This document shows, one piece after another, positions 1-64,000 of a stretch of DNA of 64,000 bases. Below the pieces are notes generated by a model. It was not told where the DNA came from. It saw only the letters and a list, made by a program, of their open reading frames with translations, and ran no database searches. The position numbers were made by a program, and so were the translations under genes. Position 1 is the first letter of the stretch, and every line of letters begins with the position of its first letter. This DNA is from Eublepharis macularius (lineage: Eukaryota; Chordata; Lepidosauria; Squamata; Eublepharidae), in contig NC_072800.1 in the NCBI RefSeq assembly GCF_028583425.1, forward strand, positions 90,720,501 to 90,784,500. Reading direction: 5' to 3'.

Positions 1-1005
1 TCAATGTTTACAATCCTTAAGAGTCAGAAGTGTTTTGTTTAATACTTTGTTTAAAGCAATGTTTCTTCACAGATTTCCCTTTTCTACTCAGGTCCTGAGG
101 TTAGTTCGACACTGTTTTCTCTTTACAACAGACCCAGGGTCCTCCTTAGAGCCAAATCCCTTTCTAGACACTGGGCAGGAATTATTCTTCTTCACTTAAT
201 ACACTTGGGTTGAATGAGAGTCTCCACTTACTACCCACACACTCTACCAAAAACATACACCCAGTTCTTTCTTGGCTGTGTAAATGAATTTCAACTTGTG
301 CTGGCTTTTATACTTGGAATTCTTAACTAAAAGTCTTCCTTAAGACAATGTTGTTCCAGGTAGGAAAAACATTTTCCTTTCCCTCACTTCAGAGGAGAAC
401 TTGTCTAATTCTCCTTTTCAGACTCTCTCAGACACTCAACTGCCAAAAAAGAAAGAAACCGTCAGTACCAACTGTCATCCTCAGGGCTCATTCTGATTGG
501 CCAATCAGAGAGAGGAGGGAGCACCCTGTCAATGAAGCTCTCATTCCAGGGCATTGTTAACTCCTCCCCCTCCAACCCTCTGAGTAAGTTAGGAAATCTC
601 CTTTTTATAGTGCATTCCATCACACATGCATATGAGGGTATCCTATTTTATGCTTAAAACAACCCATATTAGAATGCGCAGAGAGATTCTGACTTGTCCA
701 AAGCCATCCAAAGAGCTTCATGACTGAGCAGGGATATTAACTAGTCACATGAGTCCAAGTGATACCGTATACTACACAACCTTGGTTCTAGTAATAAACC
801 TGTTACCATTCCAGACAGCTCCTGCAGACATTATTAGGTGAGCAGGCAACCAGGGGGCAAAGGACATTCAGTGAAAATGTAAACTGATGTACATTGGGAT
901 AAAAAATCAAGAGTTTAAATATGTATTGATAGGATCTGATCTAGTGGTGACTGACAAGGAAAGAGATCTTTAAGTCCCTCAAGATTACTCATCCACTGTA
1001 TGTTT
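1..1005. other. Intronic DNA with no recognised feature
   Basis: No Ig-like or other recognisable coding exon and no clear repeat family was seen here on either strand. Since the first coding exon of OBSCN lies to the right on the minus strand with its donor at 13,522, this stretch should lie inside the following OBSCN intron, which is therefore longer than 13.5 kb. Short open frames here have no recognisable similarity. Confidence 0.4.
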
Positions 1006-1008
1006 AGG

Positions 1009-1440
1009 GTTGCCAGGTCCCTCTATCCTCCCGCCAGGAGGTTTGAGACTGGGCACTTGCCTTCTCCCTGGCCATTTCAAACCCTCCAGCACTCCAGCAG
1101 TGACATGATGACATCACTTCCGTAAGTGACGTTGTCACGTTGTCTGCACAAGCGCTTCTGCACTTCACACGGTTCCAATTCTACTGGTTTGGGGCCCAAA
1201 TCAGCCCCAAACGAAGTGCAGAAATGCTCCTGCAGGCAACATAATGACGTCACTTACAGAAGTGACGACATGACAGTAGGAAGCGTGCACACAGCGCATG
1301 CTCCTGAGGTGCCTGCCAGTGGCGGGCAAGCTCTGAAAGCTTATCCCCTCCCACTGATTGCCCAGTGATTGGCGGACAAGGGGGCAAATCCCCAGGAGTT
1401 TGCCTGCCACCGGTAGACGCCTAGGAATCCTATGTATGCG
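1009..1440. repeat. Foldback repeat with internal inverted GTCAT/CACTT blocks
   Basis: The element starts with a GGGTTGCCAGG-type end. It contains two blocks in opposite orientation (around 1,100-1,170 and 1,215-1,275) that share the words ATGACATCACTT, GAAGTGACG and AAGTGCAGAA, so it can fold on itself. It looks like a non-autonomous DNA transposon, but no clean target duplication was found and the right end is approximate. Confidence 0.4.
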
Positions 1441-1502
1441 GTAGTGGTGAAAGAGGCACATTGTGGCTGGGGATTATTATGGAAGGCACTGAACAGAAAA
1501 GA

Positions 1503-1628
1503 ACTAATATGAGAGCTCTGACTCTTGAAAGCTCACTCCCTGGAAATCTAGTTGGTCTTTAAGGGGCTACTAGACCCAAATTTTGCTCTTCTATTACAGA
1601 CCAACATGGCTACCCACCGAAAACTATC
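1503..1628. repeat. MITE fragment (AAGGxGCTACTxGAC family)
   Basis: It carries the words GAAAGCTCACTCCCTGGAAA, GGTCTTTAAGGGGCTACTAG and ACCAACATGGCTACCCA. Related pieces recur at about 11,055-11,145 and 25,605-25,700. This is a dispersed squamate-type repeat, probably non-autonomous DNA transposon debris. Confidence 0.5.
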
Positions 1629-2149
1629 ATAATGATTGTATAGACCAACAGTGTGGCCACATTTGAAATGCAATTGTTTGGGTCTGTTTATTCTGTCTCA
1701 AAAATCAGGTCGCATCTTAAAAACTAAAAAGAAAAAAATTCCACAGGAGCTTTCGTGAGTCAGAGCTCACTTCCTTACATGCGTAGAAGAGATGCATCTC
1801 CTTGCAGCTTCTTCTCCCCAAATTTCTTTTTCCTCCTGAATGTTTCAAAGGTCAGAAATAAGTCGTATCCAGTGTCCTTCAAGAGGTTGCCAGTGGGTAC
1901 AAAGGTTATAAATCATTGCCAACAGCGTGACAGTCCACCTGTTTGAAATAACAGGCAGTACTTCCAGTATGACAAACAACTTTCCCCTTGCTCTCTTGTC
2001 TGTTTGGAATAATTTGAATGTTTAAACAATCGGTTACTTTAGAGATGAACACACAGCATTCCAAATTAAGGGCTGATCTCTGCACACGGTTACAGGAATT
2101 CATGCTAAGACGGTACCACTTCAGACTACTGGCAGGAGATCATATATTT

Positions 2150-2655
2150 AAATGCTCTCCCAGGTTCAAAGTGTTGGTTCTTACCTTTAAAGCCCTGAGC
2201 GGGTTGGGACCAGTATATCTTCGGGACTGCCTCTCCCTGTACGTTCCCCGGAGATCGCTCCGATCAGCGAATAAATATTTACTTGTGGTCCCCGGCCCTA
2301 AGGAAGCCCGCCTCGCTTCAACCAGGGCCAGGGCCTTTTCAGTCCTGGCCCCAGCCTGGTGGAACGCTCTGTCAATGGAAACCCGGGCCCAGCGGGACAT
2401 ATTATCATTCCGCCGGGCCTGTAAGACAGAGCTGTTCCGCCAGGCGTTCAGTGATTGAAGGGGGCGGTGCCATGTCAGCCTCCCACCTTTGGGGTGGGGA
2501 AGGTTCTCCCCACCACTGCACTTTGTTAATTTGTTTTATTATTTGTATATTGATTTTAGTTTTTGTTTTTATCTATTTTAACTGTTCACCGCCCAGAGCC
2601 CCTGGGGATGGGCGGTATATAAATTGAATAAATAAAATAAAAATAAATAAATAAA
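2150..2655 (+). mobile_element. L2-like LINE, 5'-truncated 3' end
   Basis: An open frame through 2,458 encodes the C-terminal end of a LINE polymerase (words RFKVLVLTFKAL, LAPAWWNALSMETRAQ, CKTELFRQAF). It is followed by a short 3' untranslated region with GGGCGGTATATAAATTGAAT and an A/T-rich simple tail. The same protein end recurs at 57.1-58.3 kb (plus) and 21.2-21.9, 12.7-13.1 and 27.0-27.3 kb (minus). Assignment to L2 rather than a sister clade rests on recalled similarity. It is a dead 5'-truncated copy. Confidence 0.75.
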
Positions 2656-2747
2656 AAATCTTCTTTCCTTTTATATGAAACACACCCCAACATAATTCCA
2701 AAGCGGCTAATGTAATATTGTAAGCAACAACATTAAAGTGAAATAGT

Positions 2748-3055
2748 AAAGAGTTCGGTAGCACCTTTAAGACTAACCAACTTTATTGTAGCATAAGCTT
2801 TCGAGAACACCAGCTCTCTTCATCAGATGCATCATCAGAGCTGTGGTTCTCGAAAGCTTATGCTACAATAAAGTTGCATCTGATGAAGAGACCTGTGGTT
2901 CTCCAAAGCTGACGATGCATCTGGCAAAGAGAGCTGTGGTTCTCGAAAGCTTATGCTACAATAAAGTTGGTTAGTCTTAAAAGTGTTACAGGACTCTGCT
3001 ACTTTGCAGCTACAGACTAACAATGCTAACTCCTCTGGAACATTAAAGTGGTAAA
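2748..3055. repeat. hAT-like MITE (CGAAAGCTTATGCTAC family), internally amplified
   Basis: It is flanked by GTAGCACCTTTAAGACTAAC and its complement and contains three successive copies of the TGTGGTTCTCGAAAGCTTAT core separated by ATCTGATGAAGAGA-like words. Simpler copies of the family (5.9, 26.8 kb) have one inverted pair, so this copy has amplified its centre. Confidence 0.65.
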
Positions 3056-3921
3056 AGTTTAAAATAAAAATAACAATTCCCACTATATTTTGGCAAATAC
3101 TCAGCCAGCAACTGTTTTGCTACGAGGCTAGCTTTCCTCAGGCATATAATTTTGTTTGCAGGAGACGAGATTTAAGTAAACCATCCACTTGTTCAGTGCA
3201 TTGCTGGACTTTCCGAAGAAGATGCCGTTTATTTTCTTCAAACATGCAGATATGGTCTTTGATACTCCCTGTTTGTAAAAATGTAATATTATTGTCCCTG
3301 GGCTTCATTTCCGTTTTCCTGCTTCAAAACATTGAAGAGAAGAGAGGAGCACAGCTGAATTCCGGAGCAATGCACTTTGGCATACCATCACAGCTACTTG
3401 CTGACATTTGAAACTTCAGAAGTACTCTTCCCCCCCCCTTTCAAGATTTAGCGTGGGGGGTTTCAAAAAGTCCTGACACATCACCAGCCCTTGACCAATA
3501 TAATCTTTGTCTCCCCCTCACTCTGACACATCATCACATGTAAATTTAATAAAGTTACGGTGATTACTTTGCAGTCACAGTTTTCATTCCAACAAGAATT
3601 AGTAAATTTATGGGTTTGTTGTGGAGGTGGGGAGAATTGCCATGTAAAAATAACAGCAGTCTTGTAGCACTTTAAAGACTAAGGGGAAAATGGGGTTTGC
3701 GTATTTTGGGTTTTTTTCCCCAGATAGGGTTGCAGAGGGAGGGGGGGAAAGGCTGTCAGTCAATGGTGTAACATCCATTCCAGGGAAAACCTGGAAGTGA
3801 TGTCACACCTCTCTAGGAATTACCAGAAACTCTAGGTTAAAGCATAGAGTTGTATGGCTATTTCTAAGCAGGACTTAGTGCTTTCTTCACATTTCTAATT
3901 TATAGTGTAGCCAACTTTAAG

Positions 3922-4952
3922 CAGGGGTCATTTTGTAGAAAAAGAGCTGGAGGAACTCATTAGCATAACTCATTAGCATATGCCACACCCCTTGACATCA
4001 CCAGAAGTGTGTCATTAGCATAACTGATTTGCATATGCCACACCCCCTGACATCACCTATCCTGGCTGTTTTGGACCCAATCCTGGCCATTCAGGGCCAA
4101 AATTAGGACCAAAATGGCAAAAAGGGGCCGAAAATGGCCAAAAAGGAGCCCAAAATGGTTAGGATTGGGCCGCTGCTGAGCAGGAGAGTGATCCACCACC
4201 TGTCAGAGGACTGATCTTGGCCATTTTGGACCAATCCTGGCTGTTTTGGGCACAATCCTAGACATTTTGGGCATGAATTGGGCCCAAAATGGCTGAAAGA
4301 GGCCCAAAATAGCCAAGATCGGGCCTGAAATGGCTGGGATTTGGCTGCTGCCACATGGGGGAGTGTTCCCCTACCTAGCAGTGGCCCAACCGGGGCTGTT
4401 TTCACCCCAATTTGGGACAAAACCACCTGATCCAGGCCGAAATGGGCCCAAAATGGCCACTTTGGGCATGTTTGGGCCTTGATTGGGCCCAAAGGCCCAG
4501 ATCGGATCAGTGCCGGGCACAGGAGGGGTCCCTCACCAGGCACCAACTCAATCCTGGTGGTTTTGGCCCTGATCCTGGCCAAAATGGGCCCTGAATGGCT
4601 GACCCGATACAGCCATTTTCCTGTGTTTGTTCATTTCTGCAGTAACTTTTGACCCTAGAAAAGTCATTCCTGGGGATGTTGGACCTGAGCAAAGGAATAG
4701 CCATGAGAGTCGGGGGGGGGCTGCAGTAGGGAGGCCAAAATGGGCCCAAAACGGCCGGGACCGGGTTGGTGCCAGGCAGAGGAGGGTTCCCCCACCTGGC
4801 AGCAACCCAATCTGGGCCATTTCGGCCCCAATCCAGGCCGAAATGGACGCAAAATGGCCAAAAATCAGGTGGTCAGGGCCACCTGACACGTGACCTCTTG
4901 GGAGAACTGCCAGAACTGTGTTCCTGCACATTCCCCCTCAAAATGAGCCCTG
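3922..4952. mobile_element. Non-autonomous hAT element, copy 1 (1,031 bp)
   Basis: The ends are CAGGGGTCATTTTGTAG and, inverted, CAGGGCTCATTTTGAGG, with the CAGGG...CCCTG start typical of hAT transposons. It is flanked by 8-bp repeats ACTTTAAG (3,914-3,921) and GCTTTAAG (4,953-4,960), 7 of 8 matching. The interior consists of many diverged short units such as GGCCCAAAATGGCC, giving spurious open frames on both strands. There is no transposase. Shorter copies lie at 9,407-9,852 and 22,996-23,381; this one has an expanded interior. Confidence 0.8.
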
Positions 4953-4962
4953 GCTTTAAGCC

Positions 4963-5180
4963 TAGGGTTGCCAGGTTCCAGTTGAGAAATTCCTGGAGAT
5001 TTTGGGGGTGGAGCCTGGAAAGGTTGGGGTTTAGGGACAGGAAGGGCTTCAGCGGGGTATAATGCTATAGAGCCTACCCTCCAAAGCAGCCATTTTCTCC
5101 AGGGGAACTGATCTTTGTCACCTGGAGATCACTAGTAATTCCAGGAGATCTCCAGCCACCACCTGGAGTCTGGCAACACT
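4963..5180. repeat. MITE of the AGGGTTGCCA...TGGCAACxCT family
   Basis: The terminal inverted words are AGGGTTGCCAGGTTCC and, at the other end, CTGGCAACACT. The interior word GGAGATCxCCxGxAATTxCA is shared with copies at 5.2, 6.1, 17.8, 19.0 and 24.3 kb. It is flanked by GCTTTAAGCC on both sides (4,953-4,962 and 5,181-5,190), which overlaps the target duplication of the neighbouring hAT element. Confidence 0.75.
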
Positions 5181-5229
5181 GCTTTAAGCCAGAACCAGAA
5201 TATAGTAAACTAAAATAGGCATACTCCTA

Positions 5230-5450
5230 ACAGGTGCCTGCCGGCTCTAGCTCGAGAAATATCTGGAGATTTAGGGGGTGGAGCCTAGGGAGGGCAGGGT
5301 TTGGGAAGGGGAGGGGCATCAGCAGGGTATAAAGCCACAGAGTTCATCCTTCAAAGCAGCCATTTTCTCCAGGGGAACTTATCTCTGAGATCTGGAGATC
5401 AGTTGTAATTCCGGGAGATCTTCAGCCACCACCTGGAGGCTGGTAACCCT
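5230..5450. repeat. MITE of the GGGTTGCCA family
   Basis: It contains the interior words GAAATATCTGGAGATTTAGG, CAGCCATTTTCTCCAGGGGA and GAGATCTTCAGCCACCACCT and ends in GGCTGGTAACCCTACC. The left end is degraded (GGTGCCTGCCGG). Confidence 0.7.
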
Positions 5451-5867
5451 ACCACAAACATAAGTTATAAGGTGTATTCATTATTATGAAAAGCCAGCTA
5501 ATTTCTGGATCAGTCCAACAAAGATATTGGGCCTATAACATTGATGGCTGAGCCACAAATGCTTACTAGATTCTGCCACCAAAATTATTTTAGTAAATCT
5601 GGAGGCTATAAATGGGAGATTCCAATCCTGTAGCTGCAGTGTTTTCCACAATTAACTTGAAACATCTTGACAGTTGCTTTTGCACTAGGACGGCTTCCAG
5701 CATTGCCCCCAAACACCATAACATATGACCAGGGCAGGGTCCCTGCGTTCAAAAGAGTCAAGATGCCCCTTGCTTGTTGGACAAGGAAAACCAAAGCAGA
5801 AGTTGAGGAATGGAGAGCTCAACAGCTAGGAGGTTTCAAAGTGTGTGGAAAAACCACTCCCAGGATC

Positions 5868-6095
5868 TAGATACAGAGGAGTTAGCCGTGTTAGTCTGTA
5901 GTTGCAAAATAGTAAAAAGCCCAGTAGCACCTTTAAGACTAACCAACATTCTTGTAGCATAAGCTTTGGAGAACTACAGCTCTCTTTGTCAGATGGGCAT
6001 CTGACGAAGAGAACTGTGGTTCTCCAAAGCTTATGCCTCAATAAAGTTGGTTTGTCTTAAAGATGCTACTGGACTTTTTACTATTTAAGATCTAG
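5868..6095. repeat. hAT-like MITE (CGAAAGCTTATGCTAC family)
   Basis: The element runs from ACAGAGGAGTTAGCCGTGTT to TGGACTTTTTACTATTTA with an inverted core around TCTGACGAAGAGAACTGTGG. It is flanked by GATCTAGAT on both sides, consistent with an 8-9-bp target duplication. Confidence 0.75.
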
Positions 6096-6137
6096 ATAGG
6101 CAGTTTTCCAAACTCCCTGGCCCAAATCCCACTAACT

Positions 6138-6307
6138 AAGGTTGCCAATCTCTAGGTGGGGCTTAGAGATCACCCATCAGCTCCTCTAGAGAAAATGGCA
6201 GCTTTGGAGGGTGGATTCTACGGTGTTATAACCTGTTGAGTTCCCTCTTCCAAAACTCTGCCCTTTGCAGGCTCCACCTCCGAATCTCCAGGAGTTGGCA
6301 ACCCTAT
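6138..6307. repeat. MITE of the GGGTTGCCA family, short copy
   Basis: It begins AAGGTTGCCAATCTCTAGG and ends GGAGTTGGCAACCCTA, with the shared middle words AGAAAATGGCAGCTTTGGAG and GTGGATTCTACGG. Confidence 0.7.
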
Positions 6308-6395
6308 GCACTAACTTTGGATCCAAAAACCACTAAACAGTGGGAAGGCCATATTTGTAAAAAAAATTGTTATGCTTTGCTACTGAAGCCAAAAG

Positions 6396-6456
6396 TGCAG
6401 GGGGTTGGACTAGATGGCCTGTAAAGCCCCTTCCAATGGTATAATTCTAGGATTCC
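6396..6456 (+). mobile_element. CR1-like LINE 3' tip
   Basis: GGGGGTTGGACTAGATGGCC followed by CCCCTTCCAATGGTATAATT and TAGGATTC is the characteristic 3' end of amniote CR1 elements. Only about 60 bp remain. Confidence 0.7.
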
Positions 6457-6739
6457 ACAGTTATGACGGCCAGAAGGTTGTTTTCCAGTGGATTATATAA
6501 ATGGGCTATGAATCCTGAGAAAATCTGTGGCAGCCCACAAATTACTAGGACTAGGTAGCAAACTATTTAACCACAAAGGTCATATAACCAGATATCCCTG
6601 CTATGGATGTACCATCGCTCAAGATAAAGGGGCATTCACAAGGACCCATTTTGTGAATTTGGGCGAGCAGATAAAACATCTGTAGCCAAGGCGAGTCCCA
6701 AGGCAGGGGGAAAGTTATATGGATTTCTTACTTCTTCTG

Positions 6740-7020
6740 TAGCCACCTCTTTCAACAGGTTGTGCGGTTATTTTGGTCATTCTTGGCAAGGGCCAAGAAG
6801 AGTGGCCTGAACCACGTGATGTTGGAAAGCTGCCCATCAGCCTCCATAATGTAAGCTGACTTGTTCTCAATGATGACAGCACCTCCTTTGTCAGCCTCCT
6901 TGACTATGTCAGAATTTTTTCCCCCAGAGGGTGCAGGTGGTATGTTCTTCAGAACTAAGATTGTAAGGCAACGGCTGCAGTTTGCTAACAATGGTTTGGA
7001 TCCTACCTTTTCTACCACGT
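6740..7020 (-). pseudogene. Penelope-like retroelement RT fragment
   Basis: A minus-strand frame (6,752-7,018) contains DIVKEADKGGAVIIENKSAY, then QLSN. The [K/P]ADKGGAVV...Y...QLSD block is characteristic of the N-terminal part of Penelope-like (Neptune-type) reverse transcriptases, as I recall the family. No GIY-YIG part or remaining RT motifs were found nearby, so this is an isolated dead fragment. A DIRS-type origin is less likely. Confidence 0.55.
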
Positions 7021-7411
7021 TTCCTATTTCATCCTACCCAATCCCTTTCCACTGCTATGTTCCATGTGCTTTTGCTACAAGAGCAGCAGTGCCAACCAGA
7101 CCAGTGGTCCACCTTGTCTAGAAACCTGGCCAACTAGATGCTCCAAGAAGCCCTACAAGCAGGCGACAAGGTCAAAGCTTCTCCCTGCTGCTATTGCTAG
7201 CTCCTAGAATGGATATTGCAGTATATACTGTCTCTAAACATGGAGGTTCGATTTCATTATTGTAAGTAATAGCCATTGGATGGGCCTGTCCTCCATAAAT
7301 TTGTCTTATCACATTTTAAAGCCATCTAAACTAGAGGTCACCTCTCAATCTGTGACAGTGAACACCACAAATCAATTACTCTACCTCCTTTTGCCCATCT
7401 TGAATCCTTTC

Positions 7412-7791
7412 TAGAGATGGGCATGAACCAGGAAAATGGCGGTTCGTTGCAGCTCATGGTTCGTCACGTTTCATGAACCACGAACCATGAACCGGCATGA
7501 AATTGTCCAGTTCGCAAACCGGTTCATTTGGTTCATGAATACGTCACTTCCGGGGCAGCAGAAGGTCTGCAGAAAGCCCATCCCACCCATTGCCTAGGTA
7601 ACAGATTGATCTGTGCCAGGCTATCTGCAGTGACAAACTGAAAAATGAACCAAACAAACTGGCCTAAAAATCGTCACGGTTTTTCAGAAATGCCCTCCGA
7701 TGAATGGCTGGTTCATGAACCAAAAAACGGCCTGGTTCGTGACAAACTTTGGTTCGTATTTGGTTCATATTTCGGTTTGTGCCCACATCTA
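7412..7791. mobile_element. Non-autonomous hAT element (GGTTCGTGAACC-rich)
   Basis: The ends are TAGAGATGGGCA and TGCCCACATCTA. The flanking 8-mers are ATCCTTTC (7,404-7,411) and ATTCTTTC (7,792-7,799), 7 of 8 matching. The interior has many alternating GGTTCATGAACC / GAACCAxGAACC palindromic words. A shorter relative is at 11,400-11,567. Confidence 0.75.
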
Positions 7792-8154
7792 ATTCTTTCC
7801 TTTTATTTATAGTTCACTTGACCATTGGTCTTAAGCTTAAATCACAAAATTACATCAATTAGCAAGTTTAAAACATCATAAAACCATAAAAGACATCATA
7901 ATTCAGAATCAAATAAAACATTCAAGGATAAAATATCCCAATAAGAGAAACATAGTATAAAATACATAGTGGGAAAGGATAAATAAGTTATGATTAAATG
8001 CCCATCTTGTACCTATCACACATCAACTTTGTTGGATGCCTACAGGTTCGAATATTATGGGAAAATCTTTCTTCACCTCGTACATCATTTTGGAAACCTC
8101 TACCATGTCACTCACCATCTTATTTTCTCTCTAAAGCAAAAGCCCCAAGCACCT

Positions 8155-8226
8155 GAGAGCCAAGCTACAAGTGATGAATTACACTTGCCTGGCAAGTGTA
8201 ATTCATCACTTGTAGCTTGGCTCTGA
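8155..8226. repeat. Near-perfect 34-bp-arm palindrome
   Basis: Arms of about 34 bp (AGAGCCAAGCTACAAGTGAT onward) meet around a single central base with no mismatch that I can see. The arm sequence is the terminal inverted repeat of a MITE family; a larger related copy is at 15,748-15,985. This is an end-to-end minimal derivative able to form a strong hairpin. Confidence 0.75.
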
Positions 8227-8442
8227 GTCTTTCCTTATAAGGAATGTGTGCCAACTTCTTGACCATAGTGGTTGTCCATTTCTGCACCTTTTCTAGTACT
8301 ATAATAATGTGAGAATATATTTTCAAATTCATCCAACAAATTCATTCTCAAGCAAGGTAGCCATTTTAGTCTATCGAGAACCCAGAGTCCTATGGCATCA
8401 TAAAACCCGTTTGCCAATAAATTTGGTAGTCATTAAGGTGCC

Positions 8443-8668
8443 ACATGCCCTGACCTGGATAGCCCAGGTGAGCCTGATCTTGTCAGATCTCAGAAGCTAA
8501 ACAGGGTTGGCCTTGGTTAGTAATTGGATGGGAGACCTCCAATAAGGACCAAGGTTGCAGAGGCAGACAATGACAAACCTCCTCTGTTCATTTCTTGTCA
8601 TGAAAACCCCACCAGGGGTCGCCAAAAGTCAGCTAAGACGTGAAGGCACTCTCTGCCACCAACTCTTC
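8443..8668 (+). mobile_element. 5S rRNA-derived SINE
   Basis: The words GCCTGATCTTGTCAGATCTC, AGAAGCTAAACAGGGTTGG, GGTTAGTAATTGGATGGGAG and ACC follow the order of vertebrate 5S rRNA including its internal promoter region. The non-rRNA body (GCAGAGGCAGACAATGACAA, AAAGTCAGCTAAGACGTGAA) shows that it is a SINE and not a 5S gene. A second copy is inverted at 22.6 kb. Confidence 0.8.
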
Positions 8669-9406
8669 CCTGTTTATTCATTAAGATGCCAAAGAACTCA
8701 TCATTCATTTAAACTACTTCCCCACTAACTAAGCATCCTTTCACCTAATATTGTTTGGAGATTTTTTTTTTTAAGGAGAGATTTTAACCATCTCAAAACT
8801 AGCTTCAGTTTCGGCGAGCTTTTGGAAGATCTCTTAAACCTTACTGGAATAAACAGCACTGACTTTTCCAGCTCATCTTCCAGATTGTTTAATCCTGCAG
8901 TGAAAAACCAGGTTATGCTGCCACTGTTGTTGATACGAGTTTTGCATTGTCATTGGGATAAAATAACCACACAGAGGTGCTGCCAATGAGTGCTGTCCTG
9001 TATACTGAATCAGCTGCTCAAATATAGCTCCAATGGAAGGCAAGCTATTTTCTCACTAACCCACAAGCAAACTTTGTTGCCAACGGAAACATCCCCAACT
9101 AAGGACCCGTTTCAGTTTTCCTAATACCTCTACTTCTACCGAGTTTTTTAAAATATAATTTACAATTTTGTCACATATCTAAGAACTACGAAGGCCAGCA
9201 ATCCCCCCCAAATGGCCAAGTGTTTCTTGGTCCCCATCTGGTTCTTCAACAGGAAAAAAAGAAACTTGCTTTGTGTTGCTCCCCACTAGGTGGCTGGCAC
9301 ATGATCACCCCGTAAGTTTCAGGTCGAATGGAGATTTGACCCTGGGTTTCTCTGGAAAAACCAAATACCTTACAGGGTACCAATAGCGGGGAGGGGCAGT
9401 AATGGG

Positions 9407-9852
9407 CAGGGCTCATTTCAAGGGGGAATGCACAGGAACGCAGTTCCAGCAGTTCCCCAAAGAGGTCACATGTCAGGTGGCCCCGCCCACCTGACTCTCG
9501 GCCATTTTGGGCCCGTTTCGGCCTGGATTGGGGCCGAAACAGCCTGGATTGGGCCTCTGACAGGTGGTGGATCACTCTCCCGCTCATCAGCGGCCTGATC
9601 CTGATGATTTTGGGTCCCTTTTCAGCTATTTTCAGCCCTTTTGCCATTTTGGGCCCAATTTTGGCCCTGAATGGCCAGGATTGGGTCCAAAACAGCCCGG
9701 ATAGGTGATGTCAGGGGGTGTGGCATATGCAAATCAGTTATACTAATGACACACTTCTGGTAAGAGCAAGAGGTGTGGCATATGCTAATGAGCCATGCTA
9801 ATGAGTTACACTAATGAGTTCCTCCAGCTCTTTTTCTACAAAATGACCCCTG
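9407..9852. mobile_element. Non-autonomous hAT element, copy 2 (446 bp)
   Basis: The termini are CAGGGCTCATTTCAAGG and CTACAAAATGACCCCTG. Flanking 8-mers are GTAATGGG (9,399-9,406) and GTAATAGG (9,853-9,860), 7 of 8 matching. Orientation is inverted relative to copy 1 at 3.9 kb, and the GGCCCAAAATGG interior is much shorter. Confidence 0.8.
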
Positions 9853-10019
9853 GTAATAGGGATCTTAAGGAAGCTCTTAGTAGTTGGCTCAGTCTGCTGA
9901 AAATATACACTGAACAAGAACATTTATTTTTATGCTTCTGATGCCAACCATTCATGGAGACCAAAATAAACAGACACGCTTGGGCTCAGGTGCAGAGCTA
10001 CAGACGTTTCTTTTAGTTT

Positions 10020-10188
10020 TGAGAATATCACTTTAGTGGCTGGGCTGTGAATCAGCAGTCTGCTGATTCAACTCCCACTCCTGCCATGAGTTCAGCAGAT
10101 GATCTTGGGTAAGCCACTCCTCTCAGCCCCAGCTGTACTGTGGAGTTAATAACACTGACTTTGTTCTCAGCTCTGAGTGGGGCACTAA
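10020..10188 (+). mobile_element. tRNA-headed CORE-type SINE, truncated
   Basis: It shares GGCTGGGCTGTGAATCAGCA, CTGCCATGAGTTCAGCA, CTTGGGTAAGCCACTCCTCT and GCTCTGAGTGGGGCACTAAT with the fuller copy at 10.55 kb, then stops at CTGT where a CR1 end begins. The middle resembles the conserved core of MIR-type SINEs (family knowledge). Confidence 0.65.
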
Positions 10189-10540
10189 TCTGTCGGGAGG
10201 TGGTGGGCTCTCCTTCTTTGGAGGTTTTTAAGCAGAGGTTAGATGGCCACCTGACAGCAATGCTTATTTGTGAATTTAGGCAGATCATGAGAGGAAGGGC
10301 AGGAAGGGTTACATCAGTGCTTAGTTCTCATGGCCCCTTCTTATACGCTCAGGGTAATGCCAATTGCCACCCTTGGGGTCAGGTAGCAATTTAGCTAGGG
10401 ATCCTGATGATGTTTTGTCATCTTTTGGGCATAGAGTAAGGGTGTGTGAGAAGAATGAGGTATTTGTTAATTTCCTGCATTGTGCAGGGAGTTGGACTAG
10501 ATGACCCTAGAGGTCCCTTCCAATCCTATGATTCTATATG
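10189..10540 (+). mobile_element. CR1-like LINE 3' end
   Basis: The words TTTTTAAGCAGAGGTTAGAT, GCCACCTGACAGCAATGC, GGGATCCTGATGATGTTTTG and GGGAGTTGGACTAGATGACC end with CCTTCCAATCCTATGATTCT, the classic CR1 3' terminus. No coding portion is preserved. Confidence 0.8.
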
Positions 10541-10544
10541 TCAC

Positions 10545-10768
10545 TGAAGCATAATGGTTAAGTGGTTGGGCTGTGAATCAGCAATCTGCTGGTTCGAATC
10601 CCACCACTGCCATGAGTTCAGCAAGTGGCCTTGGGTCAGCCACCCCTCTCAGCCCCATCTGCATTGTGGGGACAATAATAATACTGGATTTGTTCACTGC
10701 TCTGAGTGAGGCACTAATCTGTCTAGAAGAGTGTGGTATATAAGCCAATTTGTAAAAAGTTGTTGTTG
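10545..10768 (+). mobile_element. tRNA-headed CORE-type SINE
   Basis: A pol III A-box-like TGGTTAAGTGG and B-box GGTTCGAATCC sit 38-40 bp apart in a tRNA-like head. They are followed by a CORE-like segment (GGCCTTGGGTCAGCCACCCC) and an L2-like tail (GTGTGGTATATAAGCC) with GTT repeats. It is a SINE rather than a tRNA gene because no cloverleaf closes. Confidence 0.75.
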
Positions 10769-11054
10769 TTGTTACCCCACCAGATGGGAACTCTGATTCT
10801 CAGACCATTCCACCGCAGCTTTTTAAAGGTTTGCAGTTTGCTCTACCAAAGAGAAGGCCCAATTGCACAGGAAGAAGCAAACACCTGGCTTTTTTATTTC
10901 TGAAGCTAAAGGAGAGAGCCACATCGGGTATGGAGAAAGGCAAAAAGAAACTGTGGTGCGGTGGGGAAAGTAGTTTATTTGAATCTCTTGCCCTTGCGTG
11001 TTTCAATGATGATTCTTCAAGGGGATCTGTATAATATCAGCTACTTTTCAAAAC

Positions 11055-11145
11055 AGCATTCAGATGTGAGCTATGACTCACAAAAGCTCACACTCTACCA
11101 CAAATTTTGTTAGTCTTATAGGTGCTACTGGACTCTTACTCTTTT
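11055..11145. repeat. MITE fragment (GCTCACACTCTACCAC type)
   Basis: CACAAAAGCTCACACTCTAC and TTAGTCTTATAGGTGCTACT mark a short piece of the same dispersed family seen at 1.5 and 25.6 kb. Confidence 0.5.
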
Positions 11146-11399
11146 CCTCATCGCAGCAGTTTCTCTGAGAATGAAGTGCAGTGGTCTGACTCAGCCCAGT
11201 CTTTCCCCCCCCCTGTAGTAGAAAACAGCAGAACTAGGGTCCTTGACTCCTTACTCACAGGTCGATGTGTAACCAGGGCAGGCAGCAGCCTAGGGGAATT
11301 GGACCATTTCAAGCAACTGGATTGAGCTCTCATTTGTTATGATTACATTTATGATATGCCTGTCGTCATGGAGCTCTGCACTGCCCTATTTGGGGGGAG

Positions 11400-11567
11400 C
11401 AGATTCCTATTTACTGTGGACCAAAAACCGAACCAAACGAACCAGCCTAAAGTTTGTGGCGGTTCGTCAGAAATGGGATCTGATGAACTGTGGTTCGCGA
11501 ACCACAGACCGGCCTGGTTCGTGCTTAATTTTGGTTCGTATTTCAGTTAGTGCCCATCTCTATCCTC
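11400..11567. mobile_element. hAT-like MITE, shorter GGTTCG-rich copy
   Basis: It shares ACCGAACCAAACGAACC, GGCGGTTCGTCAGAAATG, GGCCTGGTTCGTG and TTAGTGCCCATCTCTA with the element at 7.4-7.8 kb. The left end is eroded and no target duplication is visible. Confidence 0.6.
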
Positions 11568-11748
11568 CAGATTAGAGTCCTGCCGCTCTTAACCACTACA
11601 TCAAAATGCCTTCTGGGTGACCTTGGACCATTCTTGTTCAGCCTACCTGGCCTACCTCACAAGGTTCTTGTGAGGATAAAATGGAGGAAGGGCAAGCTAC
11701 AGAGGCTGCCCTGAGCTCCTTGGCAGGATAAAAATGTGCCAGATAGAT
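11568..11748 (-). mobile_element. SINE/CORE remnant
   Basis: The segment GGGTGACCTTGGACCATTC, then CTACCTCACAAGGTTCTTGT and GAGGATAAAATGGAGGAAGG, matches the core and 3' part of MIR/CORE-type SINEs common in sauropsids. The head is too eroded to confirm orientation. Confidence 0.45.
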
Positions 11749-12450
11749 CATCCCACTTTTCGGCCTAGCCTGTTTGCTGAGTGTGCTTATGAGAGAGCAG
11801 TTTCAGCGGCACTGCCTTTTGAGGCTGTGTTTGTGCCTGGGGACACCTGTCACCATGGAGGGTGACAGAGGCCTAACAGCTCACGTCACACAGGCTGCCA
11901 AACAGCTGTCAGGCCCTCACAGTTTTCTATCATTGCCTGCTGGAGCACCTGATGGACATGGACAGGCCGGGTTTAAGTACCTCATACGTGCTCCGCAACT
12001 CCCAGAGGAGCAAACGCGCAGTGTCTGATAATGACCAAATCGTGCGGCGTGTGCAGAGAGCCTGCCGCCTTGATCCTCAAGTGCCTTAATGCTTTAATCT
12101 GTCTGCAGATCAGCCACAAAATGACTTCATTGCTAAAGTTTCCTATTGAGAGCCATGCCATGCCTGAAGATTGACGGAGTTCCTTTCACGCCAAAGAGGG
12201 CTTTGGGTGAAGGTGACAGACTTGCCATTCCCGGTCACAAATTGGAAGGGACTAAAAATCCGTCTGGTCTACCATCCCAAGGCAGTCCCACCCGTCTCCC
12301 AGCCCAGCCACCTGCTCCAGTCAATCTATGCAAACAGACTACAGAAAGCATGAAAGCGAGAAAATGGCTCCAGGTGCCTCAAGAAAGGAAGCCAAACTGC
12401 AAAGTAAGACAGAAAATCCCAAACACAGGGCGGGCTTGACTTCACAAGCA
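11749..12450. other. Unassigned unique-looking intronic sequence
   Basis: No recognisable family, splice-flanked exon or RNA gene was seen. Open frames of 84 and 97 codons on the plus strand have no recognisable domain and no supporting splice or start context. Confidence 0.3.
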
Positions 12451-12451
12451 G

Positions 12452-12604
12452 TCCAGTGCTGTCATACACGCTGAATAATGAACTTTCAATCCATTTTCAG
12501 CGCACTTTACTGTGAGAAATGGTAAAATCTACTTGCAAATGGTCACTAAAGTGCATTGGAAGTCGATTGAAAGTGCATTGCTCAGCATGTGTGAAAGTAA
12601 TGTC
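12452..12604. repeat. Short foldback MITE
   Basis: GTCATACACGCTGAATAATG / ACTTTCAATCCATTTTCAGC on the left and GATTGAAAGTGCATTGCTCA / GCATGTGTGAAAG on the right form imperfect inverted arms around a 50-60-bp centre. Confidence 0.55.
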
Positions 12605-12689
12605 TTCATTTCAGTTGTGAATATTTTTAGTAACGTCAGTGGGAAAGTATATGTTCATCTGGGAGTGTCAACCTTTGTCTCCAAGTAGA

Positions 12690-13100
12690 ATTTTTAAATA
12701 TATTTTGTTGGATTTATATCCCGCCCTTCCCACAAGCGAGCTCTGGGAGGATCACAACATCATAAAATCATAACAACCACAATTTAAAATACAATAAATA
12801 GTTAAAATCATTAAAAAAATAAAATCCACATCTCATTAAAAAGTGGAGCGGAAGAAAGGAAAACAGGATAGCTGGCCAGCTCCTCAACTACGCTCATAGG
12901 CCTGGTGGAACATCTCCGTTTTACAGGCCCAGCAGAACTGTAACAAGTCCCGCAGGGCCCGGGTCTCAACTGGGAGAGCGTTCCACTAGGCCGGAGCCAG
13001 AGCCGAAAAGGCTCTGGCCTTGGTTGAGGCCAAGTGAGCATCCTTGGGGTCAGGGAAAAACCAGTACTTGGGGCAACCTAATGTCCTTGGACAGCCTTTT
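12690..13100 (-). mobile_element. L2-like LINE 3' end
   Basis: Read on the minus strand it shows the degraded LINE C-terminal segment (CTGGCTCCGGCCTAGTGGAA, CGGGCCCTGCGGGACTTGTT, CTGTAAAACGGAGATGTTCC) and then the L2-type tail with GGGCGGGATATAAATCC. Frameshifts are frequent, so it is older than the copy at 57 kb. Confidence 0.65.
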
Positions 13101-13229
13101 TCAGATTTTAAGGAATAGCAAGGTTACTTGACACCCTTGAATTTGTCTACAGAACTAGACTGCACTCCCAGCTTCTTCAAACAGAATTGCACCATCTTTA
13201 ATCAACATCGTTGTGAAGATGATGATTAT

Positions 13230-13490
13230 CTGGGCTTTTTTTCTGGGAAAAGAGGTGGTGGAACTCAGTGGGCTGCCCTTGGTGAAAATGATCACATGGC
13301 TGGTGGCCCCGCCCCCTGATCTCCAGACAGAGGGGAGTTGAGATTGCCCTCTGCGCCGCTCCAGCGGTGCAGAGGGCAATCTAAACTCCCCTCTGTCTGG
13401 AGATCAAGGGGCGGGGCCACCAGCCATGTGACCATTTTCAAGAGGTTCTGGAACTCCATTCCACCATGTTCCAGCTGAAAAAAAGCCCTG
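13230..13490. mobile_element. Foldback hAT MITE beside the OBSCN splice donor
   Basis: The arms are about 125 bp and nearly perfect (CTGGGCTTTTTTTC at left, GAAAAAAAGCCCTG at right), meeting at a GCGCCGCTCCAGCGGTGC-type centre. Flanking 8-mers are ATGATTAT (13,222-13,229) and ATTATTAT (13,491-13,498), 7 of 8 matching. It ends 33 bp from the OBSCN exon, only 27 bp past the donor hexanucleotide. Confidence 0.8.
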
Positions 13491-13522
13491 ATTATTATAA
13501 TAGTTCAACTACAGCTACCCAC

Positions 13523-14666
13523 CTTTGACTGTGACCAGCACAGAACTGTAGGTCTGCCCGGCCAGGTTGGAAGCCGTACAAGTATAGAGACCGTTATCGA
13601 CCTGCTTGCAAAAGAGGATCTTCAGCACAAAATTCTCCTGTTCATCCTCGTAGATGATGTGCCGTCGCCCTTCAAGGATTACTTCTCCATCCTTTTTCCA
13701 AACAATTTCTGGCTTGGGTTCGCCTGTAACATAGCAGCTCATCTTGGCGTGTTTCCCCTCTGTAACGGTGAAGCTACGTGTTGCGATACCATAGGAAGAA
13801 CCATCACCCCGGAAGCCCTTGGCAGTCAAGCTGGCAGCCCTCTCATAATCCAGGGAGAGGTTCAAGCCAATTTTTGATCGCCCTTCTGTGGAGGAGTATG
13901 CAGTAGAGATCACCGAGTCAGTAGTGGATAGGTCTGTCTTTCTGATCTCTTCCCGGCGTTTTTGCAAGTGAGACAGCAGCGGTGAAGTCTTGGTATAGCC
14001 TATGTCTACGTTGTGCCGAGTACCACCGGGGCTGTAAGAATCTGGCGTATCCACAACCAATGCAGCAGCAGCACTAGCAGCCCCAAGAGGGTTCTCTGCC
14101 CGGCAAGTGTAGGTTCCACTATCCACTAACCGTGTACTTTGGATCTTCAGTGCATTTTTCTCCCCCTGAGAGTCAATCTGGATACGGTTAGACTCCGATC
14201 GCCCACCCAGGTGTCTCCCATCTTTCTCCCAGTTCACAGACAGTGGAGGGCTGCCCTGAACAATGCATTTGAACATAGCGTCTTCCCCCATGATCACTCT
14301 GATAGAAGTAGGTTTCTGAATGAAGTAAGGGGCCGATTCGGTCACCGTGGTTTGCTCTCCAACTTTGATACTGACAGCAGCAAAAGCTTCCCCGATGGTG
14401 TTCTTGGCCCTGCAGATATACTGGCCGCTGTCCTCCAGGCCCAAGTCATAAATCGTCAGACGATACAAGTCGCCATCTTCCACCATTTTAAACCTTCCCC
14501 CTGTCTGGATAGGAAGTTTATCTTTCTCCCAGCTCACCAGCGGAATGGGGTTTCCAATGATTTGGCAACTTAGAGTGGCATCTTTCCCCATGGATACCAC
14601 GAAGGCCTTAGGCCTCGTTAAGAACCTGGGAACTCCACTGTAGGAATTATAATCCATCTTGAGATC
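13523..14666 (-). CDS. OBSCN: Obscurin, first coding exon (three Ig domains)
   Basis: The exon encodes the N-terminal 378 residues of obscurin, the giant sarcomeric scaffold that links M-band and Z-disc titin to the sarcoplasmic reticulum. The ATG is at 14,657 after nine exon bases; the acceptor (a pyrimidine run ending TTTTCTAG) precedes 14,666. The donor GTGGGT follows 13,523, leaving phase 1. Three Ig domains are visible, each with its Cys pair and core Trp: Ig1 C31-W43-C82, Ig2 C131-W143-C185, and Ig3 C308-W320-C360. An 85-90-residue polar linker separates Ig2 from Ig3. In mammals Ig1 binds titin M10 and Ig3 binds myomesin. The opening GVPRFLTRPKAFVVSMGKDA and the GKHAKMSCYVTGEPKPEIVW stretch fit obscurin far better than its paralogue OBSL1. 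All later exons would lie left of position 1. Confidence 0.93.
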
Positions 14667-14947
14667 CTAGAAAAGAAGAGGAAACAGTAAAAGAAAATTC
14701 TTTAGGAGAAACAATCAGACTTTTAGAATAATCAATGCAGGGCAGCATTTTACAGAGATCACATGGATTTCCTTGACCGTAATAACTGCTTTTCATTCTT
14801 CTTCAGCCCATGAGCTCCAAGGTGGTCTCCCTCTATCAATTTGTCAGTCCTCTAAATTTTTATCCTACTCTTTGCTAGTTTACAACTGCTTGCGTACACA
14901 AGGAATTTAGCTCTTCATCCTTCCCCAGTTTCAGCATTCCCCTTTCA

Positions 14948-15033
14948 GTGAAATCCTAAGCAGAGTTACTCCAGTTTAAGCCCATTGAAATCAATGAGCT
15001 TAGATTGGGGTAACTCTCCTTAGGATTTCACTG
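14948..15033. repeat. 86-bp palindromic MITE, copy 1
   Basis: CAGTGAAATCCTAAGCAGAG and its near-complement CTCTCCTTAGGATTTCACTG bracket the centre CCCATTGAAATCAATGAGCT. Further copies are at 44,978, 48,629 and 59,955; the usual start word is CAGTGCAATCCTAA. Confidence 0.8.
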
Positions 15034-15362
15034 TTAGCAATCTCAAATTCCCAGACAACACACACCAGGAAATCTCACATGTGAGGACTCCCCAAAGGAA
15101 TTGTTTTGTTCACTGCTATACACAGGGCCATATCATCGTCCAACCAAAAATGAGACCACAGAACCAACGGCTCAAATGTCTGACTGGCCCACCCAAAACA
15201 AGACATCGGATTAGTTTATGAATGAGTTGTTTTTAATATCACCAAGTGATATTCTATCTAGACCCACCAATATCAACTTTCCACTTAGTTAATGAATTAC
15301 AGAGCACGTGAAACAATGTCTTCACTTAGATAATCTATTGCTTGACACTTTGGCTGGTTCCG

Positions 15363-15620
15363 CATGCCATTATAGGGATGGCCCACACACGGAACACTGG
15401 AGATGTCTCCATTTGCAAAACGGTTGCGGGTCATTTGGCTTCCTTTTTTTTTGGTGCCTTTTCTGTGACCGCAGAAAGAGCGTTCCAAGAAAAGGCACAC
15501 ACACACACACAAAAACCCAGAAGCCAAACAGCCCACAACCATTTTGCAAATGGAGATATCTGCATTCCTGGGGAGAAAACTGCCAGTATTCCGCGAGTGG
15601 GCCGTCTCTTTAAGGGCATG
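15363..15620. repeat. Foldback MITE
   Basis: The outer arms are CATGCCATTATAGGGATGGC and, inverted, CATGCCCTTAAAGAGACGGC. The inner arms share TCTCCATTTGCAAAACGGTT. A CA repeat lies in the centre. Two mirror-image open frames are spurious. Confidence 0.65.
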
Positions 15621-15629
15621 TGAAAATGG

Positions 15630-16110
15630 CCTTTATTTACTTCAATTATACCCTGCCTTTCTCTCCAATGGGGACTCAAAGTAGCTTACATTGTTCTCCT
15701 TGCTTCTATTTTAGCCTCACAACAACACTGTAAGGAAAGTTAGACTCAGGGCCAAACCATAAGTGACGCCTGACACAGGTTGGACACTTGCCAGCTTCCC
15801 TCAAGTTTTGATGGGAAATGTAGGCAGCTTGGCGGAATGCTGGACAAGTGACAGTTGAAAAGTCCATTGGACAGCAGTCGGAGAGCCAAGCTGCAAGACT
15901 AGGATGCCTACATTTCCCATCAAAACCTGAGGGAAGCTGACAAGTGTCCAACCTGTGCCTTTTGTCACTTGTAGTTTCGCTCTGAGAGAGTGTGACCAAC
16001 CTAAAGTCATCCAGAAAGTTTCTATGGCAGACTGGGGATTTTAACTTGGGTTTCCTAGATCCTAGTCTGACGCTCTAACCACTAGGCCACACTGGCTCAT
16101 AGATTCTGTG
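15630..16110 (-). mobile_element. tRNA-headed CORE-type SINE split by a MITE
   Basis: Read on the minus strand, a tRNA-like head (TAGTGGTTAGAGCGTCAGAC, B-box-like word near 16,045) leads into a core ending at TTTAGGTTGGTCACACTC. The SINE resumes at 15,750 with CTGAGTCTAACTTTCCTTAC, GTTGTTGTGAGGCTAAAATA and AGGCAGGGTATAATTGAAG. The intervening 15,748-15,985 is a younger inverted-repeat MITE (GAAACTACAAGTGACAAAAG at one end, CATAAGTGACGCCTGACAC at the other). Its arms share CATTTCCCATCAAAAC. Confidence 0.65.
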
Positions 16111-16139
16111 CAGTCCTGTCTGAATTGGCCAAACTATAA

Positions 16140-16300
16140 GAGAGCTAGCATCGCATAGTAGTTAGAGGGCTCAAGTAGAACCACAGAGGCCTAGGATCAA
16201 ATCCACACTCAGTCACAGCAGTCTAGACACAAATGTGTGTTTTTCTTGCAACCGTATGTGTGATTTCCTCAAATCGTTACCTACAAGCTTCCAGCTACCT
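16140..16300 (+). mobile_element. SINE head fragment
   Basis: CATAGTAGTTAGAGGGCTC (A-box-like) and AGGATCAAATCCACACTC (B-box-like) resemble the tRNA-derived head of the SINEs above. The rest of the element is not clear. Confidence 0.4.
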
Positions 16301-16681
16301 CATAGAGGTGTGCTAAGAATGCATGTTTCATGACTCCCCCCCCCCCTTTTTTTCGTCTGGCTATTCCGTACCACATCTACCTTCAACATTGGAAATAAGC
16401 ACAGGAGGAAACTGATGGGGTAGAATTAAGCAACTCCCAACCTGCCAATTTCCCACTGCATACATGCCCATCTTCCCCACGTGACTGCAAAAAAGCAAAT
16501 ACAAATCTGGAAAGAACCCCCATTAGCAGGGCTTTTTTTCAGCCGGAATGCGGTGGAACGGCGTTCTGGCACCTCTCCCTGCAGCCCAAGACTTCCCCAC
16601 CGGCCAGCTGAAGCCGGGGAAACCCCAAACAGGCTTTAAACTTCAGCTGAAAGGAGAGGGATTCCCCTCCTCCCAGCTGAA

Positions 16682-16835
16682 GCCTTCCTTCCTTCTTTCC
16701 ATGTCTGTCTTTCTTTCTCTCTCTCTCTCTTTCCTTCTTTCTCTTCCTTTCTTCTTTCCTCCCTCCCTCCCTCCCTTTCTCTTTCCTTCTTTCCACGTCT
16801 TTCTTTCCCTTCCTTTCTCTTTCTTTCTCCCAGTC
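16682..16835. repeat. Pyrimidine microsatellite (CTTT/CCTT)n
   Basis: About 150 bp of interrupted TTCC, TTTC and CTCCC units. It produces Ser/Phe/Leu-rich and Arg/Lys/Glu-rich open frames on opposite strands that are not genes. Confidence 0.9.
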
Positions 16836-17054
16836 TCACTCTTCAGTCATAAATACACCAGTGGAGATTAGTTACCTATCCATAAGCCCTCTCTCCGGAA
16901 CAAATCTGGGACTGCAAATGTACTTTGAGAATTAGCCCTGCTAAAGAATGAGTGCTCGAAATTCAGAGAGCACCTCTCAGCAATCTTGAGAGGGCAGCTA
17001 CTGCAAAAAGTACATTGAAACAGAATGATTATATGCAGGCTCCAGCACTTGAGG

Positions 17055-17426
17055 CAGCTTACTGTTGCCTCTGTGCGCGCGCGCCTGTGTGCAAGCACAC
17101 ACCGGACTGCGAGATGATGTCACTGCGTGTGACATCATCACGCAGGGGCTGGCACGGCGCATGGCGGGCCTTCCAGCCCTCCCATTCAGTTGCTTGGCGG
17201 GCCAGGCGCAGCCGGCGGCCAGGACAGCTGTGCCTGGCCCACAGAGCAACTGAATGAGAGGGTGCCCGCTCAGCTGCCCCACGCTGCTGCCACCAGCACA
17301 CGCTCCTGGCCGGCAGCGGCGGTAGCTCTGTGGCGTGCGCCGCTGCCCCAGGGCAGCGCCCCTCTGGCACCTTAGCGCCCTGAGGCGGCGGCCTCACCAG
17401 CCTCAATGGGCGGGCCGGCCCTGATT
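17055..17426. repeat. GC-rich repeat with GGGCCGGCCCTG end
   Basis: Very GC- and CpG-rich, ending in CAATGGGCGGGCCGGCCCTG, a CCCTG-type transposon end. It contains inverted words (CATTCAGTTGCTTGGCGGGC with GCAACTGAATG). It probably represents a hAT-type MITE rather than a CpG-island promoter: no gene start is attached. The left end is unclear, possibly at the CAGGGCTTTTTTTCAGC near 16,531. Confidence 0.45.
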
Positions 17427-17519
17427 ATACGATGACTCTACACCCCAGTTCTTAACCCAAATTATAATTTTCTGCTGCTGCTTGTTGAGCTATTCCACCC
17501 CTGCCTAATCTTCTTGTTT

Positions 17520-17640
17520 TGTCCGTCTATTGTGGGTTTTTAAAAATGTGTTGTTCACTTATTTTAGATTTTGTAAGCCGCTTTGAGTCCTGCTTTGCAG
17601 GTGACAAGCAGGGTGCCATTATTTAAAATAAAAATATTCC
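17520..17640 (+). mobile_element. LINE 3' tail fragment
   Basis: TTTTGTAAGCCGCTTTGAGT followed by GGTGCCATTATTTAAAATAA resembles the 3' tails of L2/CR1-related LINEs (AGCCGCTTTGAGTC then a short A-rich run). Confidence 0.5.
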
Positions 17641-17778
17641 CGCACCTCTCTTCAAAAAACTCTCAAGATCACAGAGAGGCACCTTCAGAACTTTTAGCCC
17701 TCAGTGCTCACCAGGGCTGATCCCTAGAACATATTTGCAAACCCAGGAGTCTGTCCCAGTAACTGGATAACCCCTAGC

Positions 17779-17983
17779 TGGGTTGCCAGCCTCCAGGTAG
17801 TGGCTGGAGATCTCCCGGAATTACAGCTGGTCTCCAGGCCACAGAGATCAGTTCGCCTGGAGAAAATGGCTACTTTGGGGGGTGGACTCTATGGAATTAT
17901 GCCATGCCAAGGCCCTTTCCCTCCCCAAACCCCACTTTCTCCAGGTCCCTCCCCCCCCCCCCCCAGATCTCCAGGCAACCCTA
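17779..17983. repeat. MITE of the GGGTTGCCA family
   Basis: From GGGTTGCCAGCCTCCAGG to CCAGGCAACCC, with TAGCT on both flanks. The interior words are GGCTGGAGATCTCCCGGAAT and AGAAAATGGCTACTTTGG. It is nearly identical to the copy at 18,966. Confidence 0.75.
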
Positions 17984-18465
17984 GCTGAAGGTGAGGTGGC
18001 AATCTCATACTCAGGATAAAAATATGCCCCCATAATCATCTCCTACATTTCAATAGAACAGAGGCACAGCAGTCTGCTCGTCCCAAAGAACTAGATCACT
18101 AGAGTTGCCCTCCCCCAATGTGTTTTCCACATTTTGTGCTTTCGCTGGAAATATTTTTCTTTGAACCGTCAGACTGGGTGGAGAAAAGATCTTCGGGTCT
18201 CGGGAACCTTCCCTCACCGAGATAACCTTTTAGCCAGTCTGCATATCTCTGAAATCAGGGGGCAGGTCCTCAAGGTAAAAAGAGCATTGCTTTCAGCCAG
18301 GACTGCACCCTAGCACCCTATCGTTTCTCATCATCAAGCAGTTCCATGACTGAAATGAATGCCAGAATGTTTTCTAGCCTTTTGCAATGTTGAAAAGTTG
18401 TCGGATCTTCCTTAGGAATAGCTTTCCAGCCCCCCCCATCTTAAAAGTTGAGGTCAACTCTGGGG

Positions 18466-19212
18466 CAGGGTCGTATTAACGCATGGCCGGGCCCCTAAGC
18501 TTTCAGGTATTTGGGGCCCACTCCAGCACTTCAATCTTTCGCCCCACTACAGGTGACAGCCTGACCCTGGACCGGTAGTTACTAGACCGCAGTACATAGT
18601 CCTCCTATATCCATTTTGAGGGTCTCCTGGAGAATTCTTCTCACAATTTATTAAACTATTTTTATTGTGCAAGTAGAACTCTCCAGGGAATCACATTCTG
18701 GGGGTATAGTTGTTCAGTACTGTAATATTTTGAAGTGAATAAAAATTTTATTATTTATTAAAAATATATATAATTTATATTGTTTTAATATAAGAGGCAA
18801 TCTGTTTCACTTCAATAAGGAAGCAGTTAATCATCTTATTAATCGAGGCTATGTAAGAGAATCAATTAATTGCAATTTATGTGGGGTGTGCCTCTGCAAA
18901 AGAAATTGATGGGCCCCTAGTCCCTGCGGGGCCCCTAGGCTCAGGCCTAATCAGCCTGATGAGTAGGGTTGCCAGCCTCCAGGTAGTGGCTGGAGATCTC
19001 CCGGAATTGCAACTGGTCTCCAGGCCACAGAGATCAGTTCCCCTGGAGAAAATGGCTACTTTGGGGGTGGACTCTATGGAATTATGCCATGCCAAGGTCC
19101 TTTCCCTCCCCAAACCCCACTTTCTCCAGGTTTCTCCAGGTTTCACCCCCCAGATCTCCAGGAATTTCCCAACTTGGAGCTGGCAACCCTACTGATGAGT
19201 AATATGGCCCTG
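18466..19212. mobile_element. hAT-like element with a nested GGGTTGCCA MITE
   Basis: The outer ends are CAGGGTCGTATTAACGCATG and TGATGAGTAATATGGCCCTG. The flanks CTCTGGGG (18,458-18,465) and CTTTGGAG (19,213-19,220) match at 6 of 8. Inside, a GGGTTGCCA MITE at 18,966-19,190 is bracketed by CTGATGAGTA on both sides (18,956-18,965 and 19,192-19,201). The insertion order is therefore clear: the MITE is younger than its host element. Confidence 0.7.
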
Positions 19213-19739
19213 CTTTGGAGGAAATTAATTGCAGGGTGTTAACTAACTAATCACAAAATTGCCAAAACATCAATGACAAGATAGAGATTGCTTGGTGGCA
19301 CCGCTCCCCGCCCCCCGGTTATTCCACATTTCTTTCTCTAAGAGCTTCTACTGCCCACCGACAAAACTTGTTCTAAGACACATTTAAAATATTCTTTTTG
19401 AGAACGGAGAGCAGGGAACAACACTCAGATCCAGAAAAGCAGCCGGCCTGTCTGTTTTATCCTACTGCAATTCTGCACAAAAAGCAAAAAGAAAAAGAAA
19501 AGGGCAGGCACCGCCATTAGAACTACTCGACAACAGCGCTGAGCTTTCGCTCTTAAAATAGACTCAGCTGCTTCTCTCCATCTTTTCTCAGAGTCCATCT
19601 GTAGAAATGCAAGTTGAAACCAAGGGAGAATGACAAACAGGGAGGGGGCAGCTGTGGTTAGGATTAATACTGGCCTGGGAGGAGGAACGAGGTCAGAAAA
19701 ATAACCGGGTTTTGTTTAAATATTAGGGATGGAGCCCGA

Positions 19740-19940
<201 letters not shown>

Positions 19941-20296
19941 GACCAATTTCTTCTACATACTGTCACCAGGCTGAGATGGAGGAAAAAAATTCCAGCCATC
20001 GCTTGTCACACATGGGCTACCACATTGCTCAAGAAAGTCTAAATTAAGCAGCTAAATTGTCCCTCGTCCTAGGCAAAGAGCTCCCTGATTTCTTCTGTGC
20101 CACAGAGGTGAAGCTGCTGAATTCTACCAGCCAAGCAGAGCTCTAAGGAAGGTCTTCCCAATTTCTTGACCTTCAGCTTTCATTGCTAGGTCCGGTCCTA
20201 CAAACATCTGCAAACAACAGATGTCAATAAACACACCCACCCTCCAAAAGGATTTTCCTGTTCCTCAGAGACAAGAGATGAAATGCAGTACCTTAC

Positions 20297-20360
20297 CTGG
20301 AGTCTTTTTATATTTGGACGGAAAAGGCCGCTTTCATTGAGGCGAAGGAAAGTAGATCCT
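20297..20360 (-). other. OBSCN: Candidate OBSCN 5' untranslated exon end (splice donor)
   Basis: On the minus strand, GACTCCAG is followed by GTAAGG (donor at 20,296-20,291), a strong match to the vertebrate donor consensus. It lies 5.6 kb upstream of the OBSCN ATG exon, whose own acceptor requires an upstream untranslated exon. The sequence just 5' of it is GTCCAAATATAAAAAGACTC; its AT block is too close to the donor to be that exon's TATA box. The exon's 5' boundary is unknown. This is an inference from position and consensus only. Confidence 0.4.
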
Positions 20361-20599
20361 TAGTCTGCTGGTACAAATGGGGTCAACGGGTGAAGGGGGC
20401 ATGGGGAGACCAAACGGTTTTGGTTCCCCCCTCCCCACCAAGTGAGAAATAAAACAGAAACCTCAGTGAGGTCGGGGAGGTGCTGAAGGAGCTCCCCCAG
20501 TCCCCCTGAGCAGCTTCGGCGCTGAGGGTTTAGCCTGTAGTCAGCCCCTCCCTTAGCCTGCCTTCCTCCAGTCAACTTGGATAGCTGGCATGCCTGCTG

Positions 20600-20645
20600 C
20601 TCTCCCCCTGCCTCCCATTTCCAAAATAGCCTTGGGTATCATTTA
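20600..20645 (-). promoter_or_regulatory. Possible CArG-like muscle element upstream of OBSCN
   Basis: On the minus strand AAGGCTATTTTGGAAATG contains GCTATTTTGG, one base from the SRF CArG box (CC, six A/T, GG). It lies about 300 bp upstream of the candidate 5' exon. SRF control is common for sarcomere genes, but a single near-match has little weight. Confidence 0.25.
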
Positions 20646-20904
20646 TCAGGGAGATTAAGTTTCATGTGGCAGAGAAGGACGAGACATAGGTTTAGGAAAC
20701 CCACTGGGACCCACCAAAAAGCCATCCGTTGACAGCGTGCCTGCAGGCAGCCCCCCCCCCCCGCCCCATCAGCAGGCTTAGGTCAGGCATGACCCTTTCT
20801 CAAGCACGTTTTTATCACCCATAACCCAGTTGTGTCACACAACAAGGATGCAAAAGCTCGTTTTCCTTCTTGCATGTGTTTGGAAGGATAAAGAGAATGT
20901 CTTC

Positions 20905-21045
20905 TTATACACCCAGGATAAAGCCGATCACCACTTTGGGGTCAGGAAGCAATTTTCCCCAGGCCAGTTGGGTTAGGGATCCTGATGGTGTTTTGCCATC
21001 TTCTGGGCATGGAGCAGGGTGGTCACCCAAATGAACAGGCGCCAT
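20905..21045 (+). mobile_element. CR1-like LINE fragment
   Basis: GATCACCACTTTGGGGTCAG, GGGATCCTGATGGTGTTTTG and CATCTTCTGGGCATGGAGCA match the CR1 3' segment seen at 10.2-10.5 kb. Confidence 0.65.
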
Positions 21046-21247
21046 TTTGTCTGTTGTTCCAGGCACTTCATTCTTCTGCATATGTGACCCACGTAAGGTG
21101 AGACTGAAATAGAGTCACAGTTTTGTGAAATTCGCCATAGTTTTGAAGTGAACCTGTAGCTGATGGCAGAGGAGGTTTTCTGTTTCAGGGGCCCTGCACA
21201 CAGTAAGCAAAGGCCTAAGCCCGCTTAGCCTAGGACCCACCAGAGCC

Positions 21248-21885
21248 TTAATTTATTTATTTTTATTTATTTATATCATATTTGTATTCCGCCCTCCCTG
21301 CAAGCAGGCTCAGGGTGGATAACAACCTTAAAATAATTTAAAAATGTTCCATATTAAAACTTTAAGACATCATAGAAAGATAGCAGCACTCTTTGCCTGG
21401 TGGCAGCAATACAACTATTAACGAAGAATACAGCAGTACAACTAGATATAGCGGCACAGTAACAGCAGCTGAAAAACAAACAGTGGTGGGCAGCTCTCAC
21501 GGGGAGGGGGGTAGATGTTGCATCTTCCGGCCAGCGGAGGCCCAGCCTCAGCCATGAGCCTGGCGGAACAACTCTGTCTTACAGGCCCGGCGGAAAGATA
21601 GTAAATCCTACCAGCCCCTAGTCTCAGTAGACAGAGCGTTCCACCACATAGGAGCCAGGACTGAGAAAGCCCTGGTTCTAGTCAAGTCGAGGCAGGCCTC
21701 CTTGGGGCCAGGGACCGATAACATTTTTTTTCCTCCTGATTGGAGGGTCCTCCAGGGAACATACAGGGAGAGACGGTCCCTCAAGTACGCTGGCCCCAGT
21801 CCGCACAAGGCCTTATAGGTCAATACCAGAACCTTGAACCTGATCCGGTACTCCAGTGGCAACTTGGGCTGTGCCCACATCAACC
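21248..21885 (-). mobile_element. L2-like LINE 3' end
   Basis: A minus-strand frame contains the LINE C-terminal words RIRFKVLVLTYKALCGLGPA, RDRLSLYVPWRTLQSG and WWNALSTETRG. The 3' tail holds GGCGGAATACAAATATG and TTTA repeats. It has lost its start and has at least one frameshift. Confidence 0.75.
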
Positions 21886-22429
21886 AGTAAACATTCATAC
21901 CTAAGACTAATGCTTCATACCATTTTAAAAATTCAGTTTGCCAAAAGATAATATAAAAGCACAGACATAACCACACCAACTTACATTTGAATTAGCTCGG
22001 ATCAGATCTCACTCAAGTCTCAAAATTCCCATAAGCTGAAGAGAAGGCAGGTACTTGTTTGTGATAATTCCATTGGTTGTACTTGGCAAGGTGGGGAAAG
22101 GGTGCACTCCTAAAAAAAAAAGAAAGCTGTGAATGTTTCAAAGTCTCTAACGCCAGGGTTTTTTTTTCTTTTAGAGTGACAGAGACAAGAGTTTTGTCTA
22201 CCTTTAAGAACATACACGGTATGTGGTGTAAAAGAGCGCCACCCCACTCTCCTAGCTTTCTACAAATGATGCAAAACCAGATTGTTCAAAAAGGCTTTTG
22301 TATTGTAGGGAGGGGTCTCGGATGCTTCGCTAATGAGTTAAGATTTTAGACTTCACCACTATGTTGCCTTACCTGCTACGTGTGCCTCCTGTGGTCTAAT
22401 GTCAGCTTATGTTCTGTTTCAGCGTTTCT

Positions 22430-22605
22430 TCAACTCTGTATTGGATTCTTACTAATGCTACATCTTTGTAAAGTTGTTTTTATTTACCCTATGGCACTGT
22501 GGGGAATATCCTTGAGATGGACCGTACCGGTCTCACACTGTGTAATCCGCCTTGAGTGTCAGTGAGAAAGGAGGACAATAAATGACATAAATAAAATAAA
22601 TAGAC
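22430..22605 (+). mobile_element. LINE-like 3' tail
   Basis: TGTAATCCGCCTTGAGTGTC, GTGAGAAAGGAGGACAATAA and ATGACATAAATAAAATAAAT form a LINE/SINE tail of the AGCCGCCTTGAG type with a simple A/T-rich end. Confidence 0.5.
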
Positions 22606-22609
22606 AGAC

Positions 22610-22780
22610 TTAGGGCGACTCCAGCAAGGGACTTTAAAGGTAAGTGAGAAGCAGAGGGGGTTTGCCAGTGTCTTCCTCTCCAGAGTCTTCCTTGGTGGTC
22701 TCTCATCCAAGTATTGACCCATCTTCGCTTCTGAGGTCTATTGAGATCGGGCTATACCAGACTGCCTTCCCTCTAAGAAC
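22610..22780 (-). mobile_element. 5S rRNA-derived SINE, inverted copy
   Basis: The minus strand reads GGTATAGCCCGATCTCAATA, CTCAGAAGCGAAGATGGGTC and AATACTTGGATGAGAGACCA, which is 5S-like. The SINE body CTGGAGAGGAAGACACTGGC and AAACCCCCTCTGCTTCTCAC follows. Confidence 0.75.
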
Positions 22781-22995
22781 ATACTGTAACCTCCTCATAT
22801 TCCCCATGTCCATTTTCCATGCATGTGTATGTGAGCAAGATGTTGCCCTGTGAATATTCAGAATCCGTACAATTCTCGCATAATCCGCATTGCTGATTCT
22901 AACACAAAGATTCTGATAGTTTGGAATAATGTGCAGACGACTTATAGCTAACTAGGAGACTGGGCAAGGTATGATATTAAGGCATTAGCTAGGGC

Positions 22996-23381
22996 CAGGG
23001 CTCATTTCGAGTTCCCCAAAGAGGTCATATGTCAGGTGGCCCCGCCCACCTGACTCTCAGCCATTTTGGGCCCGTTTCAGCCAGGATTGGGGTCGAAACG
23101 GCCCGGATCGGGCCTCTGACGAGTGGTGAATCACTCTCCCACTCAGCAGCAGCCCAATCCTGACCATTTGGGGCCCCTTTTCAGCCATTTTCAGCCCCTT
23201 TTGCCATTTTGGTCTCAATTTCGGCTCTGAATGGCCAGGATTGGGTCCAAAACAGCCAGGATAGGTGATGTCAGGGGGTGTGGCATATGCAAATCAGTTA
23301 TGCTAATGACACACTGCTGGTGATGTCAAGGGGCGTGGCATATGCTAAGTTCCTCCGGCTTTTTCTATGAAATGACCCCTG
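22996..23381. mobile_element. Non-autonomous hAT element, copy 3 (386 bp)
   Basis: The ends are CAGGGCTCATTTCGAG and TATGAAATGACCCCTG. The flanks GCTAGGGC (22,988-22,995) and GCGGGGGC (23,382-23,389) match at 6 of 8. Same orientation and interior as copy 2 at 9.4 kb. Confidence 0.75.
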
Positions 23382-23652
23382 GCGGGGGCTAACCCCCATC
23401 AAGAAAACCCTTGTAAGATGGCAGATGTTGGTAAAGAGGCAAGCAGCTCAGTGCAATGCATCTCTCGCAGCAGGTCGAGGGCAGGGGGGCACTGCAGGGG
23501 GGCTGGGCAAGAGGTTGGGATGCCGCACTAGAACCTGTGCTTACACACCTCTTTTGCTCCTCCTCTCGCTTTTCCATGGGCTGAACAGCTCCCCCCTACT
23601 TTCCAGCCTTTCCCCCCTTCTTCCAGCCACGGGTTTTTCGCCTACCTTGCAC

Positions 23653-24150
23653 TGTTGATATGGGGGCGGTGCTTGGCTTCAGGTGAGTCATTGAGTCACT
23701 GCCCGAGCAGGTTAGATGTTGGGGAAAAAGTAGACGGCTGGTGAGCACCTTTGACATATCCTCATTGGTGGGGAATTGAGGTCTGTCAAGAGCAGCTGGG
23801 TGCTTTGCGTCCCTGCGGCAAGGTCAGTCGCCGTGGTGGGAAACCCCTGGACAAGCCTGGCCGTTCCGTCCCCAGCTTCGCGGCCGGTGGAGGGGAGCTT
23901 TAAGGGGGAAACCACATTGCCCGGCCAGGCTAGGGCACAGCCATACTATGGATAGCTTGCACCCAGGGCAGAGGGTGGCTCGCCCAGACAGGTCAGGGCG
24001 GAGGTCCGAGAACGATCCCAGGGCCTGACTTGTACTGCTAGTTAAGTCCTTGCCGTGTTTAACCAGTTATGTTGTTATTCAATAAAGCAGCTCTTTAGTT
24101 CCCAGATTGTAAAATTACTTGTTGTCAGATAGCTCCCCTCCCTATTACGG
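23653..24150 (+). repeat. Possible solo LTR
   Basis: A TG-starting block (TGTTGATATGGGGGCGGTGC) runs for about 500 bp to a region with CAATAAAGCAGCTCTTTAGT, a poly(A) signal placed as in LTRs. It then continues GTAAAATTACTTGTTGTCAG. No internal retroviral sequence is attached. No clean target duplication was found, so the call is tentative. Confidence 0.3.
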
Positions 24151-24324
24151 TCACAAAGCAGGAGGGGCAAGCCAAGAACGGGAGAAGCTGGCAAGGAAGA
24201 AGTGAAAAAGAAGGATGCAAAGGTCAGGAGCTGGCTTGCAACCCACTTTCAGAGGCTTCATGACCCACTTTTTGGTCCCAGCCCACAGGTTGGGAGACAC
24301 TGCTCTAAAGTACAGACATCAGGT

Positions 24325-24467
24325 CCCATGAAGAAAATGGCAGCTTTGGAGGGTTGGCGCTGTGGCATTGTATCTCTCTGGGGTGCTTCCCCCAACCCCC
24401 TCCCTCCCCAGGTGTCATCCCTTAATCTCCAGGAATTTCCCCATCCCAGAGTTGGGAACCCTAATTT
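24325..24467. repeat. MITE of the GGGTTGCCA family, 3' half
   Basis: GAAGAAAATGGCAGCTTTGG, CATTGTATCTCTCTGGGGT, TCTCCAGGAATTTCCCCATC and GAGTTGGGAACCCTA are family words. The 5' terminus is missing. Confidence 0.6.
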
Positions 24468-25224
24468 ACAAGCTGCTGGAATCAGTTCCTGGGGAACTTG
24501 GAAGATCTCCCCGAATTGATGTTAGAACACTGCAAAAATCTGGCTTCCCCCCCGCCAGAATGCACAATTAGAGAGGCTGCTCTGTCCAAGGTTTTAGAAC
24601 AACATGGTACCCAGTAACGGATGAGGCAAGATAACAATCAGCATTATTTTATTTATGCACAAATACTCCACCTTTTAAACCAGCAACAGACTCCTTAAAA
24701 CAAAACAAAAAAAAACACCAGTATCAGATTCTCAATTACCGTTAAAACCAATAGGATAAATCTAGAAATTCTGATTGGAACAAATATATCTATCCAGAGG
24801 GAGTGACGGTTAAGGCTACTATCACTGTTGCTAGCCAGTGATCCAAGCTCTTAGGAAAAATGGTGTCATGCACTGACAGGAGGGCCCAGCTGTACTGTAG
24901 ATCCATCTCAGTTCGTCCAAGCAATGCAAATCACACTTTTGCAGCCTCAATTTGCCTCAGAGCTATGGAGAAAAAGTAAAAGGGCTTCAACCCTTCCATC
25001 CTTTCACTGAGTAGCTCTTCCCCCTGCACTCTGTTTGCATTTTAAAGGACATGTTTTCTTTTTCAAAATGTTAATAGAGTGGGGCAGGAGGAGCCCAGTT
25101 CCAATAGTAAAGCTGAATGGGGTTAAATCCCCTCTCTTTTCTGCACAGACTGGAAGCTGCACAAACCAGCAATTTGCATTTTATGGCCAGAGTAAGTTTG
25201 GGTGACCTTAATCTCCTCTGTCTG

Positions 25225-25350
25225 AGCTCTTAGCCACAAGTTCACTGGGTGACTTTGAGCCTGTCGTTTCCTCTGCCTAACCTACCTCACAGGGTTGTTG
25301 AAGGATAAAATAGCAGAGGGGAGAACCATGCATGATGCAATGGACAGAGT
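25225..25350 (+). mobile_element. SINE/CORE remnant
   Basis: CACTGGGTGACTTTGAGCCT, CCTAACCTACCTCACAGGGT and TGTTGAAGGATAAAATAGCA follow the MIR/CORE consensus order. No tRNA head is visible. Confidence 0.5.
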
Positions 25351-25604
25351 AGGACAAGGCTATAAGCAAACAAAGTAAGGAATTCTTTTGTTGTAATCCA
25401 TCATGCGAGTATGCTTTTGGGTAACCTTTATAAGGTAGGGACAGCGGGCACAAAATGAGAGTCTTGGTTGCTCTTAAAGATGAAACCTGGCATGGGAACT
25501 TTGGGGGGATGAGTATGATCTGCTACTTTGCTTTTGTACTGTGAATGGTGCCCCACTCCCCCAAGAGGTGTGTGGTTTGTAGCTTTGTTCAAGATGGGTA
25601 GCCG

Positions 25605-25705
25605 TGTTTGTCTGTCTGTAGCAGTAGAAAAGATCAATAGTCCAGGAGCATCTGTAAGACTAACAAAATTTGTAACAAGAGTACGAGCCTGGATTGAATC
25701 GAGAC
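25605..25705. repeat. MITE fragment
   Basis: GATGGGTAGCCGTGTTTGTC and CATCTGTAAGACTAACAAAA are ends of the dispersed family also seen at 1.5 and 11.1 kb. Confidence 0.5.
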
Positions 25706-25709
25706 CTAG

Positions 25710-26825
25710 GCTTCCTGTTTCATTACCAACGGTGATTTCTCCACCCCCACTAACTCTCTGCATAACCCACCCTATTCAATCACGTCTGCTATTGGCATTC
25801 ACCAGCTATTGTCATTAGACTTCTGAAATAACCCCTCTCCAAGATGTAAGGACAGATGGACTCACATTCTAGCTGTATCTGAAGCAGTAAGCTGTAACTT
25901 TAATTTTAGCCACCTGCTGCTTAGGCAACCGTTAGAAGCCGTGGGAAATATACGATGACTACCTGAGGTTCTGTTTGGAATACATAAGGTGATTTCTGAC
26001 GCCCAGGAGAACAGCAGGCAAGGAAATCACCAGATATTCAGACCAGCTTGCCACTAAGGACAAGCAACCAAACACCTTGGATGACTTCATCAAGACCAAG
26101 GCAACAAGCCAAGTTCCATCTGTTTAGGCCAGGAGATGCATGGCTGGTGGCCAGAAATTTTTGTGCAGTCTTCTAGACTCACTGCCTCCAGAAGCATCAC
26201 ACACTCCACTCAAGTTTCCAAAAGCTGGCAACAAAGGGGTCTTTCTGCTAGCAAAGGGCTCCAGCAGCACTGCCCATCTCTAAATACAATGTCTGTTTAA
26301 GAACAAGGACTAGAAGTTTAAACATAGAAACAGGAGAAGAAATACAGCAAGGTAAAGAATCTTCTTTCTGGGGTTTTGAAAATGACTGAGCATCTGTAGA
26401 GAACGAAAGATGGATAGATTTGTTCTATAGGAACAACGGGGAAGGGAAAGGAAGATGGGCGCTCCCACATTCACTTCCCGGTCCTTGGGTGACTCCACAC
26501 ACAGAGGATTTCTGCTTCGCTGTCTTGGAGGTTCTCTCACCATAGTAGCTACTTTGAAACTGGTGACTTCATTGGCAGTATCACAGCAAATGGAAGAAAT
26601 CATGCTACTTGCTACTGGAAGCAAAGGAGAAGCCAAAAACGCATTCATAGCAAAAGTGTTGTTTGTTGAAGAAGACACTCCAGATCAAGAGGGGAGAATT
26701 GCAAGCTTTCCCTTGCTCTCAGCTAACCCAAAGTGAGGGACAATGTAGAGAAGGAATCTGAGGAGATTCACTCTCTTGTTTCTTGGGAAACCCGTCCCTG
26801 AAGAAAAGCACCCCAGAATGTATCT
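25710..26825. other. Intergenic sequence without recognised features
   Basis: No repeat family or exon was recognised. Overlapping open frames of 122 (minus) and 93 codons (plus) near 26.3-26.7 kb have no recognisable domain. Confidence 0.3.
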
Positions 26826-26828
26826 CAA

Positions 26829-27024
26829 TAGTAAAGAATCCAGTAGCACCTTTAAGACTGTAGTGTAAGCTTTCGAAAACTGCAGTTCTCTTCGTCATGC
26901 ATCTGACAAAGAGAACTGTGGTTCTCGAAAGCTTATGCTACAGTAAAGTTGGTTAGTCTTAAAGGTGCTACTGAACTCTTTATTATATTACTACTACAGA
27001 CTAACACGGCTAACTCCTCTGGAT
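26829..27024. repeat. hAT-like MITE (CGAAAGCTTATGCTAC family)
   Basis: It carries GTAGCACCTTTAAGACTGTA, the inverted pair around TCTGACAAAGAGAACTGTGG, and ACTAACACGGCTAACTCCTC. With the adjacent L2 piece it is bracketed by AATGTATCTC on both sides (26,817-26,826 and 27,335-27,344). Confidence 0.7.
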
Positions 27025-27334
27025 CTATTTATTTATTATTTATTATTTATTATTTCAATTTATAAACCACCCATCCTCAGGGGTTCTAGGCAGTGAACAA
27101 CAGTTAAAATCAATAAAAACAAGAAAACAATCATTCTAAATCAACATACAATAAACAATAAATTAACCAAATACATTAAGGTGCAAGGGGGAGAGAACTC
27201 CCCACCCCAAAGGTGGGAGGCTGACATGGCACCACCGCCTTCAACCACCAAACGCCTGGCGGAACAGCTCTGTCTTACAGGCCCAGTGGAACGATAATAT
27301 GTCCCGCTGGGCCCGGGTCTCCATTGACAGAGCA
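27025..27334 (-). mobile_element. L2-like LINE 3' tip
   Basis: The minus strand holds CAATGGAGACCCGGGCCCAG, GCCTGTAAGACAGAGCTGTT and CGCCAGGCGTTTGGTGGTTG, then GGGTGGTTTATAAATTG and an AATAAAT-type tail. It is a 5'-truncated copy related to the one at 57 kb. Confidence 0.75.
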
Positions 27335-27463
27335 TCAATGTATCTCCTCTTCCAAGGCAGTACTATTGGCATGTCCCTTCTCTGGAGGATTCTTTTGGAT
27401 TGCCCTCTCAGAAATGACCAAGTCACCAGCTCAGAGCAACTTTTAAAAAATCAAGATACTTGT

Positions 27464-28841
27464 TGTTACCAGAACTGCTCTTTATTGTAATGGGGAATTA
27501 GCTGTAGCAGTCTGTAACTATTAATATTTAAGCGAGGATCATAACCTATGTATACGGAGGTCCTGATCCCAGACACTCTAGTGAAAAAGAGGCAGACAAG
27601 GAGTAAGGTCCAAACACGTGTATTGAGTGTAGCGTAAGCCTAGCTTGCACAATCATACAAGGAACACACAAGGTCTAAGAAATACAGAGTAGGAAATACA
27701 GAGACGTTCGCATTAGCTGGTTCCCAACGATGATAAGGGAAATACTCACAATCCTGGAGCGAAGCAGAGACACGGCAGCGAGGGTGGCCCAATGCCAGCA
27801 CTGGGACCACAGACGGACAGCAAGGAGGTCTGGATAGGGAATGGCCGAGGCACCGAGTGGTCTGAGAGACCAGCTTAAATACCCCAAAACGTACCCTGGG
27901 GCTGGTGCTGTACTTGGTGGTTCTCACAGATTAAAACAAAGGGTCTAATGGGCTACTGAATGGCTTGGATGGGCCACTTTGGTAATCAGATTGTGATAAG
28001 TGACACCTCAGGAAGAGGGGACAAAAGAGGGAGGGGGAAATCCAAGTGGGCTGAAAGGATGTTCCAGCGGACAGGGCTTGTCCTGATGTCATCAGCTTTG
28101 GAATGCGGAGGTTTCTTTGAGATGCATTCTCTAAGTGCTTGGGATGGTCGGCACTTAGTTCTTCTCCGGGGCGGCTCCTAAGATATGCAGAGCGGGGCGA
28201 GGGGCTCTCGCTGCGGACGTGGTGTGCCCGCTTCGCTGAAATGGCTTCTCAAAGCAGTCCTCTTCCCCAGGGTCTTCTGGCTGCCTGAGAACATGGATGC
28301 CGGCTGGGCATAGCTGGGGCTGGATAGCAGGCTGCCCGGTAGCGAGGGCAAGCTCGGTGACCGGCCCGCGGGAGGCTCCAGGCGGGAACTGACCAGGGAG
28401 CGCCTAGCCAGGCTCGCTGGAGGTTTCCCCGGCAGGCGCCCGGCTGCTAGCAGCGGCTTGGGCCCATATGAGGCAGGCTTCCATGGAGGCAGCGGGAACA
28501 ACACTTTAAAACACAGTTCAAAGCAGGGAACAGGCACGGTCCGTGGCAGATGGCAAAGCAGGCACGGGGAACACAGTCCAAACGCACACTGGGAAGTCCA
28601 GACACAGATCAGGGCAGGGCTGCCCAGAAAAGAGGGTCCTTGGTGCAGTTAACCAAACATGGAGTCAGTAAACTACACAGTCTATGGCAGAAGCAAGGTA
28701 ATTGACACGCAGGTAGGAAACTGACACGTGTGCCAGAACACACACGTGCAAAGCAGTCTTTGGTGTAAAACAGCAACGCAGGAAACTTTAGCACAGTTCA
28801 TAGCAGGCTTCAAAGCAGGGGAGGGGGCCTACTTGGCAACA
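27464..28841 (-). repeat. 3' LTR of the provirus
   Basis: 1,378 bp, bounded on the plus strand by TGTTACCAG and TTGGCAACA, so both ends carry TG...CA with a short imperfect inverted repeat (TGTTACC/GGCAACA). Every block compared matches the 5' LTR at an offset of 14,111 bp. Candidate signals on the minus strand are a TATA-like TATTTAAG near 27,881-27,874 and AATAAA at 27,486-27,481. That AATAAA lies only 17 bp from the LTR end, implying a very short U5 or an end-placed poly(A) site. Short open frames here are duplicated merely because the LTRs are. Confidence 0.95.
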
Positions 28842-28853
28842 ATTCCCCCCCTC
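28842..28853 (-). other. Polypurine tract
   Basis: On the minus strand GAGGGGGGGAAT directly abuts the first TG of the 3' LTR, the position and composition expected for the plus-strand DNA primer of reverse transcription. Confidence 0.85.
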
Positions 28854-29099
28854 GGAGACCCCGGGACGTCAGGCGCGCGGGTCTCCGAACTTGACTTTAA
28901 AGGCGAGGTGGTCGGCAATGTCCGGTGGTCGAGCTTCGAGCGAAGAAGGAGTGGGAAGGGAAGGAGGGGGAGGCGTCACTCAAAAATTTAGTTTGGAGAA
29001 CCACCTAATCCGAATAAGTGCAATTTAGATCAGCCAATGGGCTGCAGGTCTCTGGGTTCACACCAGGGGGTGTGCTAAGTGCAACCGTCAGAATAAATA

Positions 29100-29900
29100 G
29101 CAATAATTCATAGCAATAGTAATTCATAGTAATAGGCAGCAATGATCAATTCATGCATATAAACAACAATAATTCATGTTTGGGTACATTGATCAATTCA
29201 TGGCGTGAGGTAATTCATATGGAATTCATGGCGGGTTAAAAGCATTAAAAACCAGGGGCAATTCATATACATGGATTAATTCATAAGCATAAGATTTAAA
29301 AGCAAAGACAATTCATGGTTCAATTCATGAATGTAGGATTAAAAGCAATTCATACAAGGTAAAGTGAAATGTGCAAGCAAGGCATAATTCATTGAGGGTA
29401 GGCTAATTCATAAATGGGTAAAATCATAAATACATAGATACATAGGGTTTAAAATGATAATTCAGGAAGTTAAAACTGATTTCATAGAGGATAGCAGCAA
29501 TAGTAAAAGCAAGTGCGGAGAAATAATTCATGGGGGGGTAAGCGGCGGAAGGGTTCATGGGGGCCAGAAAAATACACTCTGCAATTAAAAGACCAACTCA
29601 TATAGTCAGATTAAAACCAAATTCATCGAGCTTAAAATCAGAAATAAAATAACCTTTAAAAGAGACCGTTCAGGAGGGGTCCCGGTTAAAACCAAATTCA
29701 TAAAATAATAGATATGCTAGAATTACCTCGGCGGAGGGAGTCGGGTTAAAAAGGCAATTCCTGAGGTTAAAATCAAATTCATAGGGATAAAGTTCATGGG
29801 CGCACTTGCAATAGATAGAGAGAGGGACTAGTTCGGGGCTAAATTCATGGGAGTTAAAATTCATAAAAGCAGTGGAGGGAAATTCATAAAACCATAGAGT
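29100..29900. repeat. ATTCAT-rich irregular array inside the provirus
   Basis: About 800 bp between env and the polypurine tract contain at least 20 exact ATTCAT words (ATGAAT on the viral strand). They are unevenly spaced and mixed with TTAAAA words. No fixed period is visible, so it is not a simple microsatellite. A minus-strand frame over its right part (to 29,670) reads as repetitive EF/YEF peptides and is probably a by-product. Function is unknown. Confidence 0.75.
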
Positions 29901-30306
29901 AACAAAGATCACAGGCGGCTCAGTCCGCAGTACAGCTGCTGGACTGGGTTGCATATTTACAAGAACAAGCAAGCTTAGTCTATGTGTCCCAAAACACACT
30001 TCCACCCCCCCTTGCTGTCTGCGTCAATCCGCAGAGCAGGGTCGGTGAGCGGCGAGAAGGGCTTCAGGCACACAGTTCTAGTCCTCATGGAGGTGGCGCT
30101 GCTGGCGGTTGTTTGGAGACGGGCCGTGGGCTGGGAGGCAGAGAAACATGTCCCCCCCTAGTCCACAAGAGGGCCTCGGAGCGGTGTCCGGCAGCAAAGC
30201 GTCCATGGGGCCGGTGCAGGATCCGTACACATGATAAAACATAATCACAGTTCATAACAACGTAAGCAAATAAACAAGGGTTAAAGGAGGGCGCCAAGAA
30301 TCACCA
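29901..30306 (-). other. Untranslated stretch downstream of env
   Basis: No recognisable coding sequence. A minus-strand frame reaching 30,005 has its first ATG only at 29,954 and no recognisable domain. The stretch is moderately GC-rich compared with the adjacent ATTCAT array. Confidence 0.4.
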
Positions 30307-32694
30307 TTAGGGCAAGAGTAGGTCTGGATTGTAATGGTCCAGACGGTGGGATAGTTGGAGTTGCTGGAGCTGTCGGCGGCTCCAACAGCCCAAATAAAGT
30401 AATGAGGCACACAACAAAACTTGGAAGGCCAAAATAACAATGATCGGGTGCAAAGCCAAATTGTAAATTCCAGTGGCAGTGGGGCTCCAGCCAAAGAGGG
30501 TTTCCCACCACGAATGCTCGCCGGTGGTCTTAATCCGCTGGACAAGATCCAAAATCTCCTTTCCGTTGTGGGACACAACCAGAGCAGTGGTGTCCCCGTC
30601 CCTCTGGATGCTCTGGAGGGTGCGGTGAAGCTGCGGGTGGGTCAGGAGCTCGTGGATTAATTCCAGACCGATGCCAAGGGCGACAGGCTTCACATAACGA
30701 TAGATGGAGGGTGCCACCAGGATCTCTTCTTGGGTCCAGACCGGTACCGTGTAGGTGAAGTCGCAGGCTGCCACCGAAGACAGGTTGCAAAAGCAGCGAT
30801 TGACTCCCGGGATCACGGGCTTGAGCTGGAACGAGTTCAGGATCACAAAGTCGCAGGCCGTTCGCACGCAGGCACATCCTTTCCCAATGTAGACCACAGC
30901 AGAGCTGTTCTCCCGGACGACCTCGAAAGAGCACTCGTTGAGGGCGTCGACTTGCGGGGCTACACAGGGGTGATGCGGTGCAAAGGCTTGGTCTTGGCAA
31001 ATGAAGCCGGTCTGGTCTCGATGCTGGCACCCTTGGAGGCTGACGAGCTGCCATCCGGTCGGGGTGAAGCGGGCCCAATGGTCGGGGTGTCGGGCGTAGA
31101 GGACTTCGGTGTCGCTGACTTGGAGTCCCAGAGGCACGACTGGATACACATGGAATGACTCGTGCGCACTGGCCGTTAATAAAAATAATTTAAGCTCCTG
31201 GGTGGTCGGTGAGAATGAGGAATTTACGAGAGACCACCAGGATTCAAGCTCCAGTTCTATGGGTGACAATTTGGGCATAATCAATCTTTTGATCTCCAGG
31301 GGCAAGTGCCCATCCATGGCTTGCCGAATTAGCCCCATGGCCACAGCCTGATTTAATTGTTGGGCTTGCATACATGCCATAGCTATTGACACGTTGCGTT
31401 CAAAAGACTGTGTCCCTTTGAGCAGCAGAGAAAAATCTCTTTCAATTTGACTCTCCCAGTTAACTAAAATGGAGCTGATCTCGTGTTGCCCATTTGAAAT
31501 GGAATTTAGGGACTGCACCACCGGTTTACCTAAGTCGGAGATGCTAGTCGTGACATGGGCAAACTTATTAGCGAGAGTCTCAATGTTGACCGAATCCATG
31601 ATTGCTAAGCCTCCGGCTGCAGGAGCAGTCCAGTCGGCAATGCTTCGTCTGGCACGCGAGAGAGAGGGGGAGGGATCGATCCACAGTTGCAGCCATGCAT
31701 TCCAACCCTTGCTACCGGCCTCCAGATAGGGAGCGCACTGCGGCAGCCTCTGGGTTACATTTAGCTCAGCTAAGTCTATGCGGATCTCTTTTAAAGACAT
31801 TTGCGGGCGGACTAGAACTCTCTCTCGAATGTCAGTTTTCAAAACATGGGAGCCCACTATATGCGTGCCGCCTTGGCTTAATTGCTCATTGCTAGCAATC
31901 AAAGGGTCAATTTGGATGGTGTGGGTCTCCTGGGTCCGGATCAGCAGGGAATAATTGCCTGGTTCGTGAGTCAAATTTACAAAGAGCAGCCCAAGCCGGT
32001 GAAATTTCTCTACTAGGGGCTTGGTTTGGCATTCGGGCGTCTGTTGAACCAGTATCCAATCGGGTGGGCCGTGTTTGGCTAGGTCTTCCTCCTTTACAAT
32101 CCAGGTCAGGTTCTCCCAGCGCTCTATAGCAAAGGAGAGAACTGCGCCTGAAGGGGGCGTGATAGTGACCGATGCAGATTCAGTGGTAGTGGTGCCTAGT
32201 AGGATGGTCATTCTAAAGGGGTCTCCTGCCTTCCATACTGCGGCCGACACTAGAATTACTTCACAGTATGGTCCGAAAACCTCAGTGACAAATGGCGAGG
32301 TTTCGAAGTTGGCAGGGGTGGTATTTTTGTCTACCACCGGGACTGCGGTGGGGGCTGGCCTGATGCGGGGAAGAAACATACAAGGAATCGGAGCAAGTGG
32401 TGAAACAGTATCCGTAGGCGAGTAACACACTAGCTCTTGAGACAGAGTTTTTACTCCCACACATAAAATAACAAGCTCTGGGGGTCGGATCCACTGCTCT
32501 TCGCAACTGCGGAAGTTAGTGCGATCCGTGGGGGTGGTCATATTGCTCTGCTGCACAACTTTGCAGACCATCATTTCATTTCCTGCCAGGGTATTTATAC
32601 ATCTCCAGTGGGGGTAGGGCATTAATTTGGACGGACGTCCCTCTATTAGGGTGCCTGCCAGCACGAGCAAACACAGGGTAGCCAGGTGCCTCAT
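30307..32694 (-). CDS. env: Retroviral envelope glycoprotein (Env)
   Basis: This is the membrane glycoprotein for receptor binding and fusion, 795 residues from the ATG at 32,694. The open frame extends further upstream but only with non-ATG codons. An acceptor-like CCGCAG before 32,742 would put this ATG first in a spliced env message. A signal peptide opens the protein (MRHLATLCLLVLAG). A furin-type SRARR site at about 346-350 divides a 350-residue SU from a 445-residue TM. A hydrophobic anchor lies at about 744-770 with a 25-residue tail. Potential N-glycosylation sites are frequent in SU. TM is cysteine-rich between about 555 and 645 but has no CX6CC, and SU has no CXXC isomerase motif. 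So it is unlike gammaretroviral Env. The frame is intact, with no internal stop. Its family assignment is open. Confidence 0.88.
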   Translation of the reverse strand: MRHLATLCLLVLAGTLIEGRPSKLMPYPHWRCINTLAGNEMMVCKVVQQSNMTTPTDRTNFRSCEEQWIRPPELVILCVGVKTLSQELVCYSPTDTVSPLAPIPCMFLPRIRPAPTAVPVVDKNTTPANFETSPFVTEVFGPYCEVILVSAAVWKAGDPFRMTILLGTTTTESASVTITPPSGAVLSFAIERWENLTWIVKEEDLAKHGPPDWILVQQTPECQTKPLVEKFHRLGLLFVNLTHEPGNYSLLIRTQETHTIQIDPLIASNEQLSQGGTHIVGSHVLKTDIRERVLVRPQMSLKEIRIDLAELNVTQRLPQCAPYLEAGSKGWNAWLQLWIDPSPSLSRARRSIADWTAPAAGGLAIMDSVNIETLANKFAHVTTSISDLGKPVVQSLNSISNGQHEISSILVNWESQIERDFSLLLKGTQSFERNVSIAMACMQAQQLNQAVAMGLIRQAMDGHLPLEIKRLIMPKLSPIELELESWWSLVNSSFSPTTQELKLFLLTASAHESFHVYPVVPLGLQVSDTEVLYARHPDHWARFTPTGWQLVSLQGCQHRDQTGFICQDQAFAPHHPCVAPQVDALNECSFEVVRENSSAVVYIGKGCACVRTACDFVILNSFQLKPVIPGVNRCFCNLSSVAACDFTYTVPVWTQEEILVAPSIYRYVKPVALGIGLELIHELLTHPQLHRTLQSIQRDGDTTALVVSHNGKEILDLVQRIKTTGEHSWWETLFGWSPTATGIYNLALHPIIVILAFQVLLCASLLYLGCWSRRQLQQLQLSHRLDHYNPDLLLP

Positions 32695-34275
32695 CTCCTG
32701 GCCTTCCTTTTCCTTTTTGTGCCGAAAATATCCTGGGGAGACCTGCGGATATAAGTACAGGTTCCCTGAGTTTATTGCAGCAAAAATAAATGAAGTGAAG
32801 TGGGGAAAAGGAGGGCGTATTTCTGCCAGCACTGTCTATTAGGTGGGGCTCGAACGAGAAGTCCCAGAGCACTAAGCGAGCCTTCCAGCTTGTTGCTCTG
32901 GGGAACTCCTGTGCGAAGGTTTCTTTCTCAAGCGTGTATATTTCAGGGGGGACGTCTTTGCGTCGGGCGAGGGTCGGCTGAACGTTAGGCGGGATTATGC
33001 AAACTCGCCCCAGGGGTCCCTGGGTGCCTAGGCTATGTGGCCTTCAGGTGCCCCTTGCTCGGTGGCGGGCTACTTTTATTTTGCGGGCTGAGAGCTATCT
33101 GTCCGGCTCGGCCTGGCCTTGCCGTTTAAAAAAGAAAAGAAAACTAAAGAGCGGCTTACATTGACTATAAGGGTTGCTGCAGACGGGGGCCCTCGCTTTA
33201 ATTTTTCAAAAATAGGCCTTCGTCATATGTTTGCAGGACTAGCAATTTTTGGAGGGACTCCCTCGGGAGGCCCCATTTTCTGGTTTTTTAAAAAAAAAGG
33301 TTGCACCGGGCAAAAAGAAAAATATACTGAGCAAACGCAAAATGCACTGAGCAAAAAAGAAAAACACATGGAGCAAGAGGCATACGGGTGTGGGGTACTT
33401 TTAGGTTGCCCTCACTTGGAAGGCCTGGCAGGGCTTCATTATAACTTCAATATGTCTCCCCCCCTTCTTTTCCCTTATACGGTACGGGCAAGGGAAAAGA
33501 TTACGTGGGGCAGGCGGCTGCTGGCGGAAAGGGCCGAAATGGAGCCGAAGGCGCTCGGCGGCGTTTATCGAAAAGCGGCGGAGGCGGCCGAGATCTGTCG
33601 GCGCCACTGGGTCTGGGTTATTTGGGGGTCATCTTGGCGCAGGGGATCCTGGCTATGTAAATGAGGTACGCTGCCCCTTGTGCGTGGCGAACGCACCTCA
33701 ATAACACATTCCGGAGGGCACATATTTACAAAATACTGGCGGGTCTTTTACCTTTGCACTAAAGCGTACTGGCTGGTGGCGCCGTATAGCAACTCACCAT
33801 GACGAATATGAACATTAGTAAAAGAGGGATGTTGGGCTATCTGGGGATCCTTTTCCAGGGGAGGCACGGCCCTCAAAGCCAAAGCCGACCATCATGCGAA
33901 AGCGTGGGTCTGGCAGGTGAGACCCCGAATCTACGTAGATGCGGGATCTTCACCAGCACGGCGGGTGAAATGTTTTCAAACAAAGAAATCACCTTATTTG
34001 GTGGTTTCAACGTTGGAAGACTGCATTCACTTCTGGGCCAAAGCCTCTCCAATCACCTCCACACACAGCAAATCTCTTTTGCCTGTGCAATTTTTTTCCG
34101 AACATGCGGCTTATAATCCAATTGAGAATCACTTTCGGTGGTGGTCCTATTTGGCTTTGATTGCCGTGTCTTCTCTTAAGGGTCCCAACTGTGGGGCCCG
34201 CCTAATGAGGTCAAAGAATAGAACTGGAAAAACTTTTACCATTTACACCGATATCTACATATTCTATTGTTTCTT
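32695..34275 (-). other. 1.6-kb gap between pol and env
   Basis: In most retroviruses env overlaps or closely follows pol. Here 1,581 bp intervene with no convincing coding frame on the viral strand. The last 48 bp contain the putative env splice acceptor. On the opposite strand an open frame spans 33,119-33,664, but its first ATG is at 33,227 and the product is basic and unrecognised. I see no host exon captured here. Confidence 0.5.
32742..32760 (-). other. Candidate env splice acceptor
   Basis: Minus-strand GTACTTATATCCGCAG|GTCTCC lies 48 bp before the env ATG. The pyrimidine tract is weak. It would make the signal-peptide Met the first start codon of a subgenomic env RNA. Confidence 0.4.
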
Positions 34276-37200
34276 TTATTCTAAAGCTACAAAAGTCTGA
34301 TCTAAGGGGACACACGGTATCTCTGGCCCAGGGTGGAGTGATATCTGGCGAATCACTGGGCAGAGGGGGGCTGGGCTGGTGGTGGTTCCCCCAGGATCAT
34401 ACACAGGGGGGGCGGTTTGCAGCGGCTTCCCTTTCCATTCTTTTAATTGAGAGGCATGAAAGTATTTTAGCCACGTTCCTCCTGTCTTTCTTTGGATGGC
34501 TACCTGATAGACAGCTGGGGAGACTCTTTTTGTGATAGAGACTGGGCCTTGCCATTTGGCTGCTAGTGAATGCGCCTTTTGCAAAAACTTCCTGTACAGA
34601 ACGAGCTGTCCTTCTTCCCACTGCCTGGGGTTCCTGACCCATCCTAGTTTGCGGTCCATATCTTTCTGAGCTGTGCCCAACCTCTGGGCCACTTGCATGT
34701 GGACGGCGTGTATGGATGAGAGCAGATCCTGGACCCAAGCATCATTAATCACTACGGGCTGCATATCGGAAGGGAGCTGCGTATCTAGCCAGAAGGCTTC
34801 CGGGAGCTGCATTCTTCGCCCTGTCATTACCATATGGGGTGTGAGCCCGTGAACTGCGGTAGTGCCTCTAATGGCCATTAGGATTATGGGGAGTTTTTCA
34901 TCCCAGTCTCTCCCGGAGGAGCGAACCATCTTGCGGAGAGCCTCCTTGAGGGTCCGGTTGGTTCTTTCTATGGCGCCTGAAGCTTGGGGGTGGCCGGCTA
35001 TGTGGAAACGTTGCTGGATGCCCAGTGCTTTACAAAGCTCCTGTGTTACTTCTCCGATGAAGTGTGAGCCTAAATCAGAGTCCATGACTCTCACGATGCC
35101 CCATCGCGAGAAAACATTATTAAACAGTAATTTGGCTGTGGTGGCTGCATTGTTGCGCTTGCACGGAAACGCTTCGACCCATTTGCTGAAGGGGTCTATG
35201 ACGGTGAGGCAGTAGCGATTGCCGCGAGCAGTGGGGGGAAGAGGGCCGATAAAGTCAATCTGTATGCGCGCCCAGGGTCCATCAATTCTCTGATGCTGGA
35301 GGGGAGCTCTAGGTCCGGTGGGGTCTGCATTGACCATAGCGCAGGACAGACAGTTGTCCACCCATTGCGCTACTTCGGTGCGCATGCCAGGCCACCAACC
35401 AACCTCTTTTACCCTTTCCAGAGTCAGATCCTTGCCTCGGTGTCCCTGTTCGTGGACAAACTGAATTAAGTCAGCCCTAACTTCCAATGGCACTATCCAA
35501 TGGCGTTCGCCGGCTGCATCTACTGCCCAAACTATGCCTTCCTCTTCTCTGATCATGAGTCTCCCTGTCTGATCCCTTCCTGCGGCTAGGAGGTTGGTTA
35601 TTTCTGGGTCAGATAGTTGCAGTTGTGCTAGGTCTAGTGTTCCTGCGGTTCCCTGAGCTTGGCTGCGGGCTTGTGCCCGAGTGGTGACAGGGCGGAGGGG
35701 ACAGTCGGTGGCTGATTCCGGTAGGGGAGCATTTTCAGTGGCGGCTGCCTTGGCTGCAAGGTCTGCCTGGTCGTTCCAATAAGCGGTCTCTGAATTTGTC
35801 TTCTGGTGTCCCTTGACATGGGCCACCTGTGTTGGGCCTGAGCGGGACTGGAGGAGTGCTGCTACTTGCTGCCATAGCTGTAGGTGGGCTACGGGTTTCC
35901 CATCGCTAGCTCTCCACCCCTGATTCTGCCATACCGGGAGCCAGACCGTGGCGGCTTTGGCCGTCCAATCCGAGTCTGTGTAAATGGCAAGTGGGCTTTC
36001 TGGGGGCTCAAACTCAAGCACTGCCAGAAGCGCTTGCACCTCAGCCGCTTGGCTGGAATGGGGGCGGGCTGGACCTTTGAGGGTATGGGCGTCGCTCACT
36101 CGCACGGCGCCATAGCCTGTCCGAGGGGAGCCTCCAACGTGAAAGGAGGAGCCGTCACAGAACCAGCATGTGAAGCCGTTCTGTCGGGCTTCCTCTAGCG
36201 GGACTCCCCAAGTAACTGGCCAGACAACCTGTGGTGGCGGGTCCAGGGGGCACTCGTGCTCGGTCCCGGTTACCAATAGGCCATAGGGGGCTGGTGGCTC
36301 AGTGGTTTCCTTTTTGAATTCTACTCCGCGGTTGACTAGGGCCAGGGTCCACTGCGCTATGCGGGCGTTTGAGACTTGTCCGTCTTGTATTTTTCCCGAC
36401 AGGATATATTTGAGAGGCGTGTGGGTAGTTTGAACTATTGTGCGGGAGCCTCCTATGATAAATTCCCAATGGGTCAGACTCCAAACTAGAGCAAGGCATG
36501 TCTTCTCGCATGGGCTAAACTTAGTCTCTACTGCGGTTAGGTTGCGAGAGGCATAGGCTACTACTCTAGCGGTTCCCGCTTGCTGCTGGGTGAGCGTGGC
36601 TCCTATGCTCTTGTCTGATACTGCTAACTGGATAAAGAATGGCTGAGTTACATCTGGATGGGCTAGGGCCGGGGCCGCGGCCAGACTGCGCTTTAGCTCG
36701 GCTAAGGCTGTCTGTTGCTCCGGTCCCCACTCCCAGGGAGTGTTCTTCTTGAGGAGGGCATAAAGGGGGCGAGCTTTGTCTGCAAAGGACTCGATGAAGT
36801 CTCGGGAAAAGTTGAAAGTCCCTAGAAGGGCTCTGAGGGAGGGGACATCGGTGGGTGCAGGCAGCTTGGAAATGACCTCCATTCGCTGGGCGTCCGGGGT
36901 ACGACCCTCGGGTCCCAGGGTCAGACCCAGGTACTTGACGCTGGTCTGAACCAATTGGGCCTTTTCCCTGCTTGCCTTGAACCCAGTCTCGCGGAGGAGT
37001 TCCAGGACTTCCCTGGTGATTTGGCGGGCTAATTCTTCCGTGGGGGCGTGGACTAAAATGTCATCCACGTAGCTCAGTACGTGGGGCCTCGAGGAGGGTT
37101 GGAGGCGTTCCCACATTTGAACTACATGGGCATGACAAATGCTGGGGCTGGAGTGGAATCCCTGGGGTGTCCGCTTGAATGCGTATTGCTGGCCACGGAA

Positions 37201-38115
37201 AGTGAACGCGAACTTGTACCAGCAAGACTCATGCAACCGGATGGAGTGGAAGGCATTGGCCAGGTCTATGACCGAGTAGAACCGGGACCCAGCGGCAATG
37301 GCCGTTAGGATCTCATTATACTTGGCCACAACCGGGGCAACTGGAGGGGTGGTGGCATTCAGGGCACGGAAGTCGACCGTCATTCTCCAGGTCACTCCAT
37401 CTGCTTTCAGAACTGGCCACAATGGGGCGTTGCAGATGGACTGCATTGGGAGTATGACGTCCCACTCAAGGAGTCCTTCTATAGTCTTGGCTATCCCTGC
37501 CTCAGCTTCTGCTGGGTACTTGTACTGTCTTTGGGGAGGGGGGTCCTTTCCTTCAATCAGGACGCAGGCGCCCTTCACTATCCCACACTCGGCTTTATCT
37601 GTCACCCACACTTCGGGAAAGTCCTGAACCCAGGGGTCTCCTGTGATGGGGGCGAGAGGAAGGGGGGCCTTGAGGGCTGCACATCGATGGACTGCATTAA
37701 CAAAGTCTGGGCCTCCCGGGATGCGCCACAGGAGCCCGTTCGCTAGGTCAATGGTCAGTCCCTCGGCACGGAAAAATGGCATGCCCAAAAGTCCATCGTC
37801 TTCTCCCCGGTTTGCGCACGCTGAAATCCGGGTGGCCAGGTTCCCAACGGAGAGGGGGATATCCTGCCAGACCGGGGATTCCTGCGTGCCGCCTCCAAAA
37901 CCGGCGAGCTGCATGGTTGTGGGGGTCTGGGTGCCCTTTGTAACTAAGGTGGGCCGGAGTATATTAAGAGAAGCTCCGGTGTCTATAAGGAGAGTGGCAG
38001 GCTTCTTCTTTTCCCCGGGAGTCCCGATCCCTGCCTTTACTGTCGGTCTCCCCCATGTGTCCGGCTTTAGTTTGGCAACTATGCCCACGGAGGGAGACTG
38101 GGACTCGGGGCAACC
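34276..38115 (-). CDS. pol: Pol polyprotein (protease, RT, RNase H, integrase)
   Basis: The frame starts directly after the gag UAG and in the same frame, with no ATG, so it is made as Gag-Pol by stop-codon readthrough. Positions counted from the GTG valine at 38,088: protease with the LLIDTGAS active site (D36); reverse transcriptase with YVDD at 340-343; RNase H with D645, E683, D705 and D776. Integrase has an H879/H883/C913/C916 zinc finger and a D945-D1005-E1041 triad with the canonical D,D(35)E spacing, then a C-terminal domain. All catalytic residues are present and there is no stop or frameshift over 1,279 codons. No dUTPase domain was seen. The sequence style is closer to gamma/epsilon/foamy than to lenti- or betaretroviruses. 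Confidence 0.95.
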   Translation of the reverse strand, partial: GCPESQSPSVGIVAKLKPDTWGRPTVKAGIGTPGEKKKPATLLIDTGASLNILRPTLVTKGTQTPTTMQLAGFGGGTQESPVWQDIPLSVGNLATRISACANRGEDDGLLGMPFFRAEGLTIDLANGLLWRIPGGPDFVNAVHRCAALKAPLPLAPITGDPWVQDFPEVWVTDKAECGIVKGACVLIEGKDPPPQRQYKYPAEAEAGIAKTIEGLLEWDVILPMQSICNAPLWPVLKADGVTWRMTVDFRALNATTPPVAPVVAKYNEILTAIAAGSRFYSVIDLANAFHSIRLHESCWYKFAFTFRGQQYAFKRTPQGFHSSPSICHAHVVQMWERLQPSSRPHVLSYVDDILVHAPTEELARQITREVLELLRETGFKASREKAQLVQTSVKYLGLTLGPEGRTPDAQRMEVISKLPAPTDVPSLRALLGTFNFSRDFIESFADKARPLYALLKKNTPWEWGPEQQTALAELKRSLAAAPALAHPDVTQPFFIQLAVSDKSIGATLTQQQAGTARVVAYASRNLTAVETKFSPCEKTCLALVWSLTHWEFIIGGSRTIVQTTHTPLKYILSGKIQDGQVSNARIAQWTLALVNRGVEFKKETTEPPAPYGLLVTGTEHECPLDPPPQVVWPVTWGVPLEEARQNGFTCWFCDGSSFHVGGSPRTGYGAVRVSDAHTLKGPARPHSSQAAEVQALLAVLEFEPPESPLAIYTDSDWTAKAATVWLPVWQNQGWRASDGKPVAHLQLWQQVAALLQSRSGPTQVAHVKGHQKTNSETAYWNDQADLAAKAAATENAPLPESATDCPLRPVTTRAQARSQAQGTAGTLDLAQLQLSDPEITNLLAAGRDQTGRLMIREEEGIVWAVDAAGERHWIVPLEVRADLIQFVHEQGHRGKDLTLERVKEVGWWPGMRTEVAQWVDNCLSCAMVNADPTGPRAPLQHQRIDGPWARIQIDFIGPLPPTARGNRYCLTVIDPFSKWVEAFPCKRNNAATTAKLLFNNVFSRWGIVRVMDSDLGSHFIGEVTQELCKALGIQQRFHIAGHPQASGAIERTNRTLKEALRKMVRSSGRDWDEKLPIILMAIRGTTAVHGLTPHMVMTGRRMQLPEAFWLDTQLPSDMQPVVINDAWVQDLLSSIHAVHMQVAQRLGTAQKDMDRKLGWVRNPRQWEEGQLVLYRKFLQKAHSLAAKWQGPVSITKRVSPAVYQVAIQRKTGGTWLKYFHASQLKEWKGKPLQTAPPVYDPGGTTTSPAPLCPVIRQISLHPGPEIPCVPLDQTFVALE

Positions 38116-38118
38116 CTA
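38116..38118 (-). promoter_or_regulatory. In-frame UAG readthrough site between gag and pol
   Basis: The stop reads GAA TAG GGT TGC CCC; the downstream frame stays open through pol with no shift. Leaky UAG followed by G is the arrangement used by murine leukaemia-type viruses, where a downstream pseudoknot stimulates suppression. GC-rich blocks that could pair follow within 40 nt, but I have not folded them. Confidence 0.75.
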
Positions 38119-40146
38119 TTCTGATCCTGCACTCTGGTCGGTGGAAGCGGCGCTTCTTCTAAAGGGGTTGTTGGGGCTCGGGTGCTCTCGAACCGCAGCT
38201 ATCGGGGGACTCGAGAAGGGAGGGTCTGGCGGCAAAGGAGGCGCCGACGGAGGTACTGGGGGCTGCTGCTGGTCTTCCCACTCCATGATCGCCTTCATTA
38301 GAACGGACGTGGGCTTTCCGTCGAAGAGCTCCATGTTCGCTCCAATGTTTTTGAGGCGCATCCAAAGTTCCCAACGGAGGGAGTCCCTGGACTGGGGCGT
38401 GCTGCCGCGGTCCCGGTAACCCTCGTGGTCGCCCTGCGATGCTCCCCAAGCATTGGACTGATCTGGAGGCGGGTAGACCTGATGGTGGTACGGGTGCGAT
38501 GCTCGCGAGTGAGAAGGGGCTATGGGTGCATCCTGCAGTCGGGGCTCGTGGGGTCCTTGCTGGGAGGAGGAACTGTAACTCGGGGCGGGCGCAAAGGAGA
38601 CTCCCGGGCGGTAGTCCCTTGGTCCTCTTCCCCGGTTAAAGCTGCCGCTCCTTCCCCTCAGGATTCCTCCCCTTGCCTCCGGATACGGGCTGCGTCCCTG
38701 TGGTCGGTATTGAGAGTGGGGGCCATGATTGGCATAGGTGACTGCACTTATCGGCTCGCTCTCCTTCCTACGAGAGGCCGGGGGCTTCACATGGCGGATG
38801 GCGCCGGTTTCTCGCAACAGGCCAGCAATGCTTCTGATGCGAGCTTCCAGGTCTCCCCATGAGATGCTCCCGGGCTCCACTCCTGCCAGTGCTAGGCGGG
38901 TGGTACTATTGAGTCCATCTAAGACTGCTCTCCTGAATTCTAATTCGTCAAAGTCGGGTACATCGCTGGCATCCAAATCTACTTCATCTGCTAGCTCAGC
39001 AAGAAGCTGCTTTCTGGCTAAATATGCCTCTGGGTCCTCTCCGGGTTTTTGAGACTCTGCGATGTACAGGGCTTTCAAACTTTTGGTGGGCCACAGGAAT
39101 GCACAGATCTCCTTAATTGCTCCATACTGGCTGCGTGTGGCTAGCCTTCGGTTAGAGATATAGGCATTCAGGGCCGAGACTATTTCAGGGGCAGCGCATT
39201 GGCGGGCCAGCTGGGCCACATCGGAACCACTAGCGGAGGGCTGGGAGGTGGTCACATGGGTGAACCACTGGATGGCCGTGTCTCGGTTTAGGGGTCCCAT
39301 ACGGTCTGCTATGGCTTGGAGCTCATCGGGCCTCCAATTGCGGGTTTCCTTAACGACCCGGTCTGTTTTCCTGCCATCCTCGTCCATGGATACTATTTCC
39401 TTGGTAGATATGGGATGGAGGGGCTGTGGGGCTTCCTCGGGCTGGGGCGACTGAGATGCCCAGCTATCCTTACTATCTTCTGGGAGGGCCAAGAGGGCTG
39501 AGGGGTGCACGGCGGAAATTACGGCCTGTTGCATCCCCAAGTGTCGCTTTAGGGCCTCTAGCTCCCTCTTACAAGCTGAATGGTCCGCGGCTGCGGTTTT
39601 AGACTGGTTGTGGTCCGCCATGAACCGGGCGGCATGGGTGAGCTTAGTAATCTCTTCTTGTCCCTCCGTTAATGCGTGCTCAGCCATATCGGCACGAGCG
39701 GTGGCCGCTTCAGCCTTGTGCTGAGCGTCCTGGAGGGCGGTAGTTAGTCCTTGCTTCTCTAGTATGAAATTGACGCGTTCAGCGCGCCACTCAACTGCCT
39801 TTTCCTCATGTTCTCTCTCCTGGTCGGTTAGCTTGGTCCTGAGAGTCTGGATTTCTAGGCGCAAGGCGTCCTGCTCTCGTTTTGACCTCTCCTCTAACTC
39901 CTCCTGTGCTGTTTGCAACTTGCTAATTAGGGACACACTGTCCTGCAGGGCGGTGAAAAGTGCCCAGGCTCCATATCTGTCCTTCTTACTTGACCTAGGT
40001 TTCTCCTTTTCGCAAAAATCCTGGAAGGCGCTTCTGACTATCTGGAGCGGGTCGGGTCCCTTGAAGGAACCTGCTTCCCAAGGGCAATCTCCCTTCTTAA
40101 CTAGCCACTTCTCCAGGCGGGGCACGGCGGGGTTTGCCCGGTACAT
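38116..40146 (-). CDS. gag: Gag structural polyprotein
   Basis: Gag, 676 residues from the first ATG at 40,146; the frame is open upstream to at least 40,203 without an ATG. Its neighbour in the same frame is pol after one UAG (38,118-38,116). The N-terminus lacks Gly2, so ordinary myristoylation is not expected. A Glu/Arg/Lys/Ala-rich coiled coil spans about 71-200. The capsid part (about 255-445) has a major-homology-like stretch around 366-379 (QKPGEDPEAYLARK). The C-terminal part has an Arg-Gly-rich segment at about 494-513 in place of a CCHC knuckle, none of which is present. A PSAP late-budding motif lies near residue 634. Coiled coil plus RG-rich nucleic-acid binding recalls foamy virus Gag, but the readthrough layout does not. 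Confidence 0.9.
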   Translation of the reverse strand: MYRANPAVPRLEKWLVKKGDCPWEAGSFKGPDPLQIVRSAFQDFCEKEKPRSSKKDRYGAWALFTALQDSVSLISKLQTAQEELEERSKREQDALRLEIQTLRTKLTDQEREHEEKAVEWRAERVNFILEKQGLTTALQDAQHKAEAATARADMAEHALTEGQEEITKLTHAARFMADHNQSKTAAADHSACKRELEALKRHLGMQQAVISAVHPSALLALPEDSKDSWASQSPQPEEAPQPLHPISTKEIVSMDEDGRKTDRVVKETRNWRPDELQAIADRMGPLNRDTAIQWFTHVTTSQPSASGSDVAQLARQCAAPEIVSALNAYISNRRLATRSQYGAIKEICAFLWPTKSLKALYIAESQKPGEDPEAYLARKQLLAELADEVDLDASDVPDFDELEFRRAVLDGLNSTTRLALAGVEPGSISWGDLEARIRSIAGLLRETGAIRHVKPPASRRKESEPISAVTYANHGPHSQYRPQGRSPYPEARGGILRGRSGSFNRGRGPRDYRPGVSFAPAPSYSSSSQQGPHEPRLQDAPIAPSHSRASHPYHHQVYPPPDQSNAWGASQGDHEGYRDRGSTPQSRDSLRWELWMRLKNIGANMELFDGKPTSVLMKAIMEWEDQQQPPVPPSAPPLPPDPPFSSPPIAAVREHPSPNNPFRRSAASTDQSAGSE

Positions 40147-40439
40147 TTTTCTTTTTAGTTTAAGGCTGATCTCGGGGGAGGTTAAAGAGTAGATCAGCGA
40201 CACCAGGGGTGGGGCGATTAAAGCTGCTCAAGGGTTTTAACAACTTCTTCCTCTCTATGTCCCTTTTGGGAGGTTTATCCTTCCCTCAGGTCCTCAAGGG
40301 TTTTTACCAGGGGGTTTTAAGGTTCTACCTTTAGGTTCACAAGGGGATTTTTAAGGGTTCTACACTCGGCTCTTCTCCACCGGGGGAGAAGGGAAAATTC
40401 CTATTCCCGTTTCAAGCTTGCCTACAAGCCACGGGACCA

Positions 40440-40990
40440 GGAAAAGTTTACTGGCTCAGAGGGTGCTCTCAAGCTCTCTAAGCCCAAGAACAAAAACGCT
40501 CAGTGCTTCCAAGCCTCTGCTTAGAAGCTAAAGCTCAGGGGTCTCCCAAGCCTCTGCGCTCAGAAAACCAGAAAGTGTTCCCAAGCCTCTGCTCGGAAAC
40601 TGAAGTGCTCCCAAGCCTCTGCTCAGAAGCCGCAATTAAGGGGTCTCCCAAGCCTCTGCTCAGAAGCCAAAATGCTCTCAAGCTCTCTAAGCCCAAGAAC
40701 TAAACTCAAAGTGTCCCCAGGCCTCGTGCTCAGAGACAAACGGTTAAACTGTCTCCAAGCCTCGACCAAAAGACCAAAAGCGCTCAAGGACTGCCTCTGC
40801 ACGTCCCCAAGCAAAATTGCTCAGGAGTAAAGCTTACTGTACTCCCAAGCGAGGTGCGTTCAAGAGTTCTAACAACTCCCAAGCAAAAGTGTGCCCAAGA
40901 GTCCCACTGACTCCCAAGCAAGGTGCACCCACGAGTCTGACGTAAAACTCGCAAGCGGAAAGGCGCCCAAGAGTCTACCTTAAAACTCTT
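40440..40990 (-). repeat. Degenerate tandem repeats in the proviral leader
   Basis: The plus strand repeats TCCCAAGCCTCTGCTCAGAA-like units at least six times (40,500-40,660). CCCAAGCxxxxTGC units with GCACCTTGCTTGGGAGT-type inverses follow to 40,990. Unit length drifts around 35-50 bp. It sits in the untranslated leader between the primer-binding site and gag, where packaging or IRES elements would normally lie. Confidence 0.7.
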
Positions 40991-41521
40991 AAGCACGGTG
41001 CGGCCGGCTGCCGCGGGGCTTCAGGAACCTGGCTTTAGATTCCCAAAGCTAACTAACCAAACGGACTATCGATCCCTTCACGTTTCCTCCGGAGCGGGGA
41101 TTGAAGCCTAAGTGCTGGCAGGAACGGGGTTTGGACGGACTTAGGAGAGACGGGGGCGGGCGGAAGAGAATTTTATATGTGCTGCTTCAGGATATATATA
41201 TCTATAGAGCCTACTTCTGGGATCCCACCCACATAGACGCGTTTAGGCGGCCCGGAAGGTGGCCAGGAACTTTACCAGTTCAGAGGTCCTCACCCACAGT
41301 ACACCGGTTATAACGGCTGGAGGGCCTCGCGGTGCACCACAAAAGGCAAGTAGTCCAAAGCTGGCTGAAGGAGGAAATGGGGAAAAGCCAACCCACAAGA
41401 TAGAAATGCTCGCTAGAGCCACACACACTCACACTTTTAATTCCCTGAGCTAAATTGCGCTCTTTACACTGAGGTCTGGAAAATTTTCCTCTAAGTCAGT
41501 TCGCTGGAGACACGCGTGTCG

Positions 41522-41528
41522 ACTCACG
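41522..41528 (-). other. Candidate major splice donor
   Basis: Minus-strand ACAC|GTGAGT lies 23 nt downstream of the primer-binding site, the usual place for the retroviral major donor that would join to the env acceptor at 32,742. Confidence 0.35.
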
Positions 41529-41550
41529 TGTATTCACACGAACTGGGTTA

Positions 41551-41568
41551 TGCCCGCATTCTCCACCA
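41551..41568 (-). other. Primer-binding site, tRNA-Ala type
   Basis: The viral strand reads TGGTGGAGAATGCGGGCA, six bases after the 5' LTR. Its complement, TGCCCGCATTCTCCACCA, equals the 3' end of a vertebrate tRNA-Ala (AGC-type) plus CCA as I recall it, 18 of 18. The match is from memory and not from an alignment. It also fixes the LTR boundary and viral orientation. Confidence 0.75.
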
Positions 41569-41574
41569 GTAAAC

Positions 41575-42952
41575 TGTTACCAGAACTGCTCTTTATTGTA
41601 ATGGGGAATTAGCTGTAGCAGTCTGTAACTATTAATATTTAAGCGAGGATCATAACCTATGTATACGGAGGTCCTGATCCCAGACACTCTAGTGAAAAAG
41701 AGGCAGACAAGGAGTAAGGTCCAAACACGTGTATTGAGTGTAGCGTAAGCCTAGCTTGCACAATCATACAAGGAACACACAAGGTCTAAGAAATACAGAG
41801 TAGGAAATACAGAGACGTTCGCATTAGCTGGTTCCCAACGATGATAAGGGAAATACTCACAATCCTGGAGCGAAGCAGAGACACGGCAGCGAGGGTGGCC
41901 CAATGCCAGCACTGGGACCACAGACGGACAGCAAGGAGGTCTGGATAGGGAATGGCCGAGGCACCGAGTGGTCTGAGAGACCAGCTTAAATACCCCAAAA
42001 CGTACCCTGGGGCTGGTGCTGTACTTGGTGGTTCTCACAGATTAAAACAAAGGGTCTAATGGGCTACTGAATGGCTTGGATGGGCCACTTTGGTAATCAG
42101 ATTGTGATAAGTGACACCTCAGGAAGAGGGGACAAAAGAGGGAGGGGGAAATCCAAGTGGGCTGAAAGGATGTTCCAGCGGACAGGGCTTGTCCTGATGT
42201 CATCAGCTTTGGAATGCGGAGGTTTCTTTGAGATGCATTCTCTAAGTGCTTGGGATGGTCGGCACTTAGTTCTTCTCCGGGGCGGCTCCTAAGATATGCA
42301 GAGCGGGGCGAGGGGCTCTCGCTGCGGACGTGGTGTGCCCGCTTCGCTGAAATGGCTTCTCAAAGCAGTCCTCTTCCCCAGGGTCTTCTGGCTGCCTGAG
42401 AACATGGATGCCGGCTGGGCATAGCTGGGGCTGGATAGCAGGCTGCCCGGTAGCGAGGGCAAGCTCGGTGACCGGCCCGCGGGAGGCTCCAGGCGGGAAC
42501 TGACCAGGGAGCGCCTAGCCAGGCTCGCTGGAGGTTTCCCCGGCAGGCGCCCGGCTGCTAGCAGCGGCTTGGGCCCATATGAGGCAGGCTTCCATGGAGG
42601 CAGCGGGAACAACACTTTAAAACACAGTTCAAAGCAGGGAACAGGCACGGTCCGTGGCAGATGGCAAAGCAGGCACGGGGAACACAGTCCAAACGCACAC
42701 TGGGAAGTCCAGACACAGATCAGGGCAGGGCTGCCCAGAAAAGAGGGTCCTTGGTGCAGTTAACCAAACATGGAGTCAGTAAACTACACAGTCTATGGCA
42801 GAAGCAAGGTAATTGACACGCAGGTAGGAAACTGACACGTGTGCCAGAACACACACGTGCAAAGCAGTCTTTGGTGTAAAACAGCAACGCAGGAAACTTT
42901 AGCACAGTTCATAGCAGGCTTCAAAGCAGGGGAGGGGGCCTACTTGGCAACA
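41575..42952 (-). repeat. 5' LTR of the provirus
   Basis: 1,378 bp, the direct repeat of 27,464-28,841. Candidate promoter: TATTTAAG on the minus strand at about 41,992-41,985, predicting transcription start near 41,960. AATAAA is at 41,597-41,592. U3 would be about 1 kb and R-U5 about 390 bp. These signal assignments are inferred from consensus and position. Confidence 0.93.
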
Positions 42953-43060
42953 TTGTACACAGCTAGGTTAAACTGACTAAATGACCTCTTCCCACTTTGT
43001 CTGACTTCAAGAAAGGAAGGATCAGGAGTTCCCAACCAGAGTTGTTTAAATAGTAAATAT

Positions 43061-43066
43061 TTTATT
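43061..43066 (-). terminator. Candidate poly(A) signal
   Basis: AATAAA on the minus strand, with a T/G-bearing segment (CTCTGGTTGGGAACTCC) starting about 30 nt downstream. It lies 109 bp from the provirus edge, so the insertion falls just past the proposed transcript end. Confidence 0.4.
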
Positions 43067-44977
43067 GTTTGCCAGCACATGTAACAGATATTTTCAGTGA
43101 CAATTACAGAAAGGAAAAAGTTACCATGGGAAACAGCTGAAAATTAATAATAAAATTGAATACTAGTGGTTAACAATCAGGCACATATCAGTTTAGATAA
43201 GGGAAAAAATCCACATGAAACAACCCGAGAACGTTTTACTGACCATGATTTCCTTAAGATTCACAATGGAACGTTCAGCAGCTGCCTACTGTCGAATTGT
43301 TTTCTTAGTGTAATCTGAAAGTGTACATACTCTATGTTAAATGATTTCACACAAATGAATGTCTGCCTATGCGAGGCATCGGTGTTTTAATCAAAACATT
43401 TAACAGAGGTACGCCCCAACCCCAGCTGGCCAGCACAGAATGAACTTGATCGTCATCTGGAAAGTTACAACAGAGGTAGAAGTGAGATTTTTGCAGCTTT
43501 CAAGTCCACAGTTGTTTCCAGACACAAGGAATCAGCACCTAAATTGACCAATGATCGAGTCTCTTATAGCAAATGACCTCCGGAGAAACACGTTATCTGT
43601 TCAAGATACTTGTAAGGAGGCTTTTTTGACACAGCCCTAGCAGTGTACAAGTTACTACAGTTCAACAAAATTGGGTAACGATGCACAAGATGTTGTACTA
43701 CAAAGATTGTATTAAAACAGACCGTGTGTGTCTTCCCTTTATCCATAATAAAAAATAAGAAAGCAAGCTTTGCTTCCCACAAGCACTGGAAACTGCTTAG
43801 TTTTGCAGTAAAAGCTCTATTTCTGTGTCTCTTACACAGCAGCTGCTTCCAGCTGATCCACAGCCCACATCCAATCTCTTCCTTGCCAGTCTTGTCCGTT
43901 TTGCCACCACGTACAAACATTATTAAAGCTTATCTGCAAAGCAGCCATATTATAGTCAATTTGTTTGACAGAAAGTTCCTCATGAACTCTTTGCCTGTCG
44001 ACAAGCTGGGTAAGTAACCTCTTTTTTCATCACAAACCGTATTGCTAATATATAACAAATGCACACACACTTTTAAAAAAAATTAAGAGGACTCGCAGCC
44101 TTTAAAAACCAAGTGGGCAAGATGCGACACGCGTCTCTTGCAAAAGCATTCACAAATACAACTATTGATTTTCATAATTTCATAGAAAGGTTTACAAAAA
44201 AAATGTTAAGTGTGCTGGTGAGTGAAGCTCATAAAAAACCATGCAAGGAACAATCTAAAGAATCGGGTTGCTGTCCAACCAAGTAAAGATTAAAAACAAA
44301 GCCCAAAACACTAAACTCTCAAAAGCCTGCAAGCTTGTCAACTGAGGGCCTACAGTTCTTTACTCAGCTGTAAATAAAAGCACCATCCTACTCCCCCCCC
44401 CCCCCCACCAAGACAACTTTTCTTTCCGAAATTTCTTGACACCAAACATTCAAGAAGAAGAAAAGCTTTATAACCAAACGTACTCAGGTCTAATGAAAAA
44501 GTAATTCTAAAAACCAACTGGGGCTTTATAATCACGACACCGGCTTTGTCCACCGTTGTTTTTACTGTAAAAAATATGCCCAAAGTCCACAGCATGCCAC
44601 AGCCTCGTGGGGCTTTGTTCTGCTTTCACAGAAACTATAGCCCCAGCAGGTTGGTTAGGGGGGAAACAAACCATACTTGACCTAGACAAGTCCTTCCACA
44701 TCCATGTGTGAGCACCACTCAGTTCTGGCGGTTGCATGATCAATTGAAGTTTTATAAAATAGTAGGCCAGTATTTCTGGAGAATTAGAATGCGCTAGTTG
44801 CCACATGAAGAAATATCACACCCAACTCCCTCTAAGGCAAAGCCGAACAGCCTTTAGAACGAAATAGTTCACTGTGGTCTCCAGGTTGTCAGTCATTCCT
44901 GCATAAACAAAACAAGAAGCAGAATTCGGCACACGCTGAAGTATATAGTTACTGGGCTCCGACTGAACTACTTTCAC

Positions 44978-45064
44978 ACCGCAATCCTAAGCAGAGTTAC
45001 TCCAGTGTAAGCCCACTGGTTTCAAGGGGCTTGGACTGGGATAACTCTGCCTAGGATTGCTCTG
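44978..45064. repeat. 86-bp palindromic MITE, copy 2
   Basis: ACCGCAATCCTAAGCAGAGT and AACTCTGCCTAGGATTGCTC form the arms, with a centre of GCCCACTGGTTTCAAGGGGC. Confidence 0.75.
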
Positions 45065-47261
45065 TTAAGTCTCTGCTACCAGGCTCCACTTTACCACCAC
45101 AGCTGCCGCGCAGAACAACAACAGAATGGCTTTCCACAAGTTTAGTAACACGCACACAAAATATCACAAATCTTGTCAAAGCACTTACGATAAAAAGCTA
45201 ACCATGTATACCTATTCTGCATAATTTAACACATCAGGTATTTGAGTGCGCAAAGCCGAGTTCCAACGAGATCTGTGTGACATCACAACATACCAGCATT
45301 CACTCTTTAAACGTGTTGTTGGGCAGGGGAATCACTGGTTTTTACAATGAAGACAGCCCCCCCCCACCCTCTTCCACTTGTAGCACTCAGGTTGGTCTTA
45401 CTCAAACTTCATTAAACCTCTCTACATAAATAACAAGGCTGAGGTAATGCAGAATACAAGCGGAAATGTGTTGCCTTGAATAAAATGAGAAAAATATTTC
45501 AGAGCTTTTGGGGAACATTCAACTCGGTCAGCCGACTGTTCAGATTGTCCAGTTCCTCCCCCTCACTGCTAACTTGTGGAGCAAATACTACACATCTCCA
45601 GCCAGACAACACTATAACCAATGAGCCAGTATCCCTCTCCAGCATCTAATGAATCCAATCAGGTCTAGGAGCCCAAGCGCATCATGTCTCGGCCAAAACT
45701 TAATGGCCAGGAATGCCGTGTGACTGTCAACCGAAAGGCCGCTGTCAAAATTGTAGGCAGGTAAAACAACATCCCAGACAAGAAAACGTACTGGTAGAAA
45801 GCAGCTGGGACTTGAAACCTCTATGCTGAGAATTAACTTACACAACGCATGCATAAAGTTCTCATCCTTTGGCAGGCGTCAATCAATGCCCTTTTCCGAA
45901 GACAGCCAGAAGATGCAGCGAGAGTACAGTTAAGAGGAGAGTTGATGCTTTTATAGGCAAAATATTACGGATACATCCCATGTATTCTAAAGCTAAGAAA
46001 CCCAGTACTGGAAATTGATTATGAAACATTCCTATCATAAACAATTAGCTATCAAATGCAGCTTGTTATAATCCCTTTAAATATATTGCTCAGTTACGAC
46101 AAAATAAAGTGAGCACACAGTTATACTTACCTTTTTAAGACTCTTAAAGGCACATTACCAAGACCAATTATAACCACATTTTTAATAATTTCCTCACAAA
46201 GCAAGAACTCAGGGTGCTACCACCACCACAGTTCTGGAGAAGTACAATAATTTTGTAAACAGGAAAGAAGACAGTAAAATTACAATTTCTAACACTGCAA
46301 TATTACAAGAGTTAAATCCAATCATCTCCTCATACCATAAACTAATTTTAATTCACAAAAACACGTTTGACCTCATGACATTAAGTGCAAAATGAACACA
46401 CAGTGTTAATTTCTTAAGCATTTATCTCTAAACTAAATCTAAGGCTGAGAATAGACTATACGTTTCTGTAAGAATGTGGCACCCTTCAGAAAAAATGTGC
46501 CTTTCAAAGATTCAAACTGAAGGAGGAGAAGGCGAGGTATTTGAATACATCAAATTTCTTGTCCTCTTCATGCTATATTTAGTCTAAACCATTTCTATAC
46601 AAATACTGTTGGGAATAACTACAGAGAACCTATTCGTTACGTTTCCTAGAACAGTATCCAATTTATCACCAAGTAAAGCTCGTTCCAAGCCTTTTGAGTG
46701 TTTTTCCCCCCAATATCCCTCATTTTTCAATCAAGTCCTCGTAACTTCTCTTCACAAACAAACACTTTACCTGGTTATTGCAGAGATATTTTCTAATTGT
46801 GTAAGACTAATATTAACATTCCTAAGTGCCTAAGCATCCAAAACATCTTATCCAGAGATTCCTTGCATGTACAGGGGTTCCAGCACTCGCACCCCTCTCC
46901 TTCATTCACTGCACTGTCAGGAACAGCTTTGTGTGTACATGCAACACACCTTTGTTTGCGTGGAACTGCCCCTAATTGCACTATGGAAGGGGTGGGGGAC
47001 AGACATGTACTTACAATGAGCAAAACCAAAGAATGTCTGGGAAAATCTAGACAGAAGGACACCATCAGTTTTTCATTTTGCACATTCACAATGGCATGTA
47101 ACATGTTTGATTGTCTGAGACGTAGCATGAAGCCTAACAGCAATTAAACACAGAATTTCCTCATGCAAAAATAAATTAGCCTGCTTTGGTAACTTAGTAC
47201 AGAGTTAGTCTTATGTAACTATTCTATGAACATAATAAGCTACGAGTATATTTTATAGATC

Positions 47262-47286
<25 letters not shown>
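47262..47286. repeat. (CA)n microsatellite
   Basis: About 12 CA units, then a short interruption and CACACACA. Confidence 0.9.
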
Positions 47287-47293
<7 letters not shown>

Positions 47294-48123
47294 ACAGACT
47301 TCCTGAGTGAATATTAGATCTGGTAAATGATCAAAGTATATGTTAAAATTAAATTAAAATATATTAGCCATTAAAATAAATACTCAAATCATTAACCAAT
47401 TTTTCATTAAGTGCATACCAAGTTAGTTTTAAGCCACTACGGCATCATTACTAATTTTAAGGGACAAGTTAATCTCACTGGCTAATGCTCGTCATAAAAC
47501 GGCATTTACTGCAACATATTTAAGCTCTTGTTATCAAGCCTACTGATTTTAACCAGGAGCCCACCAGAGTGGGAAGCTGAAGTCTGAGCTGGCTCAGCTT
47601 AAAGTTCAGGTTGGCAACACCCAAGTAATGCAAACAACATTCATGGCTGACTGCTCAATTATCAAGTTCAGTTCCTGACAATGCTACAACCGAAATATGC
47701 ATTATTGGTACTTGATTCACAACACACTCAACCAGTATTTAGTAATCCCTTTGGCACTTCAAATATCTGTAGTTATAAACTCAAGAATGAATGAACCAGC
47801 ACGGCAAAGACATATTCAATTTGTAAAATGTCTTAACTAGCTTTGCTGTTCACTGGTTTCCCAGTCAGTGGCACGAGTCCCGGCTTTGGATTGGTGGGTA
47901 GGAAAATTATCTACTATTGCTTGTCTTTCCTTATCAGTCAATCTTTCTATTTTACACAGCACACAACACAACACCACCAATATTAAGAAGGCTTCAACAC
48001 TATTAACACAGATGCATATATCTAAACTTGAGCCACAACAGTGGAAACATCACATATTAGTGAGCCTTGCTGACTGCCTAATGCATTTTCCACACGACTA
48101 CAAGATTTGTTTTTTGGACCCGC

Positions 48124-48402
<279 letters not shown>

Positions 48403-48628
48403 TCACCGACCATTTCAACAGGGAATACTTTTTTTTTGCAGTCATACAAGGGAAGGTTTAGTGGTATTTAGGGTCTCCCCAAGAAGCAGACTGAGGGAGA
48501 GCTCTTCACTACCCAAGGGCACAGTATTGGCATTCCAGAACATTCTGAAAGAATGCTTCTGCTGGTGTAGCCAAACTTTAAGTGATATTTACATGCTACT
48601 TAAGGGGCCAGGCTATGTAAGTCACTAA

Positions 48629-48715
48629 CAGTGCAATCCTAAAAGAAGTTACTCCAGTCTATGCCCATTGAAATCAGTGGGCTTAATGGGAGTAACTCTC
48701 CTTAGGATTGCACTG
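48629..48715. repeat. 86-bp palindromic MITE, copy 3
   Basis: CAGTGCAATCCTAAAAGAAG and TCTCCTTAGGATTGCACTG are the arms around CCCATTGAAATCAGTGGGCT, in the MEIOC intron next to the last exon. Confidence 0.8.
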
Positions 48716-49399
48716 TCAGTCACAGTGTCCTAGTTGCTCGTCATGAACTTGTAACCAGCTTTGTACAGAAAACATTAAATGGCATTCAAAATGCATTCAG
48801 TTTCTTTTTGTGCCTCTGCAGCACACCGGTCCCCAACGTTGCGCCCTCGGGCCCACATGCCTGCCAGTACCTTTCCTGATACCTGCCTAATGTTTTTAGA
48901 AAGTGGGTGGAGCCCGTCCCAGCAGGGCTTCTGATTGGCCACTCGAGATTTGATTGGCTACGCAGATTAAAACGACGTTGCTTCGGAAGCAGCTGCCACC
49001 ACTGTATTGGTTTTATTCTCTCACTACCCTCTTTCAGTATACTTTTTAAAATTACTCCACTTGTCCCCTGTACTTGGGCTTCGTCTTGTGTGTGTCTTCC
49101 ATAGAGGCTATTTTGAGGTTACACCCACTATCTGTGTCAGAACACCAAAGGTGCCCACAGTCTCAAGGCATTACAAACTGAGCGCCAGTCTATCAACTTG
49201 TTCTTTACCACTGGCAGGAGGCCAGCCCACTTACCCCACCCACTCCACAAACTGAAGAATGGTTGCCTGAGATAGGTGGAGGTTCTACCATTTCAATCTC
49301 AGGACCTTAACTGCAGCGTGCTCTCTTTGCCAGCTCACTTCCCCGCTGCTTCCTCTTCTTGGGAAACAAAGATAGAAGTGGCAAGATCTTCTGCCCTCT

Positions 49400-50110
49400 C
49401 AAACAACCGTCACACAACAGAGATAAACTCATGGAAGACAATAAACAACATTTCTTCACAGTATCAAAATTGTTTCAAAATTACAAAGTATAACTTATAT
49501 CTATAAACTGTAATCATTCAACATGGCATGTCACAAACGGGTCAACCGCTGGCAAAGTCAGGATACGTGTTGGGTCAGTTGATTTAGAGTAATCTTACTC
49601 GAGAGCTCTGTCCCTTTAAGAATGGATCAGCAATTAGGCAGAAAGGGTTTTAAGGAATCGGGGAGTGTCCATTATGGCGCGAGAGAAGCTCAGCCGCCAT
49701 ATCCCGGGTCCTAAACATTATGAATGCTGATGCAAACTGAAGCGTGAGATATGCCCCTGAAGAAGCAGAGGGACGAAATCTGTGAGTTTGAGCTGGCCCC
49801 AGATAGGGTGTGGCGTGGAACCCTTTCCATTAGTTCTGCCTTCTACCGCTCATAAGAATCTCAAAAGTACACTTCAGAAGAAACCATCGTTACAAGAATT
49901 GACTTTTGGACTCTTTATTGTGCCCGGTTTGGCCCGTTTGTGACATGCCATATTGAATGATTATAGTTTATAGATATAAGTTATACTTTGTACATAGAGC
50001 ACTTTGCACTTTTGTAACACTTTTGAAATAATTTTGAAACAATTTTGATACTGTGAAGAAATGTTGTTTATTGTCTTCCATGAGTTTATCTCTGTTTTGT
50101 GACGGTTCTG
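49400..50110. repeat. Large inverted duplication with 140-180-bp arms
   Basis: The left arm (about 49,402-49,545) and right arm (about 49,928-50,107, inverted) share GATAAACTCATGGAAGACAA, TAAACAACATTTCTTCACAG, CAAAGTATAACTTATATC and GGCATGTCACAAACGGG almost without change. The right arm holds about 40 bp more, at the word TACAAAAGTGCAAAGTGC. The centre includes CCTGAAGAAGCAGAGGGACG. It looks like a foldback transposon or inverted LTR-like pair within a MEIOC intron. Confidence 0.7.
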
Positions 50111-50299
50111 TTATGGGAGCAGCCATTGTTTCTTTTGCTTGTGATCTCAAACAACTGGCCTGACTGGGCCTCAATGACCAATAAGACAAGAAGAGTAGAA
50201 AGCTCCAGCGGAGGCCAAGACAGCCAGCGTGGAAAAGCAAGGTGATGATACGCAGCAACGTCTGATTCAGTTATGCTTCAGATGCAGGCACATATATCG

Positions 50300-50705
50300 T
50301 TCTAGAGCTCTTGCTGCACTTCAGACGCACCCGAAGGCAAAATGAAAGTTCAGACTTTTTGCATGAAATGGGTAACAAGGATTTGTTGACATCTGGATTT
50401 ATGGATTAAGAAACAAGAACAATAGAAAAAAGAGGGGATTTGTGACTAACTTAGAGTAAGTGGGACTCTAGAAATGATATATACTTGAGGCAGAGAAAAT
50501 CAGAACTCAACTTGTAGTGTAATGTAGGTGGGTTTTTTTTGTTTTCTTTTTTCTTTTCCTCTTAATTTTATAGATATACGTATTGTTAGTGGGCCATGTT
50601 CAGAATCGTGTGCTTTTTCTTATTCTCTATGTTTATTGTTTATTATGTTATGGGGTATAGTTTAAATAAAGAAAATTCAAACACCAAAAAAAAAAAAAAA
50701 AGAAA
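50300..50705 (+). mobile_element. LINE-like 3' end with poly(A)
   Basis: An AATAAAG-containing end followed by an 18-base A run (50,686-50,702) suggests a retroposed 3' terminus, possibly L1. No coding portion or target duplication was seen. Confidence 0.35.
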
Positions 50706-51179
50706 GTTTAAAGCACACCTGTTTAGGACAATTTTCCCACAACTGCCATACAGCAATCTAGTTATCCTGCATGCCTCAGGAATTTTAATCAGTGTACAAG
50801 AACTGCCTGGGTATTAAGCTGAACAAAGAACTACAAGGCTCTCAATCCCAACTCTTAATGAACCTTCCTTCGTCTAGTAGCACTCGCTGATACAGAGAAT
50901 GTCTAATGAAGCTAAAGGTGACACTACGGAATGAAAAGCCAAACAGCAAAAGACTGTGCAGGAAAACGAGTGCAGCGATCAACGCGCAGGAGCTGCTGAA
51001 AATGTCAGCTTTTCTTCCTGCTTCAACAATTAACATCAGAATTTAGTTTGCGTCATGATATCCCAGGCATCCCCCACCCCCCACCCGCCAGAAGCATGGC
51101 AGTTGTACATTACAAACACATTTAGTTGGACTTTATTTTAAAAAACACTAGAATTGTGAATGTTTCTTTCCTAAGAACG

Positions 51180-51375
51180 GCAGGACTCTAATCTGGAGAG
51201 CCAGGTTTGATTCCTCGCTTGAAGCCTGCTGGGTGACCTTGGGTCAGTCACAGCTCTCTCAGCCCCACCCAACTCACAGGGTGATTGTCATGGGGATAAT
51301 TATAGCATACTTTGTAAACCACTCTGAGTGGGCATTAAGTTGTCCTGAAGGGCGGTATATAAATCGAATGTCATT
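51180..51375 (+). mobile_element. tRNA-headed CORE-type SINE
   Basis: GGAGAGCCAGGTTTGATTCC (B-box-like), GGGTGACCTTGGGTCAGTCA (core), CCAACTCACAGGGTGATTGT and GGGCGGTATATAAATCGAAT (L2-like tail) occur in the expected order. Confidence 0.7.
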
Positions 51376-51758
51376 ATTATATTTCTATTACATTGGCTTC
51401 TGGGTTTATGTGCTTTTTAAATACATGATTTCAATGAACTTAGACAGGCGTCACTTTGCACAGAATTACAGTGTTAATCAAGTCTTTTAATCGCTTAAAA
51501 AGTATCCCTGATTAATGGGGGATTTTTAAAAAAATTTTTTTAACATCTTGCAAAAACCAGACAACCGTCCTCTTGAAAGAAGTATTCTTGCCTACACAAG
51601 GGAAAAGGGGAACCTCTCTTCTAAGATGGTGCCTACTGCACCATGTGCAGCCTTTTTGCGATATTTCTTAAGAAATCTTCACTCATCTGCAAATGTAATC
51701 ACACCGGTGAGAGAAAGCACAAAAATGCAAAGTTTTGCCATTATCAAAACGCGTTTAC

Positions 51759-51939
51759 CCTTTTCGTTACTGTAACGAGATGTCCCTTGCCTCTGAGGAT
51801 TGGCAGCATTCACGATCTCATCTTTGCGCCTTGCTTGGGTTGCGTGGATGGCTTCCAAATGACGTGCCAGAGTGACGGCTATGTTGGTATGGACAGGAAT
51901 GCCACAAAGCCTTCCCATTTTTCCTATTAAAGTGTGCAC
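51759..51939 (-). CDS. MEIOC: MEIOC internal coding exon
   Basis: Acceptor TTTTTTAG before 51,939; donor AAAAGG|GTAAAC after 51,759. The exon is 181 bp (60 codons plus one base). It encodes VHTLIGKMGRLCGIPVHTNI, a middle part with RHLEAIHATQARRKDEIVNA, and a hydrophilic end. It joins in phase 0 to the upstream exon. It is part of the C-terminal coiled-coil domain that defines the family. Confidence 0.88.
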
Positions 51940-52646
51940 CTAAAAAATGACAGAAAAGATTTAACTTTGTATATACCCACTCAGTCTCATGGTTCTTATT
52001 GCACTTTTGCTATTCAATAGAAGAAATGTGCATGTTAGCATTTGCCCAGTAAACTACGGCTCCTAACTGTGACGAAACGATTACCGCACACCGGGTCTAA
52101 GTTCATGTGACGGTAAGACAAATCCATACCTTGCCGAAAACAGTCTGGAAGAGAAGCGGCTGGTGGCAATTCAGCTGCCAAGAGAAGAGACGCCTCATCG
52201 AAATACTCCTCCACCACTTACTCAATAGTCTTCCCCAAAAAGGACAGACAGGATGAGAGGGTTTCTTCAGAAGGGTCTGCTCGCCGCCTGCTTTTATAAA
52301 GGTGAAACCCCCAACTCCTTCTAAAAGCAGCTCTGCCAGCCTTTATTAGCTAGGAAGGGCAGGGGTCAAGACGACACATGGCAACCTACGCAACTCTAAG
52401 AACTTTGTCCTCACGGCCTGAAACAAATCTAGGAAAACTGAGACAAGCACCTGCCTCCAACGTTTCTGGTTAGACTCTGCAGCATACAGGTCGGAACGAA
52501 TCAGAACTGCAGTTGCTCCAACCAATTTCCATTTTTGTTCCCTTCTCCCTCCAACCTGTAGACAAACCGCATGTCTTAACAGCCAAGCGCAGCTTTTGCG
52601 CCCGCAAAACAACCCGAACAGAAAGTGCCCCTTGAGCCGTGCTCAC

Positions 52647-52781
52647 TCTCGCCTGTTCTCGGAACTGATCCACTATCAAACGATCCACTCGGGAAGGCTT
52701 AGCAGGGAGCTTGGAAAATGGAGTGTTATTTGAACTGGATATTCGCTTCCCTGGGAAGTTTCTTGCTAGATCTGCCTCCGC
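52647..52781 (-). CDS. MEIOC: MEIOC internal coding exon
   Basis: A 135-bp exon (45 codons) between acceptor TACTTTCAG and donor GAGA|GTGAGC. It encodes [20 protein letters not shown], then [18 protein letters not shown]. The SRVDRLIVD block is a strongly conserved MEIOC signature as I recall the family. Both junctions are phase 0. Confidence 0.9.
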
Positions 52782-53584
52782 CTGAAAGTAAAAAACCAAG
52801 GAAAATTCGTGAAACCTAACTAACTATAACAATGAAGAATCAACACTTACATAATTCAGTATCATAGAATAGTCATGTAGTAAACTGTAATGAATCAAAC
52901 GTATTCTATATAGACAAGCATGCACCAACTCCCCGGCCGTGTCAATAATCAATACAGTACATCAATTAGTGCAAAGAGGTCACAATAAAAGTGCTACGTG
53001 CTAAATGCGTACAGTGCCTTGCTGATACAGTTCATTCCCGATGACATGGGTATTTGATTAAAGTGCAATGTGCTGAAGCGAATGTTCATTCAAGCACAAT
53101 GTGCCTCACAAGAAACGTATTTGTCCAGTAGTAGACTGCAGTTAAGCTTTTCCCATCCTCTCTCCCCACTTGTATTTTGAAATATGCCCTACTTTTAAGT
53201 CTCTGATAAAGTGATACACTGTTAACCAGCTACAAAAGTGAAAATGCTTCCTAGTACTACCGCTTATATGTCTGCAGCCAAAAAACACTCAAAAGTTAAA
53301 TGTTACGGGTTTTAAGGAGACTGTATATCCTGGGACAAAATCTGAACAATTTCAGTCTTGGTTCTAACCCAGTCATGAATCTGGATACTTTAAGGAAACA
53401 AGTATGTGGGGAGGAGGGAAGTCTAGACAGGCCGAGTCTGGTTGTTCGGTTGACTGTACCTACGGATCAGGTCCAAACAGTCAAAAGACTGGCATTGGCA
53501 TATCATTTGCCCAAACTTTAGTTGAGCTGCACCATTAATTCTCATAGAATGTTGTACATCATCCATTATTTACCATGTAAGTTG

Positions 53585-54150
53585 AATGCTGCCGGTTCGA
53601 ATCCCACTCCTGCTATCGAAAGCTTATACGGCATTGGAATTGGATGGTTTAGCTGTTTTACTGCTACAGACTAACACGGCAAACTCCTTTGAAGCCTCAC
53701 AAAAGCCAACTGATCCCCGCACCAAAAGGAGATGTTTACATTTACTAGCAAAGGAATGTTTTGGTTGCATCCTCCCTCTCCCCCACTAATTGCATCTTCT
53801 CTCTCCTCCCCTCCTCCCCCCTCCTCTTCTATATTTGACCAGTTTCTGTACTATGCATCTGACAAAGAGAACTTGATTCTCGAAAGCTTATGCTACAATA
53901 AAATTGGTTAGTCTGACGAAGAGAACTTGATTCTCGAAAGCTTATGCTACAATAAAATTGGTTAGTCTTAAAGGTGCTACTGGACTCTTTTTGATTTTAC
54001 TCCTGCTATGAGCTCCGCAGGTGGCCTTGCCTAAGCCCCTCTTCTCAGCCTCGGCTCCCCTGCTGTATTGTGGGGATAACTCTAACTTTGTTCACCACTC
54101 TGAGTGGGGCACTAATCTGTTTAGAAGTGCAGTGTATAAGTACAGATTAT
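53585..54150 (+). mobile_element. tRNA-headed CORE-type SINE split by a hAT-like MITE
   Basis: The SINE head (GCCGGTTCGAATCCCACTCC) stops at CTCCTGCTAT. After the MITE (about 53,612-53,998) the SINE resumes with ACTCCTGCTATGAGCTCC, the core GGTGGCCTTGCCTAAGCC and GCTCTGAGTGGGGCAC-like words. The repeated CTCCTGCTAT is the target duplication of the MITE. The MITE contains a 63-bp tandem duplication of its CTCGAAAGCTTATGCTACAA core (53,864-53,985). Confidence 0.75.
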
Positions 54151-54634
54151 TAAGAAAAAACATAAAACGTTTTTTTTCTTAAGGAACTGAAATGGAACCA
54201 TCACATTTCAAAGGCAACATGGTTCTGAATTCCAGTTGCTTGCTGGGGAAGGAACAATGGGGGAGGGCTGCACTCTTCCTATCCTGATCGTGAACTTCTA
54301 GGAGCCATCTGGCCGGTTACCGCTGGAAATAAAATGAAGTCTAGACCTACCCTCAGTCTGATTTATCAGGACTCATATACTAGGCCTCTAGCCCTCATTA
54401 TTTTAGCTATACATTTTTAAAATATGCCGAGCCAAGCAGGTTGTAAAGGTCCCTTCTATTTAGTAGGCACGCTTCTGCACGCCACACGGCTACATCTCCC
54501 CAAAGCAGCCACTATATTTCAGAGTGAGCTATATTTCTCACATTTAGTTAAACTTCTCACATTTTGACCCAAATCAATCCTTTTACCATCTTCGGCTGCT
54601 GATCTACCTGTGGCCCTTCTTGGGCAGAAAAGAT

Positions 54635-54965
54635 CTTGCCATGGTAATATCTGTATTAGATTACTGCAATGCACTCTACGTGGGACTGCCCTTGAAGACT
54701 GCCTGGAAGCCATAGTTGGTACAGAACGCTGCAGCCAGAATGTTGACTGGAGTAGGTCAGAGGGACTATATCACTCCACTCCCATTTACACTGGCTCCCA
54801 GTTTGCTTCTGGGTCCAATTCAAAGAACTGGTATTGACCTTTAAAGCCCTATACAGCCTTCTCGGTCATGGTGCTGAAACTCTGAATCTCCCTCCCCAGG
54901 GAGATCTGTCTGTCTCCCTCTGCAATTGTCTTTTGCCAGTAAATGAACGCTTTTAGTCGGTGTTC
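54635..54965 (+). mobile_element. Old L2-like LINE fragment
   Basis: Shifting frames give words like LDYCNALYVGLPL, VQNAAARML and an LTFKALYSLLG-type segment, corresponding to the C-terminal LINE polymerase region. It is heavily decayed. Confidence 0.6.
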
Positions 54966-55311
54966 CCTCACTAACTCTTATTGGCCCTTCGGTTTATATG
55001 TTTTAAATAATACACACACTGACATATTTTAAATGCTGGTTTTAACGTTCCACGCATTTGAATGTTCTACGCTTGCGTAAGAGCTATTTGCAAGAGACCC
55101 TAGGTTGAAACCTGCCGATCTGTTCCCCCCAGTGGTAATGCTTTCATTGGGCACAAGAGCCTCTTGAGACAAAGAAAGACTCTTTGCACCAGAAGAAAGC
55201 CCAGTGGAACAGATTCACAAAATCTAAACCCTGCGTATACATCAAACGTCTAAACTAATTTTACCGCTACCTCCTTTTAGGTTTAAACTTGCCATGGATT
55301 ACATTACTGAC

Positions 55312-57037
55312 CTTTTTCCGTTCCCTCTCTAGCGCCCTCCACTGATCGTAACATTCTTCTAGATGAATATGGAGCTCGTTTGCAGGACCACTACGATTCT
55401 TTGGAGGCCTGTAGTTGTTAAAAGGCGGTGGAAAGGCAAAGCACGGTGCAGCTACATCTCCGCAGAAGAGGTCGGTAATTAAGGGACTCAAGTGGTGAAA
55501 ATCATCGTAGTGAAAGAGGTCAACCAGTTCAGAAAATGGGAAGGGCAACGGGGAAAAGGCAACATTTACTGGCGACGGGAAAGGATGAGAATTAAATGGA
55601 GGAAAGTTCGGTGCGTGGGTATAGCCAGACACTAACGGGAAAAGAGGAAGGAAAGAAGGATTGATGAAGTCTGCCAAGCTACCGTTCTGATCTTGTTTTC
55701 TTCTCAAGGCATCAAACTGAGCTTGATTTAGGCCTGCATAGCCTGGGTGCAGAATCCGGTTATTTTTACCTCTTCTGTCGTTCTGCACCGTTCTTTCATT
55801 AGTACTGTATTGGCTTTGTTTGTTATGAAATCTATGATATTTTGCAGACTCGTTTGAAGAACACTGCTGTGATAGCCAGCTGGGGGAGGCATTAACAGGT
55901 ATTTTACCACAGAGTCCTTCTGAAGTCACTGATGAAGCATTCTGGGAGCATCTCATAGGGCTCTGTTTCTTATGCTTTTCGGAGGTGGAAAGCCCTGAGC
56001 TACTGGGAATGTTGTTGGGCATCTGCAATTTCCCATTTTTTCTTGAAGACGACACAGGTGACATCTGTGGACAGGAAGGCTGGGCGACAGAATGATCAAC
56101 GGAAGAGTGAACTGAAGACAGCTGAGAATTCATTTGCTTCCCGTAAGTGACACATGATGCTGTCGCTGTATTTAGTATTTTGGTATCCAACCAGGTGTAT
56201 CCATTGTAAGATGAATTTGCATTCTGTTCAATCGGTTTTAGAGGCAAGGAATTACAGGATTCCTTTGAAGGATGTTCAGGGATTTTACATTCAGGATTAC
56301 AAAAGGTTATTTCTGTATTAATACTATGATGTGCGTTTTGTGGGTAGGTTTCCTGCCATTTTGAATTCATTCCATCGGGAAAACTATTTTCCTTATTGGA
56401 TGTTGTTGCACAAATGTAAAAGGATGGAAAACTAAACTGCTGTGATTCATTAACAGTGGTAAAATCTGTGTATCTTTCAGGGGACAAGTTGTTTTCTTCG
56501 GTCACTAGGTCCCAAATGCCATCGGAATTATTACACAGTTGGCTGAAGTACTGGCTTGGTCCTTCTGGATCATTTCCCCCAAGCATTCCTCTTGCTTTAT
56601 CCATTTTTGGATATTCTTTATTAGTACTACCCTTTATTCTAGCTTGAGATGAAAAAGTGTGAAAATCTGTACGGCTCTTTCCACTGCCGTTATTTAATTG
56701 CTTCTTATCGTAACTGTGTATGTTCTGATATTCTAGACTGTCTTGATGATTGATTCCATTCCTTTTAAAAGCCTTGTTTGTGGGAACAGCATCCCTGAAA
56801 ACCTTTTCAGGAGACTGAGTGCAAGCATCAGAAAGCGCATGCCAAGTTCCTGTAAGGCGGAAATCGTCAAGGTCTTTCTTTAATGACTCTGTGGAGTCTC
56901 TCGTGTTTTCTTCGTAAGGGTTCAGCGTACTGACTAGGTTAGTCAAATCTTTATTTTCCAAAATACTTTTAGGAAAAAGTCCTGAGAAACTGTTTTCTGA
57001 TGACCACATGGGTGGAAACAATCTTGAAAGAGCATTC
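55312..57037 (-). CDS. MEIOC: MEIOC large central exon (575 codons)
   Basis: MEIOC is a germ-cell cytoplasmic RNA regulator that, with YTHDC2 and RBM46, lowers mitotic transcripts and lets germ cells complete meiotic prophase. This 1,726-bp exon, typical of the gene, opens with NALSRLFPPMWSSENSFSGL and contains a long Ser/Asn-rich, probably disordered region. It closes with the conserved LHIHLEECYDQWRALERERK, the start of the coiled-coil domain. The acceptor is TTTATCTATTACAG before 57,037. The donor AAAAAG|GTCAGT follows 55,312; reading on through it gives only a short spurious tail. The frame is fully open. The first base completes a Trp codon begun in the exon at 59,687. Confidence 0.93.
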
Positions 57038-57074
57038 CTGTAATAGATAAATATTTTAATGCTAAACATTTTGT

Positions 57075-58315
57075 TTCATCAACACAACTCCCCCGGGGAT
57101 AGATCTCCCCCGGGGTGGCGCTCGGGGGAGATCTATCGCCCCGTCACCCTTTGGTGTGCGGGGTTCCCCAAGAAGCGATACTCTCCCCGATGTTATTTAA
57201 CATCTACATGCGCCCCCTCACCCAGTTGGTGCGGAGGTTTGGGCTGGGCTGTCATCAATACGCGGATGACACCCAGCCTTTTCTGTTGATGGATGGCCGG
57301 CCAGACATGGCCCCAGACAATCTGGCCAGAGCTCTGGAGGCTATGACAGCATGGTTGAAACAGAGCAGGCTGAAATTTAACCCGATGAAGACAGAGGTCC
57401 TGCAGCTGGGATAGGGGCTGCCAGATGTTGGGATCCAGCTCCCTGCCCTGGATGGGATACCACTGGCAACTTTGCCAGTGGTGAAGAGTCTAGGCGTGCT
57501 CCTGGATGCCTCCCTATCGATGGAGGCCCAGGTCACGGTGGTTGTCAAGTCTGCATTTTTCCATCTTCGTCAGATCAGGCAACTTGCTCCCTATCTGATG
57601 CCCCAGGACCTGGCTACAGTGATCCATGCAACAGTCACCTCCAGGCTAGATTACTGTAACTCACTCTACGCTGGGCTACCCCTGGGCCTGATCCAGAAAC
57701 TACAACTGGTCCAGAATGCAGCAGCGCGGGTCCTGACTGGTATATCTTACCAGTCACATATCACACCTGTCCTGCGCCAGCTGCACTGGCTTTCGATTGA
57801 ATTCCGAATCAGGTTCAAGGTGTTGGTTCTTACCTTTAAAGCCCTGAGCGGGTTGGGACCGGCATATCTTCGGGACCGCCTCTCCCTGTATGTTGCCCGG
57901 AGACCGCTTCGATCAGCGGATAAATGTTTACTGATGGTCCCCGGCCCTAAGGAAACCCGCCTCGTTTCAACCAGGGCCAGGGCCTTTTCAATCCTGGCCC
58001 CAGCCTGGTGGAACGCTCTGTCAATGGAGACCCGGGCCCAGAGGGACATATTATCGTTCTGCCGGGCCTGTAAGACAGAGCTGTTCCGCCAGGCATTTGG
58101 TGGTTGAAGGGGGTGGTGCCATGTCAGCCTCCCACCTTTGGGGTGGGGGAGGGTTCTCCCCACCATTGCAGTTGGTTAATTTATTTCATTATTGTTTTGT
58201 ATATTGATTTTAGTATTGTTGTTTTTTTGTTTTTATCAATTTTAAACTGTTCACCGCCCAGAGCCCCTGGGATGGGCGGTATATAAATTGAAATATAAAA
58301 TAAATAAACTTATGA
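57075..58315 (+). mobile_element. L2-like LINE, 5'-truncated, partly open
   Basis: The best preserved LINE here. The first frame (57,115-57,414) carries the RT words PLVCGVPQEAILSPMLFNIY and CHQYADDTQPFLL with the YADD catalytic motif. After a stop, 57,472-58,107 encodes the rest (LDYCNSLYAGLP, VQNAAARVLTG, LRQLHWLSIEFRIRFKVLVL). The 3' region has GGGATGGGCGGTATATAAAT and a simple tail. It lies in antisense in a MEIOC intron, within about 40-60 bp of the large exon's acceptor. Confidence 0.85.
57097..57143. repeat. GATAGATCTCCCCCG hairpin at the LINE start
   Basis: GGGATAGATCTCCCCCGGGG and the inverted CTCGGGGGAGATCTATCG lie 7-10 bp apart, forming a 15-bp stem at the truncated 5' end of the LINE. 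Short 5' inversions of this sort arise by twin priming during LINE insertion. Confidence 0.6.
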
Positions 58316-58552
58316 AGTTAGCTTATACAGTCAGATATGCAAAATCCTTTACAAGGTTCACTTCTACTACTTTAATTACAATCTAAGATCACCATGAACC
58401 CTCATAAGATCTGAAGAAGTATCTTTGCTCTCAGGCTGAACTCGTTTTTTAAAAAAAAAACACAGTTAAATCCTTTGTGGTAACTCCAACGACAACTGTA
58501 ATTCTATGAAGAAGGAATTTGGATAAGCTTGACAATATTGTCAAGAAAAATG

Positions 58553-58686
58553 TGCACTGTTTGGAAATACACATGCAGCAAGTGTTATTTTCACTTTGTT
58601 CCTGTTACTGATTTTATATATATTAATTACTAACAGGAACAAAGTGAAAAAACACTTGCTGTATGTGTATTTCTAAACAGTGCACG
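58553..58686. repeat. Foldback MITE with 55-bp arms
   Basis: TGCACTGTTTGGAAATACAC and TAACAGGAACAAAGTGAAAA mark arms of about 55 bp with few mismatches and an AT-rich 23-bp loop. Suggestive of a Tc1/mariner-type MITE. Confidence 0.7.
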
Positions 58687-58816
58687 TTTACCTCAAGTTT
58701 GCATTGCATTGCAGCCTGAGTCTAACCCAATGTAGACCCAGAGGGCAGTCTAACCTCAGACTGAACTGACATTAAGTTTAAATTATTTCCTTTCCCGTTG
58801 CTGTAGAATCATTTAA

Positions 58817-58832
58817 AATGTTGTGTGTGTGT

Positions 58833-58865
<33 letters not shown>

Positions 58866-58900
58866 GTGTGGTGTGTGTATGTGGGGGGGGGGTGTTCGTT
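58817..58900. repeat. (GT)n microsatellite with G run and GTTC repeat
   Basis: Roughly 25 GT units with one interruption, then a nine-base G run and three GTTC units. Confidence 0.95.
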
Positions 58901-59686
58901 CGTTCGTTCTGGTATGTTTAAAATAATGTATAGGCAAACAAAAAGGAGAGAGTCCCTTGCTAGAACAAAACAACCAGAAGAACCCAACTAGTTCTAAGAG
59001 ACCCAAATAAATATACTTTTTTTTTATTTTTAACGAAGTGCAAATGCTGTAAGTGCAAGAACTTATAACGTTACATTACTACCATTTCAAACATTACAGA
59101 TTCTCCTGTATATACCAATGCTATAAATACAGTGATAGAAAATCACAATCCATCTATAGATTCAAGAAGTCTGTTTGAATCCTAACACAAGGTAAGTGTC
59201 CGTGTCCAGAATTCAGAAGGGTAACAGCTTGTCTTTTCTTCTCCTTTACAGGCAGAACACTCCAGGAGGAAAGCAGAGGAGGCAAAATCTCCTGGGCAGT
59301 TGGCAACGGGGGCGCCAGCCTTGGTTATATCCCGCTTCGCGTTGCTTTTTCAAGCCGAATTATTTACTGCACTTTCGTTCTTAACAAAATCCCAACAAGC
59401 ATTGGTGAGTATCTTCCTATGGTCATAATTACATTTTAAATGATTCCACAGCAATAGGAAAGAAAATATTTTAAACTTAATGTCAGTTCAATCTGTGGTT
59501 AGACTGCCCTCTGGCTCTACACTGCAAACTACATATGCAAACTTGCATAAACATAAATCACATTGGACGTAGTTCAGGGTCAAGTGCCTTGAATCAGGCT
59601 TAGTAGGATCAAGAACGGGACAGTTCCAGTAAAGCTTACATGCTAATTTAAAATAACTTTTGCATAAATAGTCGACATCGGCTTAC

Positions 59687-59788
59687 CAGTCTGTTACAGG
59701 TTCTTGCTTGTTTGGTTCCTCCAAGATGCTTGACACTAAACCAAACATATCAGGCCCGCTACCAGAGTATGACAGATTTATCTGTGCC
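59687..59788 (-). CDS. MEIOC: MEIOC internal coding exon
   Basis: A 102-bp exon with acceptor TCTCTTTTTCAG and donor ACTG|GTAAGC. It encodes [20 protein letters not shown], then [13 protein letters not shown] and two bases of a Trp codon. Its first base completes an Arg codon from the exon at 60,668. The [16 protein letters not shown] stretch is conserved in MEIOC. Confidence 0.9.
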
Positions 59789-59954
59789 CTGAAAAAGAGA
59801 CATTTATAAATACCATTTGTAGAAAGAGTTAGAGGCACTTTGTTCATGCACAAGAATCTTTCTTTTGAGGCAACAGGCTTTTCTACTCCTGCTGGTAGTA
59901 TGGAACCATAGACTCCAACCCGGAATCCTTAAATTTTTCTCAGAGAAATACAAA

Positions 59955-60042
59955 CAGTGCAATCCTAAACAGAATTATTCCAGTATATGCCCACTGATTT
60001 CAATTCGTTTATACTGGAGTAACTCTTCTTAGGATCACACTG
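59955..60042. repeat. 86-bp palindromic MITE, copy 4
   Basis: CAGTGCAATCCTAAACAGAA and CTTCTTAGGATCACACTG arms; centre GCCCACTGATTTCAATTCG. Confidence 0.75.
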
Positions 60043-60077
60043 ATAGCTGCCTAGTGATTTTAAATAAAAACTAGTTT

Positions 60078-60142
60078 GGGAGAGAGAGACAGAGACTCTG
60101 AGAGAGAGACAGAGAGAGAGAGTGTGTGTGTGTGTGTGGGAG
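60078..60142. repeat. (GA)n(GT)n microsatellite
   Basis: Interrupted GAGAGACA units followed by about nine GT units. Confidence 0.85.
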
Positions 60143-60667
60143 GGTGTTAATGGGTGGAGCAAATGCAGGCAATTGCGGCCAGCAACCATTCTGCATGTAT
60201 TATCTTCAAGGATTGATTCTGTCAGAGGCATACATGCCTCAACAGACAGATAATTAAAGAAGAAAATAGGAAAATAACTTTAGCATCTTGCTTTGGATCT
60301 TCCCACCACTTTATAGCCAGAAGGAATACAACATGGCTAAATGCCGGATCATTTCGCTATCCCTTAACATATATCAATGCTGGCAATACTGCACTTCTAG
60401 CTGAGTAAATGGACATTAAGGAGAAAGGGGATGCCACATAGTCTAAGCCAAACATGCCGCAGCCTTGGAGGAAGCAAAAAATGTGTAATCAGAATAATCT
60501 TAACCTGAATTTATTATGAAACGTTAAGGGACTGATCGGCCAGTATATAAAAATCTTCTGGAAATGACCTGCCTCCAATGATAGACATGCTTCCAAATGA
60601 CGCAGCCTCCACTATTCTGCTCAGGGAGACATGTAGAAAGTACCCCCAAATGGCAATGACTTCATAC

Positions 60668-60834
60668 CTTTTTTTCCTGCAGTCTTGCAAGGAAGCAACA
60701 GCACTGGTCTCATCTCCACATGTTGACCAGCTACTGTATAACTGGGGAGATTCCACATTGGGTGGTGTATTAGTAATTCCCCCAAACAAGGGAGAGAACA
60801 ACTGTGTGTTCATTTCTTGCTTAGCGCTGTTTAC
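60668..60834 (-). CDS. MEIOC: MEIOC internal coding exon
   Basis: A 167-bp exon (55 codons plus two bases), acceptor TTTGACTTTAG and donor AAAAAG|GTATGA. It encodes VNSAKQEMNTQLFSPLFGGI, a Pro/Ser-rich middle and SLQDCRKK. Phase 0 at its start and two bases at its end fit both neighbours. Confidence 0.85.
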
Positions 60835-63626
60835 CTAAAGTCAAATTAAAAGGAAATAGTTTTAAAAACAGGAGATCAACACACCAGGTGTACAGTCAAG
60901 TACAGGCCCTCCAGAAGAAAATATATCGGTAGCCATACAAATTGCGTTTGGAAGCATTTCAGAGTGGGACTTAGAACATATGAAATAAGCCCACACTCTT
61001 TCCTCACTTTGACTTCTCTCTTAGGCTAAATTCATTTACCAAGCGTGGAAAGACAGTCGCATAATGATGAGCATCTCACAGCACCTCTGCATCCATTGTT
61101 TCTAACTGGATGTGAACTCACAGTTTGTGGGTTTTTTTGAATCCACGTTTTCTCCTCCAGGCCTCCCCCAACCTATTTTGGGTATGGTCTTTTAGGAAAG
61201 CAGGTTTGGGAAAAGATGCAGGAGAAAGGAGAAAGCCAGAAGGGGGACGACCAGATGACACTGTCTGCCAAAGCCCCCAGAAAAATGGGGCAGCGGGGGG
61301 GGGGGGAATGCAGAGGAATACCTCTGTGCAGAACCAATCCTAAACACAGCCTTGAAAACTATGTTGTATATGTCTACAACAGACATAGGAATTGTTGTAT
61401 AATGCTGAAGACTGCTTTACATAAATACTGTCATGGTACATATTTTTAGTAAGTATTAGGGCCAGGCATAACAAAATTCCCGAGCTGGACACATTGCTGC
61501 TTCTAACCATTACCTTGATTTTCTGGTAATGGAACATAAACCCAAGATGCTTGAGAATCATGAAACTCCCTCCCCAAAAAAGTACGTTGGTTTTTTTAAA
61601 AAAGTTCTGCTGCTTAGCAGCCATGCAGCATGAACATGTCTTGTTCTTCAATTCTACTTATTTCTCCCTTCCCTTGCAAGGAAGGAGCACAGAGTGCTCC
61701 CCGCCAATCACAACCTCCAGCTGCCTTCTCTTTCCCCTTTCCTTTGTGGGGATTTCCCTCAGCAAGTAGAAAGCTTGGAGGAACCAGTGGCCATAGAAGT
61801 GAAATGTTTAGTCCAATCCATGTAAGACTTGGGATAGTCTTTAGGGGACAGGTAGTAGGCACTCCCCTGCAATTTTTGTGTAATTTGGTTGAAAAACAGA
61901 CACCCCCCCACACCCCCAAATCCTACACAGGGAATAATGAGAAAGCTGCCAAACTCCTTCCTTACTTTAACTACAACAAGGAAGCGTGTTAAACCGAGAG
62001 TTTCAGTGGAAAGGCAAATTTATTTGTCAGTTAGTCACTATAAGAGTAGGGAAATGAAATGAATGCAGACGGGTTTTTTTATGTCTGGAGATCTCCTGGT
62101 AGGTTGCCACCATTTTAGGAATCTAGAGTGAGAGAAGCGCAGCTGCGCAGAGTGGTACCTACTTCGAGGGTCTGCAAAATTGACCCCCTTTGTTCAATCT
62201 GCTTGAAACTTAGTTGGTCTTTAGATTAGAAAGAGGACTTGTGTTCTGTGCTAACTTAAGTACCATTATCTTTAAAAACAACGGCCCCAGACCCATTAAT
62301 AGAATCCCCATTCAAAATAAGGCTCCTTAAGAAAAACCATACAGATTTGACTCCCAAACAAGTAAGGTCCTACCTGGCAATAAGCAACCACAACAGTCTG
62401 GATCAGAAATTATAATGAAAACGTTCTCAGTCTCAAAACATTTCAACCATTCCAAAGTAGAATATTTCACAGGGAGATTTTTTCAGTGTTCCCCCAAATT
62501 CCTCAATTTTTCCACTTTTTTTTTTTAAGTTACTGGAAAAAAGACATGATTTCCCCCCTCTGTGTTATAGTTGGGGAGGTGACCTTTCTTGTTAGAAACT
62601 CCCTTAGACTGAGGAAAATACAGGGAAGAACACACTATCACACGGTATGCTGCCTCTTAACAGCAATAAAGTTGGTCTTCCTCAGCTAAGTACACTTGAC
62701 CTAGGTTGTAGCAAGTTCCTTAGAGCATATACAGAGTTCAATGCAGTACCAAGAAAGTGGAGGAGTCCTTAACTCCTGGCCTGCTCGTCTTGGGCTCTCT
62801 AGAAGTTCTAAAGTGGGAACAAAGAAGTCGAGCACCCAGATATTTACAGGCAATGGAATCTGAGACCTAAGACAGCCTCCCCTATGAGATTATCGGATCT
62901 ATCCAATCCCCAAGCTTCACCTCTGATGTCAGAGACTACTGCTACCAGAGTATTATTACAGGATGGTCCCGCCATATTAATGGCTCTGCACTTCCATGAA
63001 CAAAAGAGAATACGTCCAAAACTGGTTGCCCTTTGTAAAAAAAGGATTAAGTTCCCCAGATAGCCCCAATGTGGAATGAAGAATAAAGCATTATCCTTAT
63101 GTAAGCCCCAGGGGTCCAAACCAAGATGTTCTAGGGGGCAAACTCTATTGAAACCCATGGTTCAGTCACACTCTAAAGTTGTTTTCATTGGAATAATACT
63201 TATAGACATTTAAATACAATGCAGCATATACTCCCCATACGTTGTTTACGTTTAAAAAACCAAAAGGCACTGAAACCTGCTGAAATAGCACACCCAGGGA
63301 ACTGTCAATCATATGCAGTGAACAGAAAGGTCCACTGATCAGTTTCAACAGAATTGTATTCTTCTCTGTGAAGGTCACTGGGGAACTTCAGGACTAGTCA
63401 CTCTGTAGAGCATCTCTTGCGTTACTTATTAATACTATATCAGATTGGTAATTACAACAAGAATGGTGGCTCTGGTTTCGATTTGACCTGCCCAGCCGAC
63501 TAGGTGAACTCATCACTTGATATTTTATTTGGATTATTATACGTATCTGGGTTTTACCCCCTGCTCTCCCCTTTACAAGTCAATAAAACGTACACGCACT
63601 CTCACACGATTCCTAGGGACAATCAC
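60835..63626 (-). other. MEIOC intron, no other features recognised
   Basis: Apart from short homopolymer runs, no exon, RNA gene or repeat family was recognised in these 2.8 kb. Open frames near 61.2 and 61.6 kb lack recognisable domains. Confidence 0.4.
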
Positions 63627-63774
63627 CTGAGAAACGGAATCTGCCAAGTTTGCCTGATGTGGTATTGGCAATGGCGTCTGTTCGTTAATAACTTTATGAA
63701 ATAAATCTTCAGAAATGGGAATGTTTTCCACAGAAAAACAGAGCACTGGAAAACATCCCACTTCCGAAAGTTTT
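63627..63774 (-). CDS. MEIOC: Probable MEIOC upstream coding exon
   Basis: A pyrimidine-rich stretch ending GGGGTAG precedes 63,774 and CTCAG|GTGATT follows 63,627. The 148-bp interval reads KLSEVGCFPVLCFSVENIPI, then SEDLF and an NLADSVSQ end. Its last codon closes in phase 0, as the next exon needs. I do not recall this peptide from known MEIOC proteins, so the call rests on splice signals, open frame and phase. Further 5' exons must lie beyond 64,000. Confidence 0.55.
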
Positions 63775-64000
63775 CTACCCCAAAAAGGAAAAGAGAGGTA
63801 AGCGGAAATTGCCCCAGTCAAGCCCGAATTTTGTTTTATCATGTGGGGCAGATTAGGATCAGGTTATGGGCCCTCTGAGGCATGCATCCCCCACCCCATT
63901 TCCATTCAACCCTGCCCCACTAGGATGCAATAAGCTTTTACGGGCACTGACCGTTCTCAAGTAGAAGAGCCCTTGGCAAATTAATTTCAACCACAGCAAA

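What the first reader, a model, noticed from the sequence alone, without database searches (positions are those of the whole stretch)
27464..42952. Intact 15.5-kb endogenous retrovirus with apparently identical LTRs
All landmarks are present (TG...CA LTRs, TTGT duplication, PBS, PPT, open gag, pol, env) and no difference was seen between the 1,378-bp LTRs in the blocks compared. Since the two LTRs are identical at integration, this implies a very recent insertion, possibly polymorphic or still active. Its length is unusual for a provirus.
Basis: partly seen in the sequence, partly recalled or inferred. Interest (0 to 1): 0.9.

Follow-up and report, generated by a model that had tools for sequence, protein, structure and literature searches.

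The report
Young intact provirus, old reptile lineage
A reptile-like genome carries a complete, apparently undamaged copy of an unusual retrovirus that inserted very recently; its nearest described relatives seem to be old virus relics in birds and reptiles, so it could help show whether that virus lineage is still alive.

Summary
A 15,489-bp provirus lies on the minus strand (27464-42952), with LTRs identical at 1378 of 1378 positions, a 4-bp TTGT duplication, primer-binding site, polypurine tract and uninterrupted gag (676 aa), pol (1279 aa, same frame after a TAG) and env (795 aa); the checked PR, RT, RNase H and IN motifs are in place. Zero differences bound LTR divergence below 0.22% (95%), about 0.2-1.4 Myr at recalled rates. 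Its length comes from long LTRs plus three stretches of 1.4-1.6 kb without a recognised gene. Pol falls in the retroviral clade but with neither the gamma-type nor the dUTPase-bearing rows; three close relatives were found, one named (Pelodiscus). Printed features of chicken OVEX1, a relative of tuatara SpeV, recur here: in-frame amber, zinc-finger-free Gag, protease without GRD, H3H29C2C plus 59/35 integrase spacing, GPV. I read it as a young, ORF-intact member of an OVEX1/SpeV-like sauropsid radiation, a label resting on motifs, not on a tree with those viruses; ERV4 or lokiretrovirus membership is not excluded. Activity, polymorphism, copy number and host species are untested.

The parts
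41575..42952 (-). 5' LTR, 1378 bp, TG...CA
   Evidence: identical to the other LTR at 1378/1378
27464..28841 (-). 3' LTR, 1378 bp
42953..42956 (.). target-site duplication TTGT, provirus 5' side
   Evidence: sequence
27460..27463 (.). target-site duplication TTGT, provirus 3' side
   Evidence: sequence
41550..41568 (-). primer-binding site; I recall it as the complement of a tRNA-Ala 3' end (no call)
   Evidence: position and single occurrence
40147..41574 (-). leader of 1428 bp with two imperfect tandem arrays (40841-41001, 40543-40688)
38116..40146 (-). gag, 676 aa from the first ATG of the frame, then TAG; no CCHC zinc finger, some RG pairs, MHR-like QKPGEDPEAYLAR, one PSAP motif
   Evidence: 0 Pfam families
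38116..38118 (-). amber stop TAG followed by G; pol continues in the same frame (readthrough inferred)
   Evidence: RNA fold from the stop z -1.70, 13 of 200 shuffles at least as good
34276..38115 (-). pro-pol, 1279 aa: protease, RT (YVDD), degenerate first RNase H (tether), RNase H, integrase (H3H29C2C, D59D35E), WQGPV
   Evidence: Pfam RVT_1, RT_RNaseH_2, RT_RNaseH, RNase_H, Integrase_H2C2, rve above cut-off, protease models at 21.8-21.9 bits, below cut-off; motifs
32695..34275 (-). 1581-bp stretch between pol and env without a recognised gene
30307..32694 (-). env, 795 aa: hydrophobic N-terminus, one RARR site at 347, membrane anchor starting near 743-754, 10 sequons, no CX6CC
   Evidence: relative P0048 at 55-56%
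28842..30306 (-). 1465-bp stretch between env and the 3' LTR without a recognised gene
28842..28853 (-). polypurine tract GAGGGGGGGAAT next to the 3' LTR
   Evidence: sequence

Best explanation
This is a recently integrated, ORF-intact provirus of a simple-plan retrovirus (gag-TAG-pol, env) that belongs to a deep branch of sauropsid retroviruses, closest in printed features to OVEX1 of birds and SpeV of tuatara. Shown: structure, LTR identity, open frames, catalytic motifs, the retroviral pair of RNase H domains. Inferred: transcription from the LTR (TATTTAA at LTR position 961), priming by tRNA-Ala, Pol made by amber readthrough, Env from a spliced RNA and cleaved at RARR, integrase making the 4-bp duplication, and entry into the germ line within about the last million years by infection or by re-integration of a sister copy. 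The lineage label is the least certain step.
For: LTRs 1378/1378; open genes and motifs. Pol relatives: P0005 79%, P0006 71%, P0007 (Pelodiscus sinensis) 64%, among 43 hits in the 7999 candidates scored. RT+tether tree of 26 of the 44 rows: 18 retrovirus-type rows form one clade against 8 rows without a second RNase H (100/99); the window clade of 4 lies apart from the gamma-type rows (3) and the dUTPase-bearing rows (3). OVEX1 features printed in PMC2717909 (section 8 part 1, sections 14 and 19) met here: amber between gag and pol in one frame; no zinc finger; MHR of the form PxAYxxRKxxL; LIDTGAS protease without GRD; tether then RNase H; integrase H3H29C2C with 59/35 spacing; GPV in place of GPY/F; a long Env without CX6CC. 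Among 22 rows compared, H3H29C2C together with D59D35E occurs in 2, the window and P0006; P0005 has 58/35 and P0007 is cut short; 2 of 3 gamma-type rows have 57/35 (the third unreadable), 3 of 3 dUTPase rows H4H28 with 57/35, P0008 (Xenopus) and P0009 H4H29 with 59/35.
Against: No OVEX1 or SpeV sequence was available, so kinship rests on motifs. Several are shared with others: amber readthrough and 4-bp duplication with gammaretroviruses, H3H29C2C with gamma rows, 59/35 with P0008, P0009 and 2 of 5 Ty3-type rows. OVEX1's authors think its ORF3 may come from another retrovirus, so Env likeness is weak. The deep branches are unresolved: four AU tests (gamma+dUTPase p 0.432, the same plus P0008/P0009 0.428, window+bird group+gamma 0.249, window+bird group+P0008/P0009 0.237) reject nothing. 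IN and RNase H trees do not place the window clade; in both its nearest rows by path outside the clade are P0008/P0009. Gag found no relative in the 8000 candidates scored. RT/RNase H scores highest with MLV-type structures (255 bits; Ty3 209, foamy 204), though a turtle gamma ERV scores 547. Coiled coil in Gag was not predicted by a program; only a 73-aa stretch without P or G was seen.
Confidence: 0.56

Rival explanations
1. It is a member of ERV4, the class described from crocodilians, Pelodiscus and painted turtle, with no characterised exogenous counterpart.
For: The relative P0007 is from Pelodiscus sinensis, a host of ERV4 (PMC4299795 section 8). No zinc finger, no dUTPase match, env kept.
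Against: ERV4 typically has a 5-bp duplication and no GPF/Y motif; here 4 bp and WQGPV. The authors note that duplication length varies within classes and rest the class on pol phylogeny.
Confidence: 0.2
2. It is a lokiretrovirus, the dual-RNase-H lineage of lampreys, fish, amphibians and reptiles whose Env resembles fusion proteins of Mononegavirales.
For: Dual RNase H and an env; reptile-type host; Env from the RARR site to the anchor is about 390 aa, long for a retroviral TM (recalled), with a cysteine-rich block. In the IN and RNase H trees the nearest rows outside the clade are P0008 (Xenopus) and P0009, whose own class is not known here. PMC9040795 parts 1-3 of 4 seen.
Against: No Pfam hit for the window Env and no PDB hit for the Env alignment at loose cut-offs (that Pfam holds fusion glycoprotein models is recalled, and HMMER's filters drop weak matches). 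The structure prediction failed (pLDDT 32). No loki reference sequence on hand.
Confidence: 0.15
3. It is a divergent gamma/epsilon-type (class I) retrovirus.
For: In-frame amber, 4-bp duplication; best solved-structure match is an MLV-type RT; the AU test does not reject window+bird group+gamma (p 0.249).
Against: No zinc finger, no CX6CC, no MLVIN_C match, integrase 59 not 57 spacing, apart from 3 gamma-type rows in the RT tree.
Confidence: 0.08
4. LTR identity is an assembly artefact and the provirus is older.
For: No reads were available.
Against: Open frames over 8.2 kb, catalytic motifs in place, and higher CpG than the flanks argue for youth on their own.
Confidence: 0.03

Closest known systems
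OVEX1 (chicken, zebra finch; PMC2717909)
   Same: gag-amber-pol in one frame, zinc-finger-free Gag with MHR, protease without GRD, integrase spacings, WxGPV, long Env without CX6CC
   Different: As printed, OVEX1 is over 100 Myr old, devoid of typical LTRs, and has lost two RT aspartates and the first integrase aspartate; its ORF3 seems to lack a signal peptide. Here both LTRs and the checked residues are present. No sequence comparison was possible.
SpeV of tuatara and CrocERV37-39
   Same: reported as relatives of OVEX1 in reptiles (PMC2717909 section 14; PMC4299795 passage)
   Different: sequences not held; not compared
ERV4 of crocodilians and turtles (PMC4299795)
   Same: no zinc finger, no dUTPase, env kept, reptile hosts
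   Different: typically 5-bp duplication and no GPF/Y; 4 bp and GPV here
P0005/P0048, P0006 and P0007 (Pelodiscus)
   Same: pol 79, 70-71 and 64-65% identical; env P0048 55-56%
   Different: P0005, P0006 and P0048 come from unnamed sources; their gag, LTRs and hosts were not seen

Membership tests
Retrovirus (dual RNase H, env, LTRs) | LTRs, PBS, PPT, gag-pol-env, tether plus RNase H | tested here: met
OVEX1/SpeV-like lineage | gag and pol in one frame split by an amber codon | tested here: met
   also true of gamma- and epsilonretroviruses
OVEX1/SpeV-like lineage | Gag without zinc finger, with MHR | tested here: met
OVEX1/SpeV-like lineage | coiled coil in N-terminal Gag | tested here: inconclusive
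   73-aa stretch 60-132 without P or G, no coil program
OVEX1/SpeV-like lineage | protease without GRD/N; integrase H3H29C2C and 59/35; GPV | tested here: met
OVEX1/SpeV-like lineage | RT groups with OVEX1 and SpeV | not testable with these tools
   neither was among the 43 hits as far as their names show
ERV4 | 5-bp target duplication | tested here: not met
   4 bp; said to vary within classes
ERV4 | no GPF/Y motif | tested here: inconclusive
   WQGPVSI at that place
ERV4 | no zinc finger, no dUTPase | tested here: met
ERV4 | pol phylogeny | not testable with these tools
   no ERV4 reference held
Lokiretrovirus | dual RNase H | tested here: met
Lokiretrovirus | Env similar to Mononegavirales fusion proteins | tested here: inconclusive
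   no Pfam/PDB match, fold failed
Lokiretrovirus | RT sister to canonical retroviruses | tested here: inconclusive
   backbone unresolved
Gammaretrovirus | Gag zinc finger; Env CX6CC | tested here: not met

The most novel reading that the evidence does not exclude
The OVEX1/SpeV-like retroviruses, known from old relics in what I read, are not extinct: this copy comes from a virus that circulated in reptiles within the last few hundred thousand years, with an Env family that the profile libraries searched do not recognise, and a group of gag-pol-like genes with dead enzymes, four of them from named birds, are domesticated descendants of the same branch.
Probability: 0.25. Interest if true: 0.8.

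Novelty: new member of a known kind. Interest (0 to 1): 0.55.

Why it matters
ERV4 is described as having no characterised exogenous counterpart, and OVEX1 as severely degenerated (abstracts of PMC4299795 and PMC2717909). An intact, very young provirus of such a branch would give the complete gene plan of a poorly known, deep part of the retrovirus tree, a reference for reading bird relics, and a way to ask whether the lineage still infects reptiles. It also supplies an Env whose only relative found was on one unnamed contig.

Tried and rejected
Env fold from a two-row alignment: mean pLDDT 32, so no fold search was run. Relatives in viral contigs: pol 0 pattern matches, env 112 pattern matches and 0 confirmed. 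Gag homologues: none at E 1e-3 among the 8000 candidates scored. The rows P0010-P0014, P0016 and P0017 (7 rows; P0011, P0013, P0016, P0017 from named birds, the other three unnamed) were first taken for OVEX1; rejected, because 4 of the 5 rows checked keep YVDD (P0013 has HIDD) and 5 of 5 have lost RNase H and integrase residues, nearly the opposite of what is printed for OVEX1 (P0016 and P0017 not checked for this). Gag kinship with the N-terminal parts of those proteins: BLASTP best E 0.34 and 0.84; phmmer best 4.5 bits, and a profile of four of them scored the real Gag below the best shuffles; two segments picked after seeing that alignment were reached by 32 of 2000 and 0 of 2000 shuffles: suggestive only. 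Host-gene capture between pol and env, known for CrocERV29: no Pfam match. Rfam in 27400-43000: none up to E 0.1. Tree rows: one search used 43 of 44 (P0026 too short there); one search used 26 of 44, picked by hand, leaving out long-branch, short and near-duplicate rows and further rows without a second RNase H; one search used 23 (IN) and 19 (RNase H) of those 26.
Full report
What is there. The window holds a provirus on the minus strand. Its LTRs (41575-42952 and 27464-28841) are identical at all 1378 positions. They begin TG and end CA and sit between two copies of TTGT, with different outer flanks. Six bases inside the 5' LTR is a 19-base primer-site sequence at 41550-41568, found once in the window; I recall it as the complement of a tRNA-Ala end. 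A purine run abuts the 3' LTR. Minus-strand open frames give gag (676 aa from the first ATG of its frame), pol (1279 aa) directly after a TAG in the same frame, and env (795 aa).

Condition. DTGAS, YVDD, the RNase H aspartate and glutamate motifs, the integrase zinc finger H3H29C2C and the triad D59D35E are in place. Pfam finds RT, two RNase H-type regions and integrase domains in pol, protease models below their cut-offs, and nothing in gag or env. CpG observed/expected is 0.61 in the provirus and 0.32 and 0.43 in the two flanks. With 0 of 1378 differences the 95% upper bound on LTR divergence is 0.22%, which is 0.2 to 1.4 Myr for rates of 5e-9 to 0.8e-9 per site per year (rates recalled).

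Length. The 15,489 bp are made of two 1378-bp LTRs, a 1428-bp leader with two imperfect tandem arrays, the three genes, and two stretches of 1581 and 1465 bp without recognised genes. The self-comparison shows no repeat shared between the interior and the flanks. The longest stop-free frame in the pol-env stretch, 190 aa and antisense, was matched by 3 of 300 base shuffles; in the leader and the env-LTR stretch the longest frames were matched by 170 and 81 of 300. The antisense frame has no Pfam match.

Host. LINE frames that I recognise from memory as CR1 (no Pfam match for the one scanned), an exon with three immunoglobulin domains of obscurin type and a MEIOC exon lie in the flanks. The nearest named relative of pol is from the softshell turtle Pelodiscus. 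I infer a sauropsid, probably a turtle; no call names the host.

Relatives and trees. Of 43 pol hits in the 7999 candidates scored, three are close: P0005 79%, P0006 71%, P0007 64%. Env has one relative among 7999, P0048, 55%, on a contig of the same length as P0005's. Gag has none among 8000. In the RT tree of 26 rows, 18 retrovirus-type rows are one clade (100/99) and the window clade joins six bird-group proteins (97/98), apart from gamma-type rows (P0015 and P0019 with MLVIN_C, P0027 without) and dUTPase-bearing rows; the first tree of 43 rows agrees on the pairing (99/97). The bird-group rows scanned show no Pfam match for the second RNase H (P0011, P0012, P0014). The order of the deep branches is open: four AU tests gave p 0.237 to 0.432. 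The IN and RNase H trees do not recover the window+bird pairing, and in both the rows nearest to the window clade by path are P0008 (Xenopus) and P0009. P0008 scores alike with Ty3, MLV-type and foamy structures (229, 228, 228 bits); the window's pol scores 255 with MLV-type, 209 with Ty3, 204 with foamy; a turtle gamma ERV 547 with MLV-type.

Lineage. I compared printed features. OVEX1 (PMC2717909: abstract, passages, section 8 part 1 of 2, sections 14 and 19) shares the amber junction, zinc-finger-free Gag with MHR, the protease without GRD, H3H29C2C with 59/35, WMGPV (WQGPV here) and a long Env without CX6CC. The single features are shared with other groups; it is the combination of the two integrase spacings that sets the window and P0006 apart from the other 20 rows. 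ERV4 (PMC4299795: abstract, sections 6, 8, 12 and passages) typically has a 5-bp duplication and no GPF/Y, unlike here, but its authors rest the class on phylogeny, which I could not test. Lokiretroviruses (PMC9040795, parts 1-3 of 4) have an Env like Mononegavirales fusion proteins; profile searches found no such match and the fold failed. A 2024 screen mentions an 'unusual ERV' in the pig-nosed turtle (PMC11089739, passages); I did not see its supplement, so whether it is kin is unknown. Of PMC12440569, PMC10996621, PMC10508981, PMC5753468, PMC8278194, PMC6001957 and PMC3230843 I saw passages only.

How it most likely works. LTR-driven RNA, tRNA-primed reverse transcription, Gag and a minor share of Gag-Pol by amber readthrough (the RNA fold from the stop is only mildly stable, z -1.70), a spliced env RNA, cleavage at RARR, a PSAP late motif for budding, and integration with a 4-bp duplication. 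All of these are inferred from anatomy; none was assayed.

Verdict. The added part is the placement: a young, ORF-intact member of an old sauropsid branch, most likely OVEX1/SpeV-like. The rows listed (capped lists, up to 1,380 papers behind one of them) showed no title describing this provirus; most subscription papers are not held.

Noticed in passing
proteins P0010-P0014, P0016, P0017: Proteins of up to 1292 aa, four of the seven from named birds (cormorant, swift parrot, Humboldt penguin, an Amazona parrot), keep an RT region but in 5 of 5 rows checked have lost RNase H and integrase residues; they group with the window RT and may be a domesticated gag-pol gene other than OVEX1.
   Followed up: partly
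window 13518-14666 (-): Three immunoglobulin I-set domains; top solved-structure match is titin over a longer stretch, and single-domain chains of obscurin match at E 4e-43 and 1e-42: probably an obscurin-family exon.
   Followed up: partly
window 55270-57075 (-): 602-aa open frame ending in the start of the MEIOC domain (profile positions 1-39); the provirus may lie in an intron of this gene or beside it.
   Followed up: partly
window 8455-8561 (+): 5S rRNA-like sequence just over the Rfam cut-off (38.8 against 38 bits): pseudogene or 5S-derived SINE.
   Followed up: no
window 33092-33664 (+): 190-aa antisense stop-free frame between pol and env, matched by 3 of 300 shuffles, no family match.
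   Followed up: partly
window 40543-41001 (-): Two imperfect tandem arrays (periods 30 and 38) in the provirus leader, purpose unknown.
   Followed up: no
LTR position 1356 of 1378: The only AATAAA in the LTR lies about 20 nt from its end, which would leave almost no U5 if it is the poly(A) signal.
   Followed up: no
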